Shown here piece after piece: positions 1 to 64,000 of a stretch of 64,000 bases of DNA (position 1 is its first letter; each line of letters starts with the position of its first letter). Both the position numbers and the translations under genes were made by a program. The notes beneath the pieces were generated by a model. It was not told where the DNA came from. It saw nothing but the letters and a program-made list of their open reading frames with translations, and did no database searches. The stretch is from Spongiibacter tropicus DSM 19543 (GTDB lineage: Bacteria > Pseudomonadota > Gammaproteobacteria > Pseudomonadales > Spongiibacteraceae), in NCBI RefSeq assembly GCF_000420325.1, contig NZ_ATUS01000001.1:810463-874462 (forward strand), written 5' to 3'.

Positions 1-819
1 ATTGAGAATTTCAATAGTAAAGAAAGCTTCAGGCTCAGTTTAAAGAAGCTTCACCTCGACAATGCGCACAGTATGGAGCTGGATGACGCCGCCGCCGAAA
101 CCCTGTTTTTTCACTCGAGCAAAGTCCCAAGCCGATTAAAAAAAGGCCAGATCCAATCCAGTACGGCGCATATTAAAAATATTATCAAAATACAAAAAGC
201 CCTGAATAAGAAAATCGTAGAGAAAAAGATCTATGCGGGAATGATCGATCTCCCCCCCTATTCGTTTATCGCGATCAATACCCGAGGCGAAGTCAAAGCC
301 ATCAGTGACTCCGCCCAACGGATTCTCAATATGCATGCGGGCATTTATATCGAGCGTGGAAAACTGCTTATCGCGGATAATGCTATTCAGGCCGCGCTCA
401 ATCAGACCCTGAATCAGCTAGGCTTGCCCATCACCGGGGAGGCCTGTTCCCTGAACGCCGCCTTCACGATTAATGGTGAAGATAATTATCCCGAGCTGGA
501 AGTTCTGCTGAAGCCTCACCCCTGCCCGCTCAGTTCGGAGGAGGATGCCGTACTGCTGGTTGTACTGTCGGAGCGACGAACAGCGGATTCCCCAAACGTG
601 GATATCATTAAGAAGTTATTCGGTCTCACCAATACCGAGGCGAGAATCGCCATACTCCTGAGTGAGGGGCTAAAAACAGAGGAAATAAAAGACGCATTGG
701 GGATCAGCTACAGCACCGCAAGAACGCACCTGCGAGCTATCTTCCATAAAACCGGCACGCATCGGCAATCGGCGATTGTGCGACTGATGCTGAAAAGCGG
801 TGTGCGATTGAGCCAGTAG
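1..819 (+). CDS. LuxR-family transcriptional regulator (5' end outside window)
   Basis: The frame is open from the first base, so the gene almost certainly begins before the window; an internal ATG at 73 is only a fallback start. The visible 272 residues end in a LuxR/GerE helix-turn-helix (about residues 205-268), with the family pattern LTNTEARIAILLSEG followed by a recognition helix around SYSTARTHLRAIFHKTG. The preceding part has no domain I can name and may bind a ligand. It converges on the catabolic operon (stop codons 2 bases apart), which makes it a plausible local regulator; LuxR-type regulators control steroid catabolism in Comamonas (TeiR). That link is inference. Confidence 0.85.
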   Translation: MENFNSKESFRLSLKKLHLDNAHSMELDDAAAETLFFHSSKVPSRLKKGQIQSSTAHIKNIIKIQKALNKKIVEKKIYAGMIDLPPYSFIAINTRGEVKAISDSAQRILNMHAGIYIERGKLLIADNAIQAALNQTLNQLGLPITGEACSLNAAFTINGEDNYPELEVLLKPHPCPLSSEEDAVLLVVLSERRTADSPNVDIIKKLFGLTNTEARIAILLSEGLKTEEIKDALGISYSTARTHLRAIFHKTGTHRQSAIVRLMLKSGVRLSQ

Positions 820-821
820 TC

Positions 822-1535
822 TCAGCGCTCGATCTGTCCCAGATTGGCATGAAGTACCGCGCCGTTGACCGCCGCGTTGTTGCTGCAGAAATAGATGACG
901 TCGGCAATCTCCTCAGGCCGCAACAGGCGTTGCTGGGTGATTCCGCTGACGATGGAGGCCATGACCTGTTCATCGCTGCCGATGTGCTCCAACAGCATCT
1001 CCGTTTCGGTAAAACCGGGGCAGACACAGGCGGTGTGAATACCTTTGCCAGCCAGATCCTGACAGCTGCTCCGCATCAGGCCAATCAGTGCATGTTTCGA
1101 CACGACATAGGCGGCAGTATTGCTCACCGCTTTTTCACCGAGGGTAGACCCCACGTAAACCACCGATGAGCCTTGCGCCATATACGGCAGGAGCCGTTTC
1201 ACCAACTCGGCTGCCGCCACCACATTCACCTCAAAGCACTGCCGGAATTGCGCAGACTCGACACCACCGACCCCACCTTTCGTCATCACCGCCGCACTGT
1301 GCACCAGAGCGACCTCGGCACGTCCACCCTCATGCGGGAAGACATCGTTCAATACCGCTGCCAATGCCTCAGACCAGTCCGCAGCTGAAAAATCTGCCGT
1401 GATATTGATAACGCCGGGCAGTTCACAGGGCCGCCGCGACAGATTAATAATTCGATAGCCCTCTCTGGCAAAACGCTGTGCGGTGGCGAAACCAATCCCT
1501 CTGCTGCCGCCGCTGACGACGAGTACTTTTGCCAT
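822..1535 (-). CDS. SDR family NAD(P)-dependent oxidoreductase
   Basis: Classical short-chain dehydrogenase of 237 residues with the cofactor motif GGSRGIG at residues 9-15, catalytic Ser130, Tyr143 and Lys147 (YVVSK). It would oxidise or reduce a hydroxyl/keto group using NAD(P). It is the last gene of the minus-strand catabolic run that starts at 14641, 73 bases after the small gene at 1609-1908. The substrate cannot be read from sequence; a hydroxysteroid or ring-cleavage intermediate is a guess from context. Confidence 0.9.
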   Translation of the reverse strand: MAKVLVVSGGSRGIGFATAQRFAREGYRIINLSRRPCELPGVINITADFSAADWSEALAAVLNDVFPHEGGRAEVALVHSAAVMTKGGVGGVESAQFRQCFEVNVVAAAELVKRLLPYMAQGSSVVYVGSTLGEKAVSNTAAYVVSKHALIGLMRSSCQDLAGKGIHTACVCPGFTETEMLLEHIGSDEQVMASIVSGITQQRLLRPEEIADVIYFCSNNAAVNGAVLHANLGQIER

Positions 1536-1608
1536 AGGAATATCATTACCTTAAAAAAAGGCCGACTATCCAGCCGGCCAAAAAGCCCACGCCGAGGTGA
1601 ACGTAGAA

Positions 1609-1908
1609 TCAGGCGCAACGAACCCCTTCCACCGAGTTCTTGCCCATTGGTCCGACTTTCACGGTGCCGTTAAAATTGTCGCCTTCAACTTCCACCGCGA
1701 ACTCCAGCGTCATGGCAATAGGCGTGGTTACCTTGCAATTCCAGCTTGCCTGATCGCCATCGGCCTTGCCGTCTTCCATGACAATGGCGCCCAGCGGGGA
1801 AAGAATCTCTCCCTCCAATGCGCCGTCATTCAGGTTGGCGGTCATTTTGCCCTTCTGCTTCCCCATCGGGGTGTTCAGAGTGATATCCCAAGATCCAGCA
1901 ATACTCAT
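1609..1908 (-). CDS. small conserved-looking protein of unknown function (99 aa)
   Basis: I do not recognise this family. The 99-residue product has no signal peptide or membrane segment and alternates polar and hydrophobic residues in a way that suggests an all-beta fold: a GSWDITLNTPMG start, then repeated G-x-I/V strands. ATG at 1908 has a good ribosome site (GGAGAAAG, about 5 bases upstream). It lies between the DUF3604 lipoprotein gene and the SDR gene on the same strand, so it is probably co-transcribed with the catabolic genes. A small lipocalin-like or binding protein is possible but unsupported. Confidence 0.75.
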   Translation of the reverse strand: MSIAGSWDITLNTPMGKQKGKMTANLNDGALEGEILSPLGAIVMEDGKADGDQASWNCKVTTPIAMTLEFAVEVEGDNFNGTVKVGPMGKNSVEGVRCA

Positions 1909-2007
1909 TTTTCTTTCTCCACACAGTGATCAATTATTATTCAAACGTAATACTTACCCAGATCGTCGTTGCGCCGTTTCCTCCCTATCGTTCTGCTTGA
2001 GCGGGTT

Positions 2008-3888
2008 TTAATTACCGACACCCTCGCCCGGCTCTTCAGCGGCCTGATACCAGATGGCCGATGTCACCGCACGCTCTTGAATACTCACCGGGTCCATGGG
2101 CTCCTCACCAAGCTTGGCCGCATCGTAGGTAGACCAACGGGGCGTGGGTATCTCAATAACGCGCGCGTAGTAGAAGGCGGTTTGTTCCGGCCTGAAGTCA
2201 GGGTCTTTCCAGACAGCCGATAGCTGCACATCGCCAATCGTGTTGGTATAGCTGGCCGTTTTGGCGTCGACGGTATTCCCCACCTCGGGCACGCGCCCGG
2301 AAGTCGGGTCTTTTACCCGGCCGTCAGAGAGCGCAACATCGTAGATACGCTCATGGGATTGCCCCTGCTCGTCGACCCAGCCCTTGATAATCTGAATGCG
2401 GTCCAGATTGCCGCTTTCAGGGTCTTTGACCGCCCAAACGGCGAAAGAGGGTGCAGCGTCTGTTGCCGGGGGCAGCTCGCCGCCCATGGGGACACCACTC
2501 GCCTCTGCCAGCGTAATCCGCTCAGCCCGGTCGATCAGATCGCTGGGGTAGTTCCAGCCCCCAAAGAACCGCACAACGATTCTTGGCCCGGAACTGGCAT
2601 AGGTTTCCTTACGACGCATGGCATCGAAGATGGATTCCCGGGTATTGGCCGTTGCCCAGACGGCAGCCAGACCTGCGGCGCCCCAGCGGCGAGAAATACG
2701 GTATTTCTCCGGCAGGAGAATCGTTTTACCCAGCCTTATGCCTGCGGTGCCATCCAACAGCGGAAGCTTGCCGTGATAATTGTCCTCTTCCACCGGGGAC
2801 GACGCATTGTGGCTATCGGTACTGCCAATCACACCAAACTTGTAGGGATTGAAGTTTTCGCTGTGGGACATTTCTATCCCCAGCCGCAAGGCATCGCGGG
2901 CATAGCCACCTTTGGGCTCAGATTTCCTGATTTTTGCCGACAGAATGGTGTCGAAGATTTCGAAGTCGGCAAAGGGATCATCAGGCGACAGCGCCGGATG
3001 CGTCTCCGAAGTGCCTTTCACCTGAAAAATCTCGCTGAGCGGCTCGTTGCGCATGCGTCGTTCGGCATAGGCGGCATCCATCGCCGAGCCATCGAAGGTT
3101 TTGTCGCCGTACATGAGGCCGCCGCTGACGTTACCGTTATGCGGAATCGCCAGGTTATCCATACCCTGCTCGCGCTGCTTCTCCAGCTCGTCCCACAGAT
3201 CTTTGGGGTTCTGCGAAATGGTCGAACTGAATGGCGCATCGGGAACCTTGCTGCCCCGGTAAAGCACGTTGCGGTGCAGATTGTTCTTGTCCGGCATCGA
3301 CGACCACTCGTAGCCGATAAACGTGGTAAATGTCCCCGGCTCGTAGTTCCTCTCGGCGCTGGCAATGATTTCCTGCCAGGCATCGGCCATCGATTCCTTT
3401 CCGCCCTCGACCTGCCCGACCTTGGGGTCAAAGCCCACCATGGTGCGTATCCAGGCAAGGGTATTGCTGATCGGGCCGTCCTCAATCAAGCGCGTTCGGA
3501 GTGAACGATCACTTAATGGCAGATCCGGCTGCATGCCTCGCACAACGCCGAGAAATTCCGAGTGATCGGTCACCGCAGCAAAGTCCAAGGGTCTGCTGAT
3601 ACGGATGCCATATTCCGCCGCGTGGGCGATTTCGCCGCCCTTGGCGAAGCGGTAGGCATCATCAGGCAGCCCCCGGACGCCCATCACATAGGCGTCAGTG
3701 GAAAAGCTGGTGTGAATATGGACGTCGCCCCACAGCAGATGCCGATCCGGATTTTCGGCAACCGCTGCCTTGGCCGGCGGCTGGACGGCCTTGTCCGGAT
3801 CGTATTTCGGATAGAGGGTCGGATCTTCGACGGGAGAACACCCCGCCAGGAGCAGTACAACACCAACCGAGCATATCGCTAATTTCAT
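2008..3888 (-). CDS. DUF3604 (PHP-like) lipoprotein, putative metal-dependent hydrolase
   Basis: The 626-residue protein begins with a lipoprotein signal (lipobox LLAGC, Cys16), so it is membrane-anchored on the periplasmic side. The body matches DUF3604: WGDVHIHTSFSTDA at about residues 53-66 (HxH metal site), AAVTDHSEF, GYEWSSMP, IPHNGN and IGSTDSHNA give a series of His/Asp ligands like those of PHP-type phosphoesterases. Its reaction is not established. ATG at 3888 follows TAAGGAG. It lies 37 bases after the TonB receptor gene, suggesting it acts on the imported substrate or a derivative in the envelope. Confidence 0.88.
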   Translation of the reverse strand: MKLAICSVGVVLLLAGCSPVEDPTLYPKYDPDKAVQPPAKAAVAENPDRHLLWGDVHIHTSFSTDAYVMGVRGLPDDAYRFAKGGEIAHAAEYGIRISRPLDFAAVTDHSEFLGVVRGMQPDLPLSDRSLRTRLIEDGPISNTLAWIRTMVGFDPKVGQVEGGKESMADAWQEIIASAERNYEPGTFTTFIGYEWSSMPDKNNLHRNVLYRGSKVPDAPFSSTISQNPKDLWDELEKQREQGMDNLAIPHNGNVSGGLMYGDKTFDGSAMDAAYAERRMRNEPLSEIFQVKGTSETHPALSPDDPFADFEIFDTILSAKIRKSEPKGGYARDALRLGIEMSHSENFNPYKFGVIGSTDSHNASSPVEEDNYHGKLPLLDGTAGIRLGKTILLPEKYRISRRWGAAGLAAVWATANTRESIFDAMRRKETYASSGPRIVVRFFGGWNYPSDLIDRAERITLAEASGVPMGGELPPATDAAPSFAVWAVKDPESGNLDRIQIIKGWVDEQGQSHERIYDVALSDGRVKDPTSGRVPEVGNTVDAKTASYTNTIGDVQLSAVWKDPDFRPEQTAFYYARVIEIPTPRWSTYDAAKLGEEPMDPVSIQERAVTSAIWYQAAEEPGEGVGN

Positions 3889-3925
3889 TGCTGCTCCTTA
3901 CACGCGTCCAAAACAGGGTCGGTCA

Positions 3926-6409
3926 TCAGTCAGCGAACTCATATTTCAGCTCCAGACCAAAATGCGCTTCCTTGCCCAGGGTGATGGAGTTGGTACCAAA
4001 CCCGGAGTACACCGCGCTGCCCGTAGCAATGTACTCTTTGTTGGTAATGTTGTTGCCGTACAAAGACAGGCTGACATTGTCCCTGTCCTTGGGCACCCAG
4101 CTCAGGCGCGCAGACCAGGTACTGAAGCCCTTGATTGTGGCTGAGTCGCGGAACTCAGGGCGACCGGCGGCGGAGTCACCACCGATAAACTGCTCGGCAC
4201 GGGTATTGCGGCTGAGCACGAAGTCGATGACGCCAAACCGTGTTTGCGTGGTGTAGTTGGCCGACAGGTTGTACACGTATTTGGGGATGAACGGGAATGG
4301 CTCGTCACTGCGATCGACCGAGGTCGGAGCTCCAGTAATGGGGTCTAAGGTCTCGTCATCGAATTCCAGGAACTCGGCATCAATGTAGTTCCCCGAGGCA
4401 TTGAGCATCCACTTGTCGCTCAGCAACCACTTGAGCTCCATTTCGACACCTTCCATCTTGGCGAGGCCCGCGTTGTTGGTATACAACTCAGGCGCCCCGA
4501 GAGAAGGGACGGTCGAGACCACGACTTGAATGTCTTTGTAGTCTGAACTGTACAGGGCCATGTTCAAGCGCATGCGACGGTCCAGAGCGTCGAGCTTGAA
4601 GCCGATTTCCTTGCTGACGACGTACTCGGGATCAAAACTGCCAATTCCCGTTGAGAGAACATTAAAGCCCCCGGATTTGAAGCCCTCGCTGACACTGGCG
4701 TACAACATCAAGTCATCAACGCCTGCCATATCGAAATGTTCTGACGCATTCCACGACAGACTGGCCATCGGCGACAAACGCTCGAAGTCCAACTCGCCGT
4801 TCCTCGTATCTCCACGAGACAACTCAATTTCAGTACCATCGAGCTGATTGAACTGCGTTTCTGTCATCACCGTAATAGGAATCGACGGCGGCAGCGGGAT
4901 ACCCAGAATCGGCGGTACCGTCTGAGAGTCAAACAGCTCGACGTGGATCTCTCGTTGTTCGTAGGAATAACGCAGACCTGCGGTGAGCTGCAGTGAAGGC
5001 AGGATATCGTAGGTCAACTGGGAAAAAGCGGCGTATGAGGTATTGTCGTAGGAACTGAGTGATGCGGTATTGATCCCGCGAACATACAGGCAGTCCTCCG
5101 GCAATAAGCCACAAAACATATTCAACGACGGCAGACCTGGCAGGCTCTCAAAACCCACCCAACCTTCTTCGTTCGTAGACTGACCGCTCAACTGGCGATC
5201 CAGTGATTCCCACGAGGCAAACAGCCCCACGGTGTAGTTCATTTTGTCGCTGAATGCGGTACCGGTGTATTGGATTTCCTGACCCAGGGTGTATCGTCCA
5301 CCCTCATCGTCGTAGACCCCCTGACGCTTGAGCTGGTCCCGAACATGGGAGGTGTTGCCGACTGAGAGCAGGTCCGTCGCGTCAAAATCGAAGTCGCTGA
5401 AATTGTCGCCCTTGATGACGTAGGACGTAATACTGGTCAGCGTACCCGGCCCGACATCCCAGGTTAAGGTATTCCCAAACAGGGCATCGCGAGACGTAAA
5501 AACACTGCCGAAATTTTCGGTTTTAACCTTCTCGGTGCCAATCAGTTTTTCAGATTCGGAACACACTTCATTGTAGGTTTCTGAGCGCCCGGGGGTTCGC
5601 GCATAGCTCATGGCGCCAGTCAGCGTAATTTGCTGACAATAGTGTGGCGAAATATTTTCGTCCTGCTTGTTGAAGTAAGCCAGAGACTTCATCGACAGCG
5701 TGTCACTGATACGCCACACGAGCTGGAGCGATGCCACCAGCCGGTCGTCATCCCCCAGGTGGCGCCCCGTATCATCATCTTCGGCATAGCCATCGGATTT
5801 CACTGAGGCCAGCGTCAATCTCGACAGCAGCCGGTCTTCAATCAATGGGACGTCCATCGACACCTGCAGGTCGCGCTGCCCGAGCGTATCCAGCCGAGAA
5901 TTAAAGCTCATGGCAAGCTGCTCAGCCGGCTCTTTGCTGGTTACCAGAATCGCCCCACCGACACTGTTTTTTCCGAACAGAGTTCCCTGCGGACCACGCA
6001 GCACCTGCACACTTTGCAGCGCTACGGTATCCAGCAACTGGCTGTCGTTTCTTGCCAGGAAAATACCATCCATATAGACCGCGACGCCGGGATCAGCTTG
6101 AACTTCATTGAGCCGTACCTGCCCGACACCGCGAATAGAGAATGCGCCCTGTTTGCGACCTTCACGCTGATCCAGACTGGGAGCCAGCTTGGAAATATCG
6201 GCGATAGTGGCAACATTATTTGCTGCCATCTCCTCTGCCGAAACAGCCGTTACTGCCACCGGTACGCCTTGCAGGCTCTCGTCGCGTTTACGCGCGGTGA
6301 CCAGAACTTCCTCAATCGCATTACCTGCCCGGGGCGCATTTTGTGCGATAGCAACTTGCCCATACATCGGCGCAGCAAGCGTCGCCGCAATTATGATACT
6401 TTTTTTCAT
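3926..6409 (-). CDS. TonB-dependent outer membrane receptor
   Basis: About 827 residues with a signal peptide (MKKSIIIAATLAA... cut near VAIAQ), a TonB-box/plug start (IEEVLVTARKRDESLQGVPV), a plug domain to about residue 150, and a long beta-barrel ending in KYEFAD. Such receptors take up large substrates across the outer membrane using TonB-ExbBD energy. ATG at 6409 is preferred over an upstream ATG at 6430 because it gives a normal signal peptide, although neither has a strong ribosome site. Placed between a sulfatase and a DUF3604 lipoprotein, it is probably the importer for the compound degraded by this cluster. Substrate not readable. Confidence 0.93.
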   Translation of the reverse strand: MKKSIIIAATLAAPMYGQVAIAQNAPRAGNAIEEVLVTARKRDESLQGVPVAVTAVSAEEMAANNVATIADISKLAPSLDQREGRKQGAFSIRGVGQVRLNEVQADPGVAVYMDGIFLARNDSQLLDTVALQSVQVLRGPQGTLFGKNSVGGAILVTSKEPAEQLAMSFNSRLDTLGQRDLQVSMDVPLIEDRLLSRLTLASVKSDGYAEDDDTGRHLGDDDRLVASLQLVWRISDTLSMKSLAYFNKQDENISPHYCQQITLTGAMSYARTPGRSETYNEVCSESEKLIGTEKVKTENFGSVFTSRDALFGNTLTWDVGPGTLTSITSYVIKGDNFSDFDFDATDLLSVGNTSHVRDQLKRQGVYDDEGGRYTLGQEIQYTGTAFSDKMNYTVGLFASWESLDRQLSGQSTNEEGWVGFESLPGLPSLNMFCGLLPEDCLYVRGINTASLSSYDNTSYAAFSQLTYDILPSLQLTAGLRYSYEQREIHVELFDSQTVPPILGIPLPPSIPITVMTETQFNQLDGTEIELSRGDTRNGELDFERLSPMASLSWNASEHFDMAGVDDLMLYASVSEGFKSGGFNVLSTGIGSFDPEYVVSKEIGFKLDALDRRMRLNMALYSSDYKDIQVVVSTVPSLGAPELYTNNAGLAKMEGVEMELKWLLSDKWMLNASGNYIDAEFLEFDDETLDPITGAPTSVDRSDEPFPFIPKYVYNLSANYTTQTRFGVIDFVLSRNTRAEQFIGGDSAAGRPEFRDSATIKGFSTWSARLSWVPKDRDNVSLSLYGNNITNKEYIATGSAVYSGFGTNSITLGKEAHFGLELKYEFAD

Positions 6410-6517
6410 AATAGTATTTTTACCTGCCATTAATTATTTTAATTATTTAAAGCTGATAAATATGAAAAACCATTCATCTACCACCAGCATTAAGCTACAG
6501 TAGCGTCAAAAGGCAGC

Positions 6518-6548
6518 ACATATAAGAATGCATTTGTAATTTATATGT
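6518..6548. promoter_or_regulatory. inverted repeat between sulfatase and TonB receptor genes
   Basis: ACATATAA (6518-6525) and its exact complement TTATATGT (6541-6548) flank a 15-base centre that contains ATGCAT. It lies in the AT-rich 181-base gap upstream of the receptor gene. It could be an operator or a transcript stem-loop; no U-tract follows on the minus strand. Confidence 0.35.
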
Positions 6549-6590
6549 ATCCAATTAAAAACCAATCGACGATATTCACTAACACCGCGC

Positions 6591-8360
6591 TTAATCGGCA
6601 GATAAAGAAACCCAAATACTCATAAAAAAATCGATAATATCGACAGCAAATTCACATACGAGTCCGCACTCACCCACGAACAGATCACCGAAGGAAATGG
6701 AAACGGGTGGACGAGGTGGAATTACACCCACCCGCTGTTTGTAGTCCATATAAAAGTTGACCATTTCTTCCAGCCTGAGCGGGTGTTCAGCAGCAAGGTT
6801 GAATGTCTCTGAGGGGTCACTATCAAGGTTATAAAGTTGCCAGTCACCGGATCCCACCGGGGGCATTAATCTTGTCGCTTTCCAGCTACCATCAATAACC
6901 GCTTGATGACCAAACAACTCCATCGCAAAACGGCGCTCGGAAGACGTCGAGATATCTTGCCAATTGCGGATCAGAGACTTCCCCTCGGGCTGAGCTTTAC
7001 CGGAAAACACCGGATTGGATTGGGTATCGACCCCGGCAAGCGCATAGAGGGTGGCGGAAATATCTTTGACGCTGGCAAGGTACTGGCTGAATTTATTACG
7101 TTCCAATCCCGGTCCTGCGACAATCAACGGCGAGCGAACGCCCCCTTCTGACACCACGCCTTTGTAAAGCCTGAACGGCGCTGCCGAGGCCCAGGCCCAC
7201 TCTCTGCCCTGAAACAGGTGCCCGCCTTCGCCGCCTTGTTTAACCGCGTCATCGGGAAAATTTTCATGAAACCACGCCCTTGTCATATTGGGATAAGACA
7301 GGGGCGTGGCCCCGTTGGGACCGTTGTCGGAAAAGAAGATAACGTAAGTATTTTCCAGCTTACCGGCGGCGTCGAGACTGGCCAGCAAACGTGCGATCTG
7401 CTGGTCCATGTATTCGATCATGGAGGCGTAAATCTCCATTGGCTTGGCGTCATTCGCACGCTCATCCAAGCTTCTTTCATTCCACGACGGCGCGGCGCCG
7501 GGAAGAAAAGCGGGGAACTGAGGTGCGCTCCACACATCGATATCGGCGGGAATCAGACCGCGGCCTGTCAGCCCTGCCACACGCTTGCGGAGGGTTGCCT
7601 CCGGCCCCGCCGCATATACGCCCTGATATTTATCGGCCCATTCCGGGGGAACCTGAAGAGGATCATGTGGCGCGGTATAGGCGAGGTAGGCAAAGAATGG
7701 CGCGCCTTCGGGCACCGCGTTGATATATTCAAGAATTTTATCGGTATAGTTTTTCGAAGAATAGAAATCGTCGGGAAGAACAACCGCTTCGCCGTTCTCG
7801 AAATAGCTTGCGTGGCCGCCACGGTACAGTGGCTTCGCATCGTTAAAGTGGCTGGCGCCGCCTTCCGCTAGAAAAAACGACTGATCAAAACCCCGCTTAT
7901 CTGGATACTGAGCCGCCTCCTTGGCAAGGTGCCACTTACCACTCATTAGAGTGGCATAGCCAACACTTTTCAGTGCTTCTGCAACCGTCACCACACCGTT
8001 GTGAAGTTGCCCGGCGTAATTGATGGATTCAAGCTGATTTGGCGCCTGAACGCCTTCCATACTGCCCACACCGGCAATATGACTATCGACACCGGTCATC
8101 AACATGGATCGCGTGGGCGAGCAGGTCGGCGACACATAGAAGCGCGTCATGGTTACCCCTCGCCGCGCCAGTCCGTCCAGTGTCGGCGTGTGGATTTCGC
8201 TGCCCATAAAGCTGAGGTCGGACCAGCCCATATCATCGGCAAGAATGACAATGAAGTTAGGCCGCTCCGTCGACGCAGCGACTCCCACCGGCAGCAGCAG
8301 TGCCAGGAATGACATCATGCATGCGAGATAGCGTTTGTAACGAACAAGACTGGCTGACAT
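6591..8360 (-). CDS. exported type I sulfatase (arylsulfatase family)
   Basis: Alkaline-phosphatase-fold sulfatase of 589 residues. The signature CSPTR with Cys80 (CxPxR, the cysteine converted to formylglycine) is followed by SMLMTG; metal-binding ADD lies at 41-43, and HLAKE and FFSDNGP are further family blocks. A hydrophobic N-terminus (residues 12-29) indicates export. ATG at 8360 is chosen because GGAGCGAG lies just upstream; the GTG at 8402 lacks this. It hydrolyses sulfate esters and would need a formylglycine-generating or radical SAM activator, not seen in this window. Neighbouring ring-cleavage genes suggest a sulfated cyclic alcohol or phenol as substrate. Confidence 0.92.
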   Translation of the reverse strand: MSASLVRYKRYLACMMSFLALLLPVGVAASTERPNFIVILADDMGWSDLSFMGSEIHTPTLDGLARRGVTMTRFYVSPTCSPTRSMLMTGVDSHIAGVGSMEGVQAPNQLESINYAGQLHNGVVTVAEALKSVGYATLMSGKWHLAKEAAQYPDKRGFDQSFFLAEGGASHFNDAKPLYRGGHASYFENGEAVVLPDDFYSSKNYTDKILEYINAVPEGAPFFAYLAYTAPHDPLQVPPEWADKYQGVYAAGPEATLRKRVAGLTGRGLIPADIDVWSAPQFPAFLPGAAPSWNERSLDERANDAKPMEIYASMIEYMDQQIARLLASLDAAGKLENTYVIFFSDNGPNGATPLSYPNMTRAWFHENFPDDAVKQGGEGGHLFQGREWAWASAAPFRLYKGVVSEGGVRSPLIVAGPGLERNKFSQYLASVKDISATLYALAGVDTQSNPVFSGKAQPEGKSLIRNWQDISTSSERRFAMELFGHQAVIDGSWKATRLMPPVGSGDWQLYNLDSDPSETFNLAAEHPLRLEEMVNFYMDYKQRVGVIPPRPPVSISFGDLFVGECGLVCEFAVDIIDFFMSIWVSLSAD

Positions 8361-8471
8361 AGCTCGCTCCGCTCCCAGAAGCCCCGGACCATATATCGAC
8401 ACGGTGAACGCTAGACCTGACTGCCACAGTGCCGATATTGATAAACCGATGTGCCGACAAAGACCCCGACG

Positions 8472-9338
8472 TCAGGAGACGACGGGATTTTCATTGCGAA
8501 TCACACTGTTTGTCCGCGCCTGAATCATCGCCTGATGATCGTCCAGATAGGGGCGAATCCAGAACTGATTACTGCTGACGCCCTCGAAGCAGGCTTCCGC
8601 GACCTCGTCGGGCTCGGTAAGTTTGAACTCGACATTTGCCCCCAAGGCTGATTTCTTCAAATCCTCCATGGTCAGGTAGTCACCGACTTCCGTTTCGTCT
8701 TTGAACTTCGACTGCCGATTGCGCTGAGAGGCAAGAATTTGTGTATTCACCATATGCGGCCCCGGAAACAGCAGGTGCACTTTGAGTTTGGGAGACTCTT
8801 TGCTGAGCTGGCTGTACAGCACCTCGGTCATCGACGTGACCGCCGCTTTGGACGAGGCATAGATCGGGGTTGTCGGGAAAGAGATACACGCGCCGTTAAA
8901 GGAGGTGGTATTGATAATATGTCCTTCCCTGTCATCGGCGAGCATGCGTGGTACGAAGGCTCGAATACCGTTGGCAACGCCCATCACATTGACGGAGTAG
9001 CCCCAGCTCCAGTCGTTGGCGGTGAGGTTCCAGATCTTGCGATCCGCCTCTTTCACCCCCACCCCGGCATTGTTGAACAACATATCCACGTGGCCGAACG
9101 CCTCGTAGGCGCTGTCTGCGAGCGCCTGAACCGACTCGGCGTCGCTGACATCAGTTACCACACCGATGGCGTTGATGCCATCTTCCTCCAGCGTTGCCAC
9201 GGCGCGGTCCAGCGCCCTCTGCTCGATGTCGGCAACAACAATATTCATTCCCTCGCGACCGAAGCGCTGGCACAGCGCAAAGCCGACGCCACTGGCCCCC
9301 CCCGTGATCACGGCTGTTTTTCCCAGGTATGCTTGCAT
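8472..9338 (-). CDS. SDR family oxidoreductase
   Basis: Classical SDR of 288 residues: cofactor motif GGASGVG at 13-19, NNAG at 89-92, and catalytic Tyr160/Lys164 (YASSK). The ATG at 9338 is preferred to the TTG at 9350; GGTGGTG lies 4 bases upstream of it. It is in the middle of the catabolic operon, between the extradiol dioxygenase and sulfatase genes, so it probably acts on a hydroxyl or keto group of the same substrate. It resembles the SDR at 17880-18716 more than the other SDRs here (same GMN after beta-2 and VNxMGVxNGIxAFVPR block). Confidence 0.9.
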   Translation of the reverse strand: MQAYLGKTAVITGGASGVGFALCQRFGREGMNIVVADIEQRALDRAVATLEEDGINAIGVVTDVSDAESVQALADSAYEAFGHVDMLFNNAGVGVKEADRKIWNLTANDWSWGYSVNVMGVANGIRAFVPRMLADDREGHIINTTSFNGACISFPTTPIYASSKAAVTSMTEVLYSQLSKESPKLKVHLLFPGPHMVNTQILASQRNRQSKFKDETEVGDYLTMEDLKKSALGANVEFKLTEPDEVAEACFEGVSSNQFWIRPYLDDHQAMIQARTNSVIRNENPVVS

Positions 9339-9397
9339 TTTCACCACCAATTATTCTGTTGTTATCGTTGTATTGTTATGAGCGTGTCGGCGATCGC

Positions 9398-10297
9398 TTA
9401 GATAGCAAACTTATGGCCCCACAGGCTGGGCGTCGTTGTGGTTGTGGGGGTGTAGTTCTCCCAATCCATCTGTAGACCCTCGCAACCGTATTCGAGGGGA
9501 AACCCTGCCGGCGTCATCATATAAAACGACAGCATACGGTCGTTAGTATGCCGCCCGAGCGTCGATGTAATCGGAATTTCCCGCTCCACAACCCGTCCCA
9601 GGCATTCACCCACCTCGTCGACGGTGTTCACTTCAAGCATCAAATGAATACAGCCCAGCGGACTGGCGCCGCCAAACAGCGCCAAAGAATGGTGCCGCGG
9701 ATTTTCAACGTGCATGAAGTTCAGGCCCAGACCGGGATCTTCCGGATCATCACCAAACTTGAAGTTCATGTAATCTGTGTCGCCAAAGCCGAGTAGCTGC
9801 TTGTAAAAGGCATGGGTCTCTTCGAGATTTGGCGCCGGTAACACGGCGTGACCGAAGCCAAAGCTGCCATTGAGCCCGGTGACGAAGCCGGATACCCCCG
9901 TCGGCGACACAAACTTGAGATAGTCCAGCTCGCCGCCGTGATACAGCTCTATGGTGTTCCCCGCCGGATCCTGAAAACGAATGAACTCGGTAACCGCCCG
10001 CACCCTCGCCTCGTCTTTGCTGCCGCGCTGGTAGCTGTGTCCTGCCTGCTCCAACGCTTGCACGGCGTTATTGAAATCATCCTTGTCATTCATTTCAAAA
10101 CCCAGCAGCTGCAGGCGGTTCTGATCGCCGGGCACTATGGCAAACCGGAAGGGACGCTCATCAATTTTGAGGTAAATATTGTCGTCGTCAGCACGCCATG
10201 GCGACGCCATCATACCGAGGACTTCAGTACCATAGCTCAGCCACTGCGACGGATCATTCGACTCTATAAATGCATAGCCCAGACTGCGAATACTCAT
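9398..10297 (-). CDS. hsaC: extradiol (type I) ring-cleavage dioxygenase, HsaC/BphC-like
   Basis: 299-residue two-domain VOC-fold dioxygenase that meta-cleaves a catechol using Fe(II). The N-terminus MSIRSLGY is typical of BphC/HsaC. Predicted iron ligands are His150, His218 (IHLMLEV) and Glu269 (PLEYG); the second-sphere block GRHTNDRMLSFY (His250, Tyr259) and His202/His203 match the BphC active site. Its ATG overlaps the stop of the upstream hydrolase gene (TAATG), so the two are translationally coupled. With HsaA- and HsaD-like neighbours, the likely substrate is a steroid-derived catechol (3,4-DHSA in the known pathway); a biaryl catechol remains possible. Confidence 0.88.
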   Translation of the reverse strand: MSIRSLGYAFIESNDPSQWLSYGTEVLGMMASPWRADDDNIYLKIDERPFRFAIVPGDQNRLQLLGFEMNDKDDFNNAVQALEQAGHSYQRGSKDEARVRAVTEFIRFQDPAGNTIELYHGGELDYLKFVSPTGVSGFVTGLNGSFGFGHAVLPAPNLEETHAFYKQLLGFGDTDYMNFKFGDDPEDPGLGLNFMHVENPRHHSLALFGGASPLGCIHLMLEVNTVDEVGECLGRVVEREIPITSTLGRHTNDRMLSFYMMTPAGFPLEYGCEGLQMDWENYTPTTTTTPSLWGHKFAI

Positions 10298-11142
10298 TAT
10301 TTCGCTACCTCGCTGTCGGAAATAAATGCCAGACACTCGGCGTTGAACAAGTCTCGGTATTCCACCATCACCCAGTGACCACATTCGGAAAGCATGATCA
10401 TTTTCAGCCGTGCACAGTTCTTTGCCAGGCCGATAATGCCAGAGTCCGGCATCATTCGGTCATCGGTTCCCCAGAACGCCAACACCGGGCATTGCAGTTC
10501 TGGCAAGCGGTCGACCAGATAGGGAATCTGCATGGTGATCATGACGTGGCCATTCATCAGCGCCATGATCTGCGAACGCTCTGCCACCAGCTCATCGGTC
10601 GCGTAAGCAGGATCATGTACCAGCGCATTGGCGAACAGGTCTTTCATCATGTCTGGCGTGACGGTATCCGCAGAGCCATAGACCTCAAACATTTTCTGCA
10701 TGCCGGGCATGGTGAAGTACTCTTCGGTCTGGCTCATGCCGCCCGGCGCCAATACAATCAGCTTACTGACCAGCTCGGGGTACTCCAGTGCCAAGCCGAT
10801 CGCGACCGCGCCGCCGAGGGAATTGCCCACAACAGCGCACTCTTTAACACCGGCCAAGTCCAGCGTCTGTTTGACACACTCGACAAAAAACGACAGCGGA
10901 TGCTGAACATCATCCGGCTTGTCGGAAAAACCAAAGCCAATCAAATCCGGTACGATGCAACGAAAGCCCGCTTCCACAAAAGCGGGGTAATTCTGCTTGA
11001 AGTTGCTATAGCCACTGGCACCCGGACCTGAGCCGTGAAGAAACACCACCACCGGCCCGTCACCTTTGTCGATATAGTGGATACGGTAGCCGTTCTGGCA
11101 ATGCGCATAATTTTCGTCTGGCAAAACGCCATTCATGGTCAT
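10297..11142 (-). CDS. hsaD: alpha/beta hydrolase of meta-cleavage products, HsaD/BphD-like
   Basis: 281-residue C-C bond hydrolase. The oxyanion/HGSGPGA block lies at 36-42, nucleophile Ser108 in GNSLGG, acid Asp in GTDD (227/228) and His256 in ECGHWV, as in MhpC/BphD/HsaD. It would hydrolyse the ring-opened dienoate made by the adjoining dioxygenase, releasing a short hydroxy-dienoate and, in the steroid pathway, DOHNAA. Stop overlaps the dioxygenase start. Assignment to HsaD rather than BphD rests on the HsaA- and KshA-like neighbours. Confidence 0.87.
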   Translation of the reverse strand: MTMNGVLPDENYAHCQNGYRIHYIDKGDGPVVVFLHGSGPGASGYSNFKQNYPAFVEAGFRCIVPDLIGFGFSDKPDDVQHPLSFFVECVKQTLDLAGVKECAVVGNSLGGAVAIGLALEYPELVSKLIVLAPGGMSQTEEYFTMPGMQKMFEVYGSADTVTPDMMKDLFANALVHDPAYATDELVAERSQIMALMNGHVMITMQIPYLVDRLPELQCPVLAFWGTDDRMMPDSGIIGLAKNCARLKMIMLSECGHWVMVEYRDLFNAECLAFISDSEVAK

Positions 11143-11203
11143 CAGAAATACCTCGATAATAGGTGTGAGTATTCAGGCAGCGGTGTTCGTCCTGGCGCCC
11201 GTG

Positions 11204-12394
11204 CTACAGGCCCAGCTCGGTAGGCTCATGCCCAAACAAGATACCGCCCAGATTCAACTCGAAAGATTCAGATACATTGGCTACGTGTGCCTGGCTGGCC
11301 AGCATATTGAGATGTTTCTTCAGCAGCGGGCTGTTGTTTCGAATACCGCCAGAACCCGCGGCCTTGAGCATTTTTGAAGAGAGTTCTATGCAGCGATCAG
11401 CCACCATTGAGCTCTCATAGCGATAGCGTGCCCGCTCGACCATATCGATTTCGATACCCGTTTCAGCACTTTTCAGCATTTCGTCAAAGCTGTTCATCAT
11501 GATCAGCTTCATCGACTCAATATTGGCTTTAACCTGCGCCGCCACCTTCTTCGAATCACCGTGATCGCGCATCATCTGCCCGCCGGCAATACGGAATTGC
11601 GCGACCTGAATATAATCCTCAAGCGCTGACTCGAGCGCGCCCAAGGTCGCTGTACAGACGGCACGCGAGAAGACCTGCATAAAGGGCAGGCGGTACAGAG
11701 CCCGTTTGTCACTGTGCTTGTCCGAGGTGGTATCGCCCAACATGAAATGGGTGCGATGCTCGGGAACAAAGACGTCGGACAACTCGATATCGTGACTTCC
11801 CGTCCCCTTCAGCCCAACGACATCCCAGTTTTTCTCGATTTTGTAGTCATCGAGCGGCACCAGGAAGGTCCGGTAGTTTTTGATATCCCAAGGCTGACCT
11901 TCGACCGGCACGACCGCACCAAGGAAGACCCACTTGCAGTGCTCGCAGCCGCTGGAAAAGCTCCAGCGACCGGTCAGCATAAAACCGCCGTCCACGGGTT
12001 TTACCAGTCCGACCGGCGCGTAGGACGACGAGATCAAGACGGAGGGATCATCCTTCCACACCTCTGCTGCCGCCTGCGGGTCAAACAGGTTGAGCTGCCA
12101 GTTGTGAACGCCGATCACACTCAGCACCCACGCCGACGACATACAGTGCTTGGCGACCTCCAGCACAACGCCGTAGTACACTTGGGGATCCAGTTCATAA
12201 CCACCGTACTTTTCTGACTGCAGGATTTTAAAGAATCCCGCATCCTGAAAATCGGCGATCGTTTCATCGGGCACTTTCGACATGGCTTCACACTGGGCCG
12301 ACCGCTCCTTCAGAGTCGGCCCCAGCGCTCGGGCTCGTTCGAGCAGTTCCTGGGCGAGGGGTGAGTTAAGTCCGCGTGTATCACGATCACTCAT
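11204..12394 (-). CDS. hsaA: flavin-dependent monooxygenase, HsaA-like (acyl-CoA dehydrogenase fold)
   Basis: 396 residues with the acyl-CoA dehydrogenase fold but the sequence blocks of HsaA-type aromatic hydroxylases: VPDETIADFQDAGFF, SVIGVHNWQL, SSSYAPVG, GRWSFSSGCEH and VVGLKGTGSHD. In known steroid degradation HsaA uses reduced flavin from the reductase HsaB to hydroxylate 3-HSA to the catechol taken by HsaC. No HsaB homologue is visible here, so a reductase must come from elsewhere. The order hydroxylase-hydrolase-dioxygenase follows the pathway logic. True acyl-CoA dehydrogenase activity is unlikely. Confidence 0.87.
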   Translation of the reverse strand: MSDRDTRGLNSPLAQELLERARALGPTLKERSAQCEAMSKVPDETIADFQDAGFFKILQSEKYGGYELDPQVYYGVVLEVAKHCMSSAWVLSVIGVHNWQLNLFDPQAAAEVWKDDPSVLISSSYAPVGLVKPVDGGFMLTGRWSFSSGCEHCKWVFLGAVVPVEGQPWDIKNYRTFLVPLDDYKIEKNWDVVGLKGTGSHDIELSDVFVPEHRTHFMLGDTTSDKHSDKRALYRLPFMQVFSRAVCTATLGALESALEDYIQVAQFRIAGGQMMRDHGDSKKVAAQVKANIESMKLIMMNSFDEMLKSAETGIEIDMVERARYRYESSMVADRCIELSSKMLKAAGSGGIRNNSPLLKKHLNMLASQAHVANVSESFELNLGGILFGHEPTELGL

Positions 12395-12463
12395 TTTTAT
12401 TCCTACCTGTTTATTATTAAATTTAGGACGAGAGACTATTTCTCGGTGAGGGACGTCCCGGCT

Positions 12464-13435
12464 TCAAGAAAACGCATAAAACTGCGAAAAGTATTTCCTG
12501 AAGCGCATAATCGGTCCGTCTCCATCACAGAGAATGGGTTTTTCAAGGTGGAATTTTTTATCCCAGATGGGGATATCGCCTTCCAGTCCCTGCTGACCAT
12601 TGGTCGACGCAATGGCAAATTCCATGACGGTATCGAGATAGCTTCCCTGCTCATAGGCGGGATAGCTGTAGGCAAAGCGTACTTCGACCTTTTCGGCAGT
12701 GACCGGCGTAACCAATACCTGAACAAGGTAGTCGGCCAAGCCGCTGAAGCGCGTCCATTTCTGGCCGGCCCCGTTTTGCACGACATTGACGCTGATGGTG
12801 ACTTCTTCCACTTCGCCTTGTTCATTCGGCACCATACGTGGCCCCGACACCAGGCTGCGGCGAACATGACCGTCGTACTCGGTCTTGCCAAGCGGAACCG
12901 CATCCATTTTGTGAACGAACTGGAAGTGCGCGAGGTCGACACCGTTTTCGGCAATTTCCTGCGGGCAGGAATTAAACTCCCAGAAATACCGGCGCGAGTG
13001 ATTCCAATTGGGCTCACGAGACTCCGGCAAATCCATCACCTCGTACTCCGGCGCCTTTTCCTCCGGGTGGTACCACGCCCATATCACGCTGTTCTTTTCG
13101 CAGACGGGATAGGTTTTCAGACAGGGCTTCCCTTCCCACTTGGGCGGAATAGTACTTGCGTAAGGAATGTCAGTAATGACACCCTCACGATTATACTGCC
13201 AGTGGTGGAAGGGACAGCGCAGCGACTCTCCCTGAACGGTCCCACCGAAACCGAGGTGCGCGCCCAAGTGGGGACACACCGGGCTGGTCAGCCCAAGCTT
13301 TCCTGACGCTGTCCGAAACAGAACCATGTCACGTTCAAAATAGTGAATATTTTTAACGTCATTGACCTGCAATTCATCACTAAACCCGATACAAAACCAC
13401 CCATAGGGCATCGGCATGGGAAAACGTTGACCCAC
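12464..13435 (-). CDS. Rieske non-heme iron oxygenase, KshA-like
   Basis: 323 residues. The Rieske [2Fe-2S] site is Cys54-x-His56 and Cys74-x2-His77 (VCPHLG...RCPFHHW), followed by a catalytic domain with the mononuclear iron motif D-x2-H-x4-H (VDLAHFQFVH), the pattern of 3-ketosteroid 9alpha-hydroxylase KshA and cholesterol 7-desaturase types. A GTG start at 13435 is chosen: GGGAGG sits 6 bases upstream, whereas the GTG at 13453 would contain that site. It needs an electron-transfer reductase (KshB) that is not present here. Its position two genes before ring-cleavage enzymes supports attack on the polycyclic nucleus; position of hydroxylation is not readable. Confidence 0.88.
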   Translation of the reverse strand: MGQRFPMPMPYGWFCIGFSDELQVNDVKNIHYFERDMVLFRTASGKLGLTSPVCPHLGAHLGFGGTVQGESLRCPFHHWQYNREGVITDIPYASTIPPKWEGKPCLKTYPVCEKNSVIWAWYHPEEKAPEYEVMDLPESREPNWNHSRRYFWEFNSCPQEIAENGVDLAHFQFVHKMDAVPLGKTEYDGHVRRSLVSGPRMVPNEQGEVEEVTISVNVVQNGAGQKWTRFSGLADYLVQVLVTPVTAEKVEVRFAYSYPAYEQGSYLDTVMEFAIASTNGQQGLEGDIPIWDKKFHLEKPILCDGDGPIMRFRKYFSQFYAFS

Positions 13436-13465
13436 GATACACCTCCCTCTCACACGTCGTTTTAA

Positions 13466-14641
13466 TCAGGCGAAATCAGATTTCATTGGCCCAATGCGCT
13501 GCGCGATGGGATTAAGTTGACTGACATCCAGGCCATAGCAGTCGACCGCATTCCCCGACAACATCAATTCCAGCTCCGTCTCAGGGACGCCTTTCAGATA
13601 TTGCTTCATCTTTTCGCGAGTTTTCGGCCAGCTACCTTCCGGATGCGGGTAATCCGTGCCCCACATGACATTGCGAATACCGATCTCATGACGAACCGCG
13701 GTAGAGCCCTCGTCAAACAGCGCAGACGCGCCGACCCAGACATTTCGTCTGAAATACTCGCTGGGTTTCATGGTGAGATGGCTTCTGAAATCGCCGAGTT
13801 TTCCCGAGGTGTGCTTGACCGACGCACGGACATCCATGAGCTCAAGCATATGAGGAATCCAGAATTCGCTGACTTCAGTCAGAGCGAACTTCAACTTGGG
13901 AAACTTTTCGAAAACACCGCCAAAAATCAGGAACCACAAGGGGCGAGCGGCCCACCAGGCGAATTCGGTAACGAATACGCCAATGGCGCCGGGCAAGGTG
14001 TAGTCGTAGTCGGGCGACGGTCCGGAATGGGTATGAACCACCAGACCGTTTTCCGCGCAGTATTCCCAAATCGGGTAGTACTTGGGGTGGTTGTAGGCGT
14101 CTTTATCGCCCATCAATGGCGGAATAAGAATGCCCTTCAGGCCATTCTCGTGAGCCCACTTCACTTCGCGAAGTGCCTCATCTACATCGTAAAGCATGAG
14201 CACGATTGCCAGACCAATGCGGCGAACAGGATCTTCCTTACAGAATTCCGCTATCCAGCGGTTGTGTGCACGGGCACCGGCCCACTGGAGTTCGGGATCG
14301 ATCCCCCAAGGCTTGAGTGCCAGACCGGCACCAAACGGGGGAGCATTCATTTCGGTAATCCCATCCGGAAACAGTACTTCAGCGGCTACACCATCCGCAT
14401 CGATCACTCGGTTGCGAACCGTGCCATCCCAGGCACCCGCCAGCCCGTCGCCCACATCTTCTCGCCACTTATCATTAAAGTCGGAGAGAAGGAGAAACTC
14501 TTCGGCTCTACGGGTCATTTCGCGCTGGATAGGCAGGGCTTCATCGAAGGCTGCATGGTACTTTGAATCCAGATAGTCCCTATAGCGCTCCATCGGCAGA
14601 CCAGCATGTCCGTCGGTAGACACAATCAGAAAACGATCCAT
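13466..14641 (-). CDS. amidohydrolase-2 family metal-dependent hydrolase
   Basis: 391-residue TIM-barrel hydrolase of the amidohydrolase_2 family, related to ACMS decarboxylase-type enzymes. Metal-binding pattern: DGH near residue 10-12, HTH at 203-205 and WGTDYPHPEG toward the C-terminus. Members hydrolyse or decarboxylate ring-cleavage products and related acids. It is the first gene of the catabolic operon, 30 bases upstream of the Rieske gene, and the only gene in the run directly downstream of the 244-base divergent promoter region. Exact reaction unknown. Confidence 0.87.
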   Translation of the reverse strand: MDRFLIVSTDGHAGLPMERYRDYLDSKYHAAFDEALPIQREMTRRAEEFLLLSDFNDKWREDVGDGLAGAWDGTVRNRVIDADGVAAEVLFPDGITEMNAPPFGAGLALKPWGIDPELQWAGARAHNRWIAEFCKEDPVRRIGLAIVLMLYDVDEALREVKWAHENGLKGILIPPLMGDKDAYNHPKYYPIWEYCAENGLVVHTHSGPSPDYDYTLPGAIGVFVTEFAWWAARPLWFLIFGGVFEKFPKLKFALTEVSEFWIPHMLELMDVRASVKHTSGKLGDFRSHLTMKPSEYFRRNVWVGASALFDEGSTAVRHEIGIRNVMWGTDYPHPEGSWPKTREKMKQYLKGVPETELELMLSGNAVDCYGLDVSQLNPIAQRIGPMKSDFA

Positions 14642-14885
14642 ATTAATTATTCTCTTTCTTTGCTTCTGAGGCTTGAAAATATAGTCGTAGGAAAACTACC
14701 GGGGAAGAACCCAACTGTAATCACATTGTTTTCATTCAGCGTCCAATACTGGAATCAATCAAAATATAAAGATCAGCGACTATTTATAGAAAACAATCAA
14801 AAAATAATTGATGACATCCACGCAAATCCTGCGCTAGATTTCTTTATCAAAAGCGCAAGACATTCCTTTTATTAATAGAATAATA

Positions 14886-15839
14886 ATGATGAAGCATTTT
14901 ATATTCAGGCCTGCGACACACTTCCTGCTGATAGGGCTGGCGCTGTATTCGGCAGACATGTTTTTCCAGTGGAAAAACTCATATTTGATCGAGGCCCCAA
15001 GTGACAGGGACGTTGCAGAACTGATTAATGGTTGGCAACAGAATCCGGCAGATCAGGTCTCGCCCGCCAAGCTAAGCGCCAGCGCTTACACGGTTTTGTT
15101 GAATGAGGCATTATTGCTGAGCGAAGCCATACGCGAAGAGATACACCTCCACGACCCTCAAATCATAAGCAGGCTGTTGCTGGATGCGGACTATCTCGGC
15201 TTGCCGGGGGATCGTGATGAGCAGCTTGAACACGCCTATACCCTGCAACTCCATCTGGGCGATGAAGCCATTCGGCGGATGATGGTTCTGCGAATGGAGC
15301 AACGCGCGCGAGCCGCTTTGTCTTCGGAGCTCCAACCAACAGAAGAGCAACTTCAACAGCGATACCGCAACGACAGCAGCCGCTGGGATGGTCAGGCGCA
15401 CTATTCTATTGTGCAGCGGTTTTTCAGCACAGACAAAGGCAATGCGTCACAGCGCGCGTCACGAGCATTGGACGCGCTCAATCGCGGGCAGCCAGCGGAT
15501 GCCGGCGATATTTTTTTCCAAGGAAAATACTTCGGGCAAGTCAGCGCCGCAGAGCTGGACAGCCTGATGGGCAGAGGTTTCAGTCGTGCCCTTGATTTGC
15601 TCTACACCCACGATGACATAACGCATAGCGACGCTCATAGCTCAACATGGCTCGGCCCGATCCAGTCGGCATACGGCTTCCACCTCATCAAGTTTAACGA
15701 TTACCGCCCGGCGAAGAGGATTGCGTTTACGGATGCCAGGCCGGAGATTGCCGAGGAATGGCGACGCGAACAGGAGCAAACGGCTTACGAGCACTACCTC
15801 CATCAACTCAAGCAAAAATACAGCGTGGTGACACGATGA
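14886..15839 (+). CDS. parvulin-type peptidylprolyl isomerase, membrane-anchored
   Basis: 317 residues with one N-terminal membrane segment (about 11-30) and a periplasmic part resembling PpiC/SurA-type foldases; the segment from about residue 160 (WDGQAHYSIVQRFF) to 300 (SAYGFHLIKFNDYRPA) fits a rotamase domain. Two ATGs (14886, 14889) are tandem; start is 14886 or 14889. It is divergent from the catabolic operon and overlaps the HupE/UreJ-like gene by 4 bases (ATGA), so it probably helps fold an envelope protein linked to that pair. Confidence 0.8.
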   Translation: MMKHFIFRPATHFLLIGLALYSADMFFQWKNSYLIEAPSDRDVAELINGWQQNPADQVSPAKLSASAYTVLLNEALLLSEAIREEIHLHDPQIISRLLLDADYLGLPGDRDEQLEHAYTLQLHLGDEAIRRMMVLRMEQRARAALSSELQPTEEQLQQRYRNDSSRWDGQAHYSIVQRFFSTDKGNASQRASRALDALNRGQPADAGDIFFQGKYFGQVSAAELDSLMGRGFSRALDLLYTHDDITHSDAHSSTWLGPIQSAYGFHLIKFNDYRPAKRIAFTDARPEIAEEWRREQEQTAYEHYLHQLKQKYSVVTR

Positions 15840-16864
15840 GTCGCCAAGGCATGGGGCGTAGCATCCTGTTTGCCATAATCGTCAGTGCGTTTGCCAACAG
15901 CGCTTTGGCACACAAGCTGGCACCAGCGTTACTTGAGGTAGAGGAAAGCGAGAGCCACCGCTACACAGTGACATGGACCGCAGCGATAGGCGAGCTGGCT
16001 ACCGCTTTGCCGCAACTGCCGGATGCCTGTGAGCAAAGTGGTTGGAGCAATGCCAGCCTTACAAAGACAGGTACCGCTATTGTGCGACGCCAACGCATGC
16101 ATTGCGTCAATGGGCTGGTGGGAGAACACATTACTATTCCAGAGAGGCCATCAGGGCAATCGGCCGTTCTGACGCGCTTTGTTCCACTTGATGGCGCCCC
16201 GAAGGAGCGGCTACTCACCAGAGACGAACAGCGCTACACGCCGCCGCTCACTGCCGCCCCTGGTAGTGTCATCGGGCAGTATCTGCAACTGGGCGTGAAA
16301 CATATTCTGATCGGCCTGGATCATCTGCTGTTTGTCGCGGCCCTGCTGTTACTTGCTGACAAACCCCGCACGCTGGTTCAGACGGTGACAGCATTTACTG
16401 CGGGACACAGCCTGACCTTGGCAATGGTTGTGTTAAATATCATTCCCCAATGGCCAGACCTCATTGAATTTGCCATCGCAATGACGATTCTCATTCTGGC
16501 CCTGGAGCTGGCTGGGTCTATGTTTAACAGTGACCAAGGGGGAAAACTCTCGATACTCAAAAGGCGTCAGTGGCCGATAGCGGCGGTGTTCGGCATGGTA
16601 CACGGACTGGGCTTTGCCAGCGTATTGACGGAGCTAGGCCTGCCGAAAGAGGGACTGGTGACCGCGCTCGCCGCCTTTAATATTGGCATTGAAATTGGCC
16701 AGCTTGTCTTTGTGGCGAGTCTGGCGGCGGTATTGATTAGCTTGAAACGACTGTATGCTCCGGCCCATCGCCCTGCCGTCGCGACGCTGATTTATATTAT
16801 GGGCGGCGTCTCAGTATATTGGTGCGTAGAACGCGGACTGTCGCTGCTGCACGCCGTGATCTAA
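15836..16864 (+). CDS. HupE/UreJ-family membrane protein
   Basis: 342 residues: signal peptide ending ANSALA, a periplasmic domain to about residue 135, then about six membrane segments with the family block GVKHILIGLDHLLFVAALLLL and a later HGLGFASVL. HupE/UreJ proteins are linked to nickel/cobalt transport, but this two-part form (HupE_UreJ_2 type) is widespread in marine bacteria with no settled function. The ATG at 15836 overlaps the PPIase stop (ATGA); an upstream in-frame ATG at 15758 would overlap that gene by 82 bases and lack a signal peptide. Confidence 0.85.
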   Translation: MSRQGMGRSILFAIIVSAFANSALAHKLAPALLEVEESESHRYTVTWTAAIGELATALPQLPDACEQSGWSNASLTKTGTAIVRRQRMHCVNGLVGEHITIPERPSGQSAVLTRFVPLDGAPKERLLTRDEQRYTPPLTAAPGSVIGQYLQLGVKHILIGLDHLLFVAALLLLADKPRTLVQTVTAFTAGHSLTLAMVVLNIIPQWPDLIEFAIAMTILILALELAGSMFNSDQGGKLSILKRRQWPIAAVFGMVHGLGFASVLTELGLPKEGLVTALAAFNIGIEIGQLVFVASLAAVLISLKRLYAPAHRPAVATLIYIMGGVSVYWCVERGLSLLHAVI

Positions 16865-16897
16865 CCTAAGCTGGCTTGCCCGCCTGAATATTGACTC

Positions 16898-17845
16898 TCA
16901 CAACTGCACGTCATTTTTGTAAAAGATATCTTTGTACTTCAGCCAGGTACTGCCCGCCATGGATTTACACAGAAAATCAATAAAGAACCGGACCTTGGCT
17001 GACAGGTGCTGGTTACCCGCATATACCGCCCAAGCCGTACGGAAGTAGAAATTCCAGGGCTGGGAAAGCCGCACTAATTCACCGCGCTCAACCAGAGCAC
17101 TCACAAAAAAGTCAGGGAGCTGCGCGATGCCCAGATCCTCTTTCACCGCAGCCAGCAACGCGAATCCATCTTCGCTGACCCAGTTTCCGTTAACGCGAAA
17201 TCGCTGCTTCCCCTCAGGCGTATCAAAATACCAAAGGCGCTCTGGCGCGCAGATGCCGTTGTGGTGTTGCAGATCCTCTATGGTCTCCGGCATTCCCCTT
17301 TCCGCCCAGTATTTGGGGGTGGCATACAAGCTCATGGTGTAACCACCCAGCTTCCGGGCAACCAGAGACGAATCCGCAAGGTCGCCATAGCGAATGGTCA
17401 TATCGTAGCCTTCAGCGATGAGGTCGACATCTCTGAAGCTGGAATGAACCTGTATGGAAATATCGGGGTGAAGACGCGAAAACGAGGCGATCGCCGCCGC
17501 CATATAATGCACGCCAAAGCGGCTGTTCACCGCCACTTTCAAGGTGCCTTTCGGGCTGTTCTGCAAGTCGGCAACGACGGATTCAAGCTCTTCATACTGC
17601 TGGCTTATCAGCTGGCATTCGCGGAAAAAAACTTCCCCCACATCTGTCAGGGTGAGCTGCCGGGTCGAGCGTTGCAGCAGTCTGGCATTCAGCCTGCCTT
17701 CGAGCTTGCTGACCTGCTTGCTGACATACGACTTGGAAACACCGAGTTTTTCAGCCGCCGCGGTAAAGCTGCCAGTGGAAACGGAATGCACAAACTCATC
17801 AATTCCGTCCCAACGGCCTATTGGTGATACCACATTTTTAGTCAA
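16898..17845 (-). CDS. LysR-family transcriptional regulator
   Basis: 315 residues with an N-terminal winged HTH (about 12-70: GSFTAAAEKLGVSKSYVSKQVSKLE) and a periplasmic-binding-like effector domain to the C-terminus. The start is uncertain: TTG at 17845 follows AGGGGCGAA, and a GTG at 17833 is in frame. It lies 34 bases downstream of the SDR gene on the same strand and is probably in an operon with it. It may regulate that operon or the divergent gene pair at 19140. Confidence 0.9.
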   Translation of the reverse strand: MTKNVVSPIGRWDGIDEFVHSVSTGSFTAAAEKLGVSKSYVSKQVSKLEGRLNARLLQRSTRQLTLTDVGEVFFRECQLISQQYEELESVVADLQNSPKGTLKVAVNSRFGVHYMAAAIASFSRLHPDISIQVHSSFRDVDLIAEGYDMTIRYGDLADSSLVARKLGGYTMSLYATPKYWAERGMPETIEDLQHHNGICAPERLWYFDTPEGKQRFRVNGNWVSEDGFALLAAVKEDLGIAQLPDFFVSALVERGELVRLSQPWNFYFRTAWAVYAGNQHLSAKVRFFIDFLCKSMAGSTWLKYKDIFYKNDVQL

Positions 17846-17879
17846 ATTCGCCCCTGTCCGCGTGCGTTATTCTTATTTT

Positions 17880-18716
17880 TTAATCGAATTTTACTTCTGA
17901 ATATTCCGGATTCTCGCCATTCACGACAGCTTGTGTCAAGCCATGCAGATGCTTCTTGAGCGGGTGGGTAAATATCCAGAAAGACTCACTGCGAATAGCA
18001 TCAAAGACCTTTTCAGCCACGGCATCAGGAGAGATGAAATTGGGGTCCATCGCCTCCGTTGCGGCTTTTATTTCGGCGATTTTTTCCGGACTGGCGTCGT
18101 CTCCCAGGAAGCCACCAATGAGTGAATTGGCGATATTGGTAGACACGGGGCCCGGACACAGCAGCGATACGCCAATCGGCTTTTGCTGCATTTTCAGCTC
18201 GAGATACAGGCACTCAGTCAATCCTCTGACAGCCATTTTACAGGTGGTGTACTGAGCCATGTTCGGTGCGGCAACCAGCGACCCTACAGAGCCGGTGTTA
18301 ACGATATGCGCGGCATTCCCATTGTCAATTATGCGTGGCACAAAGGCATTGATGCCGTTGACCACACCCATAATGTTGATAGACATCATCTTCTGCCAGT
18401 CATCCGCACGTTGATCCCAGCAGCCGCCAACGCGAAGAATACCCGCATTATTGACCAGCAGATCGATCTCATTAAATCGTTCGAAACAGCTTTGTGCAAA
18501 ATCCTCCATCGCGATTGAGTCGGTCACATCCACGGGGCGATACAGCACATCTACGCCTTTTTGCTTCAATTGTTCGCTGAGGATTTCGAGCTCTGACGCA
18601 TTCATATCGATCAAGCCCAGGTTCATTCCCTCGTCTGCCGCCTTGATGGCAATCGCACGACCGATACCACTTGCAGCGCCGGTAATGACAGCGGCTTTAC
18701 CTTTAAAATTATTCAC
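17880..18716 (-). CDS. SDR family oxidoreductase
   Basis: 278-residue classical SDR: GAASGIG at 13-19, NNAG at 89-92, Ser143, Tyr156, Lys160 (YTTCK). GTG start at 18716 with GGGAG about 6 bases upstream. It is followed by the LysR gene and is divergent from the acetoacetate-decarboxylase-like gene across a 423-base gap. Similar in layout to the SDR at 8472-9338, so the two probably act on related substrates. Confidence 0.9.
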   Translation of the reverse strand: MNNFKGKAAVITGAASGIGRAIAIKAADEGMNLGLIDMNASELEILSEQLKQKGVDVLYRPVDVTDSIAMEDFAQSCFERFNEIDLLVNNAGILRVGGCWDQRADDWQKMMSINIMGVVNGINAFVPRIIDNGNAAHIVNTGSVGSLVAAPNMAQYTTCKMAVRGLTECLYLELKMQQKPIGVSLLCPGPVSTNIANSLIGGFLGDDASPEKIAEIKAATEAMDPNFISPDAVAEKVFDAIRSESFWIFTHPLKKHLHGLTQAVVNGENPEYSEVKFD

Positions 18717-19139
18717 AACAATCTCCCAGGGCCGCTAACACGGCTTTATTATTAGTTACAACGAACTTTCGCGTGCCTCTCAGGCGACGGGAGACACCGC
18801 CTCCCTGCTGGTATTTCTATCGATAGATCTTCCGCGACCTGCGGTCTGCAACGGCTAAAAACCACGCTTAATCATTGCTGTATCTCAATCTATCTCCGGT
18901 CGCCGCACTGAATAAACACGCAATTGAAAACAGAATGTATCCACTCAGTAGCTAATCCCAAAGTTCTGCTATTTAACCCAGGCTGTGAACACTCATATTA
19001 CGGATGACTTATTATAATCGCGCCTCGCTAATGCTAGTTTCCTTTGAGCTGATAACAGCCCGGAGCAACATTAGTTTATTCGCCAAGAAAATTAATGCCG
19101 GTAAAAAAATAATGAGACAACAATCAAAGGCAGGTTCTT
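18717..19139. other. 423-base divergent intergenic region
   Basis: No convincing gene here; a 74-codon frame from 19004 overlaps the next gene and has no ribosome site. A perfect TATAAT lies at 19013-19018 and could be the -10 of the 19140 gene (121 bases of leader), but no good -35 is found 16-18 bases upstream, so activation by a regulator such as the nearby LysR protein is possible. GATAGATC and other short repeats are not convincing operators. Confidence 0.4.
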
Positions 19140-19913
19140 ATGGCAGATTCAATTCATCCACCGCTCACCAGTCCCGGCGAGATCGCTCAATGGCCAATGC
19201 TGAAAATCGTTTATCGAACGACGCCTGAAGCCATCGCGAAGCTCCTCCCTCCCGGCATAGACCCCAGCGACACTTCCAACGTGAATATCACGGTCTACAA
19301 CCTCCCGGTAAATGAACAACCGGAATATGGCGTGATCATTACCGTCGACGCCGACTATCAAGGTCAAAAAGGCGAGTATGCGCTGGCCTACGGTATTGAT
19401 CAGGAGGGCGTGGTATTAATCAGCGTCATGATGAATGGTCAGCCCAAATTCCTCTGCTCAACGGAATACTATCGCCTGGGCAACAGCGTCACTGCACGTT
19501 GTCACCATCAGGGCTATACCTTCCTCGAATTCACCGGGGAAGCGACAGGCGAAGACCCGCTGGAATCCGGCATCGAACGCTTTGAGTGGTGGACAAAGTG
19601 TGTCCGTAAGGTCGGTGGCGAAAAGGGCTATGACTTCCCCCCGCATGTGGTGAAAATTCATGGCAGCTATGGTCCCGGCTACAGACTCGCCGTCTCCGGC
19701 AAGCTCACGCTTAAAGACAGCCCCTGGGATCCGGTCGCCTCATTACTGCCAATGGAAGAACAGTTATCCGCGCACCTGTGGTGGCCGGAATACAAGAGCC
19801 GCCATATCTCGATGGAAGGCCCGCTGGACCCCGATGCATTCTGGCCGTTTGTGGACACCATCGGCGGCAGCCGCTGGCCGGGCGTACTCGGCTCCCCCGC
19901 CAAAGACGCATAA
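19140..19913 (+). CDS. acetoacetate decarboxylase family protein
   Basis: 257 residues matching the acetoacetate decarboxylase fold: VYRTTPEAIAKLLPPG near the start and GQPKF at 100-104, where Lys103 corresponds to the candidate Schiff-base lysine region. Family members include true decarboxylases and many catabolic-cluster members of unknown reaction (aldolase/dehydratase-like). ATG at 19140 follows AGGCAGG. It is followed by an SDR gene 81 bases downstream. A role in processing a beta-keto acid from the ring-degradation route is inferred from context only. Confidence 0.85.
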   Translation: MADSIHPPLTSPGEIAQWPMLKIVYRTTPEAIAKLLPPGIDPSDTSNVNITVYNLPVNEQPEYGVIITVDADYQGQKGEYALAYGIDQEGVVLISVMMNGQPKFLCSTEYYRLGNSVTARCHHQGYTFLEFTGEATGEDPLESGIERFEWWTKCVRKVGGEKGYDFPPHVVKIHGSYGPGYRLAVSGKLTLKDSPWDPVASLLPMEEQLSAHLWWPEYKSRHISMEGPLDPDAFWPFVDTIGGSRWPGVLGSPAKDA

Positions 19914-19931
19914 GTCCCACCCCTTCACCGT

Positions 19932-19956
19932 CTGGCGCTCCTCAGTGCTGCGCCAG
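19932..19956 (+). other. intercistronic stem-loop
   Basis: TCTGGCGC/GCGCCAG: a 7-bp GC-rich stem (19932-19938 and 19950-19956) with an 11-base loop in the gap between the decarboxylase-like and SDR genes. No U-tract follows, so it is more likely an mRNA-stability or partial-attenuation element than a terminator. Confidence 0.35.
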
Positions 19957-19994
19957 GCGGACCCCACTTCCTGTTACTTACGGACGATCTAGTC

Positions 19995-20678
19995 ATGTCG
20001 TTAAACATCATTGTTACGGGTGGATTTGGCGCGCTGGGCAGCGTCGTATCTGCCGCCTTTCATCAACGAGGTCATCAGGTCTGTCGGGTTGACTATGCCA
20101 GCAGCAGTTCCACGAGCGGCATATCGACACTGGACCTGGCCGCCATCGATCTTTGCGACGCGGCGGAATGTGCGGGCGTTATGGAGAACGTCCAGCATAA
20201 AATGGGCGGACTGGATGTGCTGATCAATATCGCCGGGGGCTTCTGCTGGGAAACACTTCAGGATGGCGACATTGGGAATTGGGAGCGCCTGCACCGGATG
20301 AATGTTCTGACAGCCGCCACCATGACGCAGGCCGCACTGCCCGCGATCCGGAGCAGTGACTGTGGCCGCATTATCAATATCGGTGCGCTGGGCGCACTGG
20401 CAGCCGATGCCGGGCTCGGTGCCTACGCCGCGTCGAAATCTGGTGTGCACCGAATGACGGAGGCGCTGGCAAAGGAACTGGCAGATACCAAGGTGACCGT
20501 TAACGCCCTGCTGCCCAGTATTATCGACACAGATGCCAACCGGCAGGCCATGCCAGAGGCGGATACTCGCCAGTGGGTCAGCCCCTCAGCCATTGCGGAC
20601 GTCATGCTATTTCTGTGTTCGGCGGAAGCGGCATCCATCAGTGGTGCGCTGCTGCCGGTGTCGCGGGGCGGAGTGTAA
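19995..20678 (+). CDS. SDR family protein lacking the catalytic serine (dihydropteridine-reductase-like)
   Basis: 227-residue SDR with cofactor motif GGFGALG (9-15) and Tyr144/Lys148 (YAASK). The residue 13 before Tyr, normally the catalytic Ser, is Ala131 (NIGALGALAADAG). Dihydropteridine reductases show the same replacement and a similar YxxxK-xGxVH block, so this may be a quinonoid-type reductase rather than an alcohol dehydrogenase. It is the second gene of the decarboxylase-like/SDR pair. Confidence 0.85.
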   Translation: MSLNIIVTGGFGALGSVVSAAFHQRGHQVCRVDYASSSSTSGISTLDLAAIDLCDAAECAGVMENVQHKMGGLDVLINIAGGFCWETLQDGDIGNWERLHRMNVLTAATMTQAALPAIRSSDCGRIINIGALGALAADAGLGAYAASKSGVHRMTEALAKELADTKVTVNALLPSIIDTDANRQAMPEADTRQWVSPSAIADVMLFLCSAEAASISGALLPVSRGGV

Positions 20679-20814
20679 TCCCATCACACCTTGCCCGTGA
20701 TCGTCAGCGACTAATGCGCGATGCATGGGTATCGAGAAGAAATATCCAAGGAAACGCGAACTAAAACACCGTGATGGACGTGTTCAGAAGTGCGGGAGAA
20801 TTTGGGGGAAAAGA

Positions 20815-20889
20815 TGGTGGGCCGTGATGGATTCGAACCATCGACCAATTGGTTAAAAGCCAACTGCTCTACCACTGAGCTAACGGCCC
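20815..20889 (-). tRNA. tRNA-Lys (anticodon UUU)
   Basis: Full cloverleaf on the minus strand: acceptor GGGCCGT/ACGGCCC, D-arm GCTCAGTGGTAGAGC, anticodon stem GTTGG/CCAAT with loop CTTTTAA (anticodon TTT), T-arm GATGG-TTCGAAT-CCATC, discriminator A and encoded CCA at 20815-20817. Length 75 with CCA. It lies downstream of queC, as in pseudomonads and near the tol-pal locus of enterobacteria. Confidence 0.97.
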
Positions 20890-20903
20890 CGAAGGAGGCG
20901 CTT

Positions 20904-20931
20904 ATAATACGGATTTTGAGATCAAAAACAA
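20904..20931 (-). promoter_or_regulatory. promoter of tRNA-Lys
   Basis: Minus strand: -35 TTGTTT (20926-20931), 16-base spacer, -10 TATTAT (20904-20909), then AAGCGCC, a GC-rich discriminator as in growth-rate-controlled tRNA promoters. It lies between queC and the tRNA, so the tRNA need not depend on queC transcription. Confidence 0.5.
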
Positions 20932-20968
20932 CAGGATAAGCGCAAAAAATTTCGATTTTTTTACGGTG

Positions 20969-21640
20969 CTATTTATAGCGTGTCGGGTCGGCAACACCCG
21001 CCTGCGCAAAGCCCTCACGACGCAGGTAGCAGCTATCACAGCGGCCACAGGCCAGTCCATTGTCATCGGCGCGGTAGCAGGAAACGGTCAAGCCGTAGTC
21101 AACATTCAACTGCATTCCCAGCTGAATAATTTCCGATTTACTGAGGTCGATCAGCGGCGTTTCAATATGCAGCCCCTGCCCCTCGATACCGGCTTTGGTC
21201 GCGACATTCGCCAGCTTTTCAAAGGCATCAATAAAGGCGGGACGGCAATCAGGGTAGCCAGAGTAATCGACGGCATTGACGCCGATATGGATACTGTTGG
21301 CACCAATCACCTCGGCCCAGCCCAGGGCAATCGAGAGAAATACCGTGTTCCTGGCCGGAACATAGGTGACAGGAATACCCTCTCCACCGGCGTCTGGAAC
21401 ATCGATGTTGATATCGGTGAGAGCCGAGCCACCAATACTGCTCAAATCGAGCTTGATGACCTTGAATGCCGCCGCAGCCATGGCATCGGCCACGCGCTGG
21501 GCAGCCAGCAGCTCAGCGCGGTGCCGCTGTCCATAATCAAAGGCCAGCGCATAGCACTCATAGCCCTCGGCTCGGGCCTTGGCAAGAACAGTGGCGCTGT
21601 CCAGGCCACCCGATACTAATACAATTGCTTTCTTACTCAC
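20969..21640 (-). CDS. queC: 7-cyano-7-deazaguanine synthase QueC
   Basis: Makes preQ0 from 7-carboxy-7-deazaguanine and ammonia with ATP in queuosine biosynthesis. The 223-residue protein has the PP-loop SGGLDS at 10-15 and a C-terminal zinc-binding cysteine set (C-x8-C-x2-C-x2-[18 protein letters not shown]). Length is normal for the family. It lies 16 bases after queE on the same strand, forming the queE-queC pair downstream of tol-pal-cpoB. Confidence 0.97.
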
Positions 21641-21656
21641 TGTGTAGCCTGTCTGG

Positions 21657-22304
21657 TTAATGACCTGCGGCGTCCTGCCATAGCAGTTTATGGAGTTGGA
21701 GTTGGAATCTCACCGGCAGATTATCTTCAACAATCCAGTCCGCCAGCTGTCTGGCGGGAAGCTGCTCAAAACTCGGTGAAAACAGCACTTCGCCCACCTT
21801 CTCATTGAGCTGGTACTGATCCAGCTGGAAACGCGCCCAGTCGTAGTCGCCACGGTCACAGATCACAAACTTTATTTGATCATTTGCGCCAAGGTGCGGG
21901 AGGTTATCCATCAGGTTGCGGTGTTGCTCGCCCGAGGCCGGTGTTTTCAGGTCAACCACTCGGGAGACGCGCGGGTCCACCGCATCAACCGGCATCGCAC
22001 CGCTGGTTTCCAGAGATACCTCATAACCGGCATCGCAAAGTGCCGTGAGCAACGGCAGGCAGTCCGGCTGCGCCAGGGGCTCGCCGCCGGTCACGCATAC
22101 GTAGCACGGCGCGTAGCTTTCCACTTTCGCCACGATCTCATCGATAGACTGGCGCTCACCGCCATGGAAAGCGTACTCAGTGTCGCAGTAAACACAGCGC
22201 AGCGGGCAGCCGGTTAGGCGCACAAATACCGTGGGCAAGCCGATGCTGCGGGACTCTCCCTGTAGGGAGTAGAAAATTTCGGTAATACGCAGACTGGCGC
22301 TCAT
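21657..22304 (-). CDS. queE: 7-carboxy-7-deazaguanine synthase QueE
   Basis: Radical SAM enzyme converting CPH4 to 7-carboxy-7-deazaguanine. The iron-sulfur motif is Cys33-x3-Cys37-x2-Cys40 ([10 protein letters not shown]), preceded by the family block [20 protein letters not shown]. 215 residues, a standard length. Immediately upstream of queC and downstream of cpoB (114-base gap). Confidence 0.97.
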
Positions 22305-22418
22305 CGCAGGGCCGCTCCGGCTGAAACGGCGGTGCCGTTGAGAAACGAAATGCAGAACGCGCCCATTTTAAAAGCTGAGCGCAGTGGCGCCAAGTGCCAG
22401 TATTGCCACTCGGGAAGA

Positions 22419-23222
22419 TCAGTAATTGCTGCGCAGGAATTCCCGAGCTTTTTTCACCGCTGAATTGCCGGTGTTGCCATAGCGGTCAATCACGTGCGTC
22501 AACAGTTCTCGGGCTTTCTGTTTGTCACCCTGCAGGAAGTAGACCGTACCCAATTTATACATCGCAGCGGGTACTTTGTTGTTGTCAGGGTAGGCCGACA
22601 ACAAGTTTTGGAACGCCTTGGCTGACGCTTCTAGGTTCTGGGGTTCGACCGCAACATGCAACTCACCCAGCCAATACCAGGCATTAGGGGTGTATCGATC
22701 ATCGGGATAGCGGGCAACATAGGCTTTGAACGCCTCGATTGCCTTTTCGTATTCACGTGATTTCACCAAGCCATAGGCATTGGCATAGTCAATAGAGGGC
22801 TGCCCGGTGGTGAAGCCATCCTCGGTTGCGTTTGACACGGTCGGCGCTTCCGCGCCTTTTTCCGACGACTTTCCGTCAGCATTTTTGCCGATAAGCGGAA
22901 TTTCCGGAGCATCCACCTCGTCGACGGCTGCGCTTGGCGCATTGCCGGACAAGGCAGCCAGGCGCCGGTCGATATCAATGTATCGATCCAGCCCCTGTTG
23001 CTTGAGCTGGCGAATCTGATGCCCCTGCTCTTCAACCACACCGCGCAGCGTCATGATCTCTGTGCGAAGTTGCTGAATCTGCTCGTAAACCTGCGCCCCC
23101 ATCGTGGCATTGCCCGAGTTGGCAAATCGATTCGGGTCGTTAATATCCTCGACCGGGGCCTGTGCCAGCGCCAGCGGGCTGGACAGCAGCAGGGAAACCA
23201 GCAGTGTTTTTCTCAGTTGCAT
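22419..23222 (-). CDS. cpoB: Tol-Pal system protein CpoB (YbgF)
   Basis: 267-residue periplasmic protein that coordinates PBP1B/outer membrane constriction with the Tol system. Signal peptide (cleavage near LALAQ), a trimerising coiled coil at about 38-75, a polar linker and three TPR-like repeats from about 142 (YANAYGLVKSREYEKAIEAF) to the end. Last gene of the tol-pal run, 18 bases after pal. Confidence 0.95.
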   Translation of the reverse strand: MQLRKTLLVSLLLSSPLALAQAPVEDINDPNRFANSGNATMGAQVYEQIQQLRTEIMTLRGVVEEQGHQIRQLKQQGLDRYIDIDRRLAALSGNAPSAAVDEVDAPEIPLIGKNADGKSSEKGAEAPTVSNATEDGFTTGQPSIDYANAYGLVKSREYEKAIEAFKAYVARYPDDRYTPNAWYWLGELHVAVEPQNLEASAKAFQNLLSAYPDNNKVPAAMYKLGTVYFLQGDKQKARELLTHVIDRYGNTGNSAVKKAREFLRSNY

Positions 23223-23240
23223 CAGATTGCCTTGTACAAA

Positions 23241-23735
23241 TTACTTCAGCTCAACGCGACGGTTTTTAGAGTAAGAAGCTTCAGATTGACCGAAGGCAAC
23301 CGGACGCTCTTCACCGTAGCTCACAGTTTCAATACGGTAGCGAGCAATGCCATTGATAGCCATGTAATCGGCTACAGAGTTGGCACGACGCTCACCCAGC
23401 GCCATATTGTATTCGCGAGTGCCACGTTCGTCAGCATGACCTTCCAGACGGATCGGACCGCTGGTCTTTTTCAGACGGGCGATTTGGGCATCCAGGTTGC
23501 GACGTGCTTCTGAAGTCAGGGTGGCCTGGTCAAACTCGAAGTAGAAGATGTTTTCCAGAACCACTTCAGGCTCTTGCGTCTCGTAAGCAGAAACATCACT
23601 TTCCATGCCTTGAGTCGGCTCGGTGTAAGTGTTCATTTCGCTGCCGCTGCCTTCTTCTACGTCATTTGAAGCACAACCGGTCAGCAGGGCACCGGCAAAG
23701 GCGACACTCAGGAACAACTTGGATTGGTATTTCAT
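23241..23735 (-). CDS. pal: peptidoglycan-associated lipoprotein Pal
   Basis: 164-residue outer membrane lipoprotein: lipobox LLTGC, then an OmpA-like peptidoglycan-binding domain with LEGHADERGTREYNMALGERRA. ATG at 23735 (with GGGGAAA just upstream) is the right start; the longer frame to 23777 adds a non-signal extension. Binds TolB and peptidoglycan. Confidence 0.97.
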   Translation of the reverse strand: MKYQSKLFLSVAFAGALLTGCASNDVEEGSGSEMNTYTEPTQGMESDVSAYETQEPEVVLENIFYFEFDQATLTSEARRNLDAQIARLKKTSGPIRLEGHADERGTREYNMALGERRANSVADYMAINGIARYRIETVSYGEERPVAFGQSEASYSKNRRVELK

Positions 23736-23769
23736 AGCATTTCCCCATTGATGAAGTTTACTTTTACCG

Positions 23770-23788
23770 GCGGACAACCATTGTCCGC
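23770..23788 (-). other. hairpin in the tolB-pal intergenic region
   Basis: GCGGACAA (23770-23777) pairs perfectly with TTGTCCGC (23781-23788) across a three-base loop, in the 69-base gap after tolB and just before the pal ribosome site. On the minus-strand transcript no U-tract follows, so it may mark an RNA-processing or stability element that lets pal be made in excess over tolB. Confidence 0.45.
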
Positions 23789-23804
23789 ACTGTTTTTCCG
23801 GCCA

Positions 23805-25103
23805 CTACTCATATAGAAAAGGCGACCATGCCGGCTCGCGCACATCTCCAAACCGGGATGGAAGGCGATATTTCACCCCACCATCCACAGATACTGCTGC
23901 CAAAACGCCCTGACCATTGTAGGTAGTAGAATACAGCAACATGCTGCCATTAGGCGCCACACTTGGCGACTCATCAAGGTCCGTTGTCGTCAGAATTTCA
24001 ACGCGATTGCGTTTAAAGTCCTGAACGCCAATATGAAACCGCCCCTTGACTCTATGTACCATAACCAGGCCAAGACCGTCGCCCAACACACGGGCGCGGG
24101 CATTGTAATCCCCTTCAAACGTGATGCGTTCGACACTGCCTGATGCCAGTTCCACCTTGTATATCTGCGGCTTACCACCGCGATCCGAGGTGAAATACAG
24201 CGATTTACCGTCCGGCGCCCAAGCCGGCTCGGTATCGATAGCAAAATGATTTGTTACCCGCTGTATAGCACTTGTTGTCAAATCCATCACATAAATATCC
24301 GGGCTGCCATCCTTTGACAGCACCATCGCCAGTTGTCGACCGTCTGGCGAAAACGCCGGCGCACCATTCAGACCACGGAAATTGGTCAATTGTTGCCGTT
24401 CACCGGTTTCCAAATTATGTAAATATATCGCAGGCCGGGTGGTTTTAAAGGATACATAGGCAATTTTCTTGCCGTCTGGCGACCATGTCGGCGCTAAAAT
24501 AGGCTCCATACTGTCGGCCAGCACTTCTTCACCCACACCGTCGATATCGCTTTTCAGCAGCCGGTATCGAAACCGCGTATCACCCTCTCGAACAGCGGAA
24601 ACATAGAGCAGCTGTGTTCTGAACGCACCGCGAATGTTGGTGAGTTTTTCATAAATGCGATCGCTGATAGTGTGCGCCAGAAAGCGCACTTTTTTAAGGC
24701 TCTGCTGCTCTTCACCTTTCAAAATACTTTGCTGGGTATTCACATCCAGCAACTCATAACGCGCAATCAGGTTATTGTTGGCGCCAAAGCTCAATTCACC
24801 CACCACCACATAGTCCACACCGAGGCTTTTCCAGTCCCGGTAGTAAACCTCTGACGCCCTGGACGGACGGCTGAGCATGTCGGCACGGCTCAGTGGTTCG
24901 AACAGGCCGCTGCGGTGCAGGTCTCGCTCGACGATTGACGCAACGTCCTCCTGCAGCGTCACACCGGCCGTCCAGCCAAAAGGCACTACCGCTATGGGCA
25001 GTGGATCGTCGTTGCCTTCGTTAATTTCAATGCTCAGCTCCGCCCTTAATAGCGGGGCTGTACACAATAAAAACATCAGCAGGAATGAACGCAATACCAT
25101 CAT
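23805..25103 (-). CDS. tolB: Tol-Pal system protein TolB
   Basis: 432-residue periplasmic beta-propeller protein. Signal peptide ends near LLRAELSIEI, an N-terminal domain to about 165, then six-blade WD40-like PD40 repeats (APTWSPDGKKIAYVSF, APAFSPDGRQLAMVLS, EPAWAPDGKSLYFTSD). Contacts TolA and Pal. Overlaps tolA by 4 bases (ATGA). Confidence 0.97.
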   Translation of the reverse strand: MMVLRSFLLMFLLCTAPLLRAELSIEINEGNDDPLPIAVVPFGWTAGVTLQEDVASIVERDLHRSGLFEPLSRADMLSRPSRASEVYYRDWKSLGVDYVVVGELSFGANNNLIARYELLDVNTQQSILKGEEQQSLKKVRFLAHTISDRIYEKLTNIRGAFRTQLLYVSAVREGDTRFRYRLLKSDIDGVGEEVLADSMEPILAPTWSPDGKKIAYVSFKTTRPAIYLHNLETGERQQLTNFRGLNGAPAFSPDGRQLAMVLSKDGSPDIYVMDLTTSAIQRVTNHFAIDTEPAWAPDGKSLYFTSDRGGKPQIYKVELASGSVERITFEGDYNARARVLGDGLGLVMVHRVKGRFHIGVQDFKRNRVEILTTTDLDESPSVAPNGSMLLYSTTYNGQGVLAAVSVDGGVKYRLPSRFGDVREPAWSPFLYE

Positions 25104-25861
25104 CGCCTCAAATCTGTTGGCTTGAATACAAAGTTAAATTTTCTGAACTGCCGTTCAAAGACAGCAGGGTTTTGGCGACCGAGTTCGCCCAGCTCGTCGA
25201 TTCGCCCGAGACCTTTGACCGCACGAATCGCAGATCGATCAAATGCTTCGTCACCGCTTCCCTCCACAATATAGGCATTATGGATTTCACCCGTCGGCAA
25301 CATTTCAACCCCCACCGTCGCCGACATACCGTTGCGGGCCGACGGAGGACGGGTCCAGTTACGCTGCACCAGCGCGACAATCAAGTCCTGATAACTGCTG
25401 ACCAGTTCTGCTTCTTCCAGCATGGCGTCTTCCGATGCCAGTGCGGCAGCCAGCTCATCCTCCTGCTGGCGCTGCAGTTCTTCCTGCAAGGCTTCCAGAC
25501 GCGCCTGCTCCTCCGCCTTGGCCTTCGCAGCTTCTTCTGCCTTTTTACGGCGCAATTCTTCCGGCGTTGGCCCCTTTTTGGGGACCGGCTTGGGTTTCGG
25601 TTCAGGCTTGGGCACCGGTTTGGGCTCTGGCTTGGGTTCCGGCTTCGGCTTGGGTTTAGGCTTGGGTTTCGGCGCAGGCTTTGGCGCCGGAGCAGGCTTG
25701 CTGCGCACCGGCTCGACCACCAGTTTGGCGTGAATCACCCGAGGCGGCTCTTTCAGCGGCTGGGTATCACTGAGCCCAGGCAGGCCTATCAGCAACACGG
25801 CCAATACGATGCCATGCAGTGTCAATGACACCAGAGCTGGAACAAGCGTAAAGCCCGGCAT
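25100..25861 (-). CDS. tolA: Tol-Pal system protein TolA with a Lys-Pro rod
   Basis: 253 residues: N-terminal membrane anchor (about 9-27), a 43-residue Lys-Pro/Glu-Pro dipeptide region (about 54-97), a charged helix rich in Ala/Glu/Lys to about 150, and the conserved C-terminal domain (VQRNWTRPPSA..., residues 167-253) that binds TolB and Pal. The short helix plus polyproline-type rod is unlike the long alanine-rich helix of E. coli TolA (421 residues). Sits between tolR and tolB. Confidence 0.95.
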   Translation of the reverse strand: MPGFTLVPALVSLTLHGIVLAVLLIGLPGLSDTQPLKEPPRVIHAKLVVEPVRSKPAPAPKPAPKPKPKPKPKPEPKPEPKPVPKPEPKPKPVPKKGPTPEELRRKKAEEAAKAKAEEQARLEALQEELQRQQEDELAAALASEDAMLEEAELVSSYQDLIVALVQRNWTRPPSARNGMSATVGVEMLPTGEIHNAYIVEGSGDEAFDRSAIRAVKGLGRIDELGELGRQNPAVFERQFRKFNFVFKPTDLRR

Positions 25862-25865
25862 GGTT

Positions 25866-26309
25866 TCAGCGGCGCCCTTTCACAGGTGGTTCGTCGGTAA
25901 TCAGTCCGATGGATTGAGCACCGGCGCCTTGCAGCGCGGCCATGGCCGCTACCACACTGCCATAATCGACCGCCGTGTCACCGCGCACCATGACTGGCGT
26001 TTTGGGCTTGCGGCGCAGGATCTTGCTGAGCTTATCACCGATTTCTGCGAGCTCTACCGGCTCACCTTGCTTATCGGGGTCACCCAGGCTCACATAGTAA
26101 CGCCCCTGCTTGTCTACCGAGACGATAATCGGGTCATCATCACTCGGCGGCACCGGCTCTGTTGATGCTTCAGGCAAATCAACCTGAACACCCTGTACCA
26201 GCATCGGTGCAGTCACCATAAAAACAATCAGCAGTACCAGCATCACGTCGATATAAGGAACGACGTTAATCTCCGACATGCGTTTGCGCTTGTTGCGACG
26301 AGCCATCAT
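25866..26309 (-). CDS. tolR: Tol-Pal system protein TolR
   Basis: 147-residue ExbD/TolR protein with one membrane segment (VPYIDVMLVLLIVFMVTAPML, with the conserved proton-relay Asp in YIDVML) and a periplasmic domain. ATG at 26309 or 26306 (tandem MM) follows GAGG located over the tolQ stop; the frame further upstream would run into tolQ. Part of the TolQ-TolR motor. Confidence 0.95.
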   Translation of the reverse strand: MMARRNKRKRMSEINVVPYIDVMLVLLIVFMVTAPMLVQGVQVDLPEASTEPVPPSDDDPIIVSVDKQGRYYVSLGDPDKQGEPVELAEIGDKLSKILRRKPKTPVMVRGDTAVDYGSVVAAMAALQGAGAQSIGLITDEPPVKGRR

Positions 26310-26316
26310 GAAGTCC

Positions 26317-26991
26317 TCAGCGCACGTGAACCTGGCGGTGCAGGATGCTGGAGAACTCGTCAGCAAAGGTTTCGTATTTGCCGATATTGGCGTCCATCTT
26401 GGCCGAGAAGCGGTTGTAGGCCATAACCGCAGGAATCGCCGCGATAAGGCCCATTGCGGTCGCCACCAAGGCTTCGGAAATACCCGGCGCTACCGTCGCC
26501 AGCGTCGCCTGCTGCACCTGAGCCAAGCCGTGAAAGGAACCCATGATCCCCCACACTGTACCCAGCAGGCCGATGTAAGGGCTGGTCGAGCCGACCGTCG
26601 CCAGAAACGGCAGACTTTGTTCCAGGCGCTCTTCCTCGCGATTCATGGCCACCCGCATAGCGCGCTGGCAGCCTTCCATAATGGCATCCGCGTCGATATT
26701 GCGCTGTGCCATGCGGGTAAATTCCTTAAAACCCGCACGGAAAATACTTTCCATACCGACCGCCATGGTCTGGCTGTCACTACCCTGTTTGTACAGAGTA
26801 TTCAGATCAGTCCCCGACCAGAACAGCGACTCGAAACGCTTGCGCTCGCGCTCAGCCATATTGAAGTACATGGCACGCTGCACAATCAAATACCAGGATA
26901 CCAGCGACGCCAGCACCAAAATCGCCATAATGGCCTGAACAAAAATACTGGCCTGACTGACCAGCGTAATAATGGACAGGTCTTGCTCCAC
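26317..26991 (-). CDS. tolQ: Tol-Pal system protein TolQ
   Basis: 224-residue MotA/TolQ/ExbB proton-channel protein with three membrane segments (about 15-35, 127-150, 165-190) and the block LPFLATVGSTSPYIGLLGTVWGIM. Together with TolR it drives TolA. Follows ybgC with a 32-base gap. Confidence 0.97.
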   Translation of the reverse strand: MEQDLSIITLVSQASIFVQAIMAILVLASLVSWYLIVQRAMYFNMAERERKRFESLFWSGTDLNTLYKQGSDSQTMAVGMESIFRAGFKEFTRMAQRNIDADAIMEGCQRAMRVAMNREEERLEQSLPFLATVGSTSPYIGLLGTVWGIMGSFHGLAQVQQATLATVAPGISEALVATAMGLIAAIPAVMAYNRFSAKMDANIGKYETFADEFSSILHRQVHVR

Positions 26992-27023
26992 AGCAGTCCC
27001 CTCGGGTTTGTTGTCGTAGTTTT

Positions 27024-27431
27024 TTAGGCGCCGTCCGGCTCGCCAGACAGTCGCTGATAAATCATCGGCGGAAGCCGCCGGGCCCTGCCGACCACCGGGT
27101 CGACACAGGCAATTTGTATCTGCGCCTCACACAGTAACTCTTCGCCGCGATAGACACATTGTTTGAAATTAAGTGCCGTGGCACGCATAGATTCTATGAC
27201 CGCGGTCACGATTAGCTCGTCATCGAGGCGCGCCGAAGCGTGATACCGGGCTTGCACATCCCGCACCACCAACAGCAGCCCGTCGTCAGCCACCGCCGTT
27301 TTAGCAAAGCCCTGCGCGCGCATAAACTCGGTGCGCGCGCGTTCCATATACTTCAGGTAATTCACATAGTAGACAATGCCACCGGCGTCGGTATCTTCAA
27401 TATAAACGCGCAGGGGGATATGAAAATCCAT
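27024..27431 (-). CDS. ybgC: Tol-Pal-associated acyl-CoA thioesterase YbgC
   Basis: 135-residue hotdog-fold thioesterase with the active-site block RVYIEDTDAGGIVYYVNYLKYMERART (broken here as EDTDAGGIVYY near residues 12-22). Acts in the cytoplasm on acyl-CoA/acyl-ACP; its role with Tol-Pal is unsettled. First gene of the tol block; its ATG meets the ruvB stop at 27431. Confidence 0.95.
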   Translation of the reverse strand: MDFHIPLRVYIEDTDAGGIVYYVNYLKYMERARTEFMRAQGFAKTAVADDGLLLVVRDVQARYHASARLDDELIVTAVIESMRATALNFKQCVYRGEELLCEAQIQIACVDPVVGRARRLPPMIYQRLSGEPDGA

Positions 27432-28450
27432 CAGGACACGTCCCCTTTGGGCGCATCCAGACCAAAGTGCTGATAGGCGTGCTGGGTCAGCACCCGACCT
27501 CTCGGCGTGCGCATAATATAGCCCTGCTGAATCAGATAGGGCTCCAGCACATCCTCAATCGTGCCGCGCTCTTCGCTGATGGCGGCGGCAAGGCTCTCAA
27601 TGCCTACCGGCCCACCATCAAATTTTTCAATCATCGCCAGCAGCAGACGGCGGTCGAGGTGATCGAAACCGCGATTGTCGACGTTGAGCATATTCAGCGC
27701 CGCATCAGCGACCTGCGCCGACACCTTGCCATCGGCTTTCACCTCGGCGTAGTCGCGCACCCGACGCAGCAGACGATTGGCAATACGCGGTGTACCCCGC
27801 GAGCGCATGGCAATTTCGCGCGCCCCGCCATCATCGAGGCTCATGCCAAGAATTTCAGCGGACCGGCTGACGATGGTAGACAGATCGGGCACACCGTAAA
27901 ACTCCAGCCGCTGCACAATGCCAAAGCGGTCGCGCAGCGGTGAGGTCAACAGGCCTGCACGGGTTGTGGCGCCCACCAGGGTGAAAGGTGGCAAATCCAG
28001 TTTGATCGAGCGCGCCGCCGGCCCCTCGCCGATCATGATATCCAGCTGATAATCCTCCATTGCGGGATAGAGGATTTCCTCAATATGCGGGCTGAGACGG
28101 TGAATCTCGTCGATAAACAGGACATCGCCCTCATCGAGATTGGTCATCAGCGCCGCCAGATCTCCGGCCTTTTCCAGCACCGGACCGGAGGTCGTGCGCA
28201 ACGCCACGCCCATTTCGTTCGCAAGGATATTGGCGAGCGTGGTCTTGCCCAGCCCCGGTGGCCCAAAAATCAGCGTGTGATCCAGCGGCTCGCTGCGCTG
28301 GCGAGCGGCGCTGACGAAAATCTCCATCTGCTCACGCACGGCGGGCTGACCAATATAATCCGCCAGCGACTTGGGGCGAATGGCGCGATCAAAACGCTCT
28401 TCGGAAGACTCCAGCGTATCCGGGGCAATCAAGCGGTCGACATCAATCAT
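27431..28450 (-). CDS. ruvB: Holliday junction branch migration helicase RuvB
   Basis: 339-residue AAA+ ATPase. Walker [10 protein letters not shown] near residue 64-72, Walker B FIDEIHRL near 115, and a C-terminal winged helix ending in [17 protein letters not shown]. Moves Holliday junctions together with RuvA. Gap of 13 bases from ruvA. Confidence 0.98.
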
Positions 28451-28463
28451 ACGAAGTCAGCCT

Positions 28464-29066
28464 CTATCGAATCATATTCTTGAGGGCAGCACGGATCAGT
28501 GCTTCGCTGCTCTGCCCTTCGGTATCCAGCGCATTAATTGCCCGGCTGGCTTCCTGCGGTTTGTACCCCAGGGCCACCAGCGCCGCTTCCGCTTCGGCCA
28601 GAATCGCCGAGGCCGAGGGTGTTTCAGGCAGGCTGACCTGCGATACCGCCTGATCCGGTGCCCAGCTCGCCAGCCGATCGCGCATTTCCATCACCAAGCG
28701 CTCGGCGGTTTTCTTACCAACGCCGGGCAGGCGCACCAGCGACGCCGTATCGCCATCCTGCACGCAGCGCACAAAATCGTCGCTGTCGATGCCAGACATA
28801 ATTGTCAATGCGAGCTTGGGCCCGACCCCGTTAACCTTGATCAGGTCGCGAAACAGCTGCCGCCCGCGGGTATCGTTAAAGCCAAACAGGCTGTGGGCAT
28901 CCTCGCGGACGATCATCTGGATGTACAGCGACACTTCTTCACCCAGCGCAGGCAAGGTGTACAGGGTGGTCATCGGCACCAGCACTTCGTAGCCAACACC
29001 GTTGACGTCCACCACAATCTCCGGAGCCTGCTTTTCGATCAGCACTCCGCGCAAACGAGCAATCAT
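28464..29066 (-). CDS. ruvA: Holliday junction DNA-binding protein RuvA
   Basis: 200 residues: N-terminal OB-fold (1-62), helix-hairpin-helix pair ([29 protein letters not shown]) and a C-terminal RuvB-binding domain ([18 protein letters not shown]). Forms the tetramer that targets RuvB to junctions. Overlaps ruvC by 4 bases (ATGA). Confidence 0.98.
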
Positions 29067-29605
29067 GAGCTTACCTTATTACTCAGCCGACCCCGCCGCA
29101 TCCGCGCAGCAAGCATCGGTTCAGACATATTATTCAGCCCTTCGCGGGCGTGGGCGTGGCAGATGGCCGCCGCCAGCGCATCGGCGGCGTCTTCCTGTGG
29201 GCTGGCAGGCAATTTCAACAGGACTTTCACCATGTGCTGTATCTGTTCTTTACTCGCGGCACCGGTGCCCACCACCGCTTTTTTAATTTGCCGCGCCGTG
29301 TATTCCGCCACGGCCAGATCAGCGCCCACGCAGGCCACCACGGCCGCACCACGGGCCTGTCCCAGCTTAAGCGCCGAACCCGCGCTTTTCGCCATAAACA
29401 CTTCTTCTACCGCCGCTTCGCTGGGACGGTATTCGTCGATGATGGTATTGAGACTGCGAAAGATAATATTGAGGCGTTCTGGAAGCGGGCCTTTCGGCAG
29501 GCGAATAACCCCACTGGTCACATAGCGATGGCGACCGCCCTCGGCCGAGATCAGGCCGAAACCGGTGCGCTGTGAGCCGGGGTCGATGCCGAGAATAATG
29601 GTCAT
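29063..29605 (-). CDS. ruvC: Holliday junction resolvase RuvC
   Basis: 180-residue RNase H-fold endonuclease; first catalytic Asp in [14 protein letters not shown] (Asp7), Glu in AAVEEVF, and [14 protein letters not shown] at the C-terminus. ATG at 29605 gives the usual [10 protein letters not shown] start; the upstream ATG at 29641 adds 12 residues not typical of the family. Confidence 0.97.
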
Positions 29606-29677
29606 AAATCGTCGCTGCCAGAAACTGCGCCTATTATGCACAGATCAGGCCTCGAAAAGATAATACCGCCAATGCCA

Positions 29678-30421
29678 TTACAGCTCGGCGAGCACCTCAT
29701 CGGGGATTTCGGCATTGGTGTGCACCTGCTGCACATCATCGAGGTCTTCCAGCATATCCACCAGCCCCAGCAGGGTCTCAGCACCCTGGCGGTCCAGCGG
29801 TACGGTGGTTGAAGGCTGCATGATCAGCTCGGCGTGTTCGTGCTCGAGTCCCGCCGCGACCATGGCGTCCTTGACGGTTTGAAAATCCTCAAACGGGGTC
29901 AGCACCTCGATGCTGCCGTCGTCATGGGCAACCACGTCGTCGGCGCCCGCCTCCAGCGCCACGTCCATAATCTGCTCTTCACTGCTGCCCGGCGCGTAGA
30001 GAAGCTGACCGAGACGGCTGAACAGAAAAGCGACCGAACCATCGGTGCCCAGATTGCCGCCACGCTTGGTAAAGGCGTGGCGAACATCAGCGACGGTGCG
30101 GTTGCGGTTGTCGGTCATGCATTCAACCAAGACAGCAACGCCACCCGCGCCGTAACCTTCGTAGGTGATTTCATCGTAGTTGTCACCCTCGGCATTCCCG
30201 GCGCCACGGGCGATGGCCTTGTCGATGGTGTCGCGCTTCATATTGGCGCCGAGCGCCTTGTCGACCGCGGCCCGGAGACGGGGATTGTCCTCTGGAATCG
30301 GGCCACCGGCACGGGCAGCCACGACCAACTCGCGAATCAGCTTGGTGAAAACCTTGCCGCGCTTGGCATCCTGCGCGGCTTTGCGGTGTTTAATATTGGC
30401 CCATTTACTGTGACCTGCCAC
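29678..30421 (-). CDS. yebC: YebC/PmpR-family protein
   Basis: 247-residue TACO1-family protein, linked to relief of ribosome stalling and to transcription control. The family start (M)[13 protein letters not shown] requires a GTG at 30421, which has GGGAGG 7 bases upstream; the ATG-like upstream extension is not family-like. It precedes ruvC on the same strand, the usual arrangement. Confidence 0.96.
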
Positions 30422-30483
30422 AACTAACCTCCCGCTGGGCGGTGATGCCACACCGCCCGTTTACTGCTTGGCAAATACTGGTA

Positions 30484-32253
30484 TTACTCTTCGTTTTTAC
30501 GCAGACGAATGCTCAACTCGGTGAGCTGGCGAGACTCCACCACACCCGGAGCATCGGTCATCACACAGGCTGCCGTCTGGGTTTTGGGGAAGGCAATCAC
30601 GTCACGAATGGAGCGTGCGCCACTCATCAGCATGATCAGACGATCCAAACCAAAGGCCAGACCGGCATGCGGCGGCGCGCCGTACTTCAAAGCGTCCAGC
30701 AGGAAGCCGAATTTCTCTTGCGCTTCCGCCTCGTCGATCCCCAACACCCGGAATACCGACTGCTGCATGTCGTTGCGGTGGATACGCACCGAACCGCCAC
30801 CCAGCTCGGTACCGTTGAGCACCATATCGTAGGCCACAGACAGGGCCTCGCCCGGCGCCGTTTCCAGCTCTTCCGGCGTACACGACGGCGAGGTAAACGG
30901 GTGGTGCAGCGCGGTCCAGCCGCCCTTGTCATCCTCTTCAAACATCGGGAAGTCAACCACCCACAACGGCGCCCACTCGGCGGTGTACAGGTCGAGATCT
31001 TCACCCAGCTTGCAGCGCAGGGCACCCAGTGCTTCGTTGACCACTTTGGCCGAATCCGCGCCAAAGAAGATCAGGTCGCCGTTCTCGGCGCCGACCCGCT
31101 CCAGAATCGCGGCACGTACCGGCTCAGGCAGGAATTTCACAATCGGTGATTGCAGGCCGCCCTCAAGGTCGCTCTTGTCGTTGACCTTGATGTAGGCCAG
31201 CCCTTTGGCGCCGTAGATGCCGACAAACTTGGTGTAGTCATCAATCTGTTTACGGCTGAGCTTGTCGTTGCCGCCGGGAACCTTCAGTGCCGCCACACGG
31301 CCCTTGGGATTAGTCGCCGGACCGGAGAATACCTTGAACTCCACCTCGGCCATCAGATCGCCAACGTCGACCAGCTCCAGCGGAATCCGCAGGTCGGGCT
31401 TGTCGCTGCCGAAGCGGCTCATGGCCTCGCTGTAAGGCATCTTCGGGAAGTCGCCCAGATCCAGATCTTTCACTTCCTTGAACAGATCGCGAATCATACC
31501 TTCGGCCACCGCCATCATCTGGGCGTCGTCCATAAAGGAGGTTTCGATATCGATCTGGGTGAATTCCGGCTGGCGGTCTGCGCGCAGGTCTTCGTCGCGG
31601 AAACACTTGGCAATCTGGTAGTAGCGGTCAAAACCCGACACCATCAACAGCTGCTTGAACAACTGGGGCGACTGGGGCAGCGCAAAGAATTTACCTGCAT
31701 GGGTACGACTGGGGACGAGGTAGTCGCGGGCGCCTTCCGGAGTAGCGCGAGTGAGAATCGGGGTTTCGATATCCAGGAAGCCCTGCTCGTCGAGATAGCG
31801 ACGCAGCACCGAGGTCACCTTGGCACGCAGGCGCAGCTTGTCGGCAATTTGCGGGCGACGCAGATCGAGGTAACGGTAGCGCAGACGAACGTCTTCGCCC
31901 ACTTCGGTATGATCATCGAGCTGGAACGGCGGCGTTTCGGACTCATTGAGAATCTCGATTTCCTTACCGAGCACTTCGATCTCGCCGGTTTTCATATTGG
32001 GGTTAACCGTCGCAGCATCCCGCGCGCGGACCCGGCCGCGAATCTTCAGAACATATTCGCTGCGCACCCGGTCGGCGGTAGCAAAGTGCTCTTGGGTGTC
32101 GGGATCGAAGACGACCTGAACAATCCCGTCGCGGTCGCGCATATCCAGAAAAATAACGCCGCCGTGATCGCGGCGGCGATCCACCCAACCGCAGATGGTG
32201 ACGTCTTGATCGATGTACTCGCTACCGAGGCTCCCGCAATAATGGCTGCGCAT
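30484..32253 (-). CDS. aspS: aspartate-tRNA ligase
   Basis: 589-residue class II synthetase: N-terminal OB-fold anticodon domain ([20 protein letters not shown]), catalytic core with motif 2 ([18 protein letters not shown]), bacterial GAD insertion domain (about 285-415) and motif 3 ([13 protein letters not shown]). Bacterial type by size; whether it is discriminating or also charges Asn is not clear from sequence. Upstream of yebC by 62 bases. Confidence 0.98.
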
Positions 32254-32277
32254 GGATTTTTTCCCACTTCTTAAAAA

Positions 32278-32310
32278 GTCAAAAACAGGCCCCGTAATTC
32301 GGGGCCCCTA
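32278..32310 (-). terminator. Rho-independent terminator after the zinc-ribbon gene
   Basis: On the minus strand a 7-bp stem GGCCCCG/CGGGGCC (32288-32294 with 32300-32306) with loop AATTA is followed by TGTTTTTG. It separates the FmdB-type gene from aspS, so aspS must have its own promoter in or just after this 60-base gap. Confidence 0.8.
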
Positions 32311-32313
32311 AAT

Positions 32314-32556
32314 TCAGCTATCGGATCCGGCAGAGGAACCACCGCCGTCACCGGCCAGGTTTTTCTTCTTACCGCCCGATTTAAAATCGGTTTCGTACCA
32401 ACCGCCACCCTTGAGGCGAAAACCCGCCGCCGAGATTTTCTTGACCAGTTTGTCCGCTTTGCATTGCGGACACTGGGTCATGGCTGGATCACTCATCTTC
32501 TGCAACGCTTCCAGCTCGTGCTGACAGGCCTGACACTGATATTCATAAATGGGCAT
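32314..32556 (-). CDS. FmdB-family zinc ribbon protein
   Basis: 80-residue protein starting MPIYEYQC with two CxxC pairs (Cys8/Cys11 and Cys29/Cys32) forming a zinc ribbon, and a Gly/Ser/Lys-rich tail. Commonly found just upstream of aspS in gammaproteobacteria; a regulatory function is presumed, not shown. ATG at 32556 follows GAGGGGATTCCA; the longer frame to 32625 adds a non-family leader. Confidence 0.92.
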   Translation of the reverse strand: MPIYEYQCQACQHELEALQKMSDPAMTQCPQCKADKLVKKISAAGFRLKGGGWYETDFKSGGKKKNLAGDGGGSSAGSDS

Positions 32557-32751
32557 TGGAATCCCCTCCCAATACAAACTAATGAAAACGTGACCTACAG
32601 GAGTAAAACCGTCGGGCACAACCACAGGGTAGAAAAAGGAGCGGGATTATAACGCAAAGCGGGCGTGGCGATAAACGCAGGAAGCAAGAATCACCGAGAT
32701 CGGGTCGGCGGTGAGCACGAAGGCACACCGCCGGCGGGCAAAAGCCCGGCT

Positions 32752-33189
32752 TTAGGAGGCAAAATCCTTGAGTTTCTTCAGCGGACGAACTTTCACCGCC
32801 ACGCTGGCAGGCTTGGCTTTGAAGGTCGTCTCTTCACCGGTGAAGGGGTTGATACCCTTGCGCGCCTTGGTCGCAGGCTTTTTCACCGTGGTGATTTTCA
32901 TCAAACCGGGAATGGTGAACTCACCCAGCGCACGCTTTTTGATGCTGCGCTCAATCAGCAACTCCAGCTCGTCGAGCACACTGGCAACCTGCTTGCGATT
33001 GAGTTCGGTGTTAGTCGCGATTTCATTGAGAATCTGCGTCTTGGTCATCTTCTCGCTGATTGCGGTCGTTTTGCGCTTCGGAGCCGCCTTGGCTGCAGCC
33101 GGTTTAGCTACGGCTTTCTTCGCTGCAACTTTCTTGGGGGCGGCCTTTTTCGGCGCTGCTTTTTTCGGTGCTGCTTTTCGTGTCGCCAT
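32752..33189 (-). CDS. HU-family DNA-binding protein with histone H1-like tail
   Basis: 145 residues: an N-terminal Ala/Lys/Pro tail (residues 2-43) made of near-repeats of AAPKK, as in histone H1 C-terminal domains, followed by an HU/IHF fold (48-145; MTKTQILNEIATNTELNRKQ, then RKGINPFTGEETTFKAKPA). Probably a nucleoid protein with extra non-specific DNA binding. AGGAACG precedes the ATG. No partner gene; monocistronic by position. Confidence 0.93.
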   Translation of the reverse strand: MATRKAAPKKAAPKKAAPKKVAAKKAVAKPAAAKAAPKRKTTAISEKMTKTQILNEIATNTELNRKQVASVLDELELLIERSIKKRALGEFTIPGLMKITTVKKPATKARKGINPFTGEETTFKAKPASVAVKVRPLKKLKDFAS

Positions 33190-33405
33190 AAGGAATCGTT
33201 CCTGTTCTGGGTGTGAAATTTATTATTTGCCAGTAGAGGGCACGCTGCCGATACCGAATTACCGCCGTTCCTTTTCCCGGTGCTGACTGCCCCGTTTCAG
33301 AAGAGCTGGCGGCATGGCTATGCCTGTGCATTACTAATAGTCGATTGCCCGCTGCAAAACAAGAGCGAAGCGCAATATCCCTACGAAAAAGCCTATTTTA
33401 TGCGG

Positions 33406-34608
33406 CTAATGCTGCAGTAAACGCTCAACCAGATGCCTGCCAATTGGCAGTGCAGACGTTGCCGCTGGTGACGGCGCATTGATGACATGAACGCTGCGAC
33501 GACTCTCGAGAAAGGCAAAATCGTGCAAGAGCTCACCTTTGGGGCTGACCGCCTGGGCACGCACTCCCGCCGGCGCTGGCGATAAATCGTCCATCGTCAG
33601 CGACGGATAATAGGCTTGCAGCAACTGCAAATAACGGCGTTTGGAAAGGGAGTTGTGTAGTTCAGACACGGCCGCGCGATGATGACGACGAACCAGCGCC
33701 CAGAAGCCACGAAAGCCGATCAGCTCCGCGAGGCTGCGCCACTCAACATCCGACCAGCGGTAGCCTTCGCGAGCCAACGCCAGCACCGCATTGGGACCAG
33801 CAAGCAACCGACCATCAACGCGGGGCGTCAGGTGGACGCCCAGAAACGGCAGAGCCGGATCGGGAACGGGGTAAATCAGGCGCGATACCCAGGACTCGCA
33901 GCGAGCGGCAAGCTGATAAAACTCTCCGCGAAACGGCACGATATGCAGCGGGCAATCGAGTCCCTGCAACCTCGCCAGCCTGTCGGCCATCAAACCGGCA
34001 CAGCAGAGTAGCTGTGACGACGTAAATTCTCCGGCACGAGTGAACACACGAATGTCTCGCTGGCTCTCGGTGATACCGAGCACTTCTGCCTCGGTCTTCA
34101 GCTCCGCGCCTGCCGCCTGAGCCTGATCCAGTAATGCTTGGCAAATCGCCGAATAGTCAACAATCGCCGATTCGCTGACCGCCAGAGCAGCTTCCCCCCT
34201 CAGCTCGGGCTCCTGTTCGCGCATGGCGTCGCGCACCAGCCACTCAGGGTTCAAACCATTGGCTTTTGCACGCTGCTGCAACTCCCCAAGCCCTCGCAGC
34301 TGATGGGCTTCGGTGGCGACAATCCACTTCCCACAGCGCAAGAACGGAAGCTGGTGTTCCCGGCAGAAGGCCTCAGTCTGCTGAAGCCCCTCCCGACACA
34401 TGCGTGCCTTGAGACTGCCAGCCGGGTAGTACACCCCCGCATGGAGTACACCACTATTACGCCCTGATTGATGGCGGGCCGGCGCCGCTTCTTTCTCCAG
34501 AATCAGCACTCGGCTGTCCGGCTTTTGCTTCAGCAGCTGCCATGCAGAGGCAGCACCAACAATGCCTGCCCCCACAATAATGACATCGTAACTCCCGGCA
34601 CTCGCCAT
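33406..34608 (-). CDS. lhgO: L-2-hydroxyglutarate oxidase (LhgO-type FAD enzyme)
   Basis: 400-residue DAO-fold FAD oxidoreductase: dinucleotide motif VIIVGAGIVGAASAWQL near the start, then RHQSGRNSGVLHAGVYYPAGSLKARMC, the LhgO/L2HGDH signature. It oxidises L-2-hydroxyglutarate to 2-oxoglutarate, feeding electrons to quinone. ATG at 34608 is chosen because the frame upstream (34644) runs into the HIT gene; its stop (34613) lies 5 bases before this start, so they are coupled. Confidence 0.9.
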   Translation of the reverse strand: MASAGSYDVIIVGAGIVGAASAWQLLKQKPDSRVLILEKEAAPARHQSGRNSGVLHAGVYYPAGSLKARMCREGLQQTEAFCREHQLPFLRCGKWIVATEAHQLRGLGELQQRAKANGLNPEWLVRDAMREQEPELRGEAALAVSESAIVDYSAICQALLDQAQAAGAELKTEAEVLGITESQRDIRVFTRAGEFTSSQLLCCAGLMADRLARLQGLDCPLHIVPFRGEFYQLAARCESWVSRLIYPVPDPALPFLGVHLTPRVDGRLLAGPNAVLALAREGYRWSDVEWRSLAELIGFRGFWALVRRHHRAAVSELHNSLSKRRYLQLLQAYYPSLTMDDLSPAPAGVRAQAVSPKGELLHDFAFLESRRSVHVINAPSPAATSALPIGRHLVERLLQH

Positions 34609-34612
34609 CGCA

Positions 34613-35041
34613 TCAGCCCGAAATAAAGCGTGGCTCAGCGGCAAAGGCGTGTCTCAATGCCGCCAGACGTTCTTCGCGATCGGAATCGGCATAGGCTTTT
34701 GCCGGCAACTGCCCCCATACCGGCTTCGGCCAACAGGGGTCCGCGGCAAAACGAGCTATATGGTGAACATGCAGCTGCGGCACCATATTACCCAGCGCGG
34801 CAATGTTCAGCTTCTCTGCAGCAAAGACGGTATTGAGAATACCTGCGGCCAGATCAGACTCCCGAGAGAACTGCATACGGTCCTCCTCACTCAGCTCACA
34901 GAGTTCCCGCAGCTCGGCATCGCTGCGCGGTACCAGAATGAGCCAGGGATACTGGGCGTCGTTCATCAACAGCACTCGGCATAAGGGCAGGTCGCCGACC
35001 ACAAAGCAGTCGGCAGCAAGTTGGGGGTGTAATGTAAACAT
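34613..35041 (-). CDS. HIT-family protein
   Basis: 142-residue histidine-triad nucleotide-binding protein with QLHVHHIARF near residue 91-100 and the downstream PCWPKPVWG block of this bacterial subgroup. The motif reads HxHH, with the third triad His displaced. Such proteins hydrolyse nucleotide phosphoramidates or diadenosine polyphosphates; substrate here unknown. ATG at 35041 has GGAGAA upstream. Divergent from proS. Confidence 0.9.
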   Translation of the reverse strand: MFTLHPQLAADCFVVGDLPLCRVLLMNDAQYPWLILVPRSDAELRELCELSEEDRMQFSRESDLAAGILNTVFAAEKLNIAALGNMVPQLHVHHIARFAADPCWPKPVWGQLPAKAYADSDREERLAALRHAFAAEPRFISG

Positions 35042-35136
35042 GATGTTCTCCAATAAAGCGGTGGCGCCCTGTACCGGACCGCCTATCAATCGTAAAATGC
35101 GGCGACTTCATTCGCAGCTTTAAGGCCAGATCCGCT

Positions 35137-36867
35137 ATGCGCGCCAGCCAATTTCTTATTGCCACTGTAAAGGAAACCCCCGCCGATGCCGAGGTTATCA
35201 GTCACCAACTGATGCTCCGTGCCGGCATGATACGAAAGCTGGCCACCGGCCTCTACACTTGGCTGCCGTTGGGCCTGCGGGTACTTCGCAAAGTGGAAAA
35301 CATTGTCCGTGAAGAGATGAACGCGGCAGGCGCGCAAGAGGTGCTGATGCCCGTGGTCCAGCCCGCTGAACTGTGGCAGGAATCGGGTCGTTGGGAACAG
35401 TACGGTGCAGAACTGCTGCGCATCAATGACCGTCATCAGCGCGAGTTTTGCCTTGGCCCCACCCACGAGGAAGTGATTACCGACCTGATTCGCAACGAGA
35501 TCCGCAGCTACAAGCAGCTGCCGGCGAACTTCTATCAGATCCAAACCAAGTTCCGCGATGAAATCCGCCCCCGTTTCGGGGTGATGCGCTCGCGTGAATT
35601 CATCATGAAAGACGCGTACTCCTTCCACAATGACCAGGAGTCACTGCAGGCCACCTACGACGTCATGCACGCGGCCTATACCCGCATCTTTACTCGCCTC
35701 GGCCTGGACTTCCGTCCGGTGATCGCCGACACCGGCTCGATCGGCGGCAGCGCCTCCCATGAGTTCCACGTATTAGCCGAATCGGGCGAAGACGATATCG
35801 CCTTTTCCGACAGCTCAGATTACGCCGCCAACGTAGAAATGGCCGAAGCACTGGCACCGGCTGGCGAGCGCGCCGCCCCCGGCGCCGAGCTGGAGAAAGT
35901 CGTCACGCCCAGCGTGGGCACCATCGAGCAGGTGTGCGCGTTCTTTAACTGCACGCCCGAGCAAACTCTGAAAACCCTGCTGGTCTATGGCGAGGCCGAC
36001 GACAATGGCAAGCAGCCGCTGGTTGCCCTGGTGCTGCGCGGCGACCACCAATTGAACGAAATCAAAGCCGAGAAGCTGGACGGCGTTGCCAGCCCGCTGA
36101 CGTTGGCCGAAGAAAACGATATTAAAGCGGCGCTGAGCTGCTCTCCCGGCTCCATTGGTCCGGTCGATCTCGGCTTGCGCACGATTGTGGATCGCAGCGC
36201 CGCGCACTGCGCTGACTTTATCTGCGGTGCCAACGAAGACGGCTACCATCTGCGCGGCGGCAACTGGGAACGGGATCTGGCTCTTGGCGAGATCGCCGAC
36301 TTGCGCGAGGTCGTCAGCGGCGATCCCAGCCCCGATGGCCAGGGCACACTGCAAATCAAACGCGGCATTGAAGTGGGCCATATCTTCCAGCTTGGCACCA
36401 AATACTCGGAAGCCCTGCAAGCGACCGTACTCAACGAGCAGGGCAAAGAGCAGGTGATGATCATGGGCTGCTACGGCATCGGCGTCACCCGTGTGGTGGC
36501 TTCAGCCATTGAGCAGAATCACGACGACAAAGGCATTATCTGGACCGACGGCATCGCGCCGTTCCAGATTGCGCTGGTGCCGATGAACATGCAGAAATCC
36601 GAGCGCGTGCGCGAGGCGGCAGAAGCCCTGTACGCGCAGCTCAAAAATGCAGGCTACGATGTGCTGCTGGATGACCGCAACGAGCGGCCCGGCGTGAAAT
36701 TTGCCGATATGGAACTGATGGGTATCCCCCACCGCATTGTGATCGGCGACCGCGGCTTGGACAACGGCCAACTGGAATACCGCCATCGCCGTGCCGACGA
36801 CAACGAAGACGTCGCTATCGACAGCATTATGGACTTCGTCCGTCAGCGTGTTCCACTCTCTGCTTAA
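35137..36867 (+). CDS. proS: proline-tRNA ligase (bacterial type with editing domain)
   Basis: 576-residue class II synthetase: motif 1 [17 protein letters not shown], motif 2 [21 protein letters not shown], YbaK-like INS editing insertion (about 235-385) and C-terminal anticodon-binding domain from about 470. Standard length for this type. ATG at 35137; the start of the adjacent HIT gene lies 95 bases away on the other strand. Confidence 0.98.
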
Positions 36868-37456
36868 GCGTCTGCTGCTGGCAGGGCTGGTGGCCGTTGC
36901 GCTACCCGCTCTCGCCCAGCCAAGCGACCCCGTCGAGAGGGCCGCGCTGACCGCCTATCTGAAAGACGCCCTGCACCATGAGGACAGTTTTAAAGATCGC
37001 TTCGACGCCGAGGTGTGGCTGCTGGATATGTCCCAGCGGCTGAGCAAGCGACTCCCAGAGCCAGAAGACCGTCTGGCCCTGCTGCAAAGCGTGCACCGCG
37101 AGGCACGCTCGGCCTCACTGCCCCCGGAGCTGGTACTGGCACTGATTGAGGTGGAAAGCGCCTTTGACCGCTTTGCCATCTCCCGCGTTGGCGCCCAGGG
37201 GCTGATGCAAGTGATGCCATTCTGGAAAAAGGAAATTGGCCGCCCGGACGACAATCTCACCGACCCGAACACCAATCTTCGCTACGGCTGCCAGATTCTG
37301 CAGTTCTACCTGCAGCGCGAAAAGGGCAATATGCGCCGCGCCCTCGCCCGCTACAACGGCAGCCTGGGAAAGAACTGGTATCCTGACCGGGTATTTAATG
37401 CCTGGCGCAAGCGTTGGTATAACGGCCCGCTGGCTTACCGTGGCATCGACGACTGA
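36848..37456 (+). CDS. exported lytic transglycosylase (SLT family 1)
   Basis: 202 residues: signal peptide (cleavage near PALAQ), then a Slt-like lysozyme fold with catalytic Glu103 in IEVESAFDR and [10 protein letters not shown], and ALARYNGS further on. It cleaves peptidoglycan glycan strands by intramolecular transglycosylation. The GTG at 36848 gives a clean signal peptide and overlaps the proS end by 20 bases; a GTG at 36791 would extend 19 residues with no signal-like sequence. Confidence 0.87.
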
Positions 37457-37938
37457 GGCGGAGGCGGCGGAGGCATCCCGCGCTCAGCCCCATCGGGTTT
37501 TGGCCCCTTGCGATCGCCATCGCGCGGCCCTTTGTCATGGCGCATCATCTCCAGCCGCTGGTCTGGCGACAAGGTCGGCAAGACTTCCAGCAACACGTCA
37601 TGTACCAGCCGCTTGAGTGACTGGTCTGCCGCTCTCAAATCTGCCAGCGCCTGACGGGCACTCTCAATATTCAACTCGGGTTCGGCAATAATCTGGTCCA
37701 GATTTCGTCTCGCGAGACGCAACTGCCGAAAGGCACTGCGCATTTCTCCACGCTTGGCCCTGAGTACAGCCCTTGCCTGATCACTGAGCTGATCCGGACG
37801 GCGCTTTAAAATATGCTGGCTCATCATGTACAGGCCGCGATCGCGGTCCAGTGCCTTGCCCGCCCACAAGCCGATGAGCAGACCGTTCACCACCAGCGAG
37901 GCGATGAGCGCAATCAACAAACCCGTGCGACGTGTCAT
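37435..37938 (-). CDS. membrane-anchored periplasmic heavy-metal sensor-like protein
   Basis: 167 residues: one N-terminal membrane segment (about 7-26), a helical Spy/CnrX-like domain (LSDQARAVLRAKRGEMRSAFRQLRLARRN and following helices to about 130) and a proline/Arg/Lys-rich tail. Family members sense metals or stress in the periplasm and release an ECF sigma factor. Third gene after sigma and anti-sigma; overlaps the convergent transglycosylase gene by 22 bases. Confidence 0.82.
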   Translation of the reverse strand: MTRRTGLLIALIASLVVNGLLIGLWAGKALDRDRGLYMMSQHILKRRPDQLSDQARAVLRAKRGEMRSAFRQLRLARRNLDQIIAEPELNIESARQALADLRAADQSLKRLVHDVLLEVLPTLSPDQRLEMMRHDKGPRDGDRKGPKPDGAERGMPPPPPPQSSMPR

Positions 37939-38354
37939 TGTTCTTCCTCCAACCAGCTACTCACTTCCAGAGAGCCGGTAAAATCGAGTTCGGTAAAGGC
38001 CTGATAATCCTCATCCAGCAATGGATATTGGCTGGGCAGACCGGACATTCCTACCGCGACGCCAAGTATCAGCGCGGCGGTGGTTGCCATGCCCGCGGAC
38101 CAAAGCGGCAAACGCCTGACGTGGGCCTGTCGGCGGGTTTCGGGAATCCGGGCAAGACGCTGCTGCAAGCCGGGACTGACCCGCAGCTCGCCATCCATCC
38201 GTTGCGACCAGAATACCTCTCGTTGCCGGTATTCCTTCAAACAGGCCGCCCCCGCCTTTGACATCGGCGCCAGCAGTGCGAAAGGCCAGAGCCACAGCGG
38301 CCAGTTGCGCAATTGATCGCCGTAGCGCTCCAGACACTGTGCATAGTCAATCAT
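37935..38354 (-). CDS. putative anti-sigma factor (single-pass membrane protein)
   Basis: 139 residues, no recognised domain except its position: ATG at 38354 overlaps the sigma gene end by 8 bases, and it overlaps the sensor gene by 4. It has an N-terminal cytoplasmic helical part, a membrane segment at about 86-105 (WSAGMATTAALILGVAVG) and a short periplasmic tail. The layout sigma/membrane protein/periplasmic sensor matches CnrH-CnrY-CnrX type systems; the role is inferred from that. Confidence 0.7.
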   Translation of the reverse strand: MIDYAQCLERYGDQLRNWPLWLWPFALLAPMSKAGAACLKEYRQREVFWSQRMDGELRVSPGLQQRLARIPETRRQAHVRRLPLWSAGMATTAALILGVAVGMSGLPSQYPLLDEDYQAFTELDFTGSLEVSSWLEEEQ

Positions 38355-38892
38355 CGGATTCTCCCAATACTTGCTTAAGCTGTTTGCGCGCACGGCCCAG
38401 TAAGGATTCGACTGCCTTGGGGCTGCTATCAAGAATATCGGCGATTTGCTTGACGGGCAGGTCGCGGTAATAGCGAAATGCCATCGCAGCGCGTTGCTCT
38501 GCGGGCAGGCTGGACAGCGCCGCCATCATTTTTTCAGAGAGGGCGTTTGCCTCGTCATCCGCCTCATCACGCTGACCATCGAGCAGCTGCTCGGTCAGCT
38601 CACTATCTACGATCTGGCGCTGCTGAACTCGCTGACTGTGGTTAATCGCCAGATTGCTAGCTACCCGGTGCAACCAGGTACTGACTTTGGCATCGTCCTG
38701 CCAGTCCGGCGCCTGCTTCCACAGGCGCACAAAAACGTCCTGACACAGATCTTCCGCATCACTTCGGGACAACACAATTCGGTAAATGACATTGAGTACC
38801 CGCTGGCTGTGACGCTCCACAAGCCGATTAAAGGCGCGACTGTCGCCGTCGGCTACACGCGCTAATAATCGGGAGTCACTGACCAGCGGCAT
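38347..38892 (-). CDS. ECF-type RNA polymerase sigma factor
   Basis: 181 residues with sigma region 2 (FNRLVERHSQRVLNVIYRIVLSRSDAEDLCQDVF...) and region 4 (LSSLPAEQRAAMAFRYYRDLPVKQIADILDSSPKAVESLLGRARKQL). First of a sigma/anti-sigma/sensor trio, preceded 24 bases upstream by an EF-hand protein gene. Candidate ECF-like promoter elements upstream (GGAAT ... TCTG at about 39420-39460) are weak. Its signal may be a metal or envelope stress. Confidence 0.92.
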   Translation of the reverse strand: MPLVSDSRLLARVADGDSRAFNRLVERHSQRVLNVIYRIVLSRSDAEDLCQDVFVRLWKQAPDWQDDAKVSTWLHRVASNLAINHSQRVQQRQIVDSELTEQLLDGQRDEADDEANALSEKMMAALSSLPAEQRAAMAFRYYRDLPVKQIADILDSSPKAVESLLGRARKQLKQVLGESDD

Positions 38893-38916
38893 ACTCGCTG
38901 CGCTCGCTATCGGCGT

Positions 38917-39345
38917 TTACGATTCAGCCGGGGCATGCGGGGGCATACCCTCGCGACCAAAGGCTTTACGGGCCTCCTTTCTCGACAAAACGCCGTCACC
39001 GTCTGTATCGAGCTTTTCCATCTGCGCCTTTGCTGCGGCCTTCATTTCCATCTGGGAAACCAGTCCATCGCCGTTGGCATCCGCTTTTGCAAATCGGTCC
39101 GCACGCTCCCCGCTACGCTTCTCACGCATCTGGGCACGAAACTCTTCAATTTCCTCACGGCTGACCTGACCGTCTTGATTCAAGTCCATTTTCATAAACC
39201 GCTCCGCTTGGCGGTCTGCCATTTCTTCGATACTGGGTGGCGTTCTGGCGCCATCAAAGGGACCATTTTTCCCGGGGCCAAAAGCGTAGGCGCTGGCAGC
39301 ACCCGTCATTGCCAATACAGCGAAAAGCGTTACTGAAGTTTTCAT
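38917..39345 (-). CDS. exported EF-hand calcium-binding protein
   Basis: 142 residues: signal peptide (near ASAYAFG) and three EF-hand loops, DLNQDGQVSREE, DANGDGLVSQME and DTDGDGVLSRKE, so periplasmic or secreted with calcium binding. ATG at 39345 follows GGAG. 24 bases upstream of the ECF sigma gene, same strand, so probably co-transcribed; a calcium link to the sigma system is a guess. Confidence 0.9.
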   Translation of the reverse strand: MKTSVTLFAVLAMTGAASAYAFGPGKNGPFDGARTPPSIEEMADRQAERFMKMDLNQDGQVSREEIEEFRAQMREKRSGERADRFAKADANGDGLVSQMEMKAAAKAQMEKLDTDGDGVLSRKEARKAFGREGMPPHAPAES

Positions 39346-39361
39346 CACGTTGTGCTCCACG

Positions 39362-39400
39362 AACAGTAAGAGGATTTTAACGGCCGTTACTGTTTAAACA
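39362..39400. promoter_or_regulatory. nested palindromes upstream of the EF-hand/sigma operon
   Basis: AACAGTA (39362-39368) and TACTGTT (39388-39394) form an inverted pair around AACGGCCGTT (39379-39388), and TGTTTAAACA (39391-39400) follows. These lie 17-55 bases upstream of the EF-hand start. They look like binding sites for a dimeric regulator, but no regulator can be named. Confidence 0.35.
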
Positions 39401-39474
39401 CCGCCGGCGGACAAATCCCTCGCACAACAGACAATTATTTTATTGGCATTCCTTGCCGCAGCCCGGCTCTCTAT

Positions 39475-40158
39475 TTACGAAACAGAGAACTCATAGCGCC
39501 ATTTCCCATTTTCCAGATAGCAGCGATTGCGCGCACCCAGCACCTTGGGGTCGGCGCTGTCATACCCCGCATCGCCGCCGTAGAGCATACACACGCGACC
39601 ATCGGCATCGCTGATTTTGGGATGGATATCCGGCACCGGACGACGGTCATAAAACGCGCGAGCGTCCGCAACCGTTGCACAGCTGGACAACTCGGTCAGC
39701 GTGACCAGAGTCGGCGGCATCAGAGCCAGCTCCCCCTGCTGATGGGAGCCCACCAACTCGCCCGGGTGACACCAGAGAAAATCGTCGGCCTCCTCACCAT
39801 CCACGACAACCTGCTGACCGGGGCAGTCCGCGATGAAAAAGGCGGTTTCATAGCGACGTTTTATCGATGGCGGCGTCGTCCACCAGGAGATCAACTGCAA
39901 CCGACTCTGATCCAGTTGGATCTGCGCCTCTTCCTCGGTCTCACGTACCGCAGCAAGGTGAAAGGCCGTCATGCGATCGCCCTTGGCATCCGCCACATCG
40001 TCGGGATCAACGGTGCCACCTGGGAAAACCCAGTGCCCACCGCCCACCTTCAGCTGCTGGTGACGACGCAGCAATAACACCTCCAAGCCCGACGCCGCGT
40101 CGCGCAGTACCACGGCCGTGGATGAAGGGCGTATTTCCTGTTCAATATTTACAGCCAT
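39475..40158 (-). CDS. NUDIX hydrolase domain protein
   Basis: 227 residues. Nudix fold with GGHWVFPGGTVDPDD and the box-like AAVRETEEEAQIQL (REtEEEA, variant of RExxEE). Hydrolyses a nucleoside diphosphate linked to another group; substrate not readable. Overlaps the peroxiredoxin-like gene by 10 bases, so these are probably an operon. The C-terminal 60 residues (DPKVLGARNRCYLENGKWRYEF) are an extension of no recognised function. Confidence 0.87.
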   Translation of the reverse strand: MAVNIEQEIRPSSTAVVLRDAASGLEVLLLRRHQQLKVGGGHWVFPGGTVDPDDVADAKGDRMTAFHLAAVRETEEEAQIQLDQSRLQLISWWTTPPSIKRRYETAFFIADCPGQQVVVDGEEADDFLWCHPGELVGSHQQGELALMPPTLVTLTELSSCATVADARAFYDRRPVPDIHPKISDADGRVCMLYGGDAGYDSADPKVLGARNRCYLENGKWRYEFSVS

Positions 40159-40994
40159 TGTTGCTCAAGAACCTTTATAAGCTGTGCCGGACGCGGTCCA
40201 ACACGAAAATTTTCTGGCAAGTCCGCGTAGCGGATGGTGCCGGACTCATCGCTGAGTATCAGTGAGGGCAGCGAGGTATGCGGGCCTTTCGCGAAGACTC
40301 CGGCAGGCACGCCAAACGGGTGAACCAGCCCGAGCGTCCTCGCCGCCTGCAGACCACTGTCGAAATAGACCTCGACCCCCTGTGGCAATGTCCCCACCAG
40401 TTTTTCGCTCTCGTCCACCGCCTGATCACTGATCAATACAATGTGAAGGCCGTACTCACGCAGCGCGTCAAAATAGCTTGAAAATTCGTAAAGCTGACTG
40501 CGACACAGCGGGCACCAACCGCCGCGGAAAAACAACAGCAGCGTTTTTCTGCCAACAAAGCTCGCGGAGTCAACGTGTTCGCCTGTTCGATCCTGCAAAT
40601 GGAAGGCGGGCAGCGCCTGACCGACAGTCAGTCGCGGATTATCGTCGCGATCCAGATAGGAATACCAGTAGACATAAATCAGCACGCCAGCGAGTCCCGG
40701 CACCAACGCATAAAACGTTGGCAGGGGATGCATCTCGACCACGGCCAGCGCCGCGCCAATCATCGCGGCAAGAATCTGTATCACCACAAACCGGCCGGTG
40801 TTAACGAACGGCACCAGATACAACAGCAACACGAACACCGGGACGGGCGTGACAGCCAGCCAAGCCGCAAACCAGGACAGGCTAAACCCTGGCTCGACCC
40901 ACATCTGCCAGAGTGCGTGCAGCGAGGCTGCCCCACAGAGCAGGACGTAGGGAGTCACAAAGTAACGTTTAGCCAGCGCTTTGAGTAAATTCAT
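40149..40994 (-). CDS. membrane-bound AhpC/TSA-type thioredoxin-fold protein
   Basis: 281 residues: about four N-terminal membrane segments (up to about 112) and a C-terminal AhpC/TSA fold with FFRGGWCPLCRSQL; Cys161 and Cys164 form the CxxC. It likely handles peroxide or disulfides on the membrane surface, probably facing the cytoplasm or periplasm depending on topology. First gene of a two-gene run with the NUDIX gene. Confidence 0.83.
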   Translation of the reverse strand: MNLLKALAKRYFVTPYVLLCGAASLHALWQMWVEPGFSLSWFAAWLAVTPVPVFVLLLYLVPFVNTGRFVVIQILAAMIGAALAVVEMHPLPTFYALVPGLAGVLIYVYWYSYLDRDDNPRLTVGQALPAFHLQDRTGEHVDSASFVGRKTLLLFFRGGWCPLCRSQLYEFSSYFDALREYGLHIVLISDQAVDESEKLVGTLPQGVEVYFDSGLQAARTLGLVHPFGVPAGVFAKGPHTSLPSLILSDESGTIRYADLPENFRVGPRPAQLIKVLEQQWL

Positions 40995-41248
40995 CGCATC
41001 TCAGTTAGAGAGTGTCAGTGCAGTGAACTGGCACTCTTGTTCAGGGCAAGGGTTCTGCGCTAGCGTAACCCTATGGCATTGACCCAATTTTTTATCTAGT
41101 GAGCACACCCGGCAATAGCGGAAGCAGCCATTAGGACATAGACTATTTTTGACTTCAATCGTGGAGACCCCACCAGCGCGATTTAAATCAGGGTGGTATT
41201 AATTCGCCTGTGTACACGACCCCAGCAACACAGGAAACAGTGGCGGCT

Positions 41249-42634
41249 ATGACAAAACTATCCATCATGGATCTGGCGTTTTTCCTCACCGAGACGGAAG
41301 ACAGCCCCAAACATGTAGGCGGAATGATGATGTTCCGCAAACCTGCCAAGGCGGGGGCGGACTTCGTGGACAAGGCCGTCCGCGAATACGTGGGCAGTAA
41401 CGAAGACATCCAGGCGCCGTTCAACCAGATCATCAAATTCGGCGGCCTGTCCACACCCCGCTGGGTAGATGCTCCCGACTTCGATATTAACGACCACATC
41501 TACTACCACCAGTTGGAAGGCGACGACTTTCGGGATGAACTCTATGTCCTGGCGGGCGAGCTACACAGCCCGAAGATGGATCGTGAAAAGCCGATGTGGG
41601 AAGTCCACGTTATTGAGGGCATCGACGACCAGCGCTTTGCGCTGTATATCAAGTTGCACCACGCCTACGCAGACGGCGTTACGATGTCGGCCATCCTTGC
41701 CAAAAGCCTGAGCCAGTCCTCACGCGCCAGGAAGGTATCGCCAATATGGGCAGCGCTTCCCAATCGTCGACGTCGCAAAGGCGAAGAGGATGCACTGCTG
41801 CGCAAGATGCTCGGCCTGTCCGGCAACTATCTGCGCTCGGTGCTGGGTTTGACAAAGCTCAGCGCCCAGCTGGCTCTGGAGGCAGTCAACCTGACTAAAA
41901 ATGCCGTGGCGGTTCCCTACAAGCCCATGCCGGAAACACCACTGAATGGTCATGTCGTGGCCGGTCGTCAAGTGGCCACCGCCGCCGTCCCGATGACCCG
42001 CGTTAACAAGATTCGCAAGCAGACACGCTCGACGCTTAACCACGTTGCCCTCACCTGCATTGACGGCGCCTTGCACCGCTATCTGGAAGAATGTGGCGCC
42101 GATATCAGCGAGCCCATCACCATTCAAATGCCCGTAAACCTCCGCCGCCCCGGTGACCGCAGCATGGGCAACAAAATCGGCATCGTGCTGGTTGAACTCG
42201 CCAAGAAAACCACCGACCCCTACGAGCGGCTGCGGGAAATTGGCTTTACGCTTCGCAATGTTCGCTACCAAGTAGATGGCGTCCCCCCGGCATCGGTCAT
42301 CGCTTACACCGTACTGCTGGGCAGCTTTGCTCAACTAACTGAATTCCTGAAAATTGATGACCGACTGCCGCCGCTGGGCAATACGCTGGTCTCCAATGTG
42401 CCCGGGCCGTCAAAACCACTGTATCTGCGCGGCGCCAAGCTCGAGGAAATGTACCCGATCAGCGCGCTGACGCCGGGCTGTCACCTGAACATTACGCTGT
42501 ACAGCTACGATGGTCGGCTGCAGTTCGGACTGGTGGCCAGTTCGGCATTGCCCAAACTGGAGATTCTGAGCGACTATATTCACGATGCTTTTGCTGAACT
42601 TGACGATGCGGTTTCACCAACGGCACTGGCGTAA
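41249..42634 (+). CDS. wax ester synthase/diacylglycerol acyltransferase (WS/DGAT family)
   Basis: 461 residues with the active-site motif HHAYADG (His137, His138, Asp142) and family blocks MDLAFFLTETEDSPKHVGGM and NVPGPSKPLYLRGAKLEEMYP. It esterifies a fatty alcohol or diacylglycerol with acyl-CoA, making storage wax esters or TAG. ATG at 41249 has a weak AGGAAACAG site; a GTG at 41240 or 41210 is possible. Followed by a fatty acyl reductase gene, which supports wax ester synthesis. Confidence 0.92.
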   Translation: MTKLSIMDLAFFLTETEDSPKHVGGMMMFRKPAKAGADFVDKAVREYVGSNEDIQAPFNQIIKFGGLSTPRWVDAPDFDINDHIYYHQLEGDDFRDELYVLAGELHSPKMDREKPMWEVHVIEGIDDQRFALYIKLHHAYADGVTMSAILAKSLSQSSRARKVSPIWAALPNRRRRKGEEDALLRKMLGLSGNYLRSVLGLTKLSAQLALEAVNLTKNAVAVPYKPMPETPLNGHVVAGRQVATAAVPMTRVNKIRKQTRSTLNHVALTCIDGALHRYLEECGADISEPITIQMPVNLRRPGDRSMGNKIGIVLVELAKKTTDPYERLREIGFTLRNVRYQVDGVPPASVIAYTVLLGSFAQLTEFLKIDDRLPPLGNTLVSNVPGPSKPLYLRGAKLEEMYPISALTPGCHLNITLYSYDGRLQFGLVASSALPKLEILSDYIHDAFAELDDAVSPTALA

Positions 42635-42780
42635 TAACGCACTACAATAACAACAGGCAAAGCCATACAGAACGACCTGACAACAACACAAACCCACGCT
42701 TTCGCTGACAGAAAGCAGTGCAGCTCCGCGTTGGCTCGGAGCTGCAGCAGGCGTATTTCTGTACTATCTGGAGAGGCACT

Positions 42781-44769
42781 ATGAGCTACTTTGTTACTGG
42801 CGGCACCGGCTTTATCGGACGATTTCTTATCACCCGCTTGGCCAAGCGCAACGAAACGATTTTCGTGCTTGTGCGCCGCAGTTCTAAACACAAGTATCAG
42901 GAACTACTGGAAAAAACCGGGCTGAGTAAAGAGCAACTGGTCCCCGTCTGGGGCGACCTTGCCAAGGGCAAACTGGGCATCAGCAGCCGGGAGATGGGCA
43001 AGCTGAAAGGCAAAGTCAGCCACTTCTATCACCTGGCCGCCATCTACGACCTAAAGGCCGACGCAGAAAGTCAGGAAATCACCAATATTGAAGGCACTCG
43101 CAATGCCCTTGCAGCGGCTGAAGCCATGCAGGCTGGAAGCTTCCACCTGGCCAGCTCCATCGCCGCAGCAGGACTCTACAAAGGCATCTTCCGCGAAGAC
43201 ATGTTCGAAGAAGCCGAGGGACTCAAACACGCCTACTTCCGCACCAAACACGTCTCCGAAGGGCTGGTGCGCAAAGAGTGCAAAATTCCCTACCGCATCT
43301 ACCGGCCGGCGATGGTTGTCGGTGACTCCACAACCGGCGAAATGGACAAGGTTGATGGCCCCTACTACTTCTTCAAGCTGATTCAGAAACTGCGCTACCG
43401 AGTGCCTCAATGGTGCCCGCTGATTGGTATTGAAGGCGGGCAAATGAATATTGTCCCGGTGGATTATGTCGCCGACGCCATCGACTACCTGTCACACAAA
43501 CCCAAGCTGGACGGCAAGTGCTTCCACTTAGTGAACCCCAACGCTCACAAAGTCGGTGAAGTGTTGAATATCTTTGCCGAAGCCGCCCACGCGCCGAAAA
43601 TGGCCATGCGTATCGATTCGCGCATGTTTGCCTTCGTCCCCTCGTCAATTGCCGGAATCGTCAAGAACATGCCCCCGGTGAAACGGCTGACCAACGCGGT
43701 ACTGGCCGATTACCAGATTCCTGCAGATGGCCTGCAGTTCATGAACATGCCTACCCGTTTCGACAACCGCGACACCGTAAAGGCCCTTAAAGGCAGCGGT
43801 ATCGAATTGCCGGATCTCGAAGACTACGCCTATAAACTCTGGGACTACTGGGAGCGCAACCTCGACCCGGATCTGTTCAAGGACCGCAGCCTACGCGGCA
43901 ACGTCAGCGGCAAAGTCATTGTGATCACCGGCGCGTCCTCCGGCATCGGTAAGGCCAGCGCACTCAAGCTCGCCGAGGCGGGTGCCGAAGTCGTGCTCGT
44001 GGCTCGCAGTATTGAAAAACTGGAGGAAACCCAGAAGGAAATCGCCGACCTTGGGGGCAAGAGCTATGCGTATAGCTGCGATGTTTCAGACCTTGAGGCC
44101 TGCGACGAGCTGGTCGCCACGCTATTGAAAAACCACGGCCATGTGGATGTATTGGTGAATAACGCGGGCCGCTCAATCCGTCGCTCGCTGGAACTGACCT
44201 TTGACCGTTTCCACGATTTCGAGCGCACCATGCAGCTCAATTACTTCGGCGCGATTCGACTGATCATGGGCCTGGCACCATCGATGCTTGAGCGTCGCGC
44301 CGGTCACGTGATCAACATCTCCTCGATCGCCGTCATCGTAGGCACCTCGCCCCGGTTCTCGGCCTATGCGGCGTCCAAGGCTGCGCTGGATGCCTTCTCC
44401 CGGAGTGCAGCCGCAGAGTTTTCCGACCGCAATATCGCGTTCACCACTATCAATATGCCATTGGTCCGTACGCCGATGATCGGCCCCACCTCAATCTACA
44501 ACGCCGTGCCCACGCTATCTCCCGAAGAAGCTGCGGACATGATCTGCGAAGCGATCGTGAAGCGACCCAAGCGCATCGCCACCGGCCTGGGGATTAGCAT
44601 GCAGGTACTCAATGCGGTAGCGCCCAAGGCCACGGAAATCATCATGAACACCGTGTTCAGAACCTTCCCTGACTCCGCAGCGGCAAAGGGAGAAGGTGAA
44701 GAGGCGAAAACCGAGGCGTCCTCAGAACAGGTGGCACTGGCTGCCGTACTGAAAGGAATTCACGTCTAA
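42781..44769 (+). CDS. two-domain fatty acyl reductase (extended SDR fused to classical SDR)
   Basis: 662 residues: an extended SDR N-terminus (GGTGFIG at 7-13, Tyr152/Lys156 in YFRTK) joined by about residue 376 to a classical SDR (TGASSGIG at about 383-390, Tyr529/Lys533 in YAASK). This architecture and length match the fatty acyl-CoA/ACP reductases of Marinobacter and mycobacterial homologues, which reduce acyl-CoA through aldehyde to fatty alcohol. GGAGAGGCAC precedes the ATG at 42781. Its place after a WS/DGAT gene makes fatty-alcohol supply for wax esters the likely role. Confidence 0.92.
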   Translation: MSYFVTGGTGFIGRFLITRLAKRNETIFVLVRRSSKHKYQELLEKTGLSKEQLVPVWGDLAKGKLGISSREMGKLKGKVSHFYHLAAIYDLKADAESQEITNIEGTRNALAAAEAMQAGSFHLASSIAAAGLYKGIFREDMFEEAEGLKHAYFRTKHVSEGLVRKECKIPYRIYRPAMVVGDSTTGEMDKVDGPYYFFKLIQKLRYRVPQWCPLIGIEGGQMNIVPVDYVADAIDYLSHKPKLDGKCFHLVNPNAHKVGEVLNIFAEAAHAPKMAMRIDSRMFAFVPSSIAGIVKNMPPVKRLTNAVLADYQIPADGLQFMNMPTRFDNRDTVKALKGSGIELPDLEDYAYKLWDYWERNLDPDLFKDRSLRGNVSGKVIVITGASSGIGKASALKLAEAGAEVVLVARSIEKLEETQKEIADLGGKSYAYSCDVSDLEACDELVATLLKNHGHVDVLVNNAGRSIRRSLELTFDRFHDFERTMQLNYFGAIRLIMGLAPSMLERRAGHVINISSIAVIVGTSPRFSAYAASKAALDAFSRSAAAEFSDRNIAFTTINMPLVRTPMIGPTSIYNAVPTLSPEEAADMICEAIVKRPKRIATGLGISMQVLNAVAPKATEIIMNTVFRTFPDSAAAKGEGEEAKTEASSEQVALAAVLKGIHV

Positions 44770-44789
44770 ACGCACGTCGTCGCTGTTAC

Positions 44790-45116
44790 TTAGCCATTAC
44801 TTGCCGAGTGCCCCTCGTGGTGACCATCCGCCGCGGGGGGCTGCTGGCGAGGCTGGCGCAATATACGCTGATAGATCTCCTGCTTAAGCAGATCAAACAT
44901 CATCGAGCGCAGACGAGCAAGCTTTCTGGAGTCCGTTGCGGTCTCTCCGCACTTCCCCATCAGCAAGCCGAATAGCAGCCCCGCCATGCCGAAAAACGCA
45001 ATCACCCCCACACGCTGCTCACAGTAGTGTTGCCGGAGCCGAAAACGGCGATTTCGCTGACGCTGATCAAGTTGGATCAGCGCCGAGCGCAGCCGCGCTT
45101 CTTCACCGCTGAGCAT
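44790..45116 (-). CDS. small membrane protein, YqjK-like position (unknown)
   Basis: 108 residues with one membrane segment (about 36-55) and otherwise charged helices; no clear domain. It follows the phage-holin-like YqjE gene with a 14-base overlap and good ribosome site GGAGGGGC. In many proteobacteria yqjD-yqjE-yqjK form such a trio, so this may be the third member. Confidence 0.6.
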   Translation of the reverse strand: MLSGEEARLRSALIQLDQRQRNRRFRLRQHYCEQRVGVIAFFGMAGLLFGLLMGKCGETATDSRKLARLRSMMFDLLKQEIYQRILRQPRQQPPAADGHHEGHSASNG

Positions 45117-45486
45117 GCTGCCCCTCCACTGCTGTCCGGCGAGGACGTGCCCCGGTCAAGGCGCCTCGCAATTGTCGCTGGCAATACCAGAACGCCAGCA
45201 GATTCATCAGCAGTAACAGAGACATTGCGAAGGGCTCTGGCACTCCTGCCTGCGCCATTACGCGAGCGAGAAACAGCATGGCAAGCAACCACACGCTTGT
45301 CGCCGAGATCACGCTTAACAGCGCAAAGATCAGCATTTTCAGCAGGGCTAAGCACAGCAATTGTCCTCGCAACTGCAGGCGCTCTATTTCCTCTGCACCA
45401 AAGGCCAAGCACTCGGTCAGCAGATCACCATACTGGGGCTCAGCCTTCTGTTCCCTTTCAGATGCGCAATCTGTTTCGCCGCGCAT
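45103..45486 (-). CDS. phage holin family/YqjE-like membrane protein
   Basis: 127 residues with two membrane segments (about 48-72, 80-105) separated by a short loop, matching the phage_holin_3_6/YqjE form. Follows the DUF883 gene with a 46-base gap; good site AGGAGGGCG. Stress- or ribosome-inactivation-linked in enterobacteria; function here unproven. Confidence 0.75.
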   Translation of the reverse strand: MRGETDCASEREQKAEPQYGDLLTECLAFGAEEIERLQLRGQLLCLALLKMLIFALLSVISATSVWLLAMLFLARVMAQAGVPEPFAMSLLLLMNLLAFWYCQRQLRGALTGARPRRTAVEGQHAQR

Positions 45487-45532
45487 ACGCCCTCCTGTTC
45501 TGACAGCGGATAATCACCACTCCACTCCCCCG

Positions 45533-45835
45533 TCAGCGGCGGAATAAGAACGCCACCACCGCGCCGAGCAGAAATGCGAGTCCCACGGTTCTCAGCGGGT
45601 GTTCACGGGTATAACCGCCCACGGCCTCACTGGCTGCCTCGGAATGCTTGCGTGCCGAGCTGACCAGCCCCTCAGCTTGCAGCCGTAGCTCTTCAGCAAG
45701 TTGATGCAAGCGTTCTTCACTGCTGCCCGCCATTGCCGCTGCCCGATCGACGGCCTCGTGGGCTTTGCTGGCCGCGGCGTCGACCTTATCGTGACGATTC
45801 GAACTTACGTCAGCCTGGTTCTGCTGTGTCGCCAT
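45533..45835 (-). CDS. DUF883 (ElaB/YqjD-like) membrane-anchored protein
   Basis: 100 residues: amphipathic helices (AASKAHEAVDRAAAMAG, ERLHQLAEELRLQ) and a C-terminal membrane anchor (TVGLAFLLGAVVAFLFRR). ElaB/YqjD proteins bind ribosomes at the membrane in stationary phase. Strong GGGAGG site before the ATG. First of three genes on the minus strand. Confidence 0.88.
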   Translation of the reverse strand: MATQQNQADVSSNRHDKVDAAASKAHEAVDRAAAMAGSSEERLHQLAEELRLQAEGLVSSARKHSEAASEAVGGYTREHPLRTVGLAFLLGAVVAFLFRR

Positions 45836-46045
45836 TTTGCACCTCCCTATTCAACGAATTTTTCGGCGTCTTACCCTGTTGCTGAAAACGCAAAAACAAA
45901 AAGGTTCAAAATCGATTAAATAAAATGACACTGGCAATTTATAAATCATCTACCGCATAAAAAATCATTGATGAAAATAAAAATATTGAACTGTTTTTAC
46001 TCAGCGTGTCAGAAAAACTGTAGGCAGAAATGACAAGGAGGCAAC

Positions 46046-46222
46046 ATGCTTGGCTGGTCGTTAATGTTTTTAATTATTGCGCTTATCGCCGGCGTATTGG
46101 GCTTTGGGGGCATTGCGGGTGCCGCAGCGGGCATCGCAAAAGTCTTGTTCTTTATCTTTATTGCACTGCTGATAATTTCTCTTGTCGCCCAGGCTTTACG
46201 CGGAAAACCGCCGCGAATATAG
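46046..46222 (+). CDS. YtjA/DUF1328-like small membrane protein (58 aa)
   Basis: A short gene of 58 codons with a clear ribosome site (AAGGAGGC, 4-5 bases upstream). The product is almost entirely two hydrophobic segments: [20 protein letters not shown] and [17 protein letters not shown], ending in KPPRI, as in the DUF1328/YtjA family. Located beside the CsbD and BON genes on the same strand, so probably a stress small protein. Confidence 0.85.
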
Positions 46223-46291
46223 CACTGAAAATCCGCATTCTGGCTTAACAAAACTGACATCGTTAATCACGTCACTCACGAGGAGCGAAGT

Positions 46292-46492
46292 ATGAATAGA
46301 GATATTGCAGAAGGTAAGTGGAAGCAGTTAAAAGGGCAAATTCGGGAAAAGTGGGGCGAACTCACCGACGATGACATAGACCAAGTAGAAGGCAGCAGTG
46401 ATCGTTTTATCGGCGTACTGCAAGAGCGCTACGGCCTCGCTCGCGAAGAGGCTAAAAAGCAATTTGAAGAACTGAAAAAGAAAGTTTCTTAG
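46292..46492 (+). CDS. CsbD family stress protein
   Basis: 66 residues matching CsbD (NRDIAEGKWKQLKGQIREKWGELTDDDIDQVEGSSDRFIG). Good GAGGAGCGAAG site before ATG. CsbD proteins are stress-induced and of unknown mechanism. Between the DUF1328-like and BON genes. Confidence 0.93.
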   Translation: MNRDIAEGKWKQLKGQIREKWGELTDDDIDQVEGSSDRFIGVLQERYGLAREEAKKQFEELKKKVS

Positions 46493-46652
46493 AGGAATTT
46501 TTCTTCAAGTTTTTATTCAAAAAGGCATCTTAGGAAAAGACTGACGGTACGAAAACCGTGCCTGTCACCACGTCAATAACGATGGAGAAAACGACGCCAA
46601 CGTTATTGAGATAAAACCATGCGATTCATGAGCAGCGAAACGGAGGTCAACC

Positions 46653-47213
46653 ATGACTATCAAGAAAACGCTAATCACCACATTGACTCTCAGCGCCCTG
46701 GCAAGCACTCCCGCACTGGCGGAAACCTGGCAGGGTAAAGCGAACGACGCCTGGATCGATGGCAAAGTCGAGACCGCCATCATGCTTAACGGCGAGCTAA
46801 ACAATTTTGAGATCGATACCGGAGTCAAACAGGGCAAGGTAACGCTCAGTGGTACAGTCACGAGCGACATTGAAAAAGATTTGGCGGGCCAGATTGCTCA
46901 CAACGTCGATGGCGTCCAATCAGTGGATAATAAACTGAATGTGGAGAAAGACTATCGCGGGAAGATGAAGCAGGCTGGTGAGAACTTTGCTGGCACGTGG
47001 AATGACCTGACCACAACCGCCGCGATTAATATGAAGTACGCAACGAACGATGATATTGCTGCCACCAGCATTGACGTTGATACCAAGGACGGCGTTGTGA
47101 CCCTGCGCGGTACCGTCAAAAGCGATGCAGCGCGCGATCTTGCCATTGAGATTGCCAAAAGTTTCGACAAGGTGACCGACGTCGAAGACAAACTCGTCGT
47201 TCGCAACAGCTAG
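46653..47213 (+). CDS. periplasmic protein with two BON domains
   Basis: 186 residues: signal peptide (cleavage near PALAE), BON domain 1 (about 34-98; ETAIMLNGELNNFEIDTGVKQGKVTLSGTV) and BON domain 2 (about 118-184; KDGVVTLRGTVKSD). OsmY-like, protective at osmotic or envelope stress. GGAGG precedes the ATG by 7 bases; followed by a terminator. Confidence 0.9.
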   Translation: MTIKKTLITTLTLSALASTPALAETWQGKANDAWIDGKVETAIMLNGELNNFEIDTGVKQGKVTLSGTVTSDIEKDLAGQIAHNVDGVQSVDNKLNVEKDYRGKMKQAGENFAGTWNDLTTTAAINMKYATNDDIAATSIDVDTKDGVVTLRGTVKSDAARDLAIEIAKSFDKVTDVEDKLVVRNS

Positions 47214-47255
47214 GGCGCGATTCGCAACGAGTCGTAGACCAATTACTCGGCACCA

Positions 47256-47289
47256 AGCCGACAGTCACTCAAGTGGCTGTCGGCTTTTT
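47256..47289 (+). terminator. Rho-independent terminator after the BON gene
   Basis: Stem AGCCGACAGTCAC pairs with GTGGCTGTCGGCT (13 bp with one T-G pair), loop TCAA, followed by TTTTT at 47285-47289. Coordinates 47256-47285 for the hairpin. It lies between convergent genes and may also help stop minus-strand readthrough of the SDR gene. Confidence 0.92.
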
Positions 47290-47309
47290 AACACCATCTC
47301 CAGAAATGC

Positions 47310-48224
47310 TTATTTGGCCTGGAGCGCTTCCATGGCTTTACCCAGGAACTTCTCGCTTTGCTTGCCACCAGTTTCCATCGGACGCTGCCCCTCGGTACTG
47401 GTAATCGCATCCCAGTTAGCAAGGATCACTTCCGGAGTTTGCTGGTCAGCGGGCAGGAAAACGCCTTCTGTTTCAAAAATGCGCGAACTCGCATAACCAC
47501 CCGCCCCCGCACACAGAATGTGTCGGCTCGGTGCACTTTCGTGACACAACACCAAAGCGCCGGCGGTCACTGACTCGGGCGACAACAAGGCAAGCAGTTC
47601 TTCGGGCATCAAATCTTCAGTCATGCGGGTTGCCGCTGTGGGTGCCAAGGCGTTTACCCGGACATTCTTCTTCGCGCCTTCCAGGCCCAGGGTATTCATA
47701 AAGCCCAGCACCGCCATCTTGGCAGCACCATAGTTGCTCTGCCCAAAGTTGCCATACATACCGGAGGAAGAGGTCGTCATCACAATGCGGCCGTATTCCT
47801 GCTCTCGCATGATGTCCCAAACCGCTTTCGTGCAGTTTACGGAGCCCATCAGGTGGACGTCCATGACCAACTTGAAATCATCCAGCGACATTTTGGCGAA
47901 GGTTTTATCGCGCAGAATACCGGCGTTGTTAATCAGAATATCTACCCGCCCCCACTTTTCCATGGCCTGCGCAACCATGTCTTCCACCTCGGCCATCACC
48001 GCGACATTGGCACCGTGTGCCAGCGCTTCGCCGCCCATGGCTTCGATTTCCGCCACTACGTCCAGTGCGGCTTGAGATGAGGCACCGCTGCCATCGCGGG
48101 CGCCCCCTAAATCATTCACCACGACCCGAGCACCACGCTGCGCCAGTGCCAATGCATGGCTGCGGCCCAGGCCATTACCGGCGCCGGTCACGATAGCAAC
48201 TTGCTTGTCAAAACGTACGTCCAT
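47310..48224 (-). CDS. SDR family protein, MFE-2-like (3R)-hydroxyacyl-CoA dehydrogenase
   Basis: 304 residues with GAGNGLG at 14-20, Ser152, Tyr165, Lys169 (YGAAK), and the NDLGGARDGSG block typical of the dehydrogenase domain of peroxisomal multifunctional enzyme type 2 (17beta-HSD4). It probably oxidises (3R)-hydroxyacyl-CoA. It follows MaoC and acyl-CoA dehydrogenase genes on the minus strand, giving a dehydrogenase-hydratase-dehydrogenase set. Confidence 0.88.
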   Translation of the reverse strand: MDVRFDKQVAIVTGAGNGLGRSHALALAQRGARVVVNDLGGARDGSGASSQAALDVVAEIEAMGGEALAHGANVAVMAEVEDMVAQAMEKWGRVDILINNAGILRDKTFAKMSLDDFKLVMDVHLMGSVNCTKAVWDIMREQEYGRIVMTTSSSGMYGNFGQSNYGAAKMAVLGFMNTLGLEGAKKNVRVNALAPTAATRMTEDLMPEELLALLSPESVTAGALVLCHESAPSRHILCAGAGGYASSRIFETEGVFLPADQQTPEVILANWDAITSTEGQRPMETGGKQSEKFLGKAMEALQAK

Positions 48225-48248
48225 TTCTTATCTCCTGTTAGTAATCAA

Positions 48249-48707
48249 TCAGGCCACGAGCTGCATAGTCAGCCACTCGGCAATCAGTGCGGGCTTTTCT
48301 TCACCCTCAATTTCAATGGTCACCTGAACTTTGAAGCGGTATTGCCCTGGCTTGGTCTCGTCGATATCCAGAACTTTGCTCAGCGCGCGAATACGTTTTC
48401 CCTCACGCACCGGCGCCATGAACCGTACCTTGTCGAAGCCATAGTTAAGGCCCATGGTGAGACCTTCGACCATCAGCGAGAACTGCTCGGCAAAGTGGGA
48501 GAGCATCGACAGGCTCAGAAAACCGTGGGCGATGGTGCCGCCAAAAGGCGTTTGCTTGGCGCGCTCGGGATCAACATGAATAAACTGGTGATCAAGGGTA
48601 CAGTCGGCAAACTGATTAATGGCCTCTTGAGTCACCGTGTGCCAGTCGGTAGGTTCACTCTCGTAGCCAATGTACTCAGCCACTGACGCGCGACGTATCT
48701 GCTTCAT
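48249..48707 (-). CDS. MaoC family dehydratase
   Basis: 152-residue hotdog-fold enoyl hydratase with the hydratase block DCTLDHQFIHVDPERAK and GTIAHGFLSLSML. Adds water to enoyl-CoA in the R configuration (PhaJ/MaoC type). AAGGAT precedes its ATG. 24 bases before the SDR gene, which suits an R-specific beta-oxidation pair. Confidence 0.93.
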   Translation of the reverse strand: MKQIRRASVAEYIGYESEPTDWHTVTQEAINQFADCTLDHQFIHVDPERAKQTPFGGTIAHGFLSLSMLSHFAEQFSLMVEGLTMGLNYGFDKVRFMAPVREGKRIRALSKVLDIDETKPGQYRFKVQVTIEIEGEEKPALIAEWLTMQLVA

Positions 48708-48770
48708 AGTGCATCCTTATTTTATTGTTGTTATGGTCGGCGCCACGTTATCGCGGTGCCGAGCCACAGT

Positions 48771-50573
48771 TTAGAACCAAGCGTCCTGCATCTCAAAAGC
48801 CGAACTTTCAAGATTTTTCAGCAAGTTTGACCAGTGTTGGATCTTGGGTAATTCAGCCGCGAAGAAATAGCGCAGCGCCTGCAATTTTCCGCGATAGAAG
48901 TCCGCGTCATTGCCCTGTGCCGTCGCCAGTCGCTGCTGTGCCGCACAGCCCTGTTTGAGCCAAATCCACGCCATTACCACCTGACCGAACATATCCAGAT
49001 AACTCACCGAGTTCGCCAGTACCCGGTCGATGGACTCACTACCCATGGCAGTCAGCAGCGACTGCGTTGTTTCTTCCAGACACCGCAGCGCAGCCTCCAG
49101 TTCTCCGCCCAAGGCCGCCAACGGTGGCAGCGTCTGCGCCTCGGCGATGGTTTCCCGGATGGCCTTCAGGCAGGCCTGATACCCCGCCATGCCGTGCATG
49201 GGTACTTTGCGCGCCAGCAGATCAAGCGACTGGATGCCCGTGGTGCCTTCGTGGATGGGATTCAGGCGATTATCGCGGTAGAACATTTCCACCGGATGTT
49301 CATTGGTGTAACCCGCGCCCCCCAGCACCTGAATCGCCAGGCTATTGGCCTTGGGCCCCTGCTCCGACGGCCAGGTTTTGATGATTGGCGTGAGAAAATC
49401 CAGCAGCAAGCGCGCGGCATCTCGGGTCTCCGCATCGGCCGCCGTATGCTGATCGTCCGCCAACTGCGCGCCATACAAGCAGAGCGCAAATGCACCTTCC
49501 GCATAGGCCTTCTGAGTCAGCAGCATACGCCGTACATCCGCGTGCTCAACGATGCTCACCGGCGGTGAGTGAGGATCTTTACAGGAGGGCAGACGTCCCT
49601 GGGCACGCTCACGCGCATAGTTCAGCGAGTATTGGAAGCCCGCCAGTGCCAGCGTGGCCGCGCCACTGGCCACCATAATCCGCGCCTCGTTCATCATGTG
49701 GAACATGTAGCTGAGACCGCGATTTTCCTCGCCGATCAAATAGCCCACCGCGCCGCCCTGCTCGCCAAAATTCAGCGAGGTGGAGGTGTGGCCCCGGCCC
49801 CCCATCTTGTGGAAGAGCCCGGCCAGCGCCACATCGTTGCGCTCCCCTAAACTGCCGTCGTCGTTGACCAGATACTTGGGGACGATAAACAGCGAAATAC
49901 CTTTGACCCCTTTCGGCGCGCCCTTCACCCTTGCCAACACCAGGTGCACGATGTTGTCATTCAGCTCGTGATCACCGCCGGAAATAAAAATCTTGTTGCC
50001 GGTAATGCGATAGCTGCCGTCGCCGGCTGGTTCCGCGCGGGTAATCAAATCGGCCAGGCCACTGCCCGCCCCCGGCTCGGTCATCGCCATGGTGCCCGCA
50101 AACCGGCCACTGCGCAGCGGTGCGGCCCATTTGGCTATCTGCTCAGTGCTGCCGTGAGCCTCTATCAGACTGGCGTTGGCACTGCTCAGACTCAGATAGC
50201 CAATCGTGGTGCTACCCGCTGCCGACAGCCAGGCGTTGGCCGCCGCGGCGACCGCCAGCGGAAGCTGCATGCCGCCCACATCGTAGTCGGCCGTCGCCGA
50301 AACAAAGCCGGCATCGGTCGCCGCCTGCACCGCCTGCTGGACTTCCGGCAGCATCACCACTCGCCCGTCTTCGAAGCGCGGCTCGTTGCGGTCTACCTTG
50401 CCACGGATGGGCAGGAAATAGCGTTCGGCAATGGATCTGGCCGTTGCGATGGCGGCATCAAAGCTCTCGCGATTGTGGTCGGCGTAGCGCTCGCGCTCGC
50501 ATAATGACTCGCAGTTGAGGAATTCATAGAGCATGAACGCAATATCGCGCTCATTAAGAAGCGGGGCTGTCAC
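48771..50573 (-). CDS. acyl-CoA dehydrogenase, 600-residue DmdC/FadE5-type
   Basis: 600 residues with N-, middle- and C-terminal acyl-CoA dehydrogenase regions and a longer C-terminal domain (about 450-600). Blocks TMAMTEPGAGSGLADL, HKMGGRGHTSTSLNFGE and QVLGGAGYTNEHPVEMFYRDNRLNPIHEGTTGIQSLDL are those of the DmdC-type long family. It makes the trans-2-enoyl-CoA. 63-base gap to the MaoC gene downstream; substrate chain length not readable. Confidence 0.92.
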   Translation of the reverse strand: MTAPLLNERDIAFMLYEFLNCESLCERERYADHNRESFDAAIATARSIAERYFLPIRGKVDRNEPRFEDGRVVMLPEVQQAVQAATDAGFVSATADYDVGGMQLPLAVAAAANAWLSAAGSTTIGYLSLSSANASLIEAHGSTEQIAKWAAPLRSGRFAGTMAMTEPGAGSGLADLITRAEPAGDGSYRITGNKIFISGGDHELNDNIVHLVLARVKGAPKGVKGISLFIVPKYLVNDDGSLGERNDVALAGLFHKMGGRGHTSTSLNFGEQGGAVGYLIGEENRGLSYMFHMMNEARIMVASGAATLALAGFQYSLNYARERAQGRLPSCKDPHSPPVSIVEHADVRRMLLTQKAYAEGAFALCLYGAQLADDQHTAADAETRDAARLLLDFLTPIIKTWPSEQGPKANSLAIQVLGGAGYTNEHPVEMFYRDNRLNPIHEGTTGIQSLDLLARKVPMHGMAGYQACLKAIRETIAEAQTLPPLAALGGELEAALRCLEETTQSLLTAMGSESIDRVLANSVSYLDMFGQVVMAWIWLKQGCAAQQRLATAQGNDADFYRGKLQALRYFFAAELPKIQHWSNLLKNLESSAFEMQDAWF

Positions 50574-50676
50574 GGCAATCTCTCCTGTCCGGCGTGGACG
50601 CTAGAACGATTTATGCCCTAGTTTGGCCCCAGTTGCGGCGGCCTGCCACGACAAGCTATGTCCGGTCGTGTCGCCC

Positions 50677-51504
50677 TCAGTAAAACAGCAGCGGATGCTC
50701 AAGATTGCCGTTCAATAACTCATCGAGATTCAGACGGCTATCCTCGGGATAAAGACTGCTGATACTCAGCATGGGCTCAGAGACAAAGGCCGTGGGGCCC
50801 AGCGCCCCGACGGTGGTATTCACACTGAAAAAGCGCTGCAGCTCGCCATGCACAGGAATCTGCACACGAAAACTCGCCATCGGCTCCACCGAAGCGGCCC
50901 GTTGGCGCCAGTCCCGCGGCACCGAGGGACACTGGCTGAGACGGTCTACCGTCGCCTGGGTCGCGGGATCATCCCGCAGCAGGGCATTCTGCTGAATCGA
51001 CAGCAGAATTGCCGACAGGGTATCCGGCCAGTTGCTGACGGCGTTCTCGGCAGACTGAGAGCTGAACATAAACTCGTAAAAGTTTTTCATCTCACGCAGC
51101 TCCTCGGCGGGCATCAGGCGCTGGTGAAAACCGACCCAGGCGCGATTGACCATAAGAATGTTCGAGGCGCTGTCGAGCAGTGAAGCCGGATAGGGGTCGA
51201 GGGCACGCAGACTGCGGGTCATGGCGGTGCGCAGCCACTTCATATCTGGAGCGAAGAAATCGATCGGCGCCTCCCGGGGCGTAAATCCGGCAGCGACCAG
51301 TAAATGGCTCTGATCCCGACGCCCCAGCGACAGAGCGCGGGCGATATCCATCGCCATTGCTTCGCTGGGGCGGCTGCTGCCATTCTCAAGGCGACTGATG
51401 TGCCGTGGCGAGCTGTCCAGACGATCGGCCAACTGCTCCTGACTAAGGCTGTGCACCCCACGCCAGAAGCGCAATAAGCGCCCGAAAGCCGTGCTTTTGC
51501 TCAC
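50677..51504 (-). CDS. XRE-family regulator with MmyB-like ligand domain
   Basis: 275 residues: N-terminal HTH (LRFWRGVHSLSQEQLADRLDSSPRHISRLENG; about residues 10-65) and a C-terminal MmyB-type domain that may bind a fatty acid. Sits between acyl-CoA dehydrogenase genes on the same strand, so a repressor or activator of this beta-oxidation block is likely. Confidence 0.87.
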   Translation of the reverse strand: MSKSTAFGRLLRFWRGVHSLSQEQLADRLDSSPRHISRLENGSSRPSEAMAMDIARALSLGRRDQSHLLVAAGFTPREAPIDFFAPDMKWLRTAMTRSLRALDPYPASLLDSASNILMVNRAWVGFHQRLMPAEELREMKNFYEFMFSSQSAENAVSNWPDTLSAILLSIQQNALLRDDPATQATVDRLSQCPSVPRDWRQRAASVEPMASFRVQIPVHGELQRFFSVNTTVGALGPTAFVSEPMLSISSLYPEDSRLNLDELLNGNLEHPLLFY

Positions 51505-51544
51505 CCCGTTTCCCTCAAGTGACGGGCTCGCGGTCAGCCCGGTG

Positions 51545-52699
51545 TTAACGCTTACCGGGCAAGGTTCCCAGCATTTTGCAGATAATACTCAACATCACTT
51601 CATCGGCGCCGCCACCAATCGACGTGATGCGCGTGTCTCGGTAGGCACGCGAGATGGGATTGTCCCACATAAAGCCCATGCCACCCCAGTACTGCAGACA
51701 GCCATCGGTCACTTCCCGCACCAGCCGCCCGGCTTTCAGTTTGGCCATCGATGCCTTCTCGGTCACGTCCTGACCGTGGATATACTGCTCAACCGCGGTA
51801 TACACCAAGGCGCGCAGTGCCTCGACTTCAGTCTGCATCTCCGCCAGCCGGAAATGGACGACCTGATTGTCCAGCACCGGCTTGCCGAAAATCTCCCGTT
51901 CGCGGGTGTAGGCAATGGTCTGCTGAATGCAATCCTCCATCCCTTTCAACGTTCCCGCCGCCGCAAACAGCCGCTCTTCCTGAAACTGCAGCATCTGGTA
52001 GATAAAGCCCTGCCCCTCGTCACCGATGCGGTAACGCTGCGGCACCCGCACGTCGTCAAAGAAGACCTGGGCCGTATCGGACGAGCGCATCCCCAGTTTG
52101 TTCAGCCGTGGCGAAAAACTCACGCCGGGGGTTTTGGTCGGCACGATAATCAGCGATTTATTGCTGTGAGGTTTGCCTTCGCTGGTATTGGCCAGCAGGC
52201 AGAGATAGTCGGCCTGCGTGGAGTTGGTAATCCACATCTTAGTGCCGTTGATCACGTAGTCGTCGCCCTCTTTGCGGGCTGTGGTCTTGATCGCGGCCAC
52301 ATCCGAGCCCGCGTGTGGCTCACTCACTGCAATGGAAAAGACCGCTTCGCCACTGATCGCCGGGGCGAGAAATTCCGCGCGCAGTGCATCGCTGCCAAAC
52401 TTGGCCAGCGCCGGTGTGGCCATGTCGGTCTGCACACCAATGGCCATCGACACGCCGCCGGTTTTAATCCGTCCGAGTTCTTCGGAGAAGACGGTCTGGT
52501 AACTGTAATCCAGCCCCAGGCCGCCGTAAGCCTCGGGCTTGCTGATCCCCAGCAGACCGAGATCGCCCATTTTTTTGAACAGCTCGTGAGCGGGAAAAAT
52601 ACCCGCCTCCTCCCATTCATCGGCATGGGGATTGATTTCGCGGTCAATAAATTGTGCGACGGTATCGCGGAGTTTCTGGTGCTCTTCGCTGAGAATCAT
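51545..52699 (-). CDS. acyl-CoA dehydrogenase
   Basis: 384 residues of the usual ACAD fold: SIAVSEPHAGSDVAAIKT, MWITNSTQADYL and the C-terminal GGGADEVML block. It introduces the 2,3-double bond into an acyl-CoA. GST gene 37 bases upstream on the same strand. Chain specificity unknown. Confidence 0.93.
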   Translation of the reverse strand: MILSEEHQKLRDTVAQFIDREINPHADEWEEAGIFPAHELFKKMGDLGLLGISKPEAYGGLGLDYSYQTVFSEELGRIKTGGVSMAIGVQTDMATPALAKFGSDALRAEFLAPAISGEAVFSIAVSEPHAGSDVAAIKTTARKEGDDYVINGTKMWITNSTQADYLCLLANTSEGKPHSNKSLIIVPTKTPGVSFSPRLNKLGMRSSDTAQVFFDDVRVPQRYRIGDEGQGFIYQMLQFQEERLFAAAGTLKGMEDCIQQTIAYTREREIFGKPVLDNQVVHFRLAEMQTEVEALRALVYTAVEQYIHGQDVTEKASMAKLKAGRLVREVTDGCLQYWGGMGFMWDNPISRAYRDTRITSIGGGADEVMLSIICKMLGTLPGKR

Positions 52700-52736
52700 T
52701 TTTGCTCCCTCGCCGCTGCAGCGGCGCTGTGATCAA

Positions 52737-53402
52737 TTAATCGCTGAATGGGTATTTCTTGACGACCAGGCTGTCGGGGCCGGCGCCCATCGGTTCTGCT
52801 CGCTGAAACGCCGGTCTTGCTTTAAGTCTTGCGAGATACGCTTGCACTTGCGGCTCATAAAAGCCAGCCAGCCCCAGCCCCTCGCCAAGATACAGGGCAT
52901 AGCCCACGGCGATATCGGCAATGGTGAAACGGTTTTCGCAGAGATAATCGTGGTCCAGCAGGTGCGCATTCAGGCGTTTCAGCCGCGCCAGATACCAGAG
53001 CCGGTAATCTTCGACCACCTGTGGCTGGCGGCGCTCTGCGGGCTCAAATTGCGAATAACGCAGGATCAGCGTCTGCGGGAAGGTGAGCGTGGCGTCGCTA
53101 TGAAACAGCCAGTTGAGGTAATTGCCATAATCGGCATCGCCACTGCGCAGCCCAAGATCGTAGCGCTGATACTGCTCTACAAGGTAGAGACAAATTCCGG
53201 TGGACTCAGTCATTTCCACCTGTCCGTGGCGAAAAAACGGCACGGTACCCAACGCGTTCACGTCCAGGTACTCGCGCTGAAACAGGCGCGGCGGGAAAGG
53301 CAGCGTGACCAGCTCGTAGTCAATCTCCATTTCCTCCAGCGCCCAGAGCGGACGCAGCGAACGGGAGGGGTAGCTGTGCCACAAGGTCGGCTTATCAGTC
53401 AT
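52737..53402 (-). CDS. glutathione S-transferase family protein
   Basis: 221 residues: thioredoxin-like N-terminal half (SYPSRSLRPLWALEEMEIDYELV) and all-helical C-terminal half with GST_C features (FTIADIAVGYALYL). ATG at 53402 follows AAGGAT; the frame further upstream would overlap the next gene. Between two acyl-CoA dehydrogenase genes, probably a detoxification or thioether-cleaving step. Confidence 0.88.
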   Translation of the reverse strand: MTDKPTLWHSYPSRSLRPLWALEEMEIDYELVTLPFPPRLFQREYLDVNALGTVPFFRHGQVEMTESTGICLYLVEQYQRYDLGLRSGDADYGNYLNWLFHSDATLTFPQTLILRYSQFEPAERRQPQVVEDYRLWYLARLKRLNAHLLDHDYLCENRFTIADIAVGYALYLGEGLGLAGFYEPQVQAYLARLKARPAFQRAEPMGAGPDSLVVKKYPFSD

Positions 53403-53424
53403 TCGGGTATCCTTATCTAAGGCC

Positions 53425-54600
53425 TTACAATCGATATTGTCGCGCGGCGAGGTCGCGCATGATTTCTTCGGAGCCACCGCCGATGGCGTTCACCCGCACT
53501 TCGCGATAAAAACGCTCCACGCGATTGCCCCGCAAATAACTGGCGCCGCCGAGAATCTGGCTGGCTTCTCTCGCGCAAAACTCCATCGTCTCACTGGCCT
53601 GCACCTTCGCCAATGCCAGATCACCCGGATCACAACGGCCCTCGATATAAGCCTGCGTCAGGTAGTTGGTATAGCACTGCGTGGCATTAATACGCTGCTT
53701 CATGGCAGCAATTTTGTGGCGGATCACCTGATGATCGGCCAGGCGCTTGCCAAAGGTACTGCGCTCACGCGCCCAGTTCACCGCGTCCTCAAGACAGGCC
53801 CTCGCCGCGGCTTCCATGGTCACAATCAGACTCAGTCGCTCGGGGTTAAAATTACTCATGATCACCCAGAAACCCGCGCCTTCGTCGCCGATTAAGTGAC
53901 TGGCCGGTACTCGCACATTGTCGAAGTAAAACGTCCCGGTGTCGGCGCACCACCAGCCCTGTTTTCGATCCAGGGGTGTCCGTGACACGCCGGACAAGTC
54001 GGTGGGAATCAACAACATCGATACGCCTTTCGCACCTTCTCCGCCGGTCCGCACCGCCGTACTCACCCAGTCTGCCCCCATCGCACCGGAGATAAAGGTT
54101 TTACTGCCGTTCACAATGTAGTGGTCACCGTCCCGTTTGGCCGTTGTGGTGATGTTGGCAACATCGGAGCCACCAGACGGCTCGGTAATGCCCAGTGAAA
54201 TGCGCTTTTCACCGGCCAGCACCGGAGGAATGACCGCCTGTTTGATGTCCTCACTGGCAAAGTTAACCACCGGCGGCAGACCAATGCCGTGGATCAGCAG
54301 ATTGCTCACCAGACCACCTGCCGAGCCGCAGCGGGTAATTTCCTCATTGGCGATGTTCACATGCCACTGATCGATGCCTTCAGCGATGCCGCCATAGGCC
54401 TCGGGGTAACCCAATTGCAGCAGGCCAATATCGGCCGCTTTCGCCCAGAGGGAATCCGGCAGCTTGCCGGCCTCCTCCCAGTCATCCAGATGGGGCCGCA
54501 CTTCGACCTCCAAAAATTTTCGCAACTGACTGCGCCACTCTTCATGTTCGGGACGCAGATAGGGGTTGTGCAGTCGAGCACTGTCAAAATCCAAAGCCAT
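53425..54600 (-). CDS. acyl-CoA dehydrogenase
   Basis: 391 residues: SLGITEPSGGSDVANITT, KQGWWCADTGTFYFDNVRVP and the C-terminal NAIGGGSEEIMRDLAARQ mark a standard acyl-CoA dehydrogenase. First gene of the minus-strand run toward 47310; a promoter with an AraC-type operator lies just upstream (see 54637-54698). Substrate unknown. Confidence 0.93.
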   Translation of the reverse strand: MALDFDSARLHNPYLRPEHEEWRSQLRKFLEVEVRPHLDDWEEAGKLPDSLWAKAADIGLLQLGYPEAYGGIAEGIDQWHVNIANEEITRCGSAGGLVSNLLIHGIGLPPVVNFASEDIKQAVIPPVLAGEKRISLGITEPSGGSDVANITTTAKRDGDHYIVNGSKTFISGAMGADWVSTAVRTGGEGAKGVSMLLIPTDLSGVSRTPLDRKQGWWCADTGTFYFDNVRVPASHLIGDEGAGFWVIMSNFNPERLSLIVTMEAAARACLEDAVNWARERSTFGKRLADHQVIRHKIAAMKQRINATQCYTNYLTQAYIEGRCDPGDLALAKVQASETMEFCAREASQILGGASYLRGNRVERFYREVRVNAIGGGSEEIMRDLAARQYRL

Positions 54601-54636
54601 GGTTCACCGTCTCGTTTATTGCTCTTGTCGGGACAG

Positions 54637-54698
54637 TCTATAAAAGTGCGCAACTGGCGCTTGGGATTTGGTGCCAGCAGCTTGGGATTTGGTGCCAG
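54637..54698 (-). promoter_or_regulatory. candidate AraC-type operator and promoter
   Basis: Two identical 19-base direct repeats, GCTTGGGATTTGGTGCCAG on the plus strand, lie at 54659-54677 and 54680-54698 with a 21-base period (two helical turns). On the minus strand, -10 TATAGA (54637-54642) is 17 bases from a non-consensus -35 (CCCAAG, 54660-54665) that falls inside the proximal repeat, as in class II activated promoters. The AraC-family gene lies directly upstream. Confidence 0.6.
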
Positions 54699-54728
54699 AC
54701 ACGAGGACGCGCTGCGCAGAATGGAAGA

Positions 54729-55733
54729 TCAGTGGCGATAGTCGCGAGGAGAACGTCCGTACCAGCTCTTGAACGCACTGGAAAAACTGCCGTGGTCGGC
54801 ATAACCCAGCAGCAAAGCAATATCGGTAATACTCAGCCGCTCGTCGGCCAGATATTGCAGCGCCAGTTCTGCGCGCAACCCCTGCAGCACCTGTGCAAAC
54901 TGCGTGCCGCGTTCCGCCAGACGTCGTTGCAGGGTACGCCGGGAAATATTCTGGGCCGCCGCCGTGCGGTCGATCGTCACACCCCCCGCAGGCAACATGC
55001 CCATCAGTGTTGCACGCAATGAACGCAACACCGGGTCACTGTCTGCGCTGTCGAAAAGGTGGCGGGTGGACGCTCGCACAGCGCGTCCCCAGTCGGAGTC
55101 GAGCTGGATCAGCGGATAGTCGAGACAGGCGCGATCGAAATACAGTCGGCTCTCCTCAGCGCCAAACTGCAGATTGTCGCCAAACACACTGTGTAACAAG
55201 CGTTTTTCAGCGGGTTCCGCATAACTGAATTGCGCCCGCAACAAAGGAATCGGCTGCACACACAGCGAGCCGAGTATGCCCATCGCCGTGGTCAGCACGG
55301 CGTCGGCCGGGTAGCGCAGCGCGCGGGATCCTTTCCAGAGAGGCAACCAGTCCAAACACAGATACTCACCATCGCGGCGGATGCGGGTTTCGCCAATATC
55401 CCCGGCGAAGCGGAGAATACTCGGCATCAGATTGAGATATTCGCGCAGCGTCTCGCAAACGCTGCAGGCATACAGCAGCATATTCATGCGGCTGATATAT
55501 TCGATACGCCCGACGTAAATGCCCACATCGGCGCTCAGTTGTGAGGCCTGTTTGTAGAGGGCCAGCATCGCCGAAAACGGGTGTCGCGACTCGGGGTCAA
55601 GCAGACTGTCGGGGTCGATACCGGCCGCCAGCAGCATGGCGTCCGCGTCGCCGCCCAGCGCCACACTGGCTTGCACAATGCTGTTGATGCTGGTGCTGTT
55701 CACCGTCCAGCCGGGATGAATCACGTTATTCAC
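54729..55733 (-). CDS. AraC-family transcriptional regulator
   Basis: About 334 residues: an N-terminal arabinose-binding-superfamily sensory domain and a C-terminal double HTH (TVDRTAAAQNISRRTLQRRLAERGTQFAQVLQ... through SITDIALLLGYADHGSFSSAFKSWYG). The start is uncertain: GTG at 55733 is used, with GTG at 55724 or TTG at 55769 as alternatives. It lies just upstream of the operator at 54659-54698 and probably activates the acyl-CoA dehydrogenase at 53425. Confidence 0.9.
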   Translation of the reverse strand: MNNVIHPGWTVNSTSINSIVQASVALGGDADAMLLAAGIDPDSLLDPESRHPFSAMLALYKQASQLSADVGIYVGRIEYISRMNMLLYACSVCETLREYLNLMPSILRFAGDIGETRIRRDGEYLCLDWLPLWKGSRALRYPADAVLTTAMGILGSLCVQPIPLLRAQFSYAEPAEKRLLHSVFGDNLQFGAEESRLYFDRACLDYPLIQLDSDWGRAVRASTRHLFDSADSDPVLRSLRATLMGMLPAGGVTIDRTAAAQNISRRTLQRRLAERGTQFAQVLQGLRAELALQYLADERLSITDIALLLGYADHGSFSSAFKSWYGRSPRDYRH

Positions 55734-55808
55734 TACTCTGCGCCTGTATAGCGCAGAAGTGTACGGCAAGGGATGAGCGGTCGGAATAGTGTTGCGATAG
55801 CGGCGACG

Positions 55809-56216
55809 CTAGTACGGCGCCTCATCAAGCATGGCAATCAATCGCGCATCGCTGAGCGCCGCACTGCGAAACGGCGTGATCGCCTGATAATCGGGATTGC
55901 TCAGCATCGCCTCGAACGCCGCGATATCCGGGTAACGCACCAGCAAAGAGGCATCCCAGTCTTCCTCAAGCGGCGCGATAATCGGCGACACCGCCCTGCC
56001 CGCCCAGATCACCTGACCGCCCACCGCCTTCACGCAGCGCTCGGCCTGCCGACTGTATTCCCGATAGGCTTCTCGCCCGCTCTGCCCGTGATCGCCGTCA
56101 GCATAAGCCGCTCTGTCGCGAAATCGCAGCAGATTCAGCATGGTCACCGGCTGCCCGGGCGGCACGCGCGCCAACAGCGAATGAATATCTTCACGGCGGG
56201 GATCAATACTGGGCAT
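55809..56216 (-). CDS. DUF1330 family protein
   Basis: 135 residues matching DUF1330, a ferredoxin-like alpha-beta fold (VTMLNLLRFRD, YREYSRQAERCVKAVGGQV, LLVRYPDIAAFEAMLSNPDY). Function unknown. ATG at 56216 follows GGAGG. Monocistronic by position. Confidence 0.85.
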   Translation of the reverse strand: MPSIDPRREDIHSLLARVPPGQPVTMLNLLRFRDRAAYADGDHGQSGREAYREYSRQAERCVKAVGGQVIWAGRAVSPIIAPLEEDWDASLLVRYPDIAAFEAMLSNPDYQAITPFRSAALSDARLIAMLDEAPY

Positions 56217-56332
56217 AGGGCCTCCACTTATTATTATTGGCTGCGTCGGTCTTCCCTGAGTTGGGCGGCACACAGGCCACCACAGAGGCAGCGCCACAAA
56301 CAGGGTCTCGCCCCGCTGCGGCGCTGAAGCGC

Positions 56333-56599
56333 TTACACACCAATACTGGCGAGCTTCACCATAATATCCTTGAGAATACCGGCAACCGTCGGGTGTTCTA
56401 CTTCAAACGTCGACACCATGTCGTCGAGGCGGTCCTGGATACCGGTATCTTCCAGCACCAGCTCCGGACCGCTGCCCAGTTCGCGATCAATATCGTCGAT
56501 CAGGGCGTGCAATTTGGCGTGTTCATCGCTGCCCACGGGCAGGCTGTCGATTTCAGTCTGCAGGCGGTTCAGCTGGTCGTGTAGGTGTTTAAGGTCCAT
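56333..56599 (-). CDS. DUF4404 family protein
   Basis: 88-residue all-helical, acidic protein matching DUF4404 (MDLKHLHDQLNRLQTEIDSL; HPTVAGILKDIMVKLASIGV). Cytoplasmic; no known function. Downstream of the Fur-regulated gene, about 95 bases away on the same strand. Confidence 0.88.
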   Translation of the reverse strand: MDLKHLHDQLNRLQTEIDSLPVGSDEHAKLHALIDDIDRELGSGPELVLEDTGIQDRLDDMVSTFEVEHPTVAGILKDIMVKLASIGV

Positions 56600-56693
56600 T
56601 TCGTGACTCCTATGGCTTTACGCGCAGCATAGCAAGAGCACGACAGCTCGCCTACTCGGAAACACCGCAATCGACCCAGTGACCGCAATCGAC

Positions 56694-57170
56694 TCAGTGA
56701 TAGCAGCGTGCCAACAAACGCTTGCTCTCTCGACGGCAGTGGGTCAATTCGTCCAGACAGCCCGCATCGCGGTAGTAACGCTCCAGCATCTGCAGGGAAA
56801 TATCCACATTGTGCTTCAATGGCAATCGCCGTCCCCGGGCATTTCTCAGGGCCTGCAACAGGCGGTAATGCACGGCGAGCAAGCAGTGACGCTGCAAATC
56901 ACTCTCGCCACAGCGGGCAAAGCACTCGGCGAGATAGTGTCCGGAAATCATATGACGATCGAGCTCGGGGACATCCGGCTGATGATTGCCTTTCATCATC
57001 AGTTCACTCAGCTCAAAACAGCACCCTAGGAATCGCAATGCTGGCAGCCAGTCGCGGCGGCTGTACGCCTCACGCCCCGCTTCCATCCACTCATCCCAGC
57101 GCTGACAGGCGATCGCCTGACTTTGCTGTAGCTGTTCTCGATGGGCATCACACAGAAATCGAATACTCAT
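56694..57170 (-). CDS. Fur-box-controlled protein of unknown function
   Basis: 158 residues, no domain I recognise: helical, Cys/His-rich (MSIRFLCDAHREQLQQSQAIACQRWDEW; ERYYRDAGCLDELTHCRRESKRLL), no signal peptide. ATG at 57170 is chosen for GGGAG and because a perfect Fur box lies 45 bases upstream. Iron-starvation expression is therefore likely. Fur-regulated proteins of similar size lie beside fumC/sodA in pseudomonads; that comparison is from memory, and neither gene is present here. Confidence 0.75.
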   Translation of the reverse strand: MSIRFLCDAHREQLQQSQAIACQRWDEWMEAGREAYSRRDWLPALRFLGCCFELSELMMKGNHQPDVPELDRHMISGHYLAECFARCGESDLQRHCLLAVHYRLLQALRNARGRRLPLKHNVDISLQMLERYYRDAGCLDELTHCRRESKRLLARCYH

Positions 57171-57214
57171 AGTTGGCACTCCCGGCAGTTGTTGTTCGCG
57201 TTCCCCTTTTGCAC

Positions 57215-57235
57215 AAATGATAATGATTATCATTT
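57215..57235. promoter_or_regulatory. Fur box
   Basis: A perfect 21-base palindrome: AAATGATAAT, a central G, and its exact complement ATTATCATTT. It matches the Fur consensus GATAATGATAATCATTATC well. A shorter inverted repeat, TTGAT-GAT-ATCAA (57234-57246), overlaps its right edge. Located between the 57170 gene (minus) and the SDR at 57419 (plus), so it may control both. Confidence 0.9.
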
Positions 57236-57418
57236 GATGATATCAAGTATTATTTCTTTTTGTTAGCAAATGGCTGTTTCACTCAAATGACCGCTGCTCT
57301 CAAATGACTATGGCAAGACCGCTTTGGTCATTGTCGCGGTTTGTCGGTGCGGGCAAGCTGCGGCCTAGTTGTTTCAAGCTCATCTCGAAAAAAGCAATAA
57401 ACAAGAGGAGTGACGTTT

Positions 57419-58189
57419 ATGCACCCGGAATCTCTGTTTTCTCTGAACGGTCGCGTGGCCATTGTTACCGGCGCGGGCCGGGGTATTGGTCGCGGCATTG
57501 CTCTGCAATTTGCCGAAGCCGGGGCCCGTGTGGTCTGCGCCGCACGCACACAGGCCGATATCGATGCCACAGCAGCGCTGTGCGAGCAGGCGGGCAGTGA
57601 TGCCATCGCCGTAAGCTGTGATGTCGCGGATGAGGCCCAGCTACAAGCGCTGGTCGACACCACCGTCGAAAAATACGGTGGCATCGACATTATTGTGAAC
57701 AATGCCGGGGGCGCCTGGCCCAACGACCCGCTGAAGACCGATGCCAAAACCTTCAACCGCGATTTCGACTTCAACGTCACCACAGCGTTCAATCTCTGCC
57801 GACTCGCTCAGCCGGAATTGCTGAAGCGCAAGGGCAACATCATCAACATTACCTCGGCGTCCGCCCGCTACGCGCAAAAGGGCTTTAGCAGTTATGGCAC
57901 CGCCAAGGCCGCGCTCACCCAGCTAACAAAACTGCTGGCCGCTGATTTTGCGCCGGATATTCGTGTTAACGGCATCGCGCCCGGCACCATTCTGACCGAC
58001 GCCTTACAGCAATTTCTCGACGCGGACACACAGGCCAAAATGTCTGACCTCACACCGATGGCCTGCCTCGGCGAGCCACAGGATATTGCCGCCGCTGCGC
58101 TGTATCTCGCGTCTCCCGCAGGGCGCTGGGTGACGGGAAAAATTCTGGAGGTCGATGGGGGAGCAGAGTCGACGACCTGGCCATTTTGA
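57419..58189 (+). CDS. SDR family oxidoreductase
   Basis: 256-residue classical SDR: GAGRGIG at 18-24, NNAG at 94-97, Ser146, Tyr159, Lys163 (YGTAK). ATG at 57419 with AGGAG 8 bases upstream; a GTG at 57410 is too close to that site. 3-oxoacyl reductase-like by sequence; substrate unknown. Its upstream region has repeated CTCAAATGAC elements. Confidence 0.9.
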   Translation: MHPESLFSLNGRVAIVTGAGRGIGRGIALQFAEAGARVVCAARTQADIDATAALCEQAGSDAIAVSCDVADEAQLQALVDTTVEKYGGIDIIVNNAGGAWPNDPLKTDAKTFNRDFDFNVTTAFNLCRLAQPELLKRKGNIINITSASARYAQKGFSSYGTAKAALTQLTKLLAADFAPDIRVNGIAPGTILTDALQQFLDADTQAKMSDLTPMACLGEPQDIAAAALYLASPAGRWVTGKILEVDGGAESTTWPF

Positions 58190-58324
58190 GCGCAGAGCCA
58201 TGCGCTCATCGCACATTCTCTGAGCACCGCGAACTAGAGGTAGATCACGAAATTTGCTTGAAGCGCCGACGGCAGACATGTCTATAATCACGGCCATTCC
58301 CTTTAATCATCACAAGAGGTGTGA

Positions 58325-59152
58325 ATGGACCAGCAAGCAGTTCAAGACTTACTCGATAAATACGGCCCGGAACTTGTCGACATTGGTATCCACGCCGCCG
58401 GCGCGCTCGCCATTGTTCTGGTGGGCTATTGGCTGGCCAAGCTGGTATCCGGCTTTACCCGTGGAGCGCTGGAAAAAAAGAGTTTTGATCCGACGCTGAC
58501 CGCGTTTATCGGCAAATTGGTTTTTATCATCATCTTTGCCGTCGCACTGATCCCGGCCCTGGCCCATGCAGGTATCCAAACCGCATCCGTCATCGCCGCG
58601 CTGGGTGCTGCCGGCTTGGCGGTTGGTCTCGCCCTTCAAGGCTCGCTGGCAAACTTTGCCGCTGGCGTATTGCTGATCGCGTTCCGCCCCTGCCGGGTGG
58701 GCGACTGGGTGGATGCCGGTGGCTGTTCAGGCACCGTCGAGAGCATCAGCCTGTTCTCCACCATTCTGATCAGCGGCGATTTCAAACGCATAGTGATCCC
58801 CAATTCGCAGATCATGTCTGGCCCCATCACCAACTACAGCATGAAGCCTCGCCGCCGCGTAGACCTGCTGGTTGGCATTTCTTACGACGCCGACATCAAG
58901 CTGGCCAAAGAAATTCTTGAGCGACTGGTGAACGAGGACGAACGCGTCCTGAAAGATCCCGCACCCCGCATTGCCGTTGCGGCTCTGGGCGCATCCTCCG
59001 TGGACCTGATCTGCCGCCCCTGGGTGAAAACTGACGATTACTGGCCCACCTATTGGGACCTGACCGAGAGAATCAAACTGGCCTTCGACGAAGCCGGTGT
59101 CGGTATTCCCTATCCACAAATGGATGTTCACTTCCACAAAACCGAGCAATAA
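58325..59152 (+). CDS. mscS: small-conductance mechanosensitive channel (MscS family)
   Basis: 275 residues: three membrane segments (about 24-45, 60-85, 90-115), with the pore-lining TM3 GAAGLAVGLALQGSLANFAAGVLLIAF and the following cytoplasmic beta domain (PCRVGDWVDAGG ... VIPNSQIMSGPITNYS). Size is close to E. coli MscS (286). It opens on membrane tension under osmotic downshock. AGAGGTG precedes the ATG. Confidence 0.95.
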   Translation: MDQQAVQDLLDKYGPELVDIGIHAAGALAIVLVGYWLAKLVSGFTRGALEKKSFDPTLTAFIGKLVFIIIFAVALIPALAHAGIQTASVIAALGAAGLAVGLALQGSLANFAAGVLLIAFRPCRVGDWVDAGGCSGTVESISLFSTILISGDFKRIVIPNSQIMSGPITNYSMKPRRRVDLLVGISYDADIKLAKEILERLVNEDERVLKDPAPRIAVAALGASSVDLICRPWVKTDDYWPTYWDLTERIKLAFDEAGVGIPYPQMDVHFHKTEQ

Positions 59153-59487
59153 GCGCGGTCACAGCGGGGAGAGCCCTCTCCTCGCTGTTCCCTCCCTGTT
59201 TTTTCCCGCTGTATTTCTGCAAAAAACCAAATCCAATTGCGCAATAAACTCGTAGTGAACCGTAAGGCTGTCTGGATGCTCACAACGATAAGATGGACGC
59301 ATGGATACTGCGCACTGCCATAGGGTTAGAAGACTCACACAAGCGACGCTTCGGATACTCGACACATCTGAGTGGCGACCCCTGCTCGCAGCAAGCTCCC
59401 CTATCTGCCTCCTTCATTGCACGACAGCCACCTCACAGCGGGCATCCGCTCTCGCTGCACCCCCCAATCGTGCCTATGGAGGCTTCA
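59153..59487. other. 335-base gap before the autotransporter
   Basis: Contains the hairpin at 59161-59188 (see terminator) near the MscS end, then about 280 bases with no convincing gene or operator. A longer in-frame start of the autotransporter frame at 59293 is not supported: no signal peptide there. GGAGG at 59478-59482 is the autotransporter ribosome site. Confidence 0.4.
59161..59204 (+). terminator. probable terminator after mscS
   Basis: ACAGCGGGGAGA pairs with TCTCCTCGCTGT (12-bp stem with one G-T pair, loop GCCC, 59161-59188). A TTTTTT run lies about ten bases later (59199-59204), so it is a weaker Rho-independent signal. Confidence 0.55.
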
Positions 59488-61713
59488 ATGATGATAACGA
59501 CGCGATTCAGAATCCGTTCGCTGGCGGCCGCAATAATCGGCGCTGGCGCATTCGGATCAACGACACTGTATACGCCGAGCGCTCACGCGTTCGAATGTGA
59601 CAATGTCGGCACTGCCGCCACGATCGCCCCGAACGATAATGGCGATGCCACCAATACCGCCTGCGGCGATGGCGCCAATGCCAGTGGCACCGAGGCGACA
59701 GCGATAGGCAACAATGCGACAGCAGCGGGCACCGACGCGCTGGCCGTGGGTACTGTTGCCACAGCCACCGGCCCGTCAACCAGTGCCGTTGGCGGTGAGT
59801 CGGTAGCCACCGGCCCCGGCGCCACGGCCTTTGGCTGGCGCTCCGGTGCCAACTCGGAACGCGCCACAGCCTTAGGCCACCTGGCGCAAGCCGATGGCGT
59901 TCGCTCCACCGCCGTGGGTGAGGCCGCCAGCGCCGTCGGTGAGCAATCCGTCGCAGTAGGCAACGAGTCCTCCGCCACCGGCGTTGACGCCATCGCCGTG
60001 GGCACCCAGTCAGTTGCCAATGGCAACTCCACCACCACCGTCGGCGGCGAGTCCGTCGCCACCGGCCCGGGCGCCACCGCCTACGGCTGGCAATCCGGCG
60101 CTAACGCTGAGCGCGCCACCGCACTGGGGCATCTGGCTCAGGCCGATGGTGTTCGCTCAACAGCTGTTGGTGAAGCCGCCAGCGCCGTGGGCGAACAATC
60201 TGTCGCACTGGGCAATGAATCCTCTGCCACGGGTGTCGACGCCATTGCCATGGGTACACAAGCCGTCGCCAACGGTAATTCCACCACTACTGTCGGCGGC
60301 GAGTCCGTGGCAACCGGTCCGGGCGCAACCGCCTACGGCTGGCAATCGGCTGCCAATGCTGAGCGCGCGACCGCACTGGGCCACCTGTCTCAGGCTGATG
60401 GCGTTCGCTCGACGGCTGTTGGTGAAGCCGCGTATGCGGTGGGCGAGCAATCTGTCGCTCTGGGCAATGAATCTTCCGCCACTGGCGTGGATGCCATCGC
60501 CATGGGTACACAGGCCGTCGCCAACGGTAATTCCACCACCACTGTCGGTGGCGAGTCGGTGGCCACCGGCCCCGGTGCCACGGCCTTTGGCTGGCAGTCC
60601 GGCGCCAACTCAGAGCGCGCAACCGCATTGGGTCACCTGGCTCAGGCTGACGGTATTCGCTCCACCGCCGTGGGTGAAGCCGCCAGCGCCGTCGGCGAAC
60701 AATCCGTCGCAGTAGGTAATGAATCCTCCGCCACGGGTATCGATGCGATGGCCATGGGTACGCAAGCCATCGCCAACGGCAATTCCACCACCACGGTCGG
60801 CGGAGAATCTGTCGCGACCGGTCCAGGCGCAACTGCCTATGGCTGGCGTTCAGCGGCCAATGCCGAGCGCTCGTCAGCCCTTGGCCATCTGGCACAAGCT
60901 GATGGCGTTCGCTCAACGGCTGTTGGTGAAGCCGCGAATGCCGTAGGCGAGCAATCTGTCGCCATTGGTAACGAGTCCTCAGCCACAGGCGTCGATGCCA
61001 TGGCAATCGGTACACAGGCTGTCGCTAACGGGAACTCCACCACCACCGTCGGCGGTGAGTCCGTAGCCACCGGTCCGGGTGCCACGGCATATGGCTGGCG
61101 GTCAGCCGCAAATGCCGAGCGCTCCACGGCCCTGGGTCACCTGGCCACCGCGAACGGACTGCGATCTACTGCCGTCGGTGAAGCTGCTCAGGCCGATGGC
61201 GCGCGCGCCGTGGCCATTGGCGATGGCGCCGTTGCCGCCCACGACGATTCTGTTGCATTGGGTGCAGGTGCCACCACAACCCGCGCCAATCAGGTCGCGC
61301 TGGGCACCAGCAGCAGCACCTACACCATGCCGGGCATCACCTCGCAGGCCAGCCGCAACGCACAATCCGGGCCGACGCAAATCGTCACCAGTGACGCCAA
61401 TGGCAATCTGGCTACCGATGGTGGCGCAACATTCGCCGCAATTGAGTCACTGAGCACAGAGTCAGACCGTGCCCGTCGCGATATTGAAGAAAACCGTCGC
61501 GGTATCGCACTGGCCATGGCCATGAAAGCGCCCTACGTCCCGACCGGGAAGCGCTTTGCCTTGAGTGTGGGAGGTGGCTACTTCGAAAGCGAGGAAGCGG
61601 CGGCATTGTCTGCGGCCCTTCGCGCCTCGGAGTCGGTGCAATTTGAGTTCGCTGTCGGCAGCGCGCGCGAGTCCACCGTCGGTGGCCGCGTCGGGTTTAC
61701 CGCCGCATGGTAA
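59488..61713 (+). CDS. YadA-like trimeric autotransporter adhesin with tandem repeats
   Basis: 741 residues: signal peptide (cleavage near PSAHA), a repetitive YadA/Hep_Hag-type stalk with collagen-like alternation of Gly and Ala (TAVGEAASAVGEQSVAVGNESSATG...) from about 90 to 595, a neck/coiled region (SLSTESDRARRDIEENRRGIALAMAMK) and a C-terminal beta-anchor (FALSVGGGYFES ... GGRVGFTAAW). Three subunits form one outer membrane barrel. GGAGG at 59478 gives start 59488 or 59491. It overlaps the downstream exported-protein gene by 7 bases. Confidence 0.9.
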   Translation: MMITTRFRIRSLAAAIIGAGAFGSTTLYTPSAHAFECDNVGTAATIAPNDNGDATNTACGDGANASGTEATAIGNNATAAGTDALAVGTVATATGPSTSAVGGESVATGPGATAFGWRSGANSERATALGHLAQADGVRSTAVGEAASAVGEQSVAVGNESSATGVDAIAVGTQSVANGNSTTTVGGESVATGPGATAYGWQSGANAERATALGHLAQADGVRSTAVGEAASAVGEQSVALGNESSATGVDAIAMGTQAVANGNSTTTVGGESVATGPGATAYGWQSAANAERATALGHLSQADGVRSTAVGEAAYAVGEQSVALGNESSATGVDAIAMGTQAVANGNSTTTVGGESVATGPGATAFGWQSGANSERATALGHLAQADGIRSTAVGEAASAVGEQSVAVGNESSATGIDAMAMGTQAIANGNSTTTVGGESVATGPGATAYGWRSAANAERSSALGHLAQADGVRSTAVGEAANAVGEQSVAIGNESSATGVDAMAIGTQAVANGNSTTTVGGESVATGPGATAYGWRSAANAERSTALGHLATANGLRSTAVGEAAQADGARAVAIGDGAVAAHDDSVALGAGATTTRANQVALGTSSSTYTMPGITSQASRNAQSGPTQIVTSDANGNLATDGGATFAAIESLSTESDRARRDIEENRRGIALAMAMKAPYVPTGKRFALSVGGGYFESEEAAALSAALRASESVQFEFAVGSARESTVGGRVGFTAAW
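59761..61272 (+). repeat. six tandem 252-bp units encoding the adhesin stalk
   Basis: Units of exactly 252 bp (84 codons) begin at 59761, 60013, 60265, 60517, 60769 and 61021; the first and last are degenerate at one end. Internal units differ mostly at silent or conservative sites. Within each unit 14-residue Hep_Hag-type modules repeat (GxTAxGxxSxA). Such arrays expand and contract by recombination, so adhesin length may vary between strains. Confidence 0.95.
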
Positions 61714-62219
61714 GCCCGTCCCGCCCATCAGTCCTGCGCTTCGGCGCAGGGCTGTTCCTTGCCACCCTGCTCACACTGATACCGCTTCGCGGTCAGGCCG
61801 ATATTCGCTTTCTGGAATATGGCGAGGCGCTGCCGCTGCTGTGGTCCACAATGATCGCCATAGACCAGGCCAACGACAGCGAGAACTACGCCGTACTGAT
61901 TGGGATCGCCGCCCCCGATTTCCAGAAAACCAATGCGGAAGCGGACCTTCGCGCCATGTTTGAGGAATTGCGCGAGGCCCGCATCAGCCTGCGGCAAACG
62001 CTGCTGGTGAAGCCCAAGTTCGAAATTGAGCCCCAGATTCGTGAGAGTGGCTTGCTGCGCATGCGCGGCGAGTTCGATCTGAACCCGGTAACGCTGAAAT
62101 TCGACCTGCTGTACCAGCGAATCTACGGCGAGTGGCGGATGATCGGTGTTGCGGTCGTCACAGGCGAACTCAACGACAAGAAAATTGCCGAAGACTGGTT
62201 CAGAAAACGCCGGTGGTAG
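61707..62219 (+). CDS. exported protein coupled to the autotransporter (unknown)
   Basis: 170 residues, no recognised domain: signal peptide (about 1-32; LATLLTLIPLRGQA) and a compact alpha/beta domain (RISLRQTLLVKPKFEIEPQIRESGLLRMRGEFDLN... and YQRIYGEWRMIGVAVVTG). Its ATG overlaps the adhesin stop (ATGGTAA), so it is translationally coupled and may help assemble or stabilise the adhesin. A small NTF2/SRPBCC-like fold is possible but unproven. Confidence 0.75.
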   Translation: MVSPSRPSVLRFGAGLFLATLLTLIPLRGQADIRFLEYGEALPLLWSTMIAIDQANDSENYAVLIGIAAPDFQKTNAEADLRAMFEELREARISLRQTLLVKPKFEIEPQIRESGLLRMRGEFDLNPVTLKFDLLYQRIYGEWRMIGVAVVTGELNDKKIAEDWFRKRRW

Positions 62220-62227
62220 ACGTCCAC

Positions 62228-62258
62228 TGCGCGACAGCAGCTCGCTGCCGCGCATTTT
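62228..62258 (+). terminator. Rho-independent terminator after the adhesin pair
   Basis: TGCGCG-a-CAGC pairs with GCTG-c-CGCGCA (62228-62254) around loop AGCTC, followed by TTTT (62255-62258). It ends the two-gene adhesin unit before the DUF481 gene. Confidence 0.75.
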
Positions 62259-62374
62259 CTCCACTTTCCCGAACAAATCTGCCCCTCTGACGCCCCCGCT
62301 TATTGACGCGGTCATTTTGCGCATTAACATGCACAGCCAACCGTACGTGACCGGCGACCAACTAAGGAAGAACC

Positions 62375-63100
62375 ATGAAACTTCAAACCAGCCTGCTGCT
62401 GTCCATGCTGGCGGCAAACACTGCTATCGCCCAAAGTGAGCCCCCGAAGTGGGAAGGCGATATTGAATTCGGCTATTACCAGACCGATGGCAACAGCAAC
62501 GAAACCAGTGTTCTGGCGAAAGGTCAGGCAAATCGCAAGGACGGTTTGTGGACAAATCAAATCAAAGGCAACGCACAGAACAGTGAAGTTGAAGGCGTGC
62601 GCTCTGACGAGCAATACTTCCTCTCAGACCGCCTGTCCTACGATGTCAGCGAGTACAACTACACCTTCGGCTACGCCTCAATGAACAAAGACCGCTTCAG
62701 TGGTTACGTCTATCAGGCCACTCTCTCCGGTGGTTATGGTCGACGCCTGCTGAAAAACGAGCGCGTGACCTGGGACGCCGAAATCGGCCCCGGTTACCGG
62801 ATCAGCGAGTTTGACGGCCAAGGCGAAGACGGCAAAGACGGCATGGTTGAAGAACTCATCGTGCGCCTGTCTACCGAGCTGAACGCCAAGCTGTCTGAAA
62901 CCGCCAGTTTCGAGCAGACGCTGTCGGTAGAGAGCGGCGACGAAAACACCTACAGCAAATCCGTTACCGCGCTGAAAACCAAAATTGTCGGCGGCTTTGG
63001 CCTGAAAATCAGCTACACCATCGAGTACAACGAGACGGTTCCGCAAGCCGTTGTGCACATGGATCGCCAGACAGCCGTTACGCTGGTATACAGCTTCTAA
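62375..63100 (+). CDS. DUF481 outer membrane protein
   Basis: 241 residues: signal peptide (MKLQTSLLLSMLAANTAIAQ) and a DUF481 beta-barrel (WEGDIEFGYYQTDGNSNETS ... ending LVYSF with a terminal aromatic). An outer membrane protein of unknown function in the family, sometimes called YdiY-like. AAGGAAGAACC precedes the ATG. Separated from the adhesin unit by a terminator; its end is 3 bases from the Crp/Fnr stop. Confidence 0.9.
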   Translation: MKLQTSLLLSMLAANTAIAQSEPPKWEGDIEFGYYQTDGNSNETSVLAKGQANRKDGLWTNQIKGNAQNSEVEGVRSDEQYFLSDRLSYDVSEYNYTFGYASMNKDRFSGYVYQATLSGGYGRRLLKNERVTWDAEIGPGYRISEFDGQGEDGKDGMVEELIVRLSTELNAKLSETASFEQTLSVESGDENTYSKSVTALKTKIVGGFGLKISYTIEYNETVPQAVVHMDRQTAVTLVYSF

Positions 63101-63103
63101 GGC

Positions 63104-63787
63104 TCAGCCCTCACTGGCTTCACGGCGCAGCGCATCTTCATCGAGGATGCGCAGGCGCCCATAAGCCAGCGCCACAAGCCCCGCCTTTTCCAGACGTTTC
63201 AGTTCGCGACTGACCGCCTGTCGCGAGACCCCCAGCATTTTTGCCAGATCCTCCTGCGGCAGATGTACCGCCAGTTGGCCGTGCTCATCACAACCGTAGA
63301 AGGTTTTGATATCCAGAAGTCGAAGTGCCAGCCGCGAGGCCAGCGGTTGCAAGGCCGCCGCTTCCACATACGACAGCGCCAGCCGCAATTTTCGACACAA
63401 CATAGGCAGGAAATAACGATACAGCTCCGGGCGTTTGGCCAACAGTTCATCGAGGTCGCTCTTGGCGATGCTCAGTAGTTGCGAGGCGCCTCTGGCAACC
63501 GCATCATGACTGCGCGGACCGCCATCAAACAGCGAGACCTCACCAATCCAGTCCCCCGGCTCTGCCATCATCACCAACAGTTCGCGCCCACTGCGACTGC
63601 TGTTGCCCAAAGACACCCGGCCGCTCAACAGGCCGTACATGGCTTCCCCGGCATCCCCCTGCTTGTACAGGTATTCACCATCTGCAAGATGGCGAAACTT
63701 GCAGCGGGCCAGCAGCGCTTCCACCAGCTCCGCCGGCAGCCCCACCATCAGCGGATTCCCCCGCAATATATCGCGTTTGTCGACCAA
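63104..63787 (-). CDS. Crp/Fnr-family transcriptional regulator
   Basis: 227 residues (TTG start at 63787 with GGAGGG upstream; GTG at 63799 is possible). A cyclic-nucleotide-binding-type sensor domain (ADGEYLYKQGDAGEAMYGLLSGRVSL) and a winged HTH with recognition helix VSRQAVSRELKRLEK near residue 190. CRP has RETVGR there; this protein has RQAVS, as in CooA (Arg177, Gln178, Ser181 by literature recall). No CooA-type haem-ligand Cys/His pair is evident in the sensor, so the effector is not read as CO. A palindrome lies 53-74 bases upstream of the start. Confidence 0.92.
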   Translation of the reverse strand: MVDKRDILRGNPLMVGLPAELVEALLARCKFRHLADGEYLYKQGDAGEAMYGLLSGRVSLGNSSRSGRELLVMMAEPGDWIGEVSLFDGGPRSHDAVARGASQLLSIAKSDLDELLAKRPELYRYFLPMLCRKLRLALSYVEAAALQPLASRLALRLLDIKTFYGCDEHGQLAVHLPQEDLAKMLGVSRQAVSRELKRLEKAGLVALAYGRLRILDEDALRREASEG

Positions 63788-63839
63788 GCCACCCTCCACA
63801 GCCCGGCGGCGCCCTCCAGCCGAGGGGCCACTTTCGGCA

Positions 63840-63861
63840 AACTGTCAACGGAGTGACAGTT
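63840..63861. promoter_or_regulatory. Crp/Fnr-type operator with TGTCA-N6-TGACA core
   Basis: AACTGTCA and TGACAGTT form a perfect 8-bp inverted pair with a 6-base centre (acggag), total 22 bp, the CRP-site layout with the G of TGTGA replaced by C. It lies between the divergent Crp/Fnr gene and the class II aldolase gene (start 65 bases away). TGTC-N6-GACA is also the half-site type used by CooA, consistent with the Gln in the recognition helix. Confidence 0.65.
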
Positions 63862-63925
63862 CTACTCGGGCAAAGCCCGCAAAATAACGCTATCTTCTAC
63901 TGGATAATAAAAGAGGAGCAACACA

Positions 63926-64000
63926 ATGTCCGCAGATGTTCGATCTCAAGTCTCGGAAGAGGAATGGAAACTCCGCGTCGACCTGGCCGCCGCCTACCGG
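63926..64000 (+). CDS. class II aldolase/adducin family protein (5' fragment)
   Basis: The first 25 codons of a gene cut by the window end: MSADVRSQVSEEEWKLRVDL then AAAYR. GAGGAG lies 8 bases before the ATG at 63926. The V-S-E-E-E-W-K-x-R-x-D-L-A-A-A-Y-R start is typical of class II aldolase/adducin proteins. It is divergent from the Crp/Fnr gene with a palindrome between, so it is a likely target of that regulator. Function cannot be stated from the fragment. Confidence 0.7.
   Translation, partial: MSADVRSQVSEEEWKLRVDLAAAYR

Follow-up and report, generated by a model that had tools for sequence, protein, structure and literature searches.

Enzymes of the HsaA, HsaC and HsaD families are known from the 9,10-seco pathway of steroid degradation, represented by HsaACD in actinobacteria and by TesA2/TesB/TesD in Comamonas. 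Several copies of KshA and HsaA are common among steroid degraders (PMC8540908, PMC8399759). A further described system is the bile-salt side-chain cluster of Sphingobium Chol11, which comprises SclA, an amidohydrolase, a Rieske monooxygenase, the Bsa amidase and Scd4AB. On the level of single enzymes, the amidohydrolase-related dinuclear oxygenases (ARO) PtmU3, AibH2, SfbO and DitZ are relevant. The metal ligands of AibH2 are D25, H27, H211, E265, D337 and H340 (PMC10401708), and an extra acidic residue, D342 in AibH2 and E313 in PtmU3, is restricted to the dinuclear members (PMC7782822). Here, we compare these systems with a gene cluster in a 64,000-nucleotide stretch of the Spongiibacter tropicus DSM 19543 genome, referred to as the window.

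Gene content and extent of the cluster

All eleven minus-strand ORFs that a sequence-only reading had counted at 822–14641 are present (Table 1), and Pfam and NCBIfam profiles gave strong E-values for the family assignments. The intergenic gaps measure −1 to 160 bp, and the catalytic residues are intact and kept across homologues in our alignments. The listed ORF of the HsaC-like protein extends to 10384; a start at MSIRSLGY (10297) suits the family, and from there the gene overlaps that of the HsaD-like protein by one base. The profile search returned no Pfam match for the 99-aa protein at 1609–1908.

SDR1 is set apart by a strong terminator-like hairpin and is absent from the orthologous clusters; both disfavour it as an operon member. 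At the other end, the conserved neighbourhood reaches past the right edge first drawn, taking in LysR, SDR3, the ADC-fold protein and SDR4 up to position 20678.

Table 1. Features of the cluster and its conserved neighbourhood (positions in the window)
Feature	Position	Strand	Basis and remarks
SDR1	822-1535	-	3' of terminator; absent from orthologous clusters; probably outside operon
Intrinsic-terminator-like hairpin	1579-1560	-	T7 tract; probable operon end
99-aa protein, family unassigned	1609-1908	-	Last gene 5' of terminator; 66-77% copies in Zhongshania relatives
DUF3604 lipoprotein	2008-3888	-	Pfam 725 bits; LAGC lipobox; PHP-like metal motifs
TonB-dependent receptor	3926-6430	-	Pfam plug + barrel
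Sulfatase, S1 type	6591-8402	-	CSPTR formylglycine motif; N-terminal signal-like sequence
SDR2	8472-9350	-	In most relatives, close to or adjoining the genes for the oxygenase and the Rieske protein
HsaC-like extradiol dioxygenase	9398-10297	-	NCBIfam; H150 H202 E269; tree
HsaD-like meta-cleavage-product hydrolase	10297-11142	-	NCBIfam; S108, acidic residue 228, H256; tree
HsaA-like flavin-dependent phenol hydroxylase, oxygenase component	11204-12394	-	NCBIfam HsaA; tree
Rieske oxygenase, full-length, KshA_C fold	12464-13453	-	Pfam Rieske + KshA_C; outside KshA clade
PF04909 'amidohydrolase', probable dinuclear (Fe2 or Mn/Fe) oxygenase, ARO type	13466-14641	-	PDB sequence matches; ligands
LysR regulator	16898-17845	-	55-83% copies beside cluster in Zhongshania and Halieaceae
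SDR3	17880-18716	-	50-74% copies in relatives
ADC-fold protein (PF06314)	19140-19913	+	Pfam; adjoins oxygenase in Halieaceae
SDR4	19995-20678	+	48-71% copies in relatives

Phylogeny of the ring-cleavage trio

In line with the steroid-type identities first proposed, our trees place HsaA, HsaC and HsaD with steroid-type enzymes, away from BphC, BphD and NahC. The HsaC-like protein, in which H150, H202 and E269 are invariant, falls on the steroid side of its tree (split 91/92). The HsaD-like protein, with conserved S108, acidic residue 228 and H256, groups with steroid-type homologues from proteobacteria (100/98), while in this tree the HsaD of actinobacteria clusters with BphD, on long branches. 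The HsaA-like protein forms a clade with Halieaceae copies at 100/100 support. The trees, whose references covered steroid-, biphenyl- and naphthalene-type enzymes, rule out a biphenyl or naphthalene origin of HsaC and HsaD. The sequence-only reading had named a biphenyl or terpene placement as refuting its proposal; the biphenyl placement is not seen.

All three proteins score below the NCBIfam equivalog cut-offs (HsaA 337 against 450 bits, HsaC 286 against 450, HsaD 152 against 400). Since the genome's core HsaA and HsaC copies likewise miss them, these cut-offs do not reach this lineage. Together with the Halieaceae copies, the window's trio constitutes its own clade, apart from the core KshA-HsaACDEFG set of the genome (630–639 kb, with KshA-HsaC-HsaA at 630–633 kb and HsaD/E/F/G at 635.7–639.3 kb). 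Besides the window's cluster, the genome carries two further KshA-HsaC-HsaA sets and encodes reductases resembling HsaB and KshB; a KstD-like gene lies at 759.7 kb.

The four-gene module with its Rieske and probable dinuclear oxygenases

The sequence-only reading had suggested searching related genomes for the gene set, and the same families do recur together in Zhongshania, including the cultured Z. aquimaris CAU 1632 (locus L046), and in Halieaceae; the clustering is thus far beyond chance. The widely kept core is a four-gene module consisting of the putative dinuclear oxygenase, the Rieske oxygenase, SDR2 and the ADC-fold protein. In Zhongshania and some Halieaceae, the HsaA/HsaC/HsaD trio and the arm of sulfatase, TonB receptor and DUF3604 are attached to this module; other families retain it without adjoining Hsa genes, and in one genome (G189) HsaE/F/G homologues adjoin it. 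Nearly all genomes with the dinuclear-oxygenase gene also encode an HsaA homologue (28/29, versus 77/294 overall), an association that also holds by genus (12/13 versus 36/118; P = 1.5e-6). K103 and E89 of the ADC-fold protein are invariant among 21 homologues. K103 occupies the place of the Schiff-base lysine expected of PF06314, and we take it to be catalytic. Both the ADC-fold partner and the 'amidohydrolase' had been overlooked in the earlier reading.

The best PDB sequence matches of the 'amidohydrolase' are PtmU3 and DitZ. All six AibH2 metal ligands have counterparts in this protein (D10, H12, H205, E256, D330 and H333), and the diagnostic acid of the dinuclear members corresponds to E335 in a DYPHPEG motif; these residues are invariant in 31/31 homologues. 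Based on this ligand set, the protein is probably a hydroxylase that belongs with the dinuclear oxygenases PtmU3 and AibH2. Its predicted model matches the fold of DitZ, PtmU3, AibH1H2 and SfbO at low confidence (pLDDT 54). Mononuclear decarboxylases have the same fold, which counts against the oxygenase assignment. A plain hydrolase or decarboxylase role is disfavoured by the ligand set. The name DitZ suggests diterpenoid degradation.

In the Rieske protein, the CxH/CxxH cluster and the iron ligands D173, H176, H181 and D293 are invariant in 31/31 sequences. The KshA clade, which includes the annotated Tsukamurella KshA and the genome's own core copies, excludes this protein with 98–100% support, ruling out a KshA identity. 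The label 'KshA-like', in the sense of a 9alpha-hydroxylase, is not supported: the protein belongs to a separate clade, most members of which are encoded beside the dinuclear oxygenase, and true KshA homologues of this genome lie elsewhere.

Substrate, proposed route and known systems

The sulfatase carries the motif and fold of the S1 type, with C94, P96 and R98 of the CSPTR motif invariant in 12 sequences (Pfam 195 bits). Its best PDB match is the Pseudomonas aeruginosa arylsulfatase (1HDH; 382 bits, covering almost the full domain); both have the formylglycine motif, and the window's protein has an N-terminal signal-like sequence. This nearest structure, an arylsulfatase, equally suits simple phenol sulfates. 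The proposal that the sulfatase belongs to the gene set is supported: one lies at most 15 kb from the cluster in 11/19 genomes, against 1.2 expected, but with each lineage taken once the association is weak (P about 0.02). The neighbouring sulfatase is the only one detected in the genome of G004 and in that of one Novosphingobium MAG; no sulfatase stands beside the cluster in relatives L035, L041, L042, L043 and L044. Copies of the TonB receptor in G004 and G008 occupy the corresponding position and are 67–75% identical. In DUF3604, H57, H59, D108, H109, H250, D358 and H360 are invariant in 14 sequences, with copies at about 60% in Halieaceae clusters. It had no PDB sequence match, its predicted model was useless (pLDDT 36), and our literature search found no paper linking DUF3604 with steroids.

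From the computed gene content, active sites, conservation, steroid-side phylogeny, dinuclear-oxygenase ligands and sulfatase association, we infer a substrate and a route, including import, desulfation, compartments, the order of steps and the chemistry of the four-gene module. With moderate confidence, we favour a set of genes that degrades a sulfated compound of steroid-like (polycyclic isoprenoid) kind, covering its uptake, the removal of its sulfate, the trimming of its skeleton and the cleavage of ring A. The steroid-type trees, the recurring sulfatase and the other steroid-type genes of the genome support the sequence-only reading in part; the substrate, its import and its desulfation stay conjectural. 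The TonB receptor would bring the sulfated compound into the periplasm, where the sulfatase, which bears the signal-like sequence, would remove the sulfate and free a hydroxyl, perhaps together with the DUF3604 lipoprotein. In the cytoplasm, the dinuclear oxygenase, the Rieske oxygenase, SDR2 and the Schiff-base ADC-fold protein may oxidise and shorten the alicyclic skeleton or a substituent. HsaA would then hydroxylate the phenolic ring, HsaC would open it by meta cleavage and HsaD would split the product, leaving a C5/C6 fragment for the genome's own HsaE/F/G; electron partners would be encoded elsewhere.

Alternatively, the substrate could be a non-steroid phenol sulfate (alkylphenol, flavonoid, or seagrass or algal phenolic), from which the arylsulfatase frees a phenol that HsaA, HsaC and HsaD open directly. 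The nearest sulfatase structure fits this idea, and the trio alone could process a bicyclic or alkyl phenol. However, all three Hsa trees place the trio within the steroid-type radiation, and two alicyclic-type oxygenases, the ADC protein and the tight co-occurrence with HsaA genomes would be left unexplained, making this alternative unlikely. We regard as quite unlikely that the cluster is a redundant 9,10-seco copy, with a KshA isoenzyme, a hydrolase and generic uptake genes (sulfatase, TonB receptor, DUF3604). Multiple KshA and HsaA copies are usual in steroid degraders (PMC8540908, PMC8399759) and two more sets are present in this genome, but the Rieske protein stands outside the KshA clade, the amidohydrolase has the full dinuclear-oxygenase ligand set and other families keep the module without neighbouring Hsa genes.

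A more specific and rather doubtful suggestion is that the dinuclear and Rieske oxygenases form a new two-oxygenase system which, with an SDR and the ADC-fold decarboxylase, removes an alkyl branch as CO2, letting sulfated marine 4-methylsterols or triterpenoids enter the seco pathway; the branch could be their C4 methyl, otherwise a block to HsaA. Very unlikely is an estrogen sulfate pathway, with estrone sulfate desulfated, C4-hydroxylated by HsaA and cleaved by HsaC: a steroid aryl sulfate would suit the arylsulfatase and a phenolic A ring, and an HsaA-HsaD-EFG cluster lies on a plasmid of Novosphingobium sp. ES2-1, an estradiol degrader, but the known estrogen clusters have other 4-hydroxylases and are not known to include an HsaD-type hydrolase, and natural estrogens are in low supply in the sea.

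If the favoured reading of a sulfated steroid-like substrate is true, abundant marine bacteria would connect the uptake and desulfation of steroid-like molecules with the opening of their rings. Plausible natural sources are diatom sterol sulfates, sulfated bile alcohols and echinoderm saponins. Our literature search found no paper describing this cluster; its combined route, a variant of steroid catabolism, has probably not been described as a unit before.

Comparing the locus with PtmU3, AibH2, SfbO and DitZ reveals common ligands and diagnostic acid and the best sequence and fold matches. A Rieske protein is encoded next to the window's oxygenase too, but it is a full 329-aa Rieske oxygenase whose iron site is intact, where AibH2-like systems have a small ferredoxin, and the operon lacks an AibH1-like subunit. 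The favoured reading would also set a recently recognised PF04909-type dinuclear oxygenase in a wide, conserved catabolic setting whose Rieske neighbour is an oxygenase and not a ferredoxin, so that its role can be tested directly.

The Rieske protein of the Chol11-type cluster shares its side of the tree with that of the window, and the two are 39% identical over the full length. However, the Chol11-type amidohydrolase is short and has no detectable similarity to the window's protein, and the acyl-CoA enzymes of that cluster are missing here. In clusters like the one in the window, the labels 'amidohydrolase' and 'KshA-like' are probably wrong.

With the 9,10-seco set, the window shares the HsaA, HsaC and HsaD families, whose active sites are intact here, and the gene order HsaA-HsaD-HsaC is common to the window and the annotated Tsukamurella plasmid. 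In contrast to that set, the window's trio scores below the equivalog cut-offs and lies in a separate clade, and its cluster lacks KstD, a true KshA and HsaB/E/F/G. Instead, the trio is joined to a sulfatase, a TonB receptor, DUF3604 and the four-gene module.

Architecture and distribution of the cluster

The eleven minus-strand ORFs of the cluster, whose families were assigned by Pfam and NCBIfam, are separated by short gaps; with its start at 10297, HsaC shares one base with HsaD. The sequence-only reading had proposed an operon for uptake, desulfation and ring cleavage of a sulfated steroid-like or polycyclic compound. The existence of the gene cluster is borne out: it is real and functionally coherent, and most of its families recur together in other Zhongshania (loci L013, L033, L046, L084, L085) and in Halieaceae or related MAGs (L034, L036, L038, L039, L040). 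The literature searched yielded no description of it as one unit. Within the genus the cluster is accessory. Among 18 genomes, a close HsaD copy (79–100%) occurs in the window genome G000 and in G004, G005 and G008, the G005 stretch being the same as that of Zhongshania sp. BJYM1, and most of the others hold only a core HsaD copy (48–56%).

Since its gene groups separate across relatives, the cluster is modular, consisting of a four-gene oxidation module (PF04909 protein, Rieske protein, SDR2 and ADC-fold protein), a ring-cleavage trio and an uptake-desulfation arm. Loci L035, L037, L041 and L042 contain the oxidation module, with the ring-cleavage genes not all nearby. In distant families (L080, L082, L086, L089, L090) the four genes stay together, and none of HsaA, HsaC or HsaD lies beside them. 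Genome G189 carries the module with HsaA, HsaD and SDR2, adjoining HsaE/F/G homologues (L026). Its HsaA is split, which may reflect a frameshift or sequencing error.

The 69-nt stretch holding the terminator-like hairpin has a minimum energy of –21.9 kcal/mol (z –2.05), and SDR1, which lies past it, is absent from the orthologous clusters compared. The frequency of promoter-like matches did not exceed that in shuffled sequence. In G004 (L013), unlike in the window, LysR directly adjoins the amidohydrolase. Beside the core KshA-HsaC-HsaA genes of the window genome lies a LuxR paralogue, which matches the LuxR at the window edge at 30% over 223 aa.

Coordinates of the cluster's surroundings and of related gene sets
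Feature	Position	Sequence	Remark
Window	810463-874462	contig C1, genome G000	
LuxR ORF	73-819	window	terminal part only; the full 343-aa gene starts before the window (L032 18251-19282)
Terminator-like hairpin GGCCGGCTGGATAGTCGGCC + T7	1579-1560	window	strong
PpiC-type rotamase and HupE/UreJ pair	14886-16864	window, plus strand	separates amidohydrolase from LysR
LysR, SDR3, ADC, SDR4	16898-20678	window, right of cluster	neighbours kept in G004 and G008, partly in Halieaceae
Third KshA-HsaC-HsaA set	near 608-611 kb (L030 12767-15963)	window genome	more divergent, HsaC 43%
Core KshA-HsaC-HsaA	~630-633 kb	window genome	
Core HsaF/G/E and HsaD	635.7-639.3 kb	window genome	
KstD-like gene	759.7 kb	window genome	
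F420-synthesis genes (by reading)	4954-9844	L031	FbiC-, CofC-, CofE-like; near core KshA-HsaC-HsaA
HsaA in two ORFs	9047-10281	L026 (G189)	
Two sulfotransferase-like genes (by reading, SGRTW motif)	75-1990; 1137-3052	L036; L038	upstream of HsaA-HsaD-HsaC
HsaA homologue, PF04909 protein, extradiol dioxygenase	7818-11095	L095, Rhodococcus gordoniae plasmid pDND3A	in a row

A probable dinuclear oxygenase

The nearest solved structures to the PF04909 'amidohydrolase' are PtmU3 (3.4e-25) and DitZ (2.4e-19). PF04909 members with dinuclear sites have been defined as oxygenases, or AROs (PMC10811679). The ligands of AibH2 are D25, H27, H211, E265, D337 and H340, and a further acidic residue (AibH2 D342, PtmU3 E313) is found only in dinuclear members (PMC7782822, PMC10401708). 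The window protein has D10, H12, H205, E256, D330 and H333 together with E335, all invariant in 31/31 homologues down to 32% identity. Its AlphaFold model is weak (pLDDT 54, pTM 0.64); in the PDB it matches DitZ, PtmU3, AibH1H2 and SfbO best, and decarboxylases rank not far below them. Judged by sequence, the PF04909 member of the four-gene module is probably a dinuclear oxygenase. In a drawn genome sample, an HsaA homologue (E ≤ 1e-40) accompanies the oxygenase gene (E ≤ 1e-60) in 28/29 genomes, against 77/294 overall; counted by genus, the values are 12/13 and 36/118. The PF04909 protein of pDND3A is a distant (37%) homologue that has all the dinuclear ligands.

Ring cleavage, desulfation and a proposed pathway

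The window and Halieaceae-cluster copies share clades for HsaC (99/97), HsaD (87/95, including the G189 copy) and HsaA (100/100). These clades fall with steroid-type homologues and are separate from BphC and NahC, which upholds a steroid-type rather than a biphenyl placement within a reference set that included no terpene-pathway enzyme. As Tsukamurella HsaD groups with BphD on long branches, the HsaD placement rests on proteobacterial references, some known from database annotation only. HsaB-like (37%) and KshB-like (36%) reductases are encoded elsewhere in the genome.

The sulfatase, whose nearest match is a P. aeruginosa arylsulfatase, has a CSPTR motif and, on reading, a signal-like N-terminus. 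In at least 11/19 genomes the oxygenase gene has a sulfatase no more than about 15 kb away, versus 1.2 expected from per-genome sulfatase numbers, with distances read by hand among the sulfatase matches listed, so that some absences may be missed sulfatases. As relatives are not independent, the naive P of 1e-9 becomes ~0.02 when lineages are counted. Halieaceae sulfatases share only 30–37% identity with that of the window, and Novosphingobium ones 28%. The Halieaceae clusters with sulfotransferase-like genes also carry a sulfatase. The DUF3604 protein has a LAGC lipobox and PHP-like HxH, DH, H and DxH motifs; periplasmic ester hydrolysis would be a guess at its role.

In the pathway we propose, the compound would be imported and then desulfated, as the clear sulfatase family suggests. 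The four-gene module, both of whose oxygenases have intact sites, would oxidise and trim it. Hydroxylation by HsaA, meta cleavage by HsaC and hydrolysis by HsaD could follow, consistent with families whose residues are intact, and the core HsaE/F/G would pass the C5/C6 fragment into central metabolism. Sulfated steroid-like molecules of marine origin are the most likely substrate. An oxidising and decarboxylating module ahead of HsaA would make sense if, hypothetically, the substrates were 4-methylsterols or triterpenoids. What is new is steroid-type catabolism in a variant form, with a probable dinuclear-oxygenase module.

The Rieske protein and bile-salt gene clusters

The window Rieske protein has a KshA_C domain (Pfam). 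The KshA step assigned to it by the sequence-only reading should be dropped. Rieske cluster and iron ligands are all present in 31 sequences. In the midpoint-rooted tree, in which some long branches meet, one clade unites annotated Tsukamurella KshA with the two other copies from the window genome. A second contains the window protein, the other module partners and Rieske proteins from Sphingobium and Novosphingobium clusters; exactly where these sphingomonad proteins belong is not firm. In the sphingomonad clusters a CoA ligase gene is followed by those for an amidohydrolase, the Rieske protein and an amidase. The bile-salt genes of Chol11 include Nov2c230 (SclA), Nov2c228 (monooxygenase) and Nov2c227 (Bsa) (PMC8399759, PMC12175502). 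Their order is matched by the Sphingobium and Novosphingobium clusters, and this shared gene order suggests that the genes are orthologous to those of Chol11.
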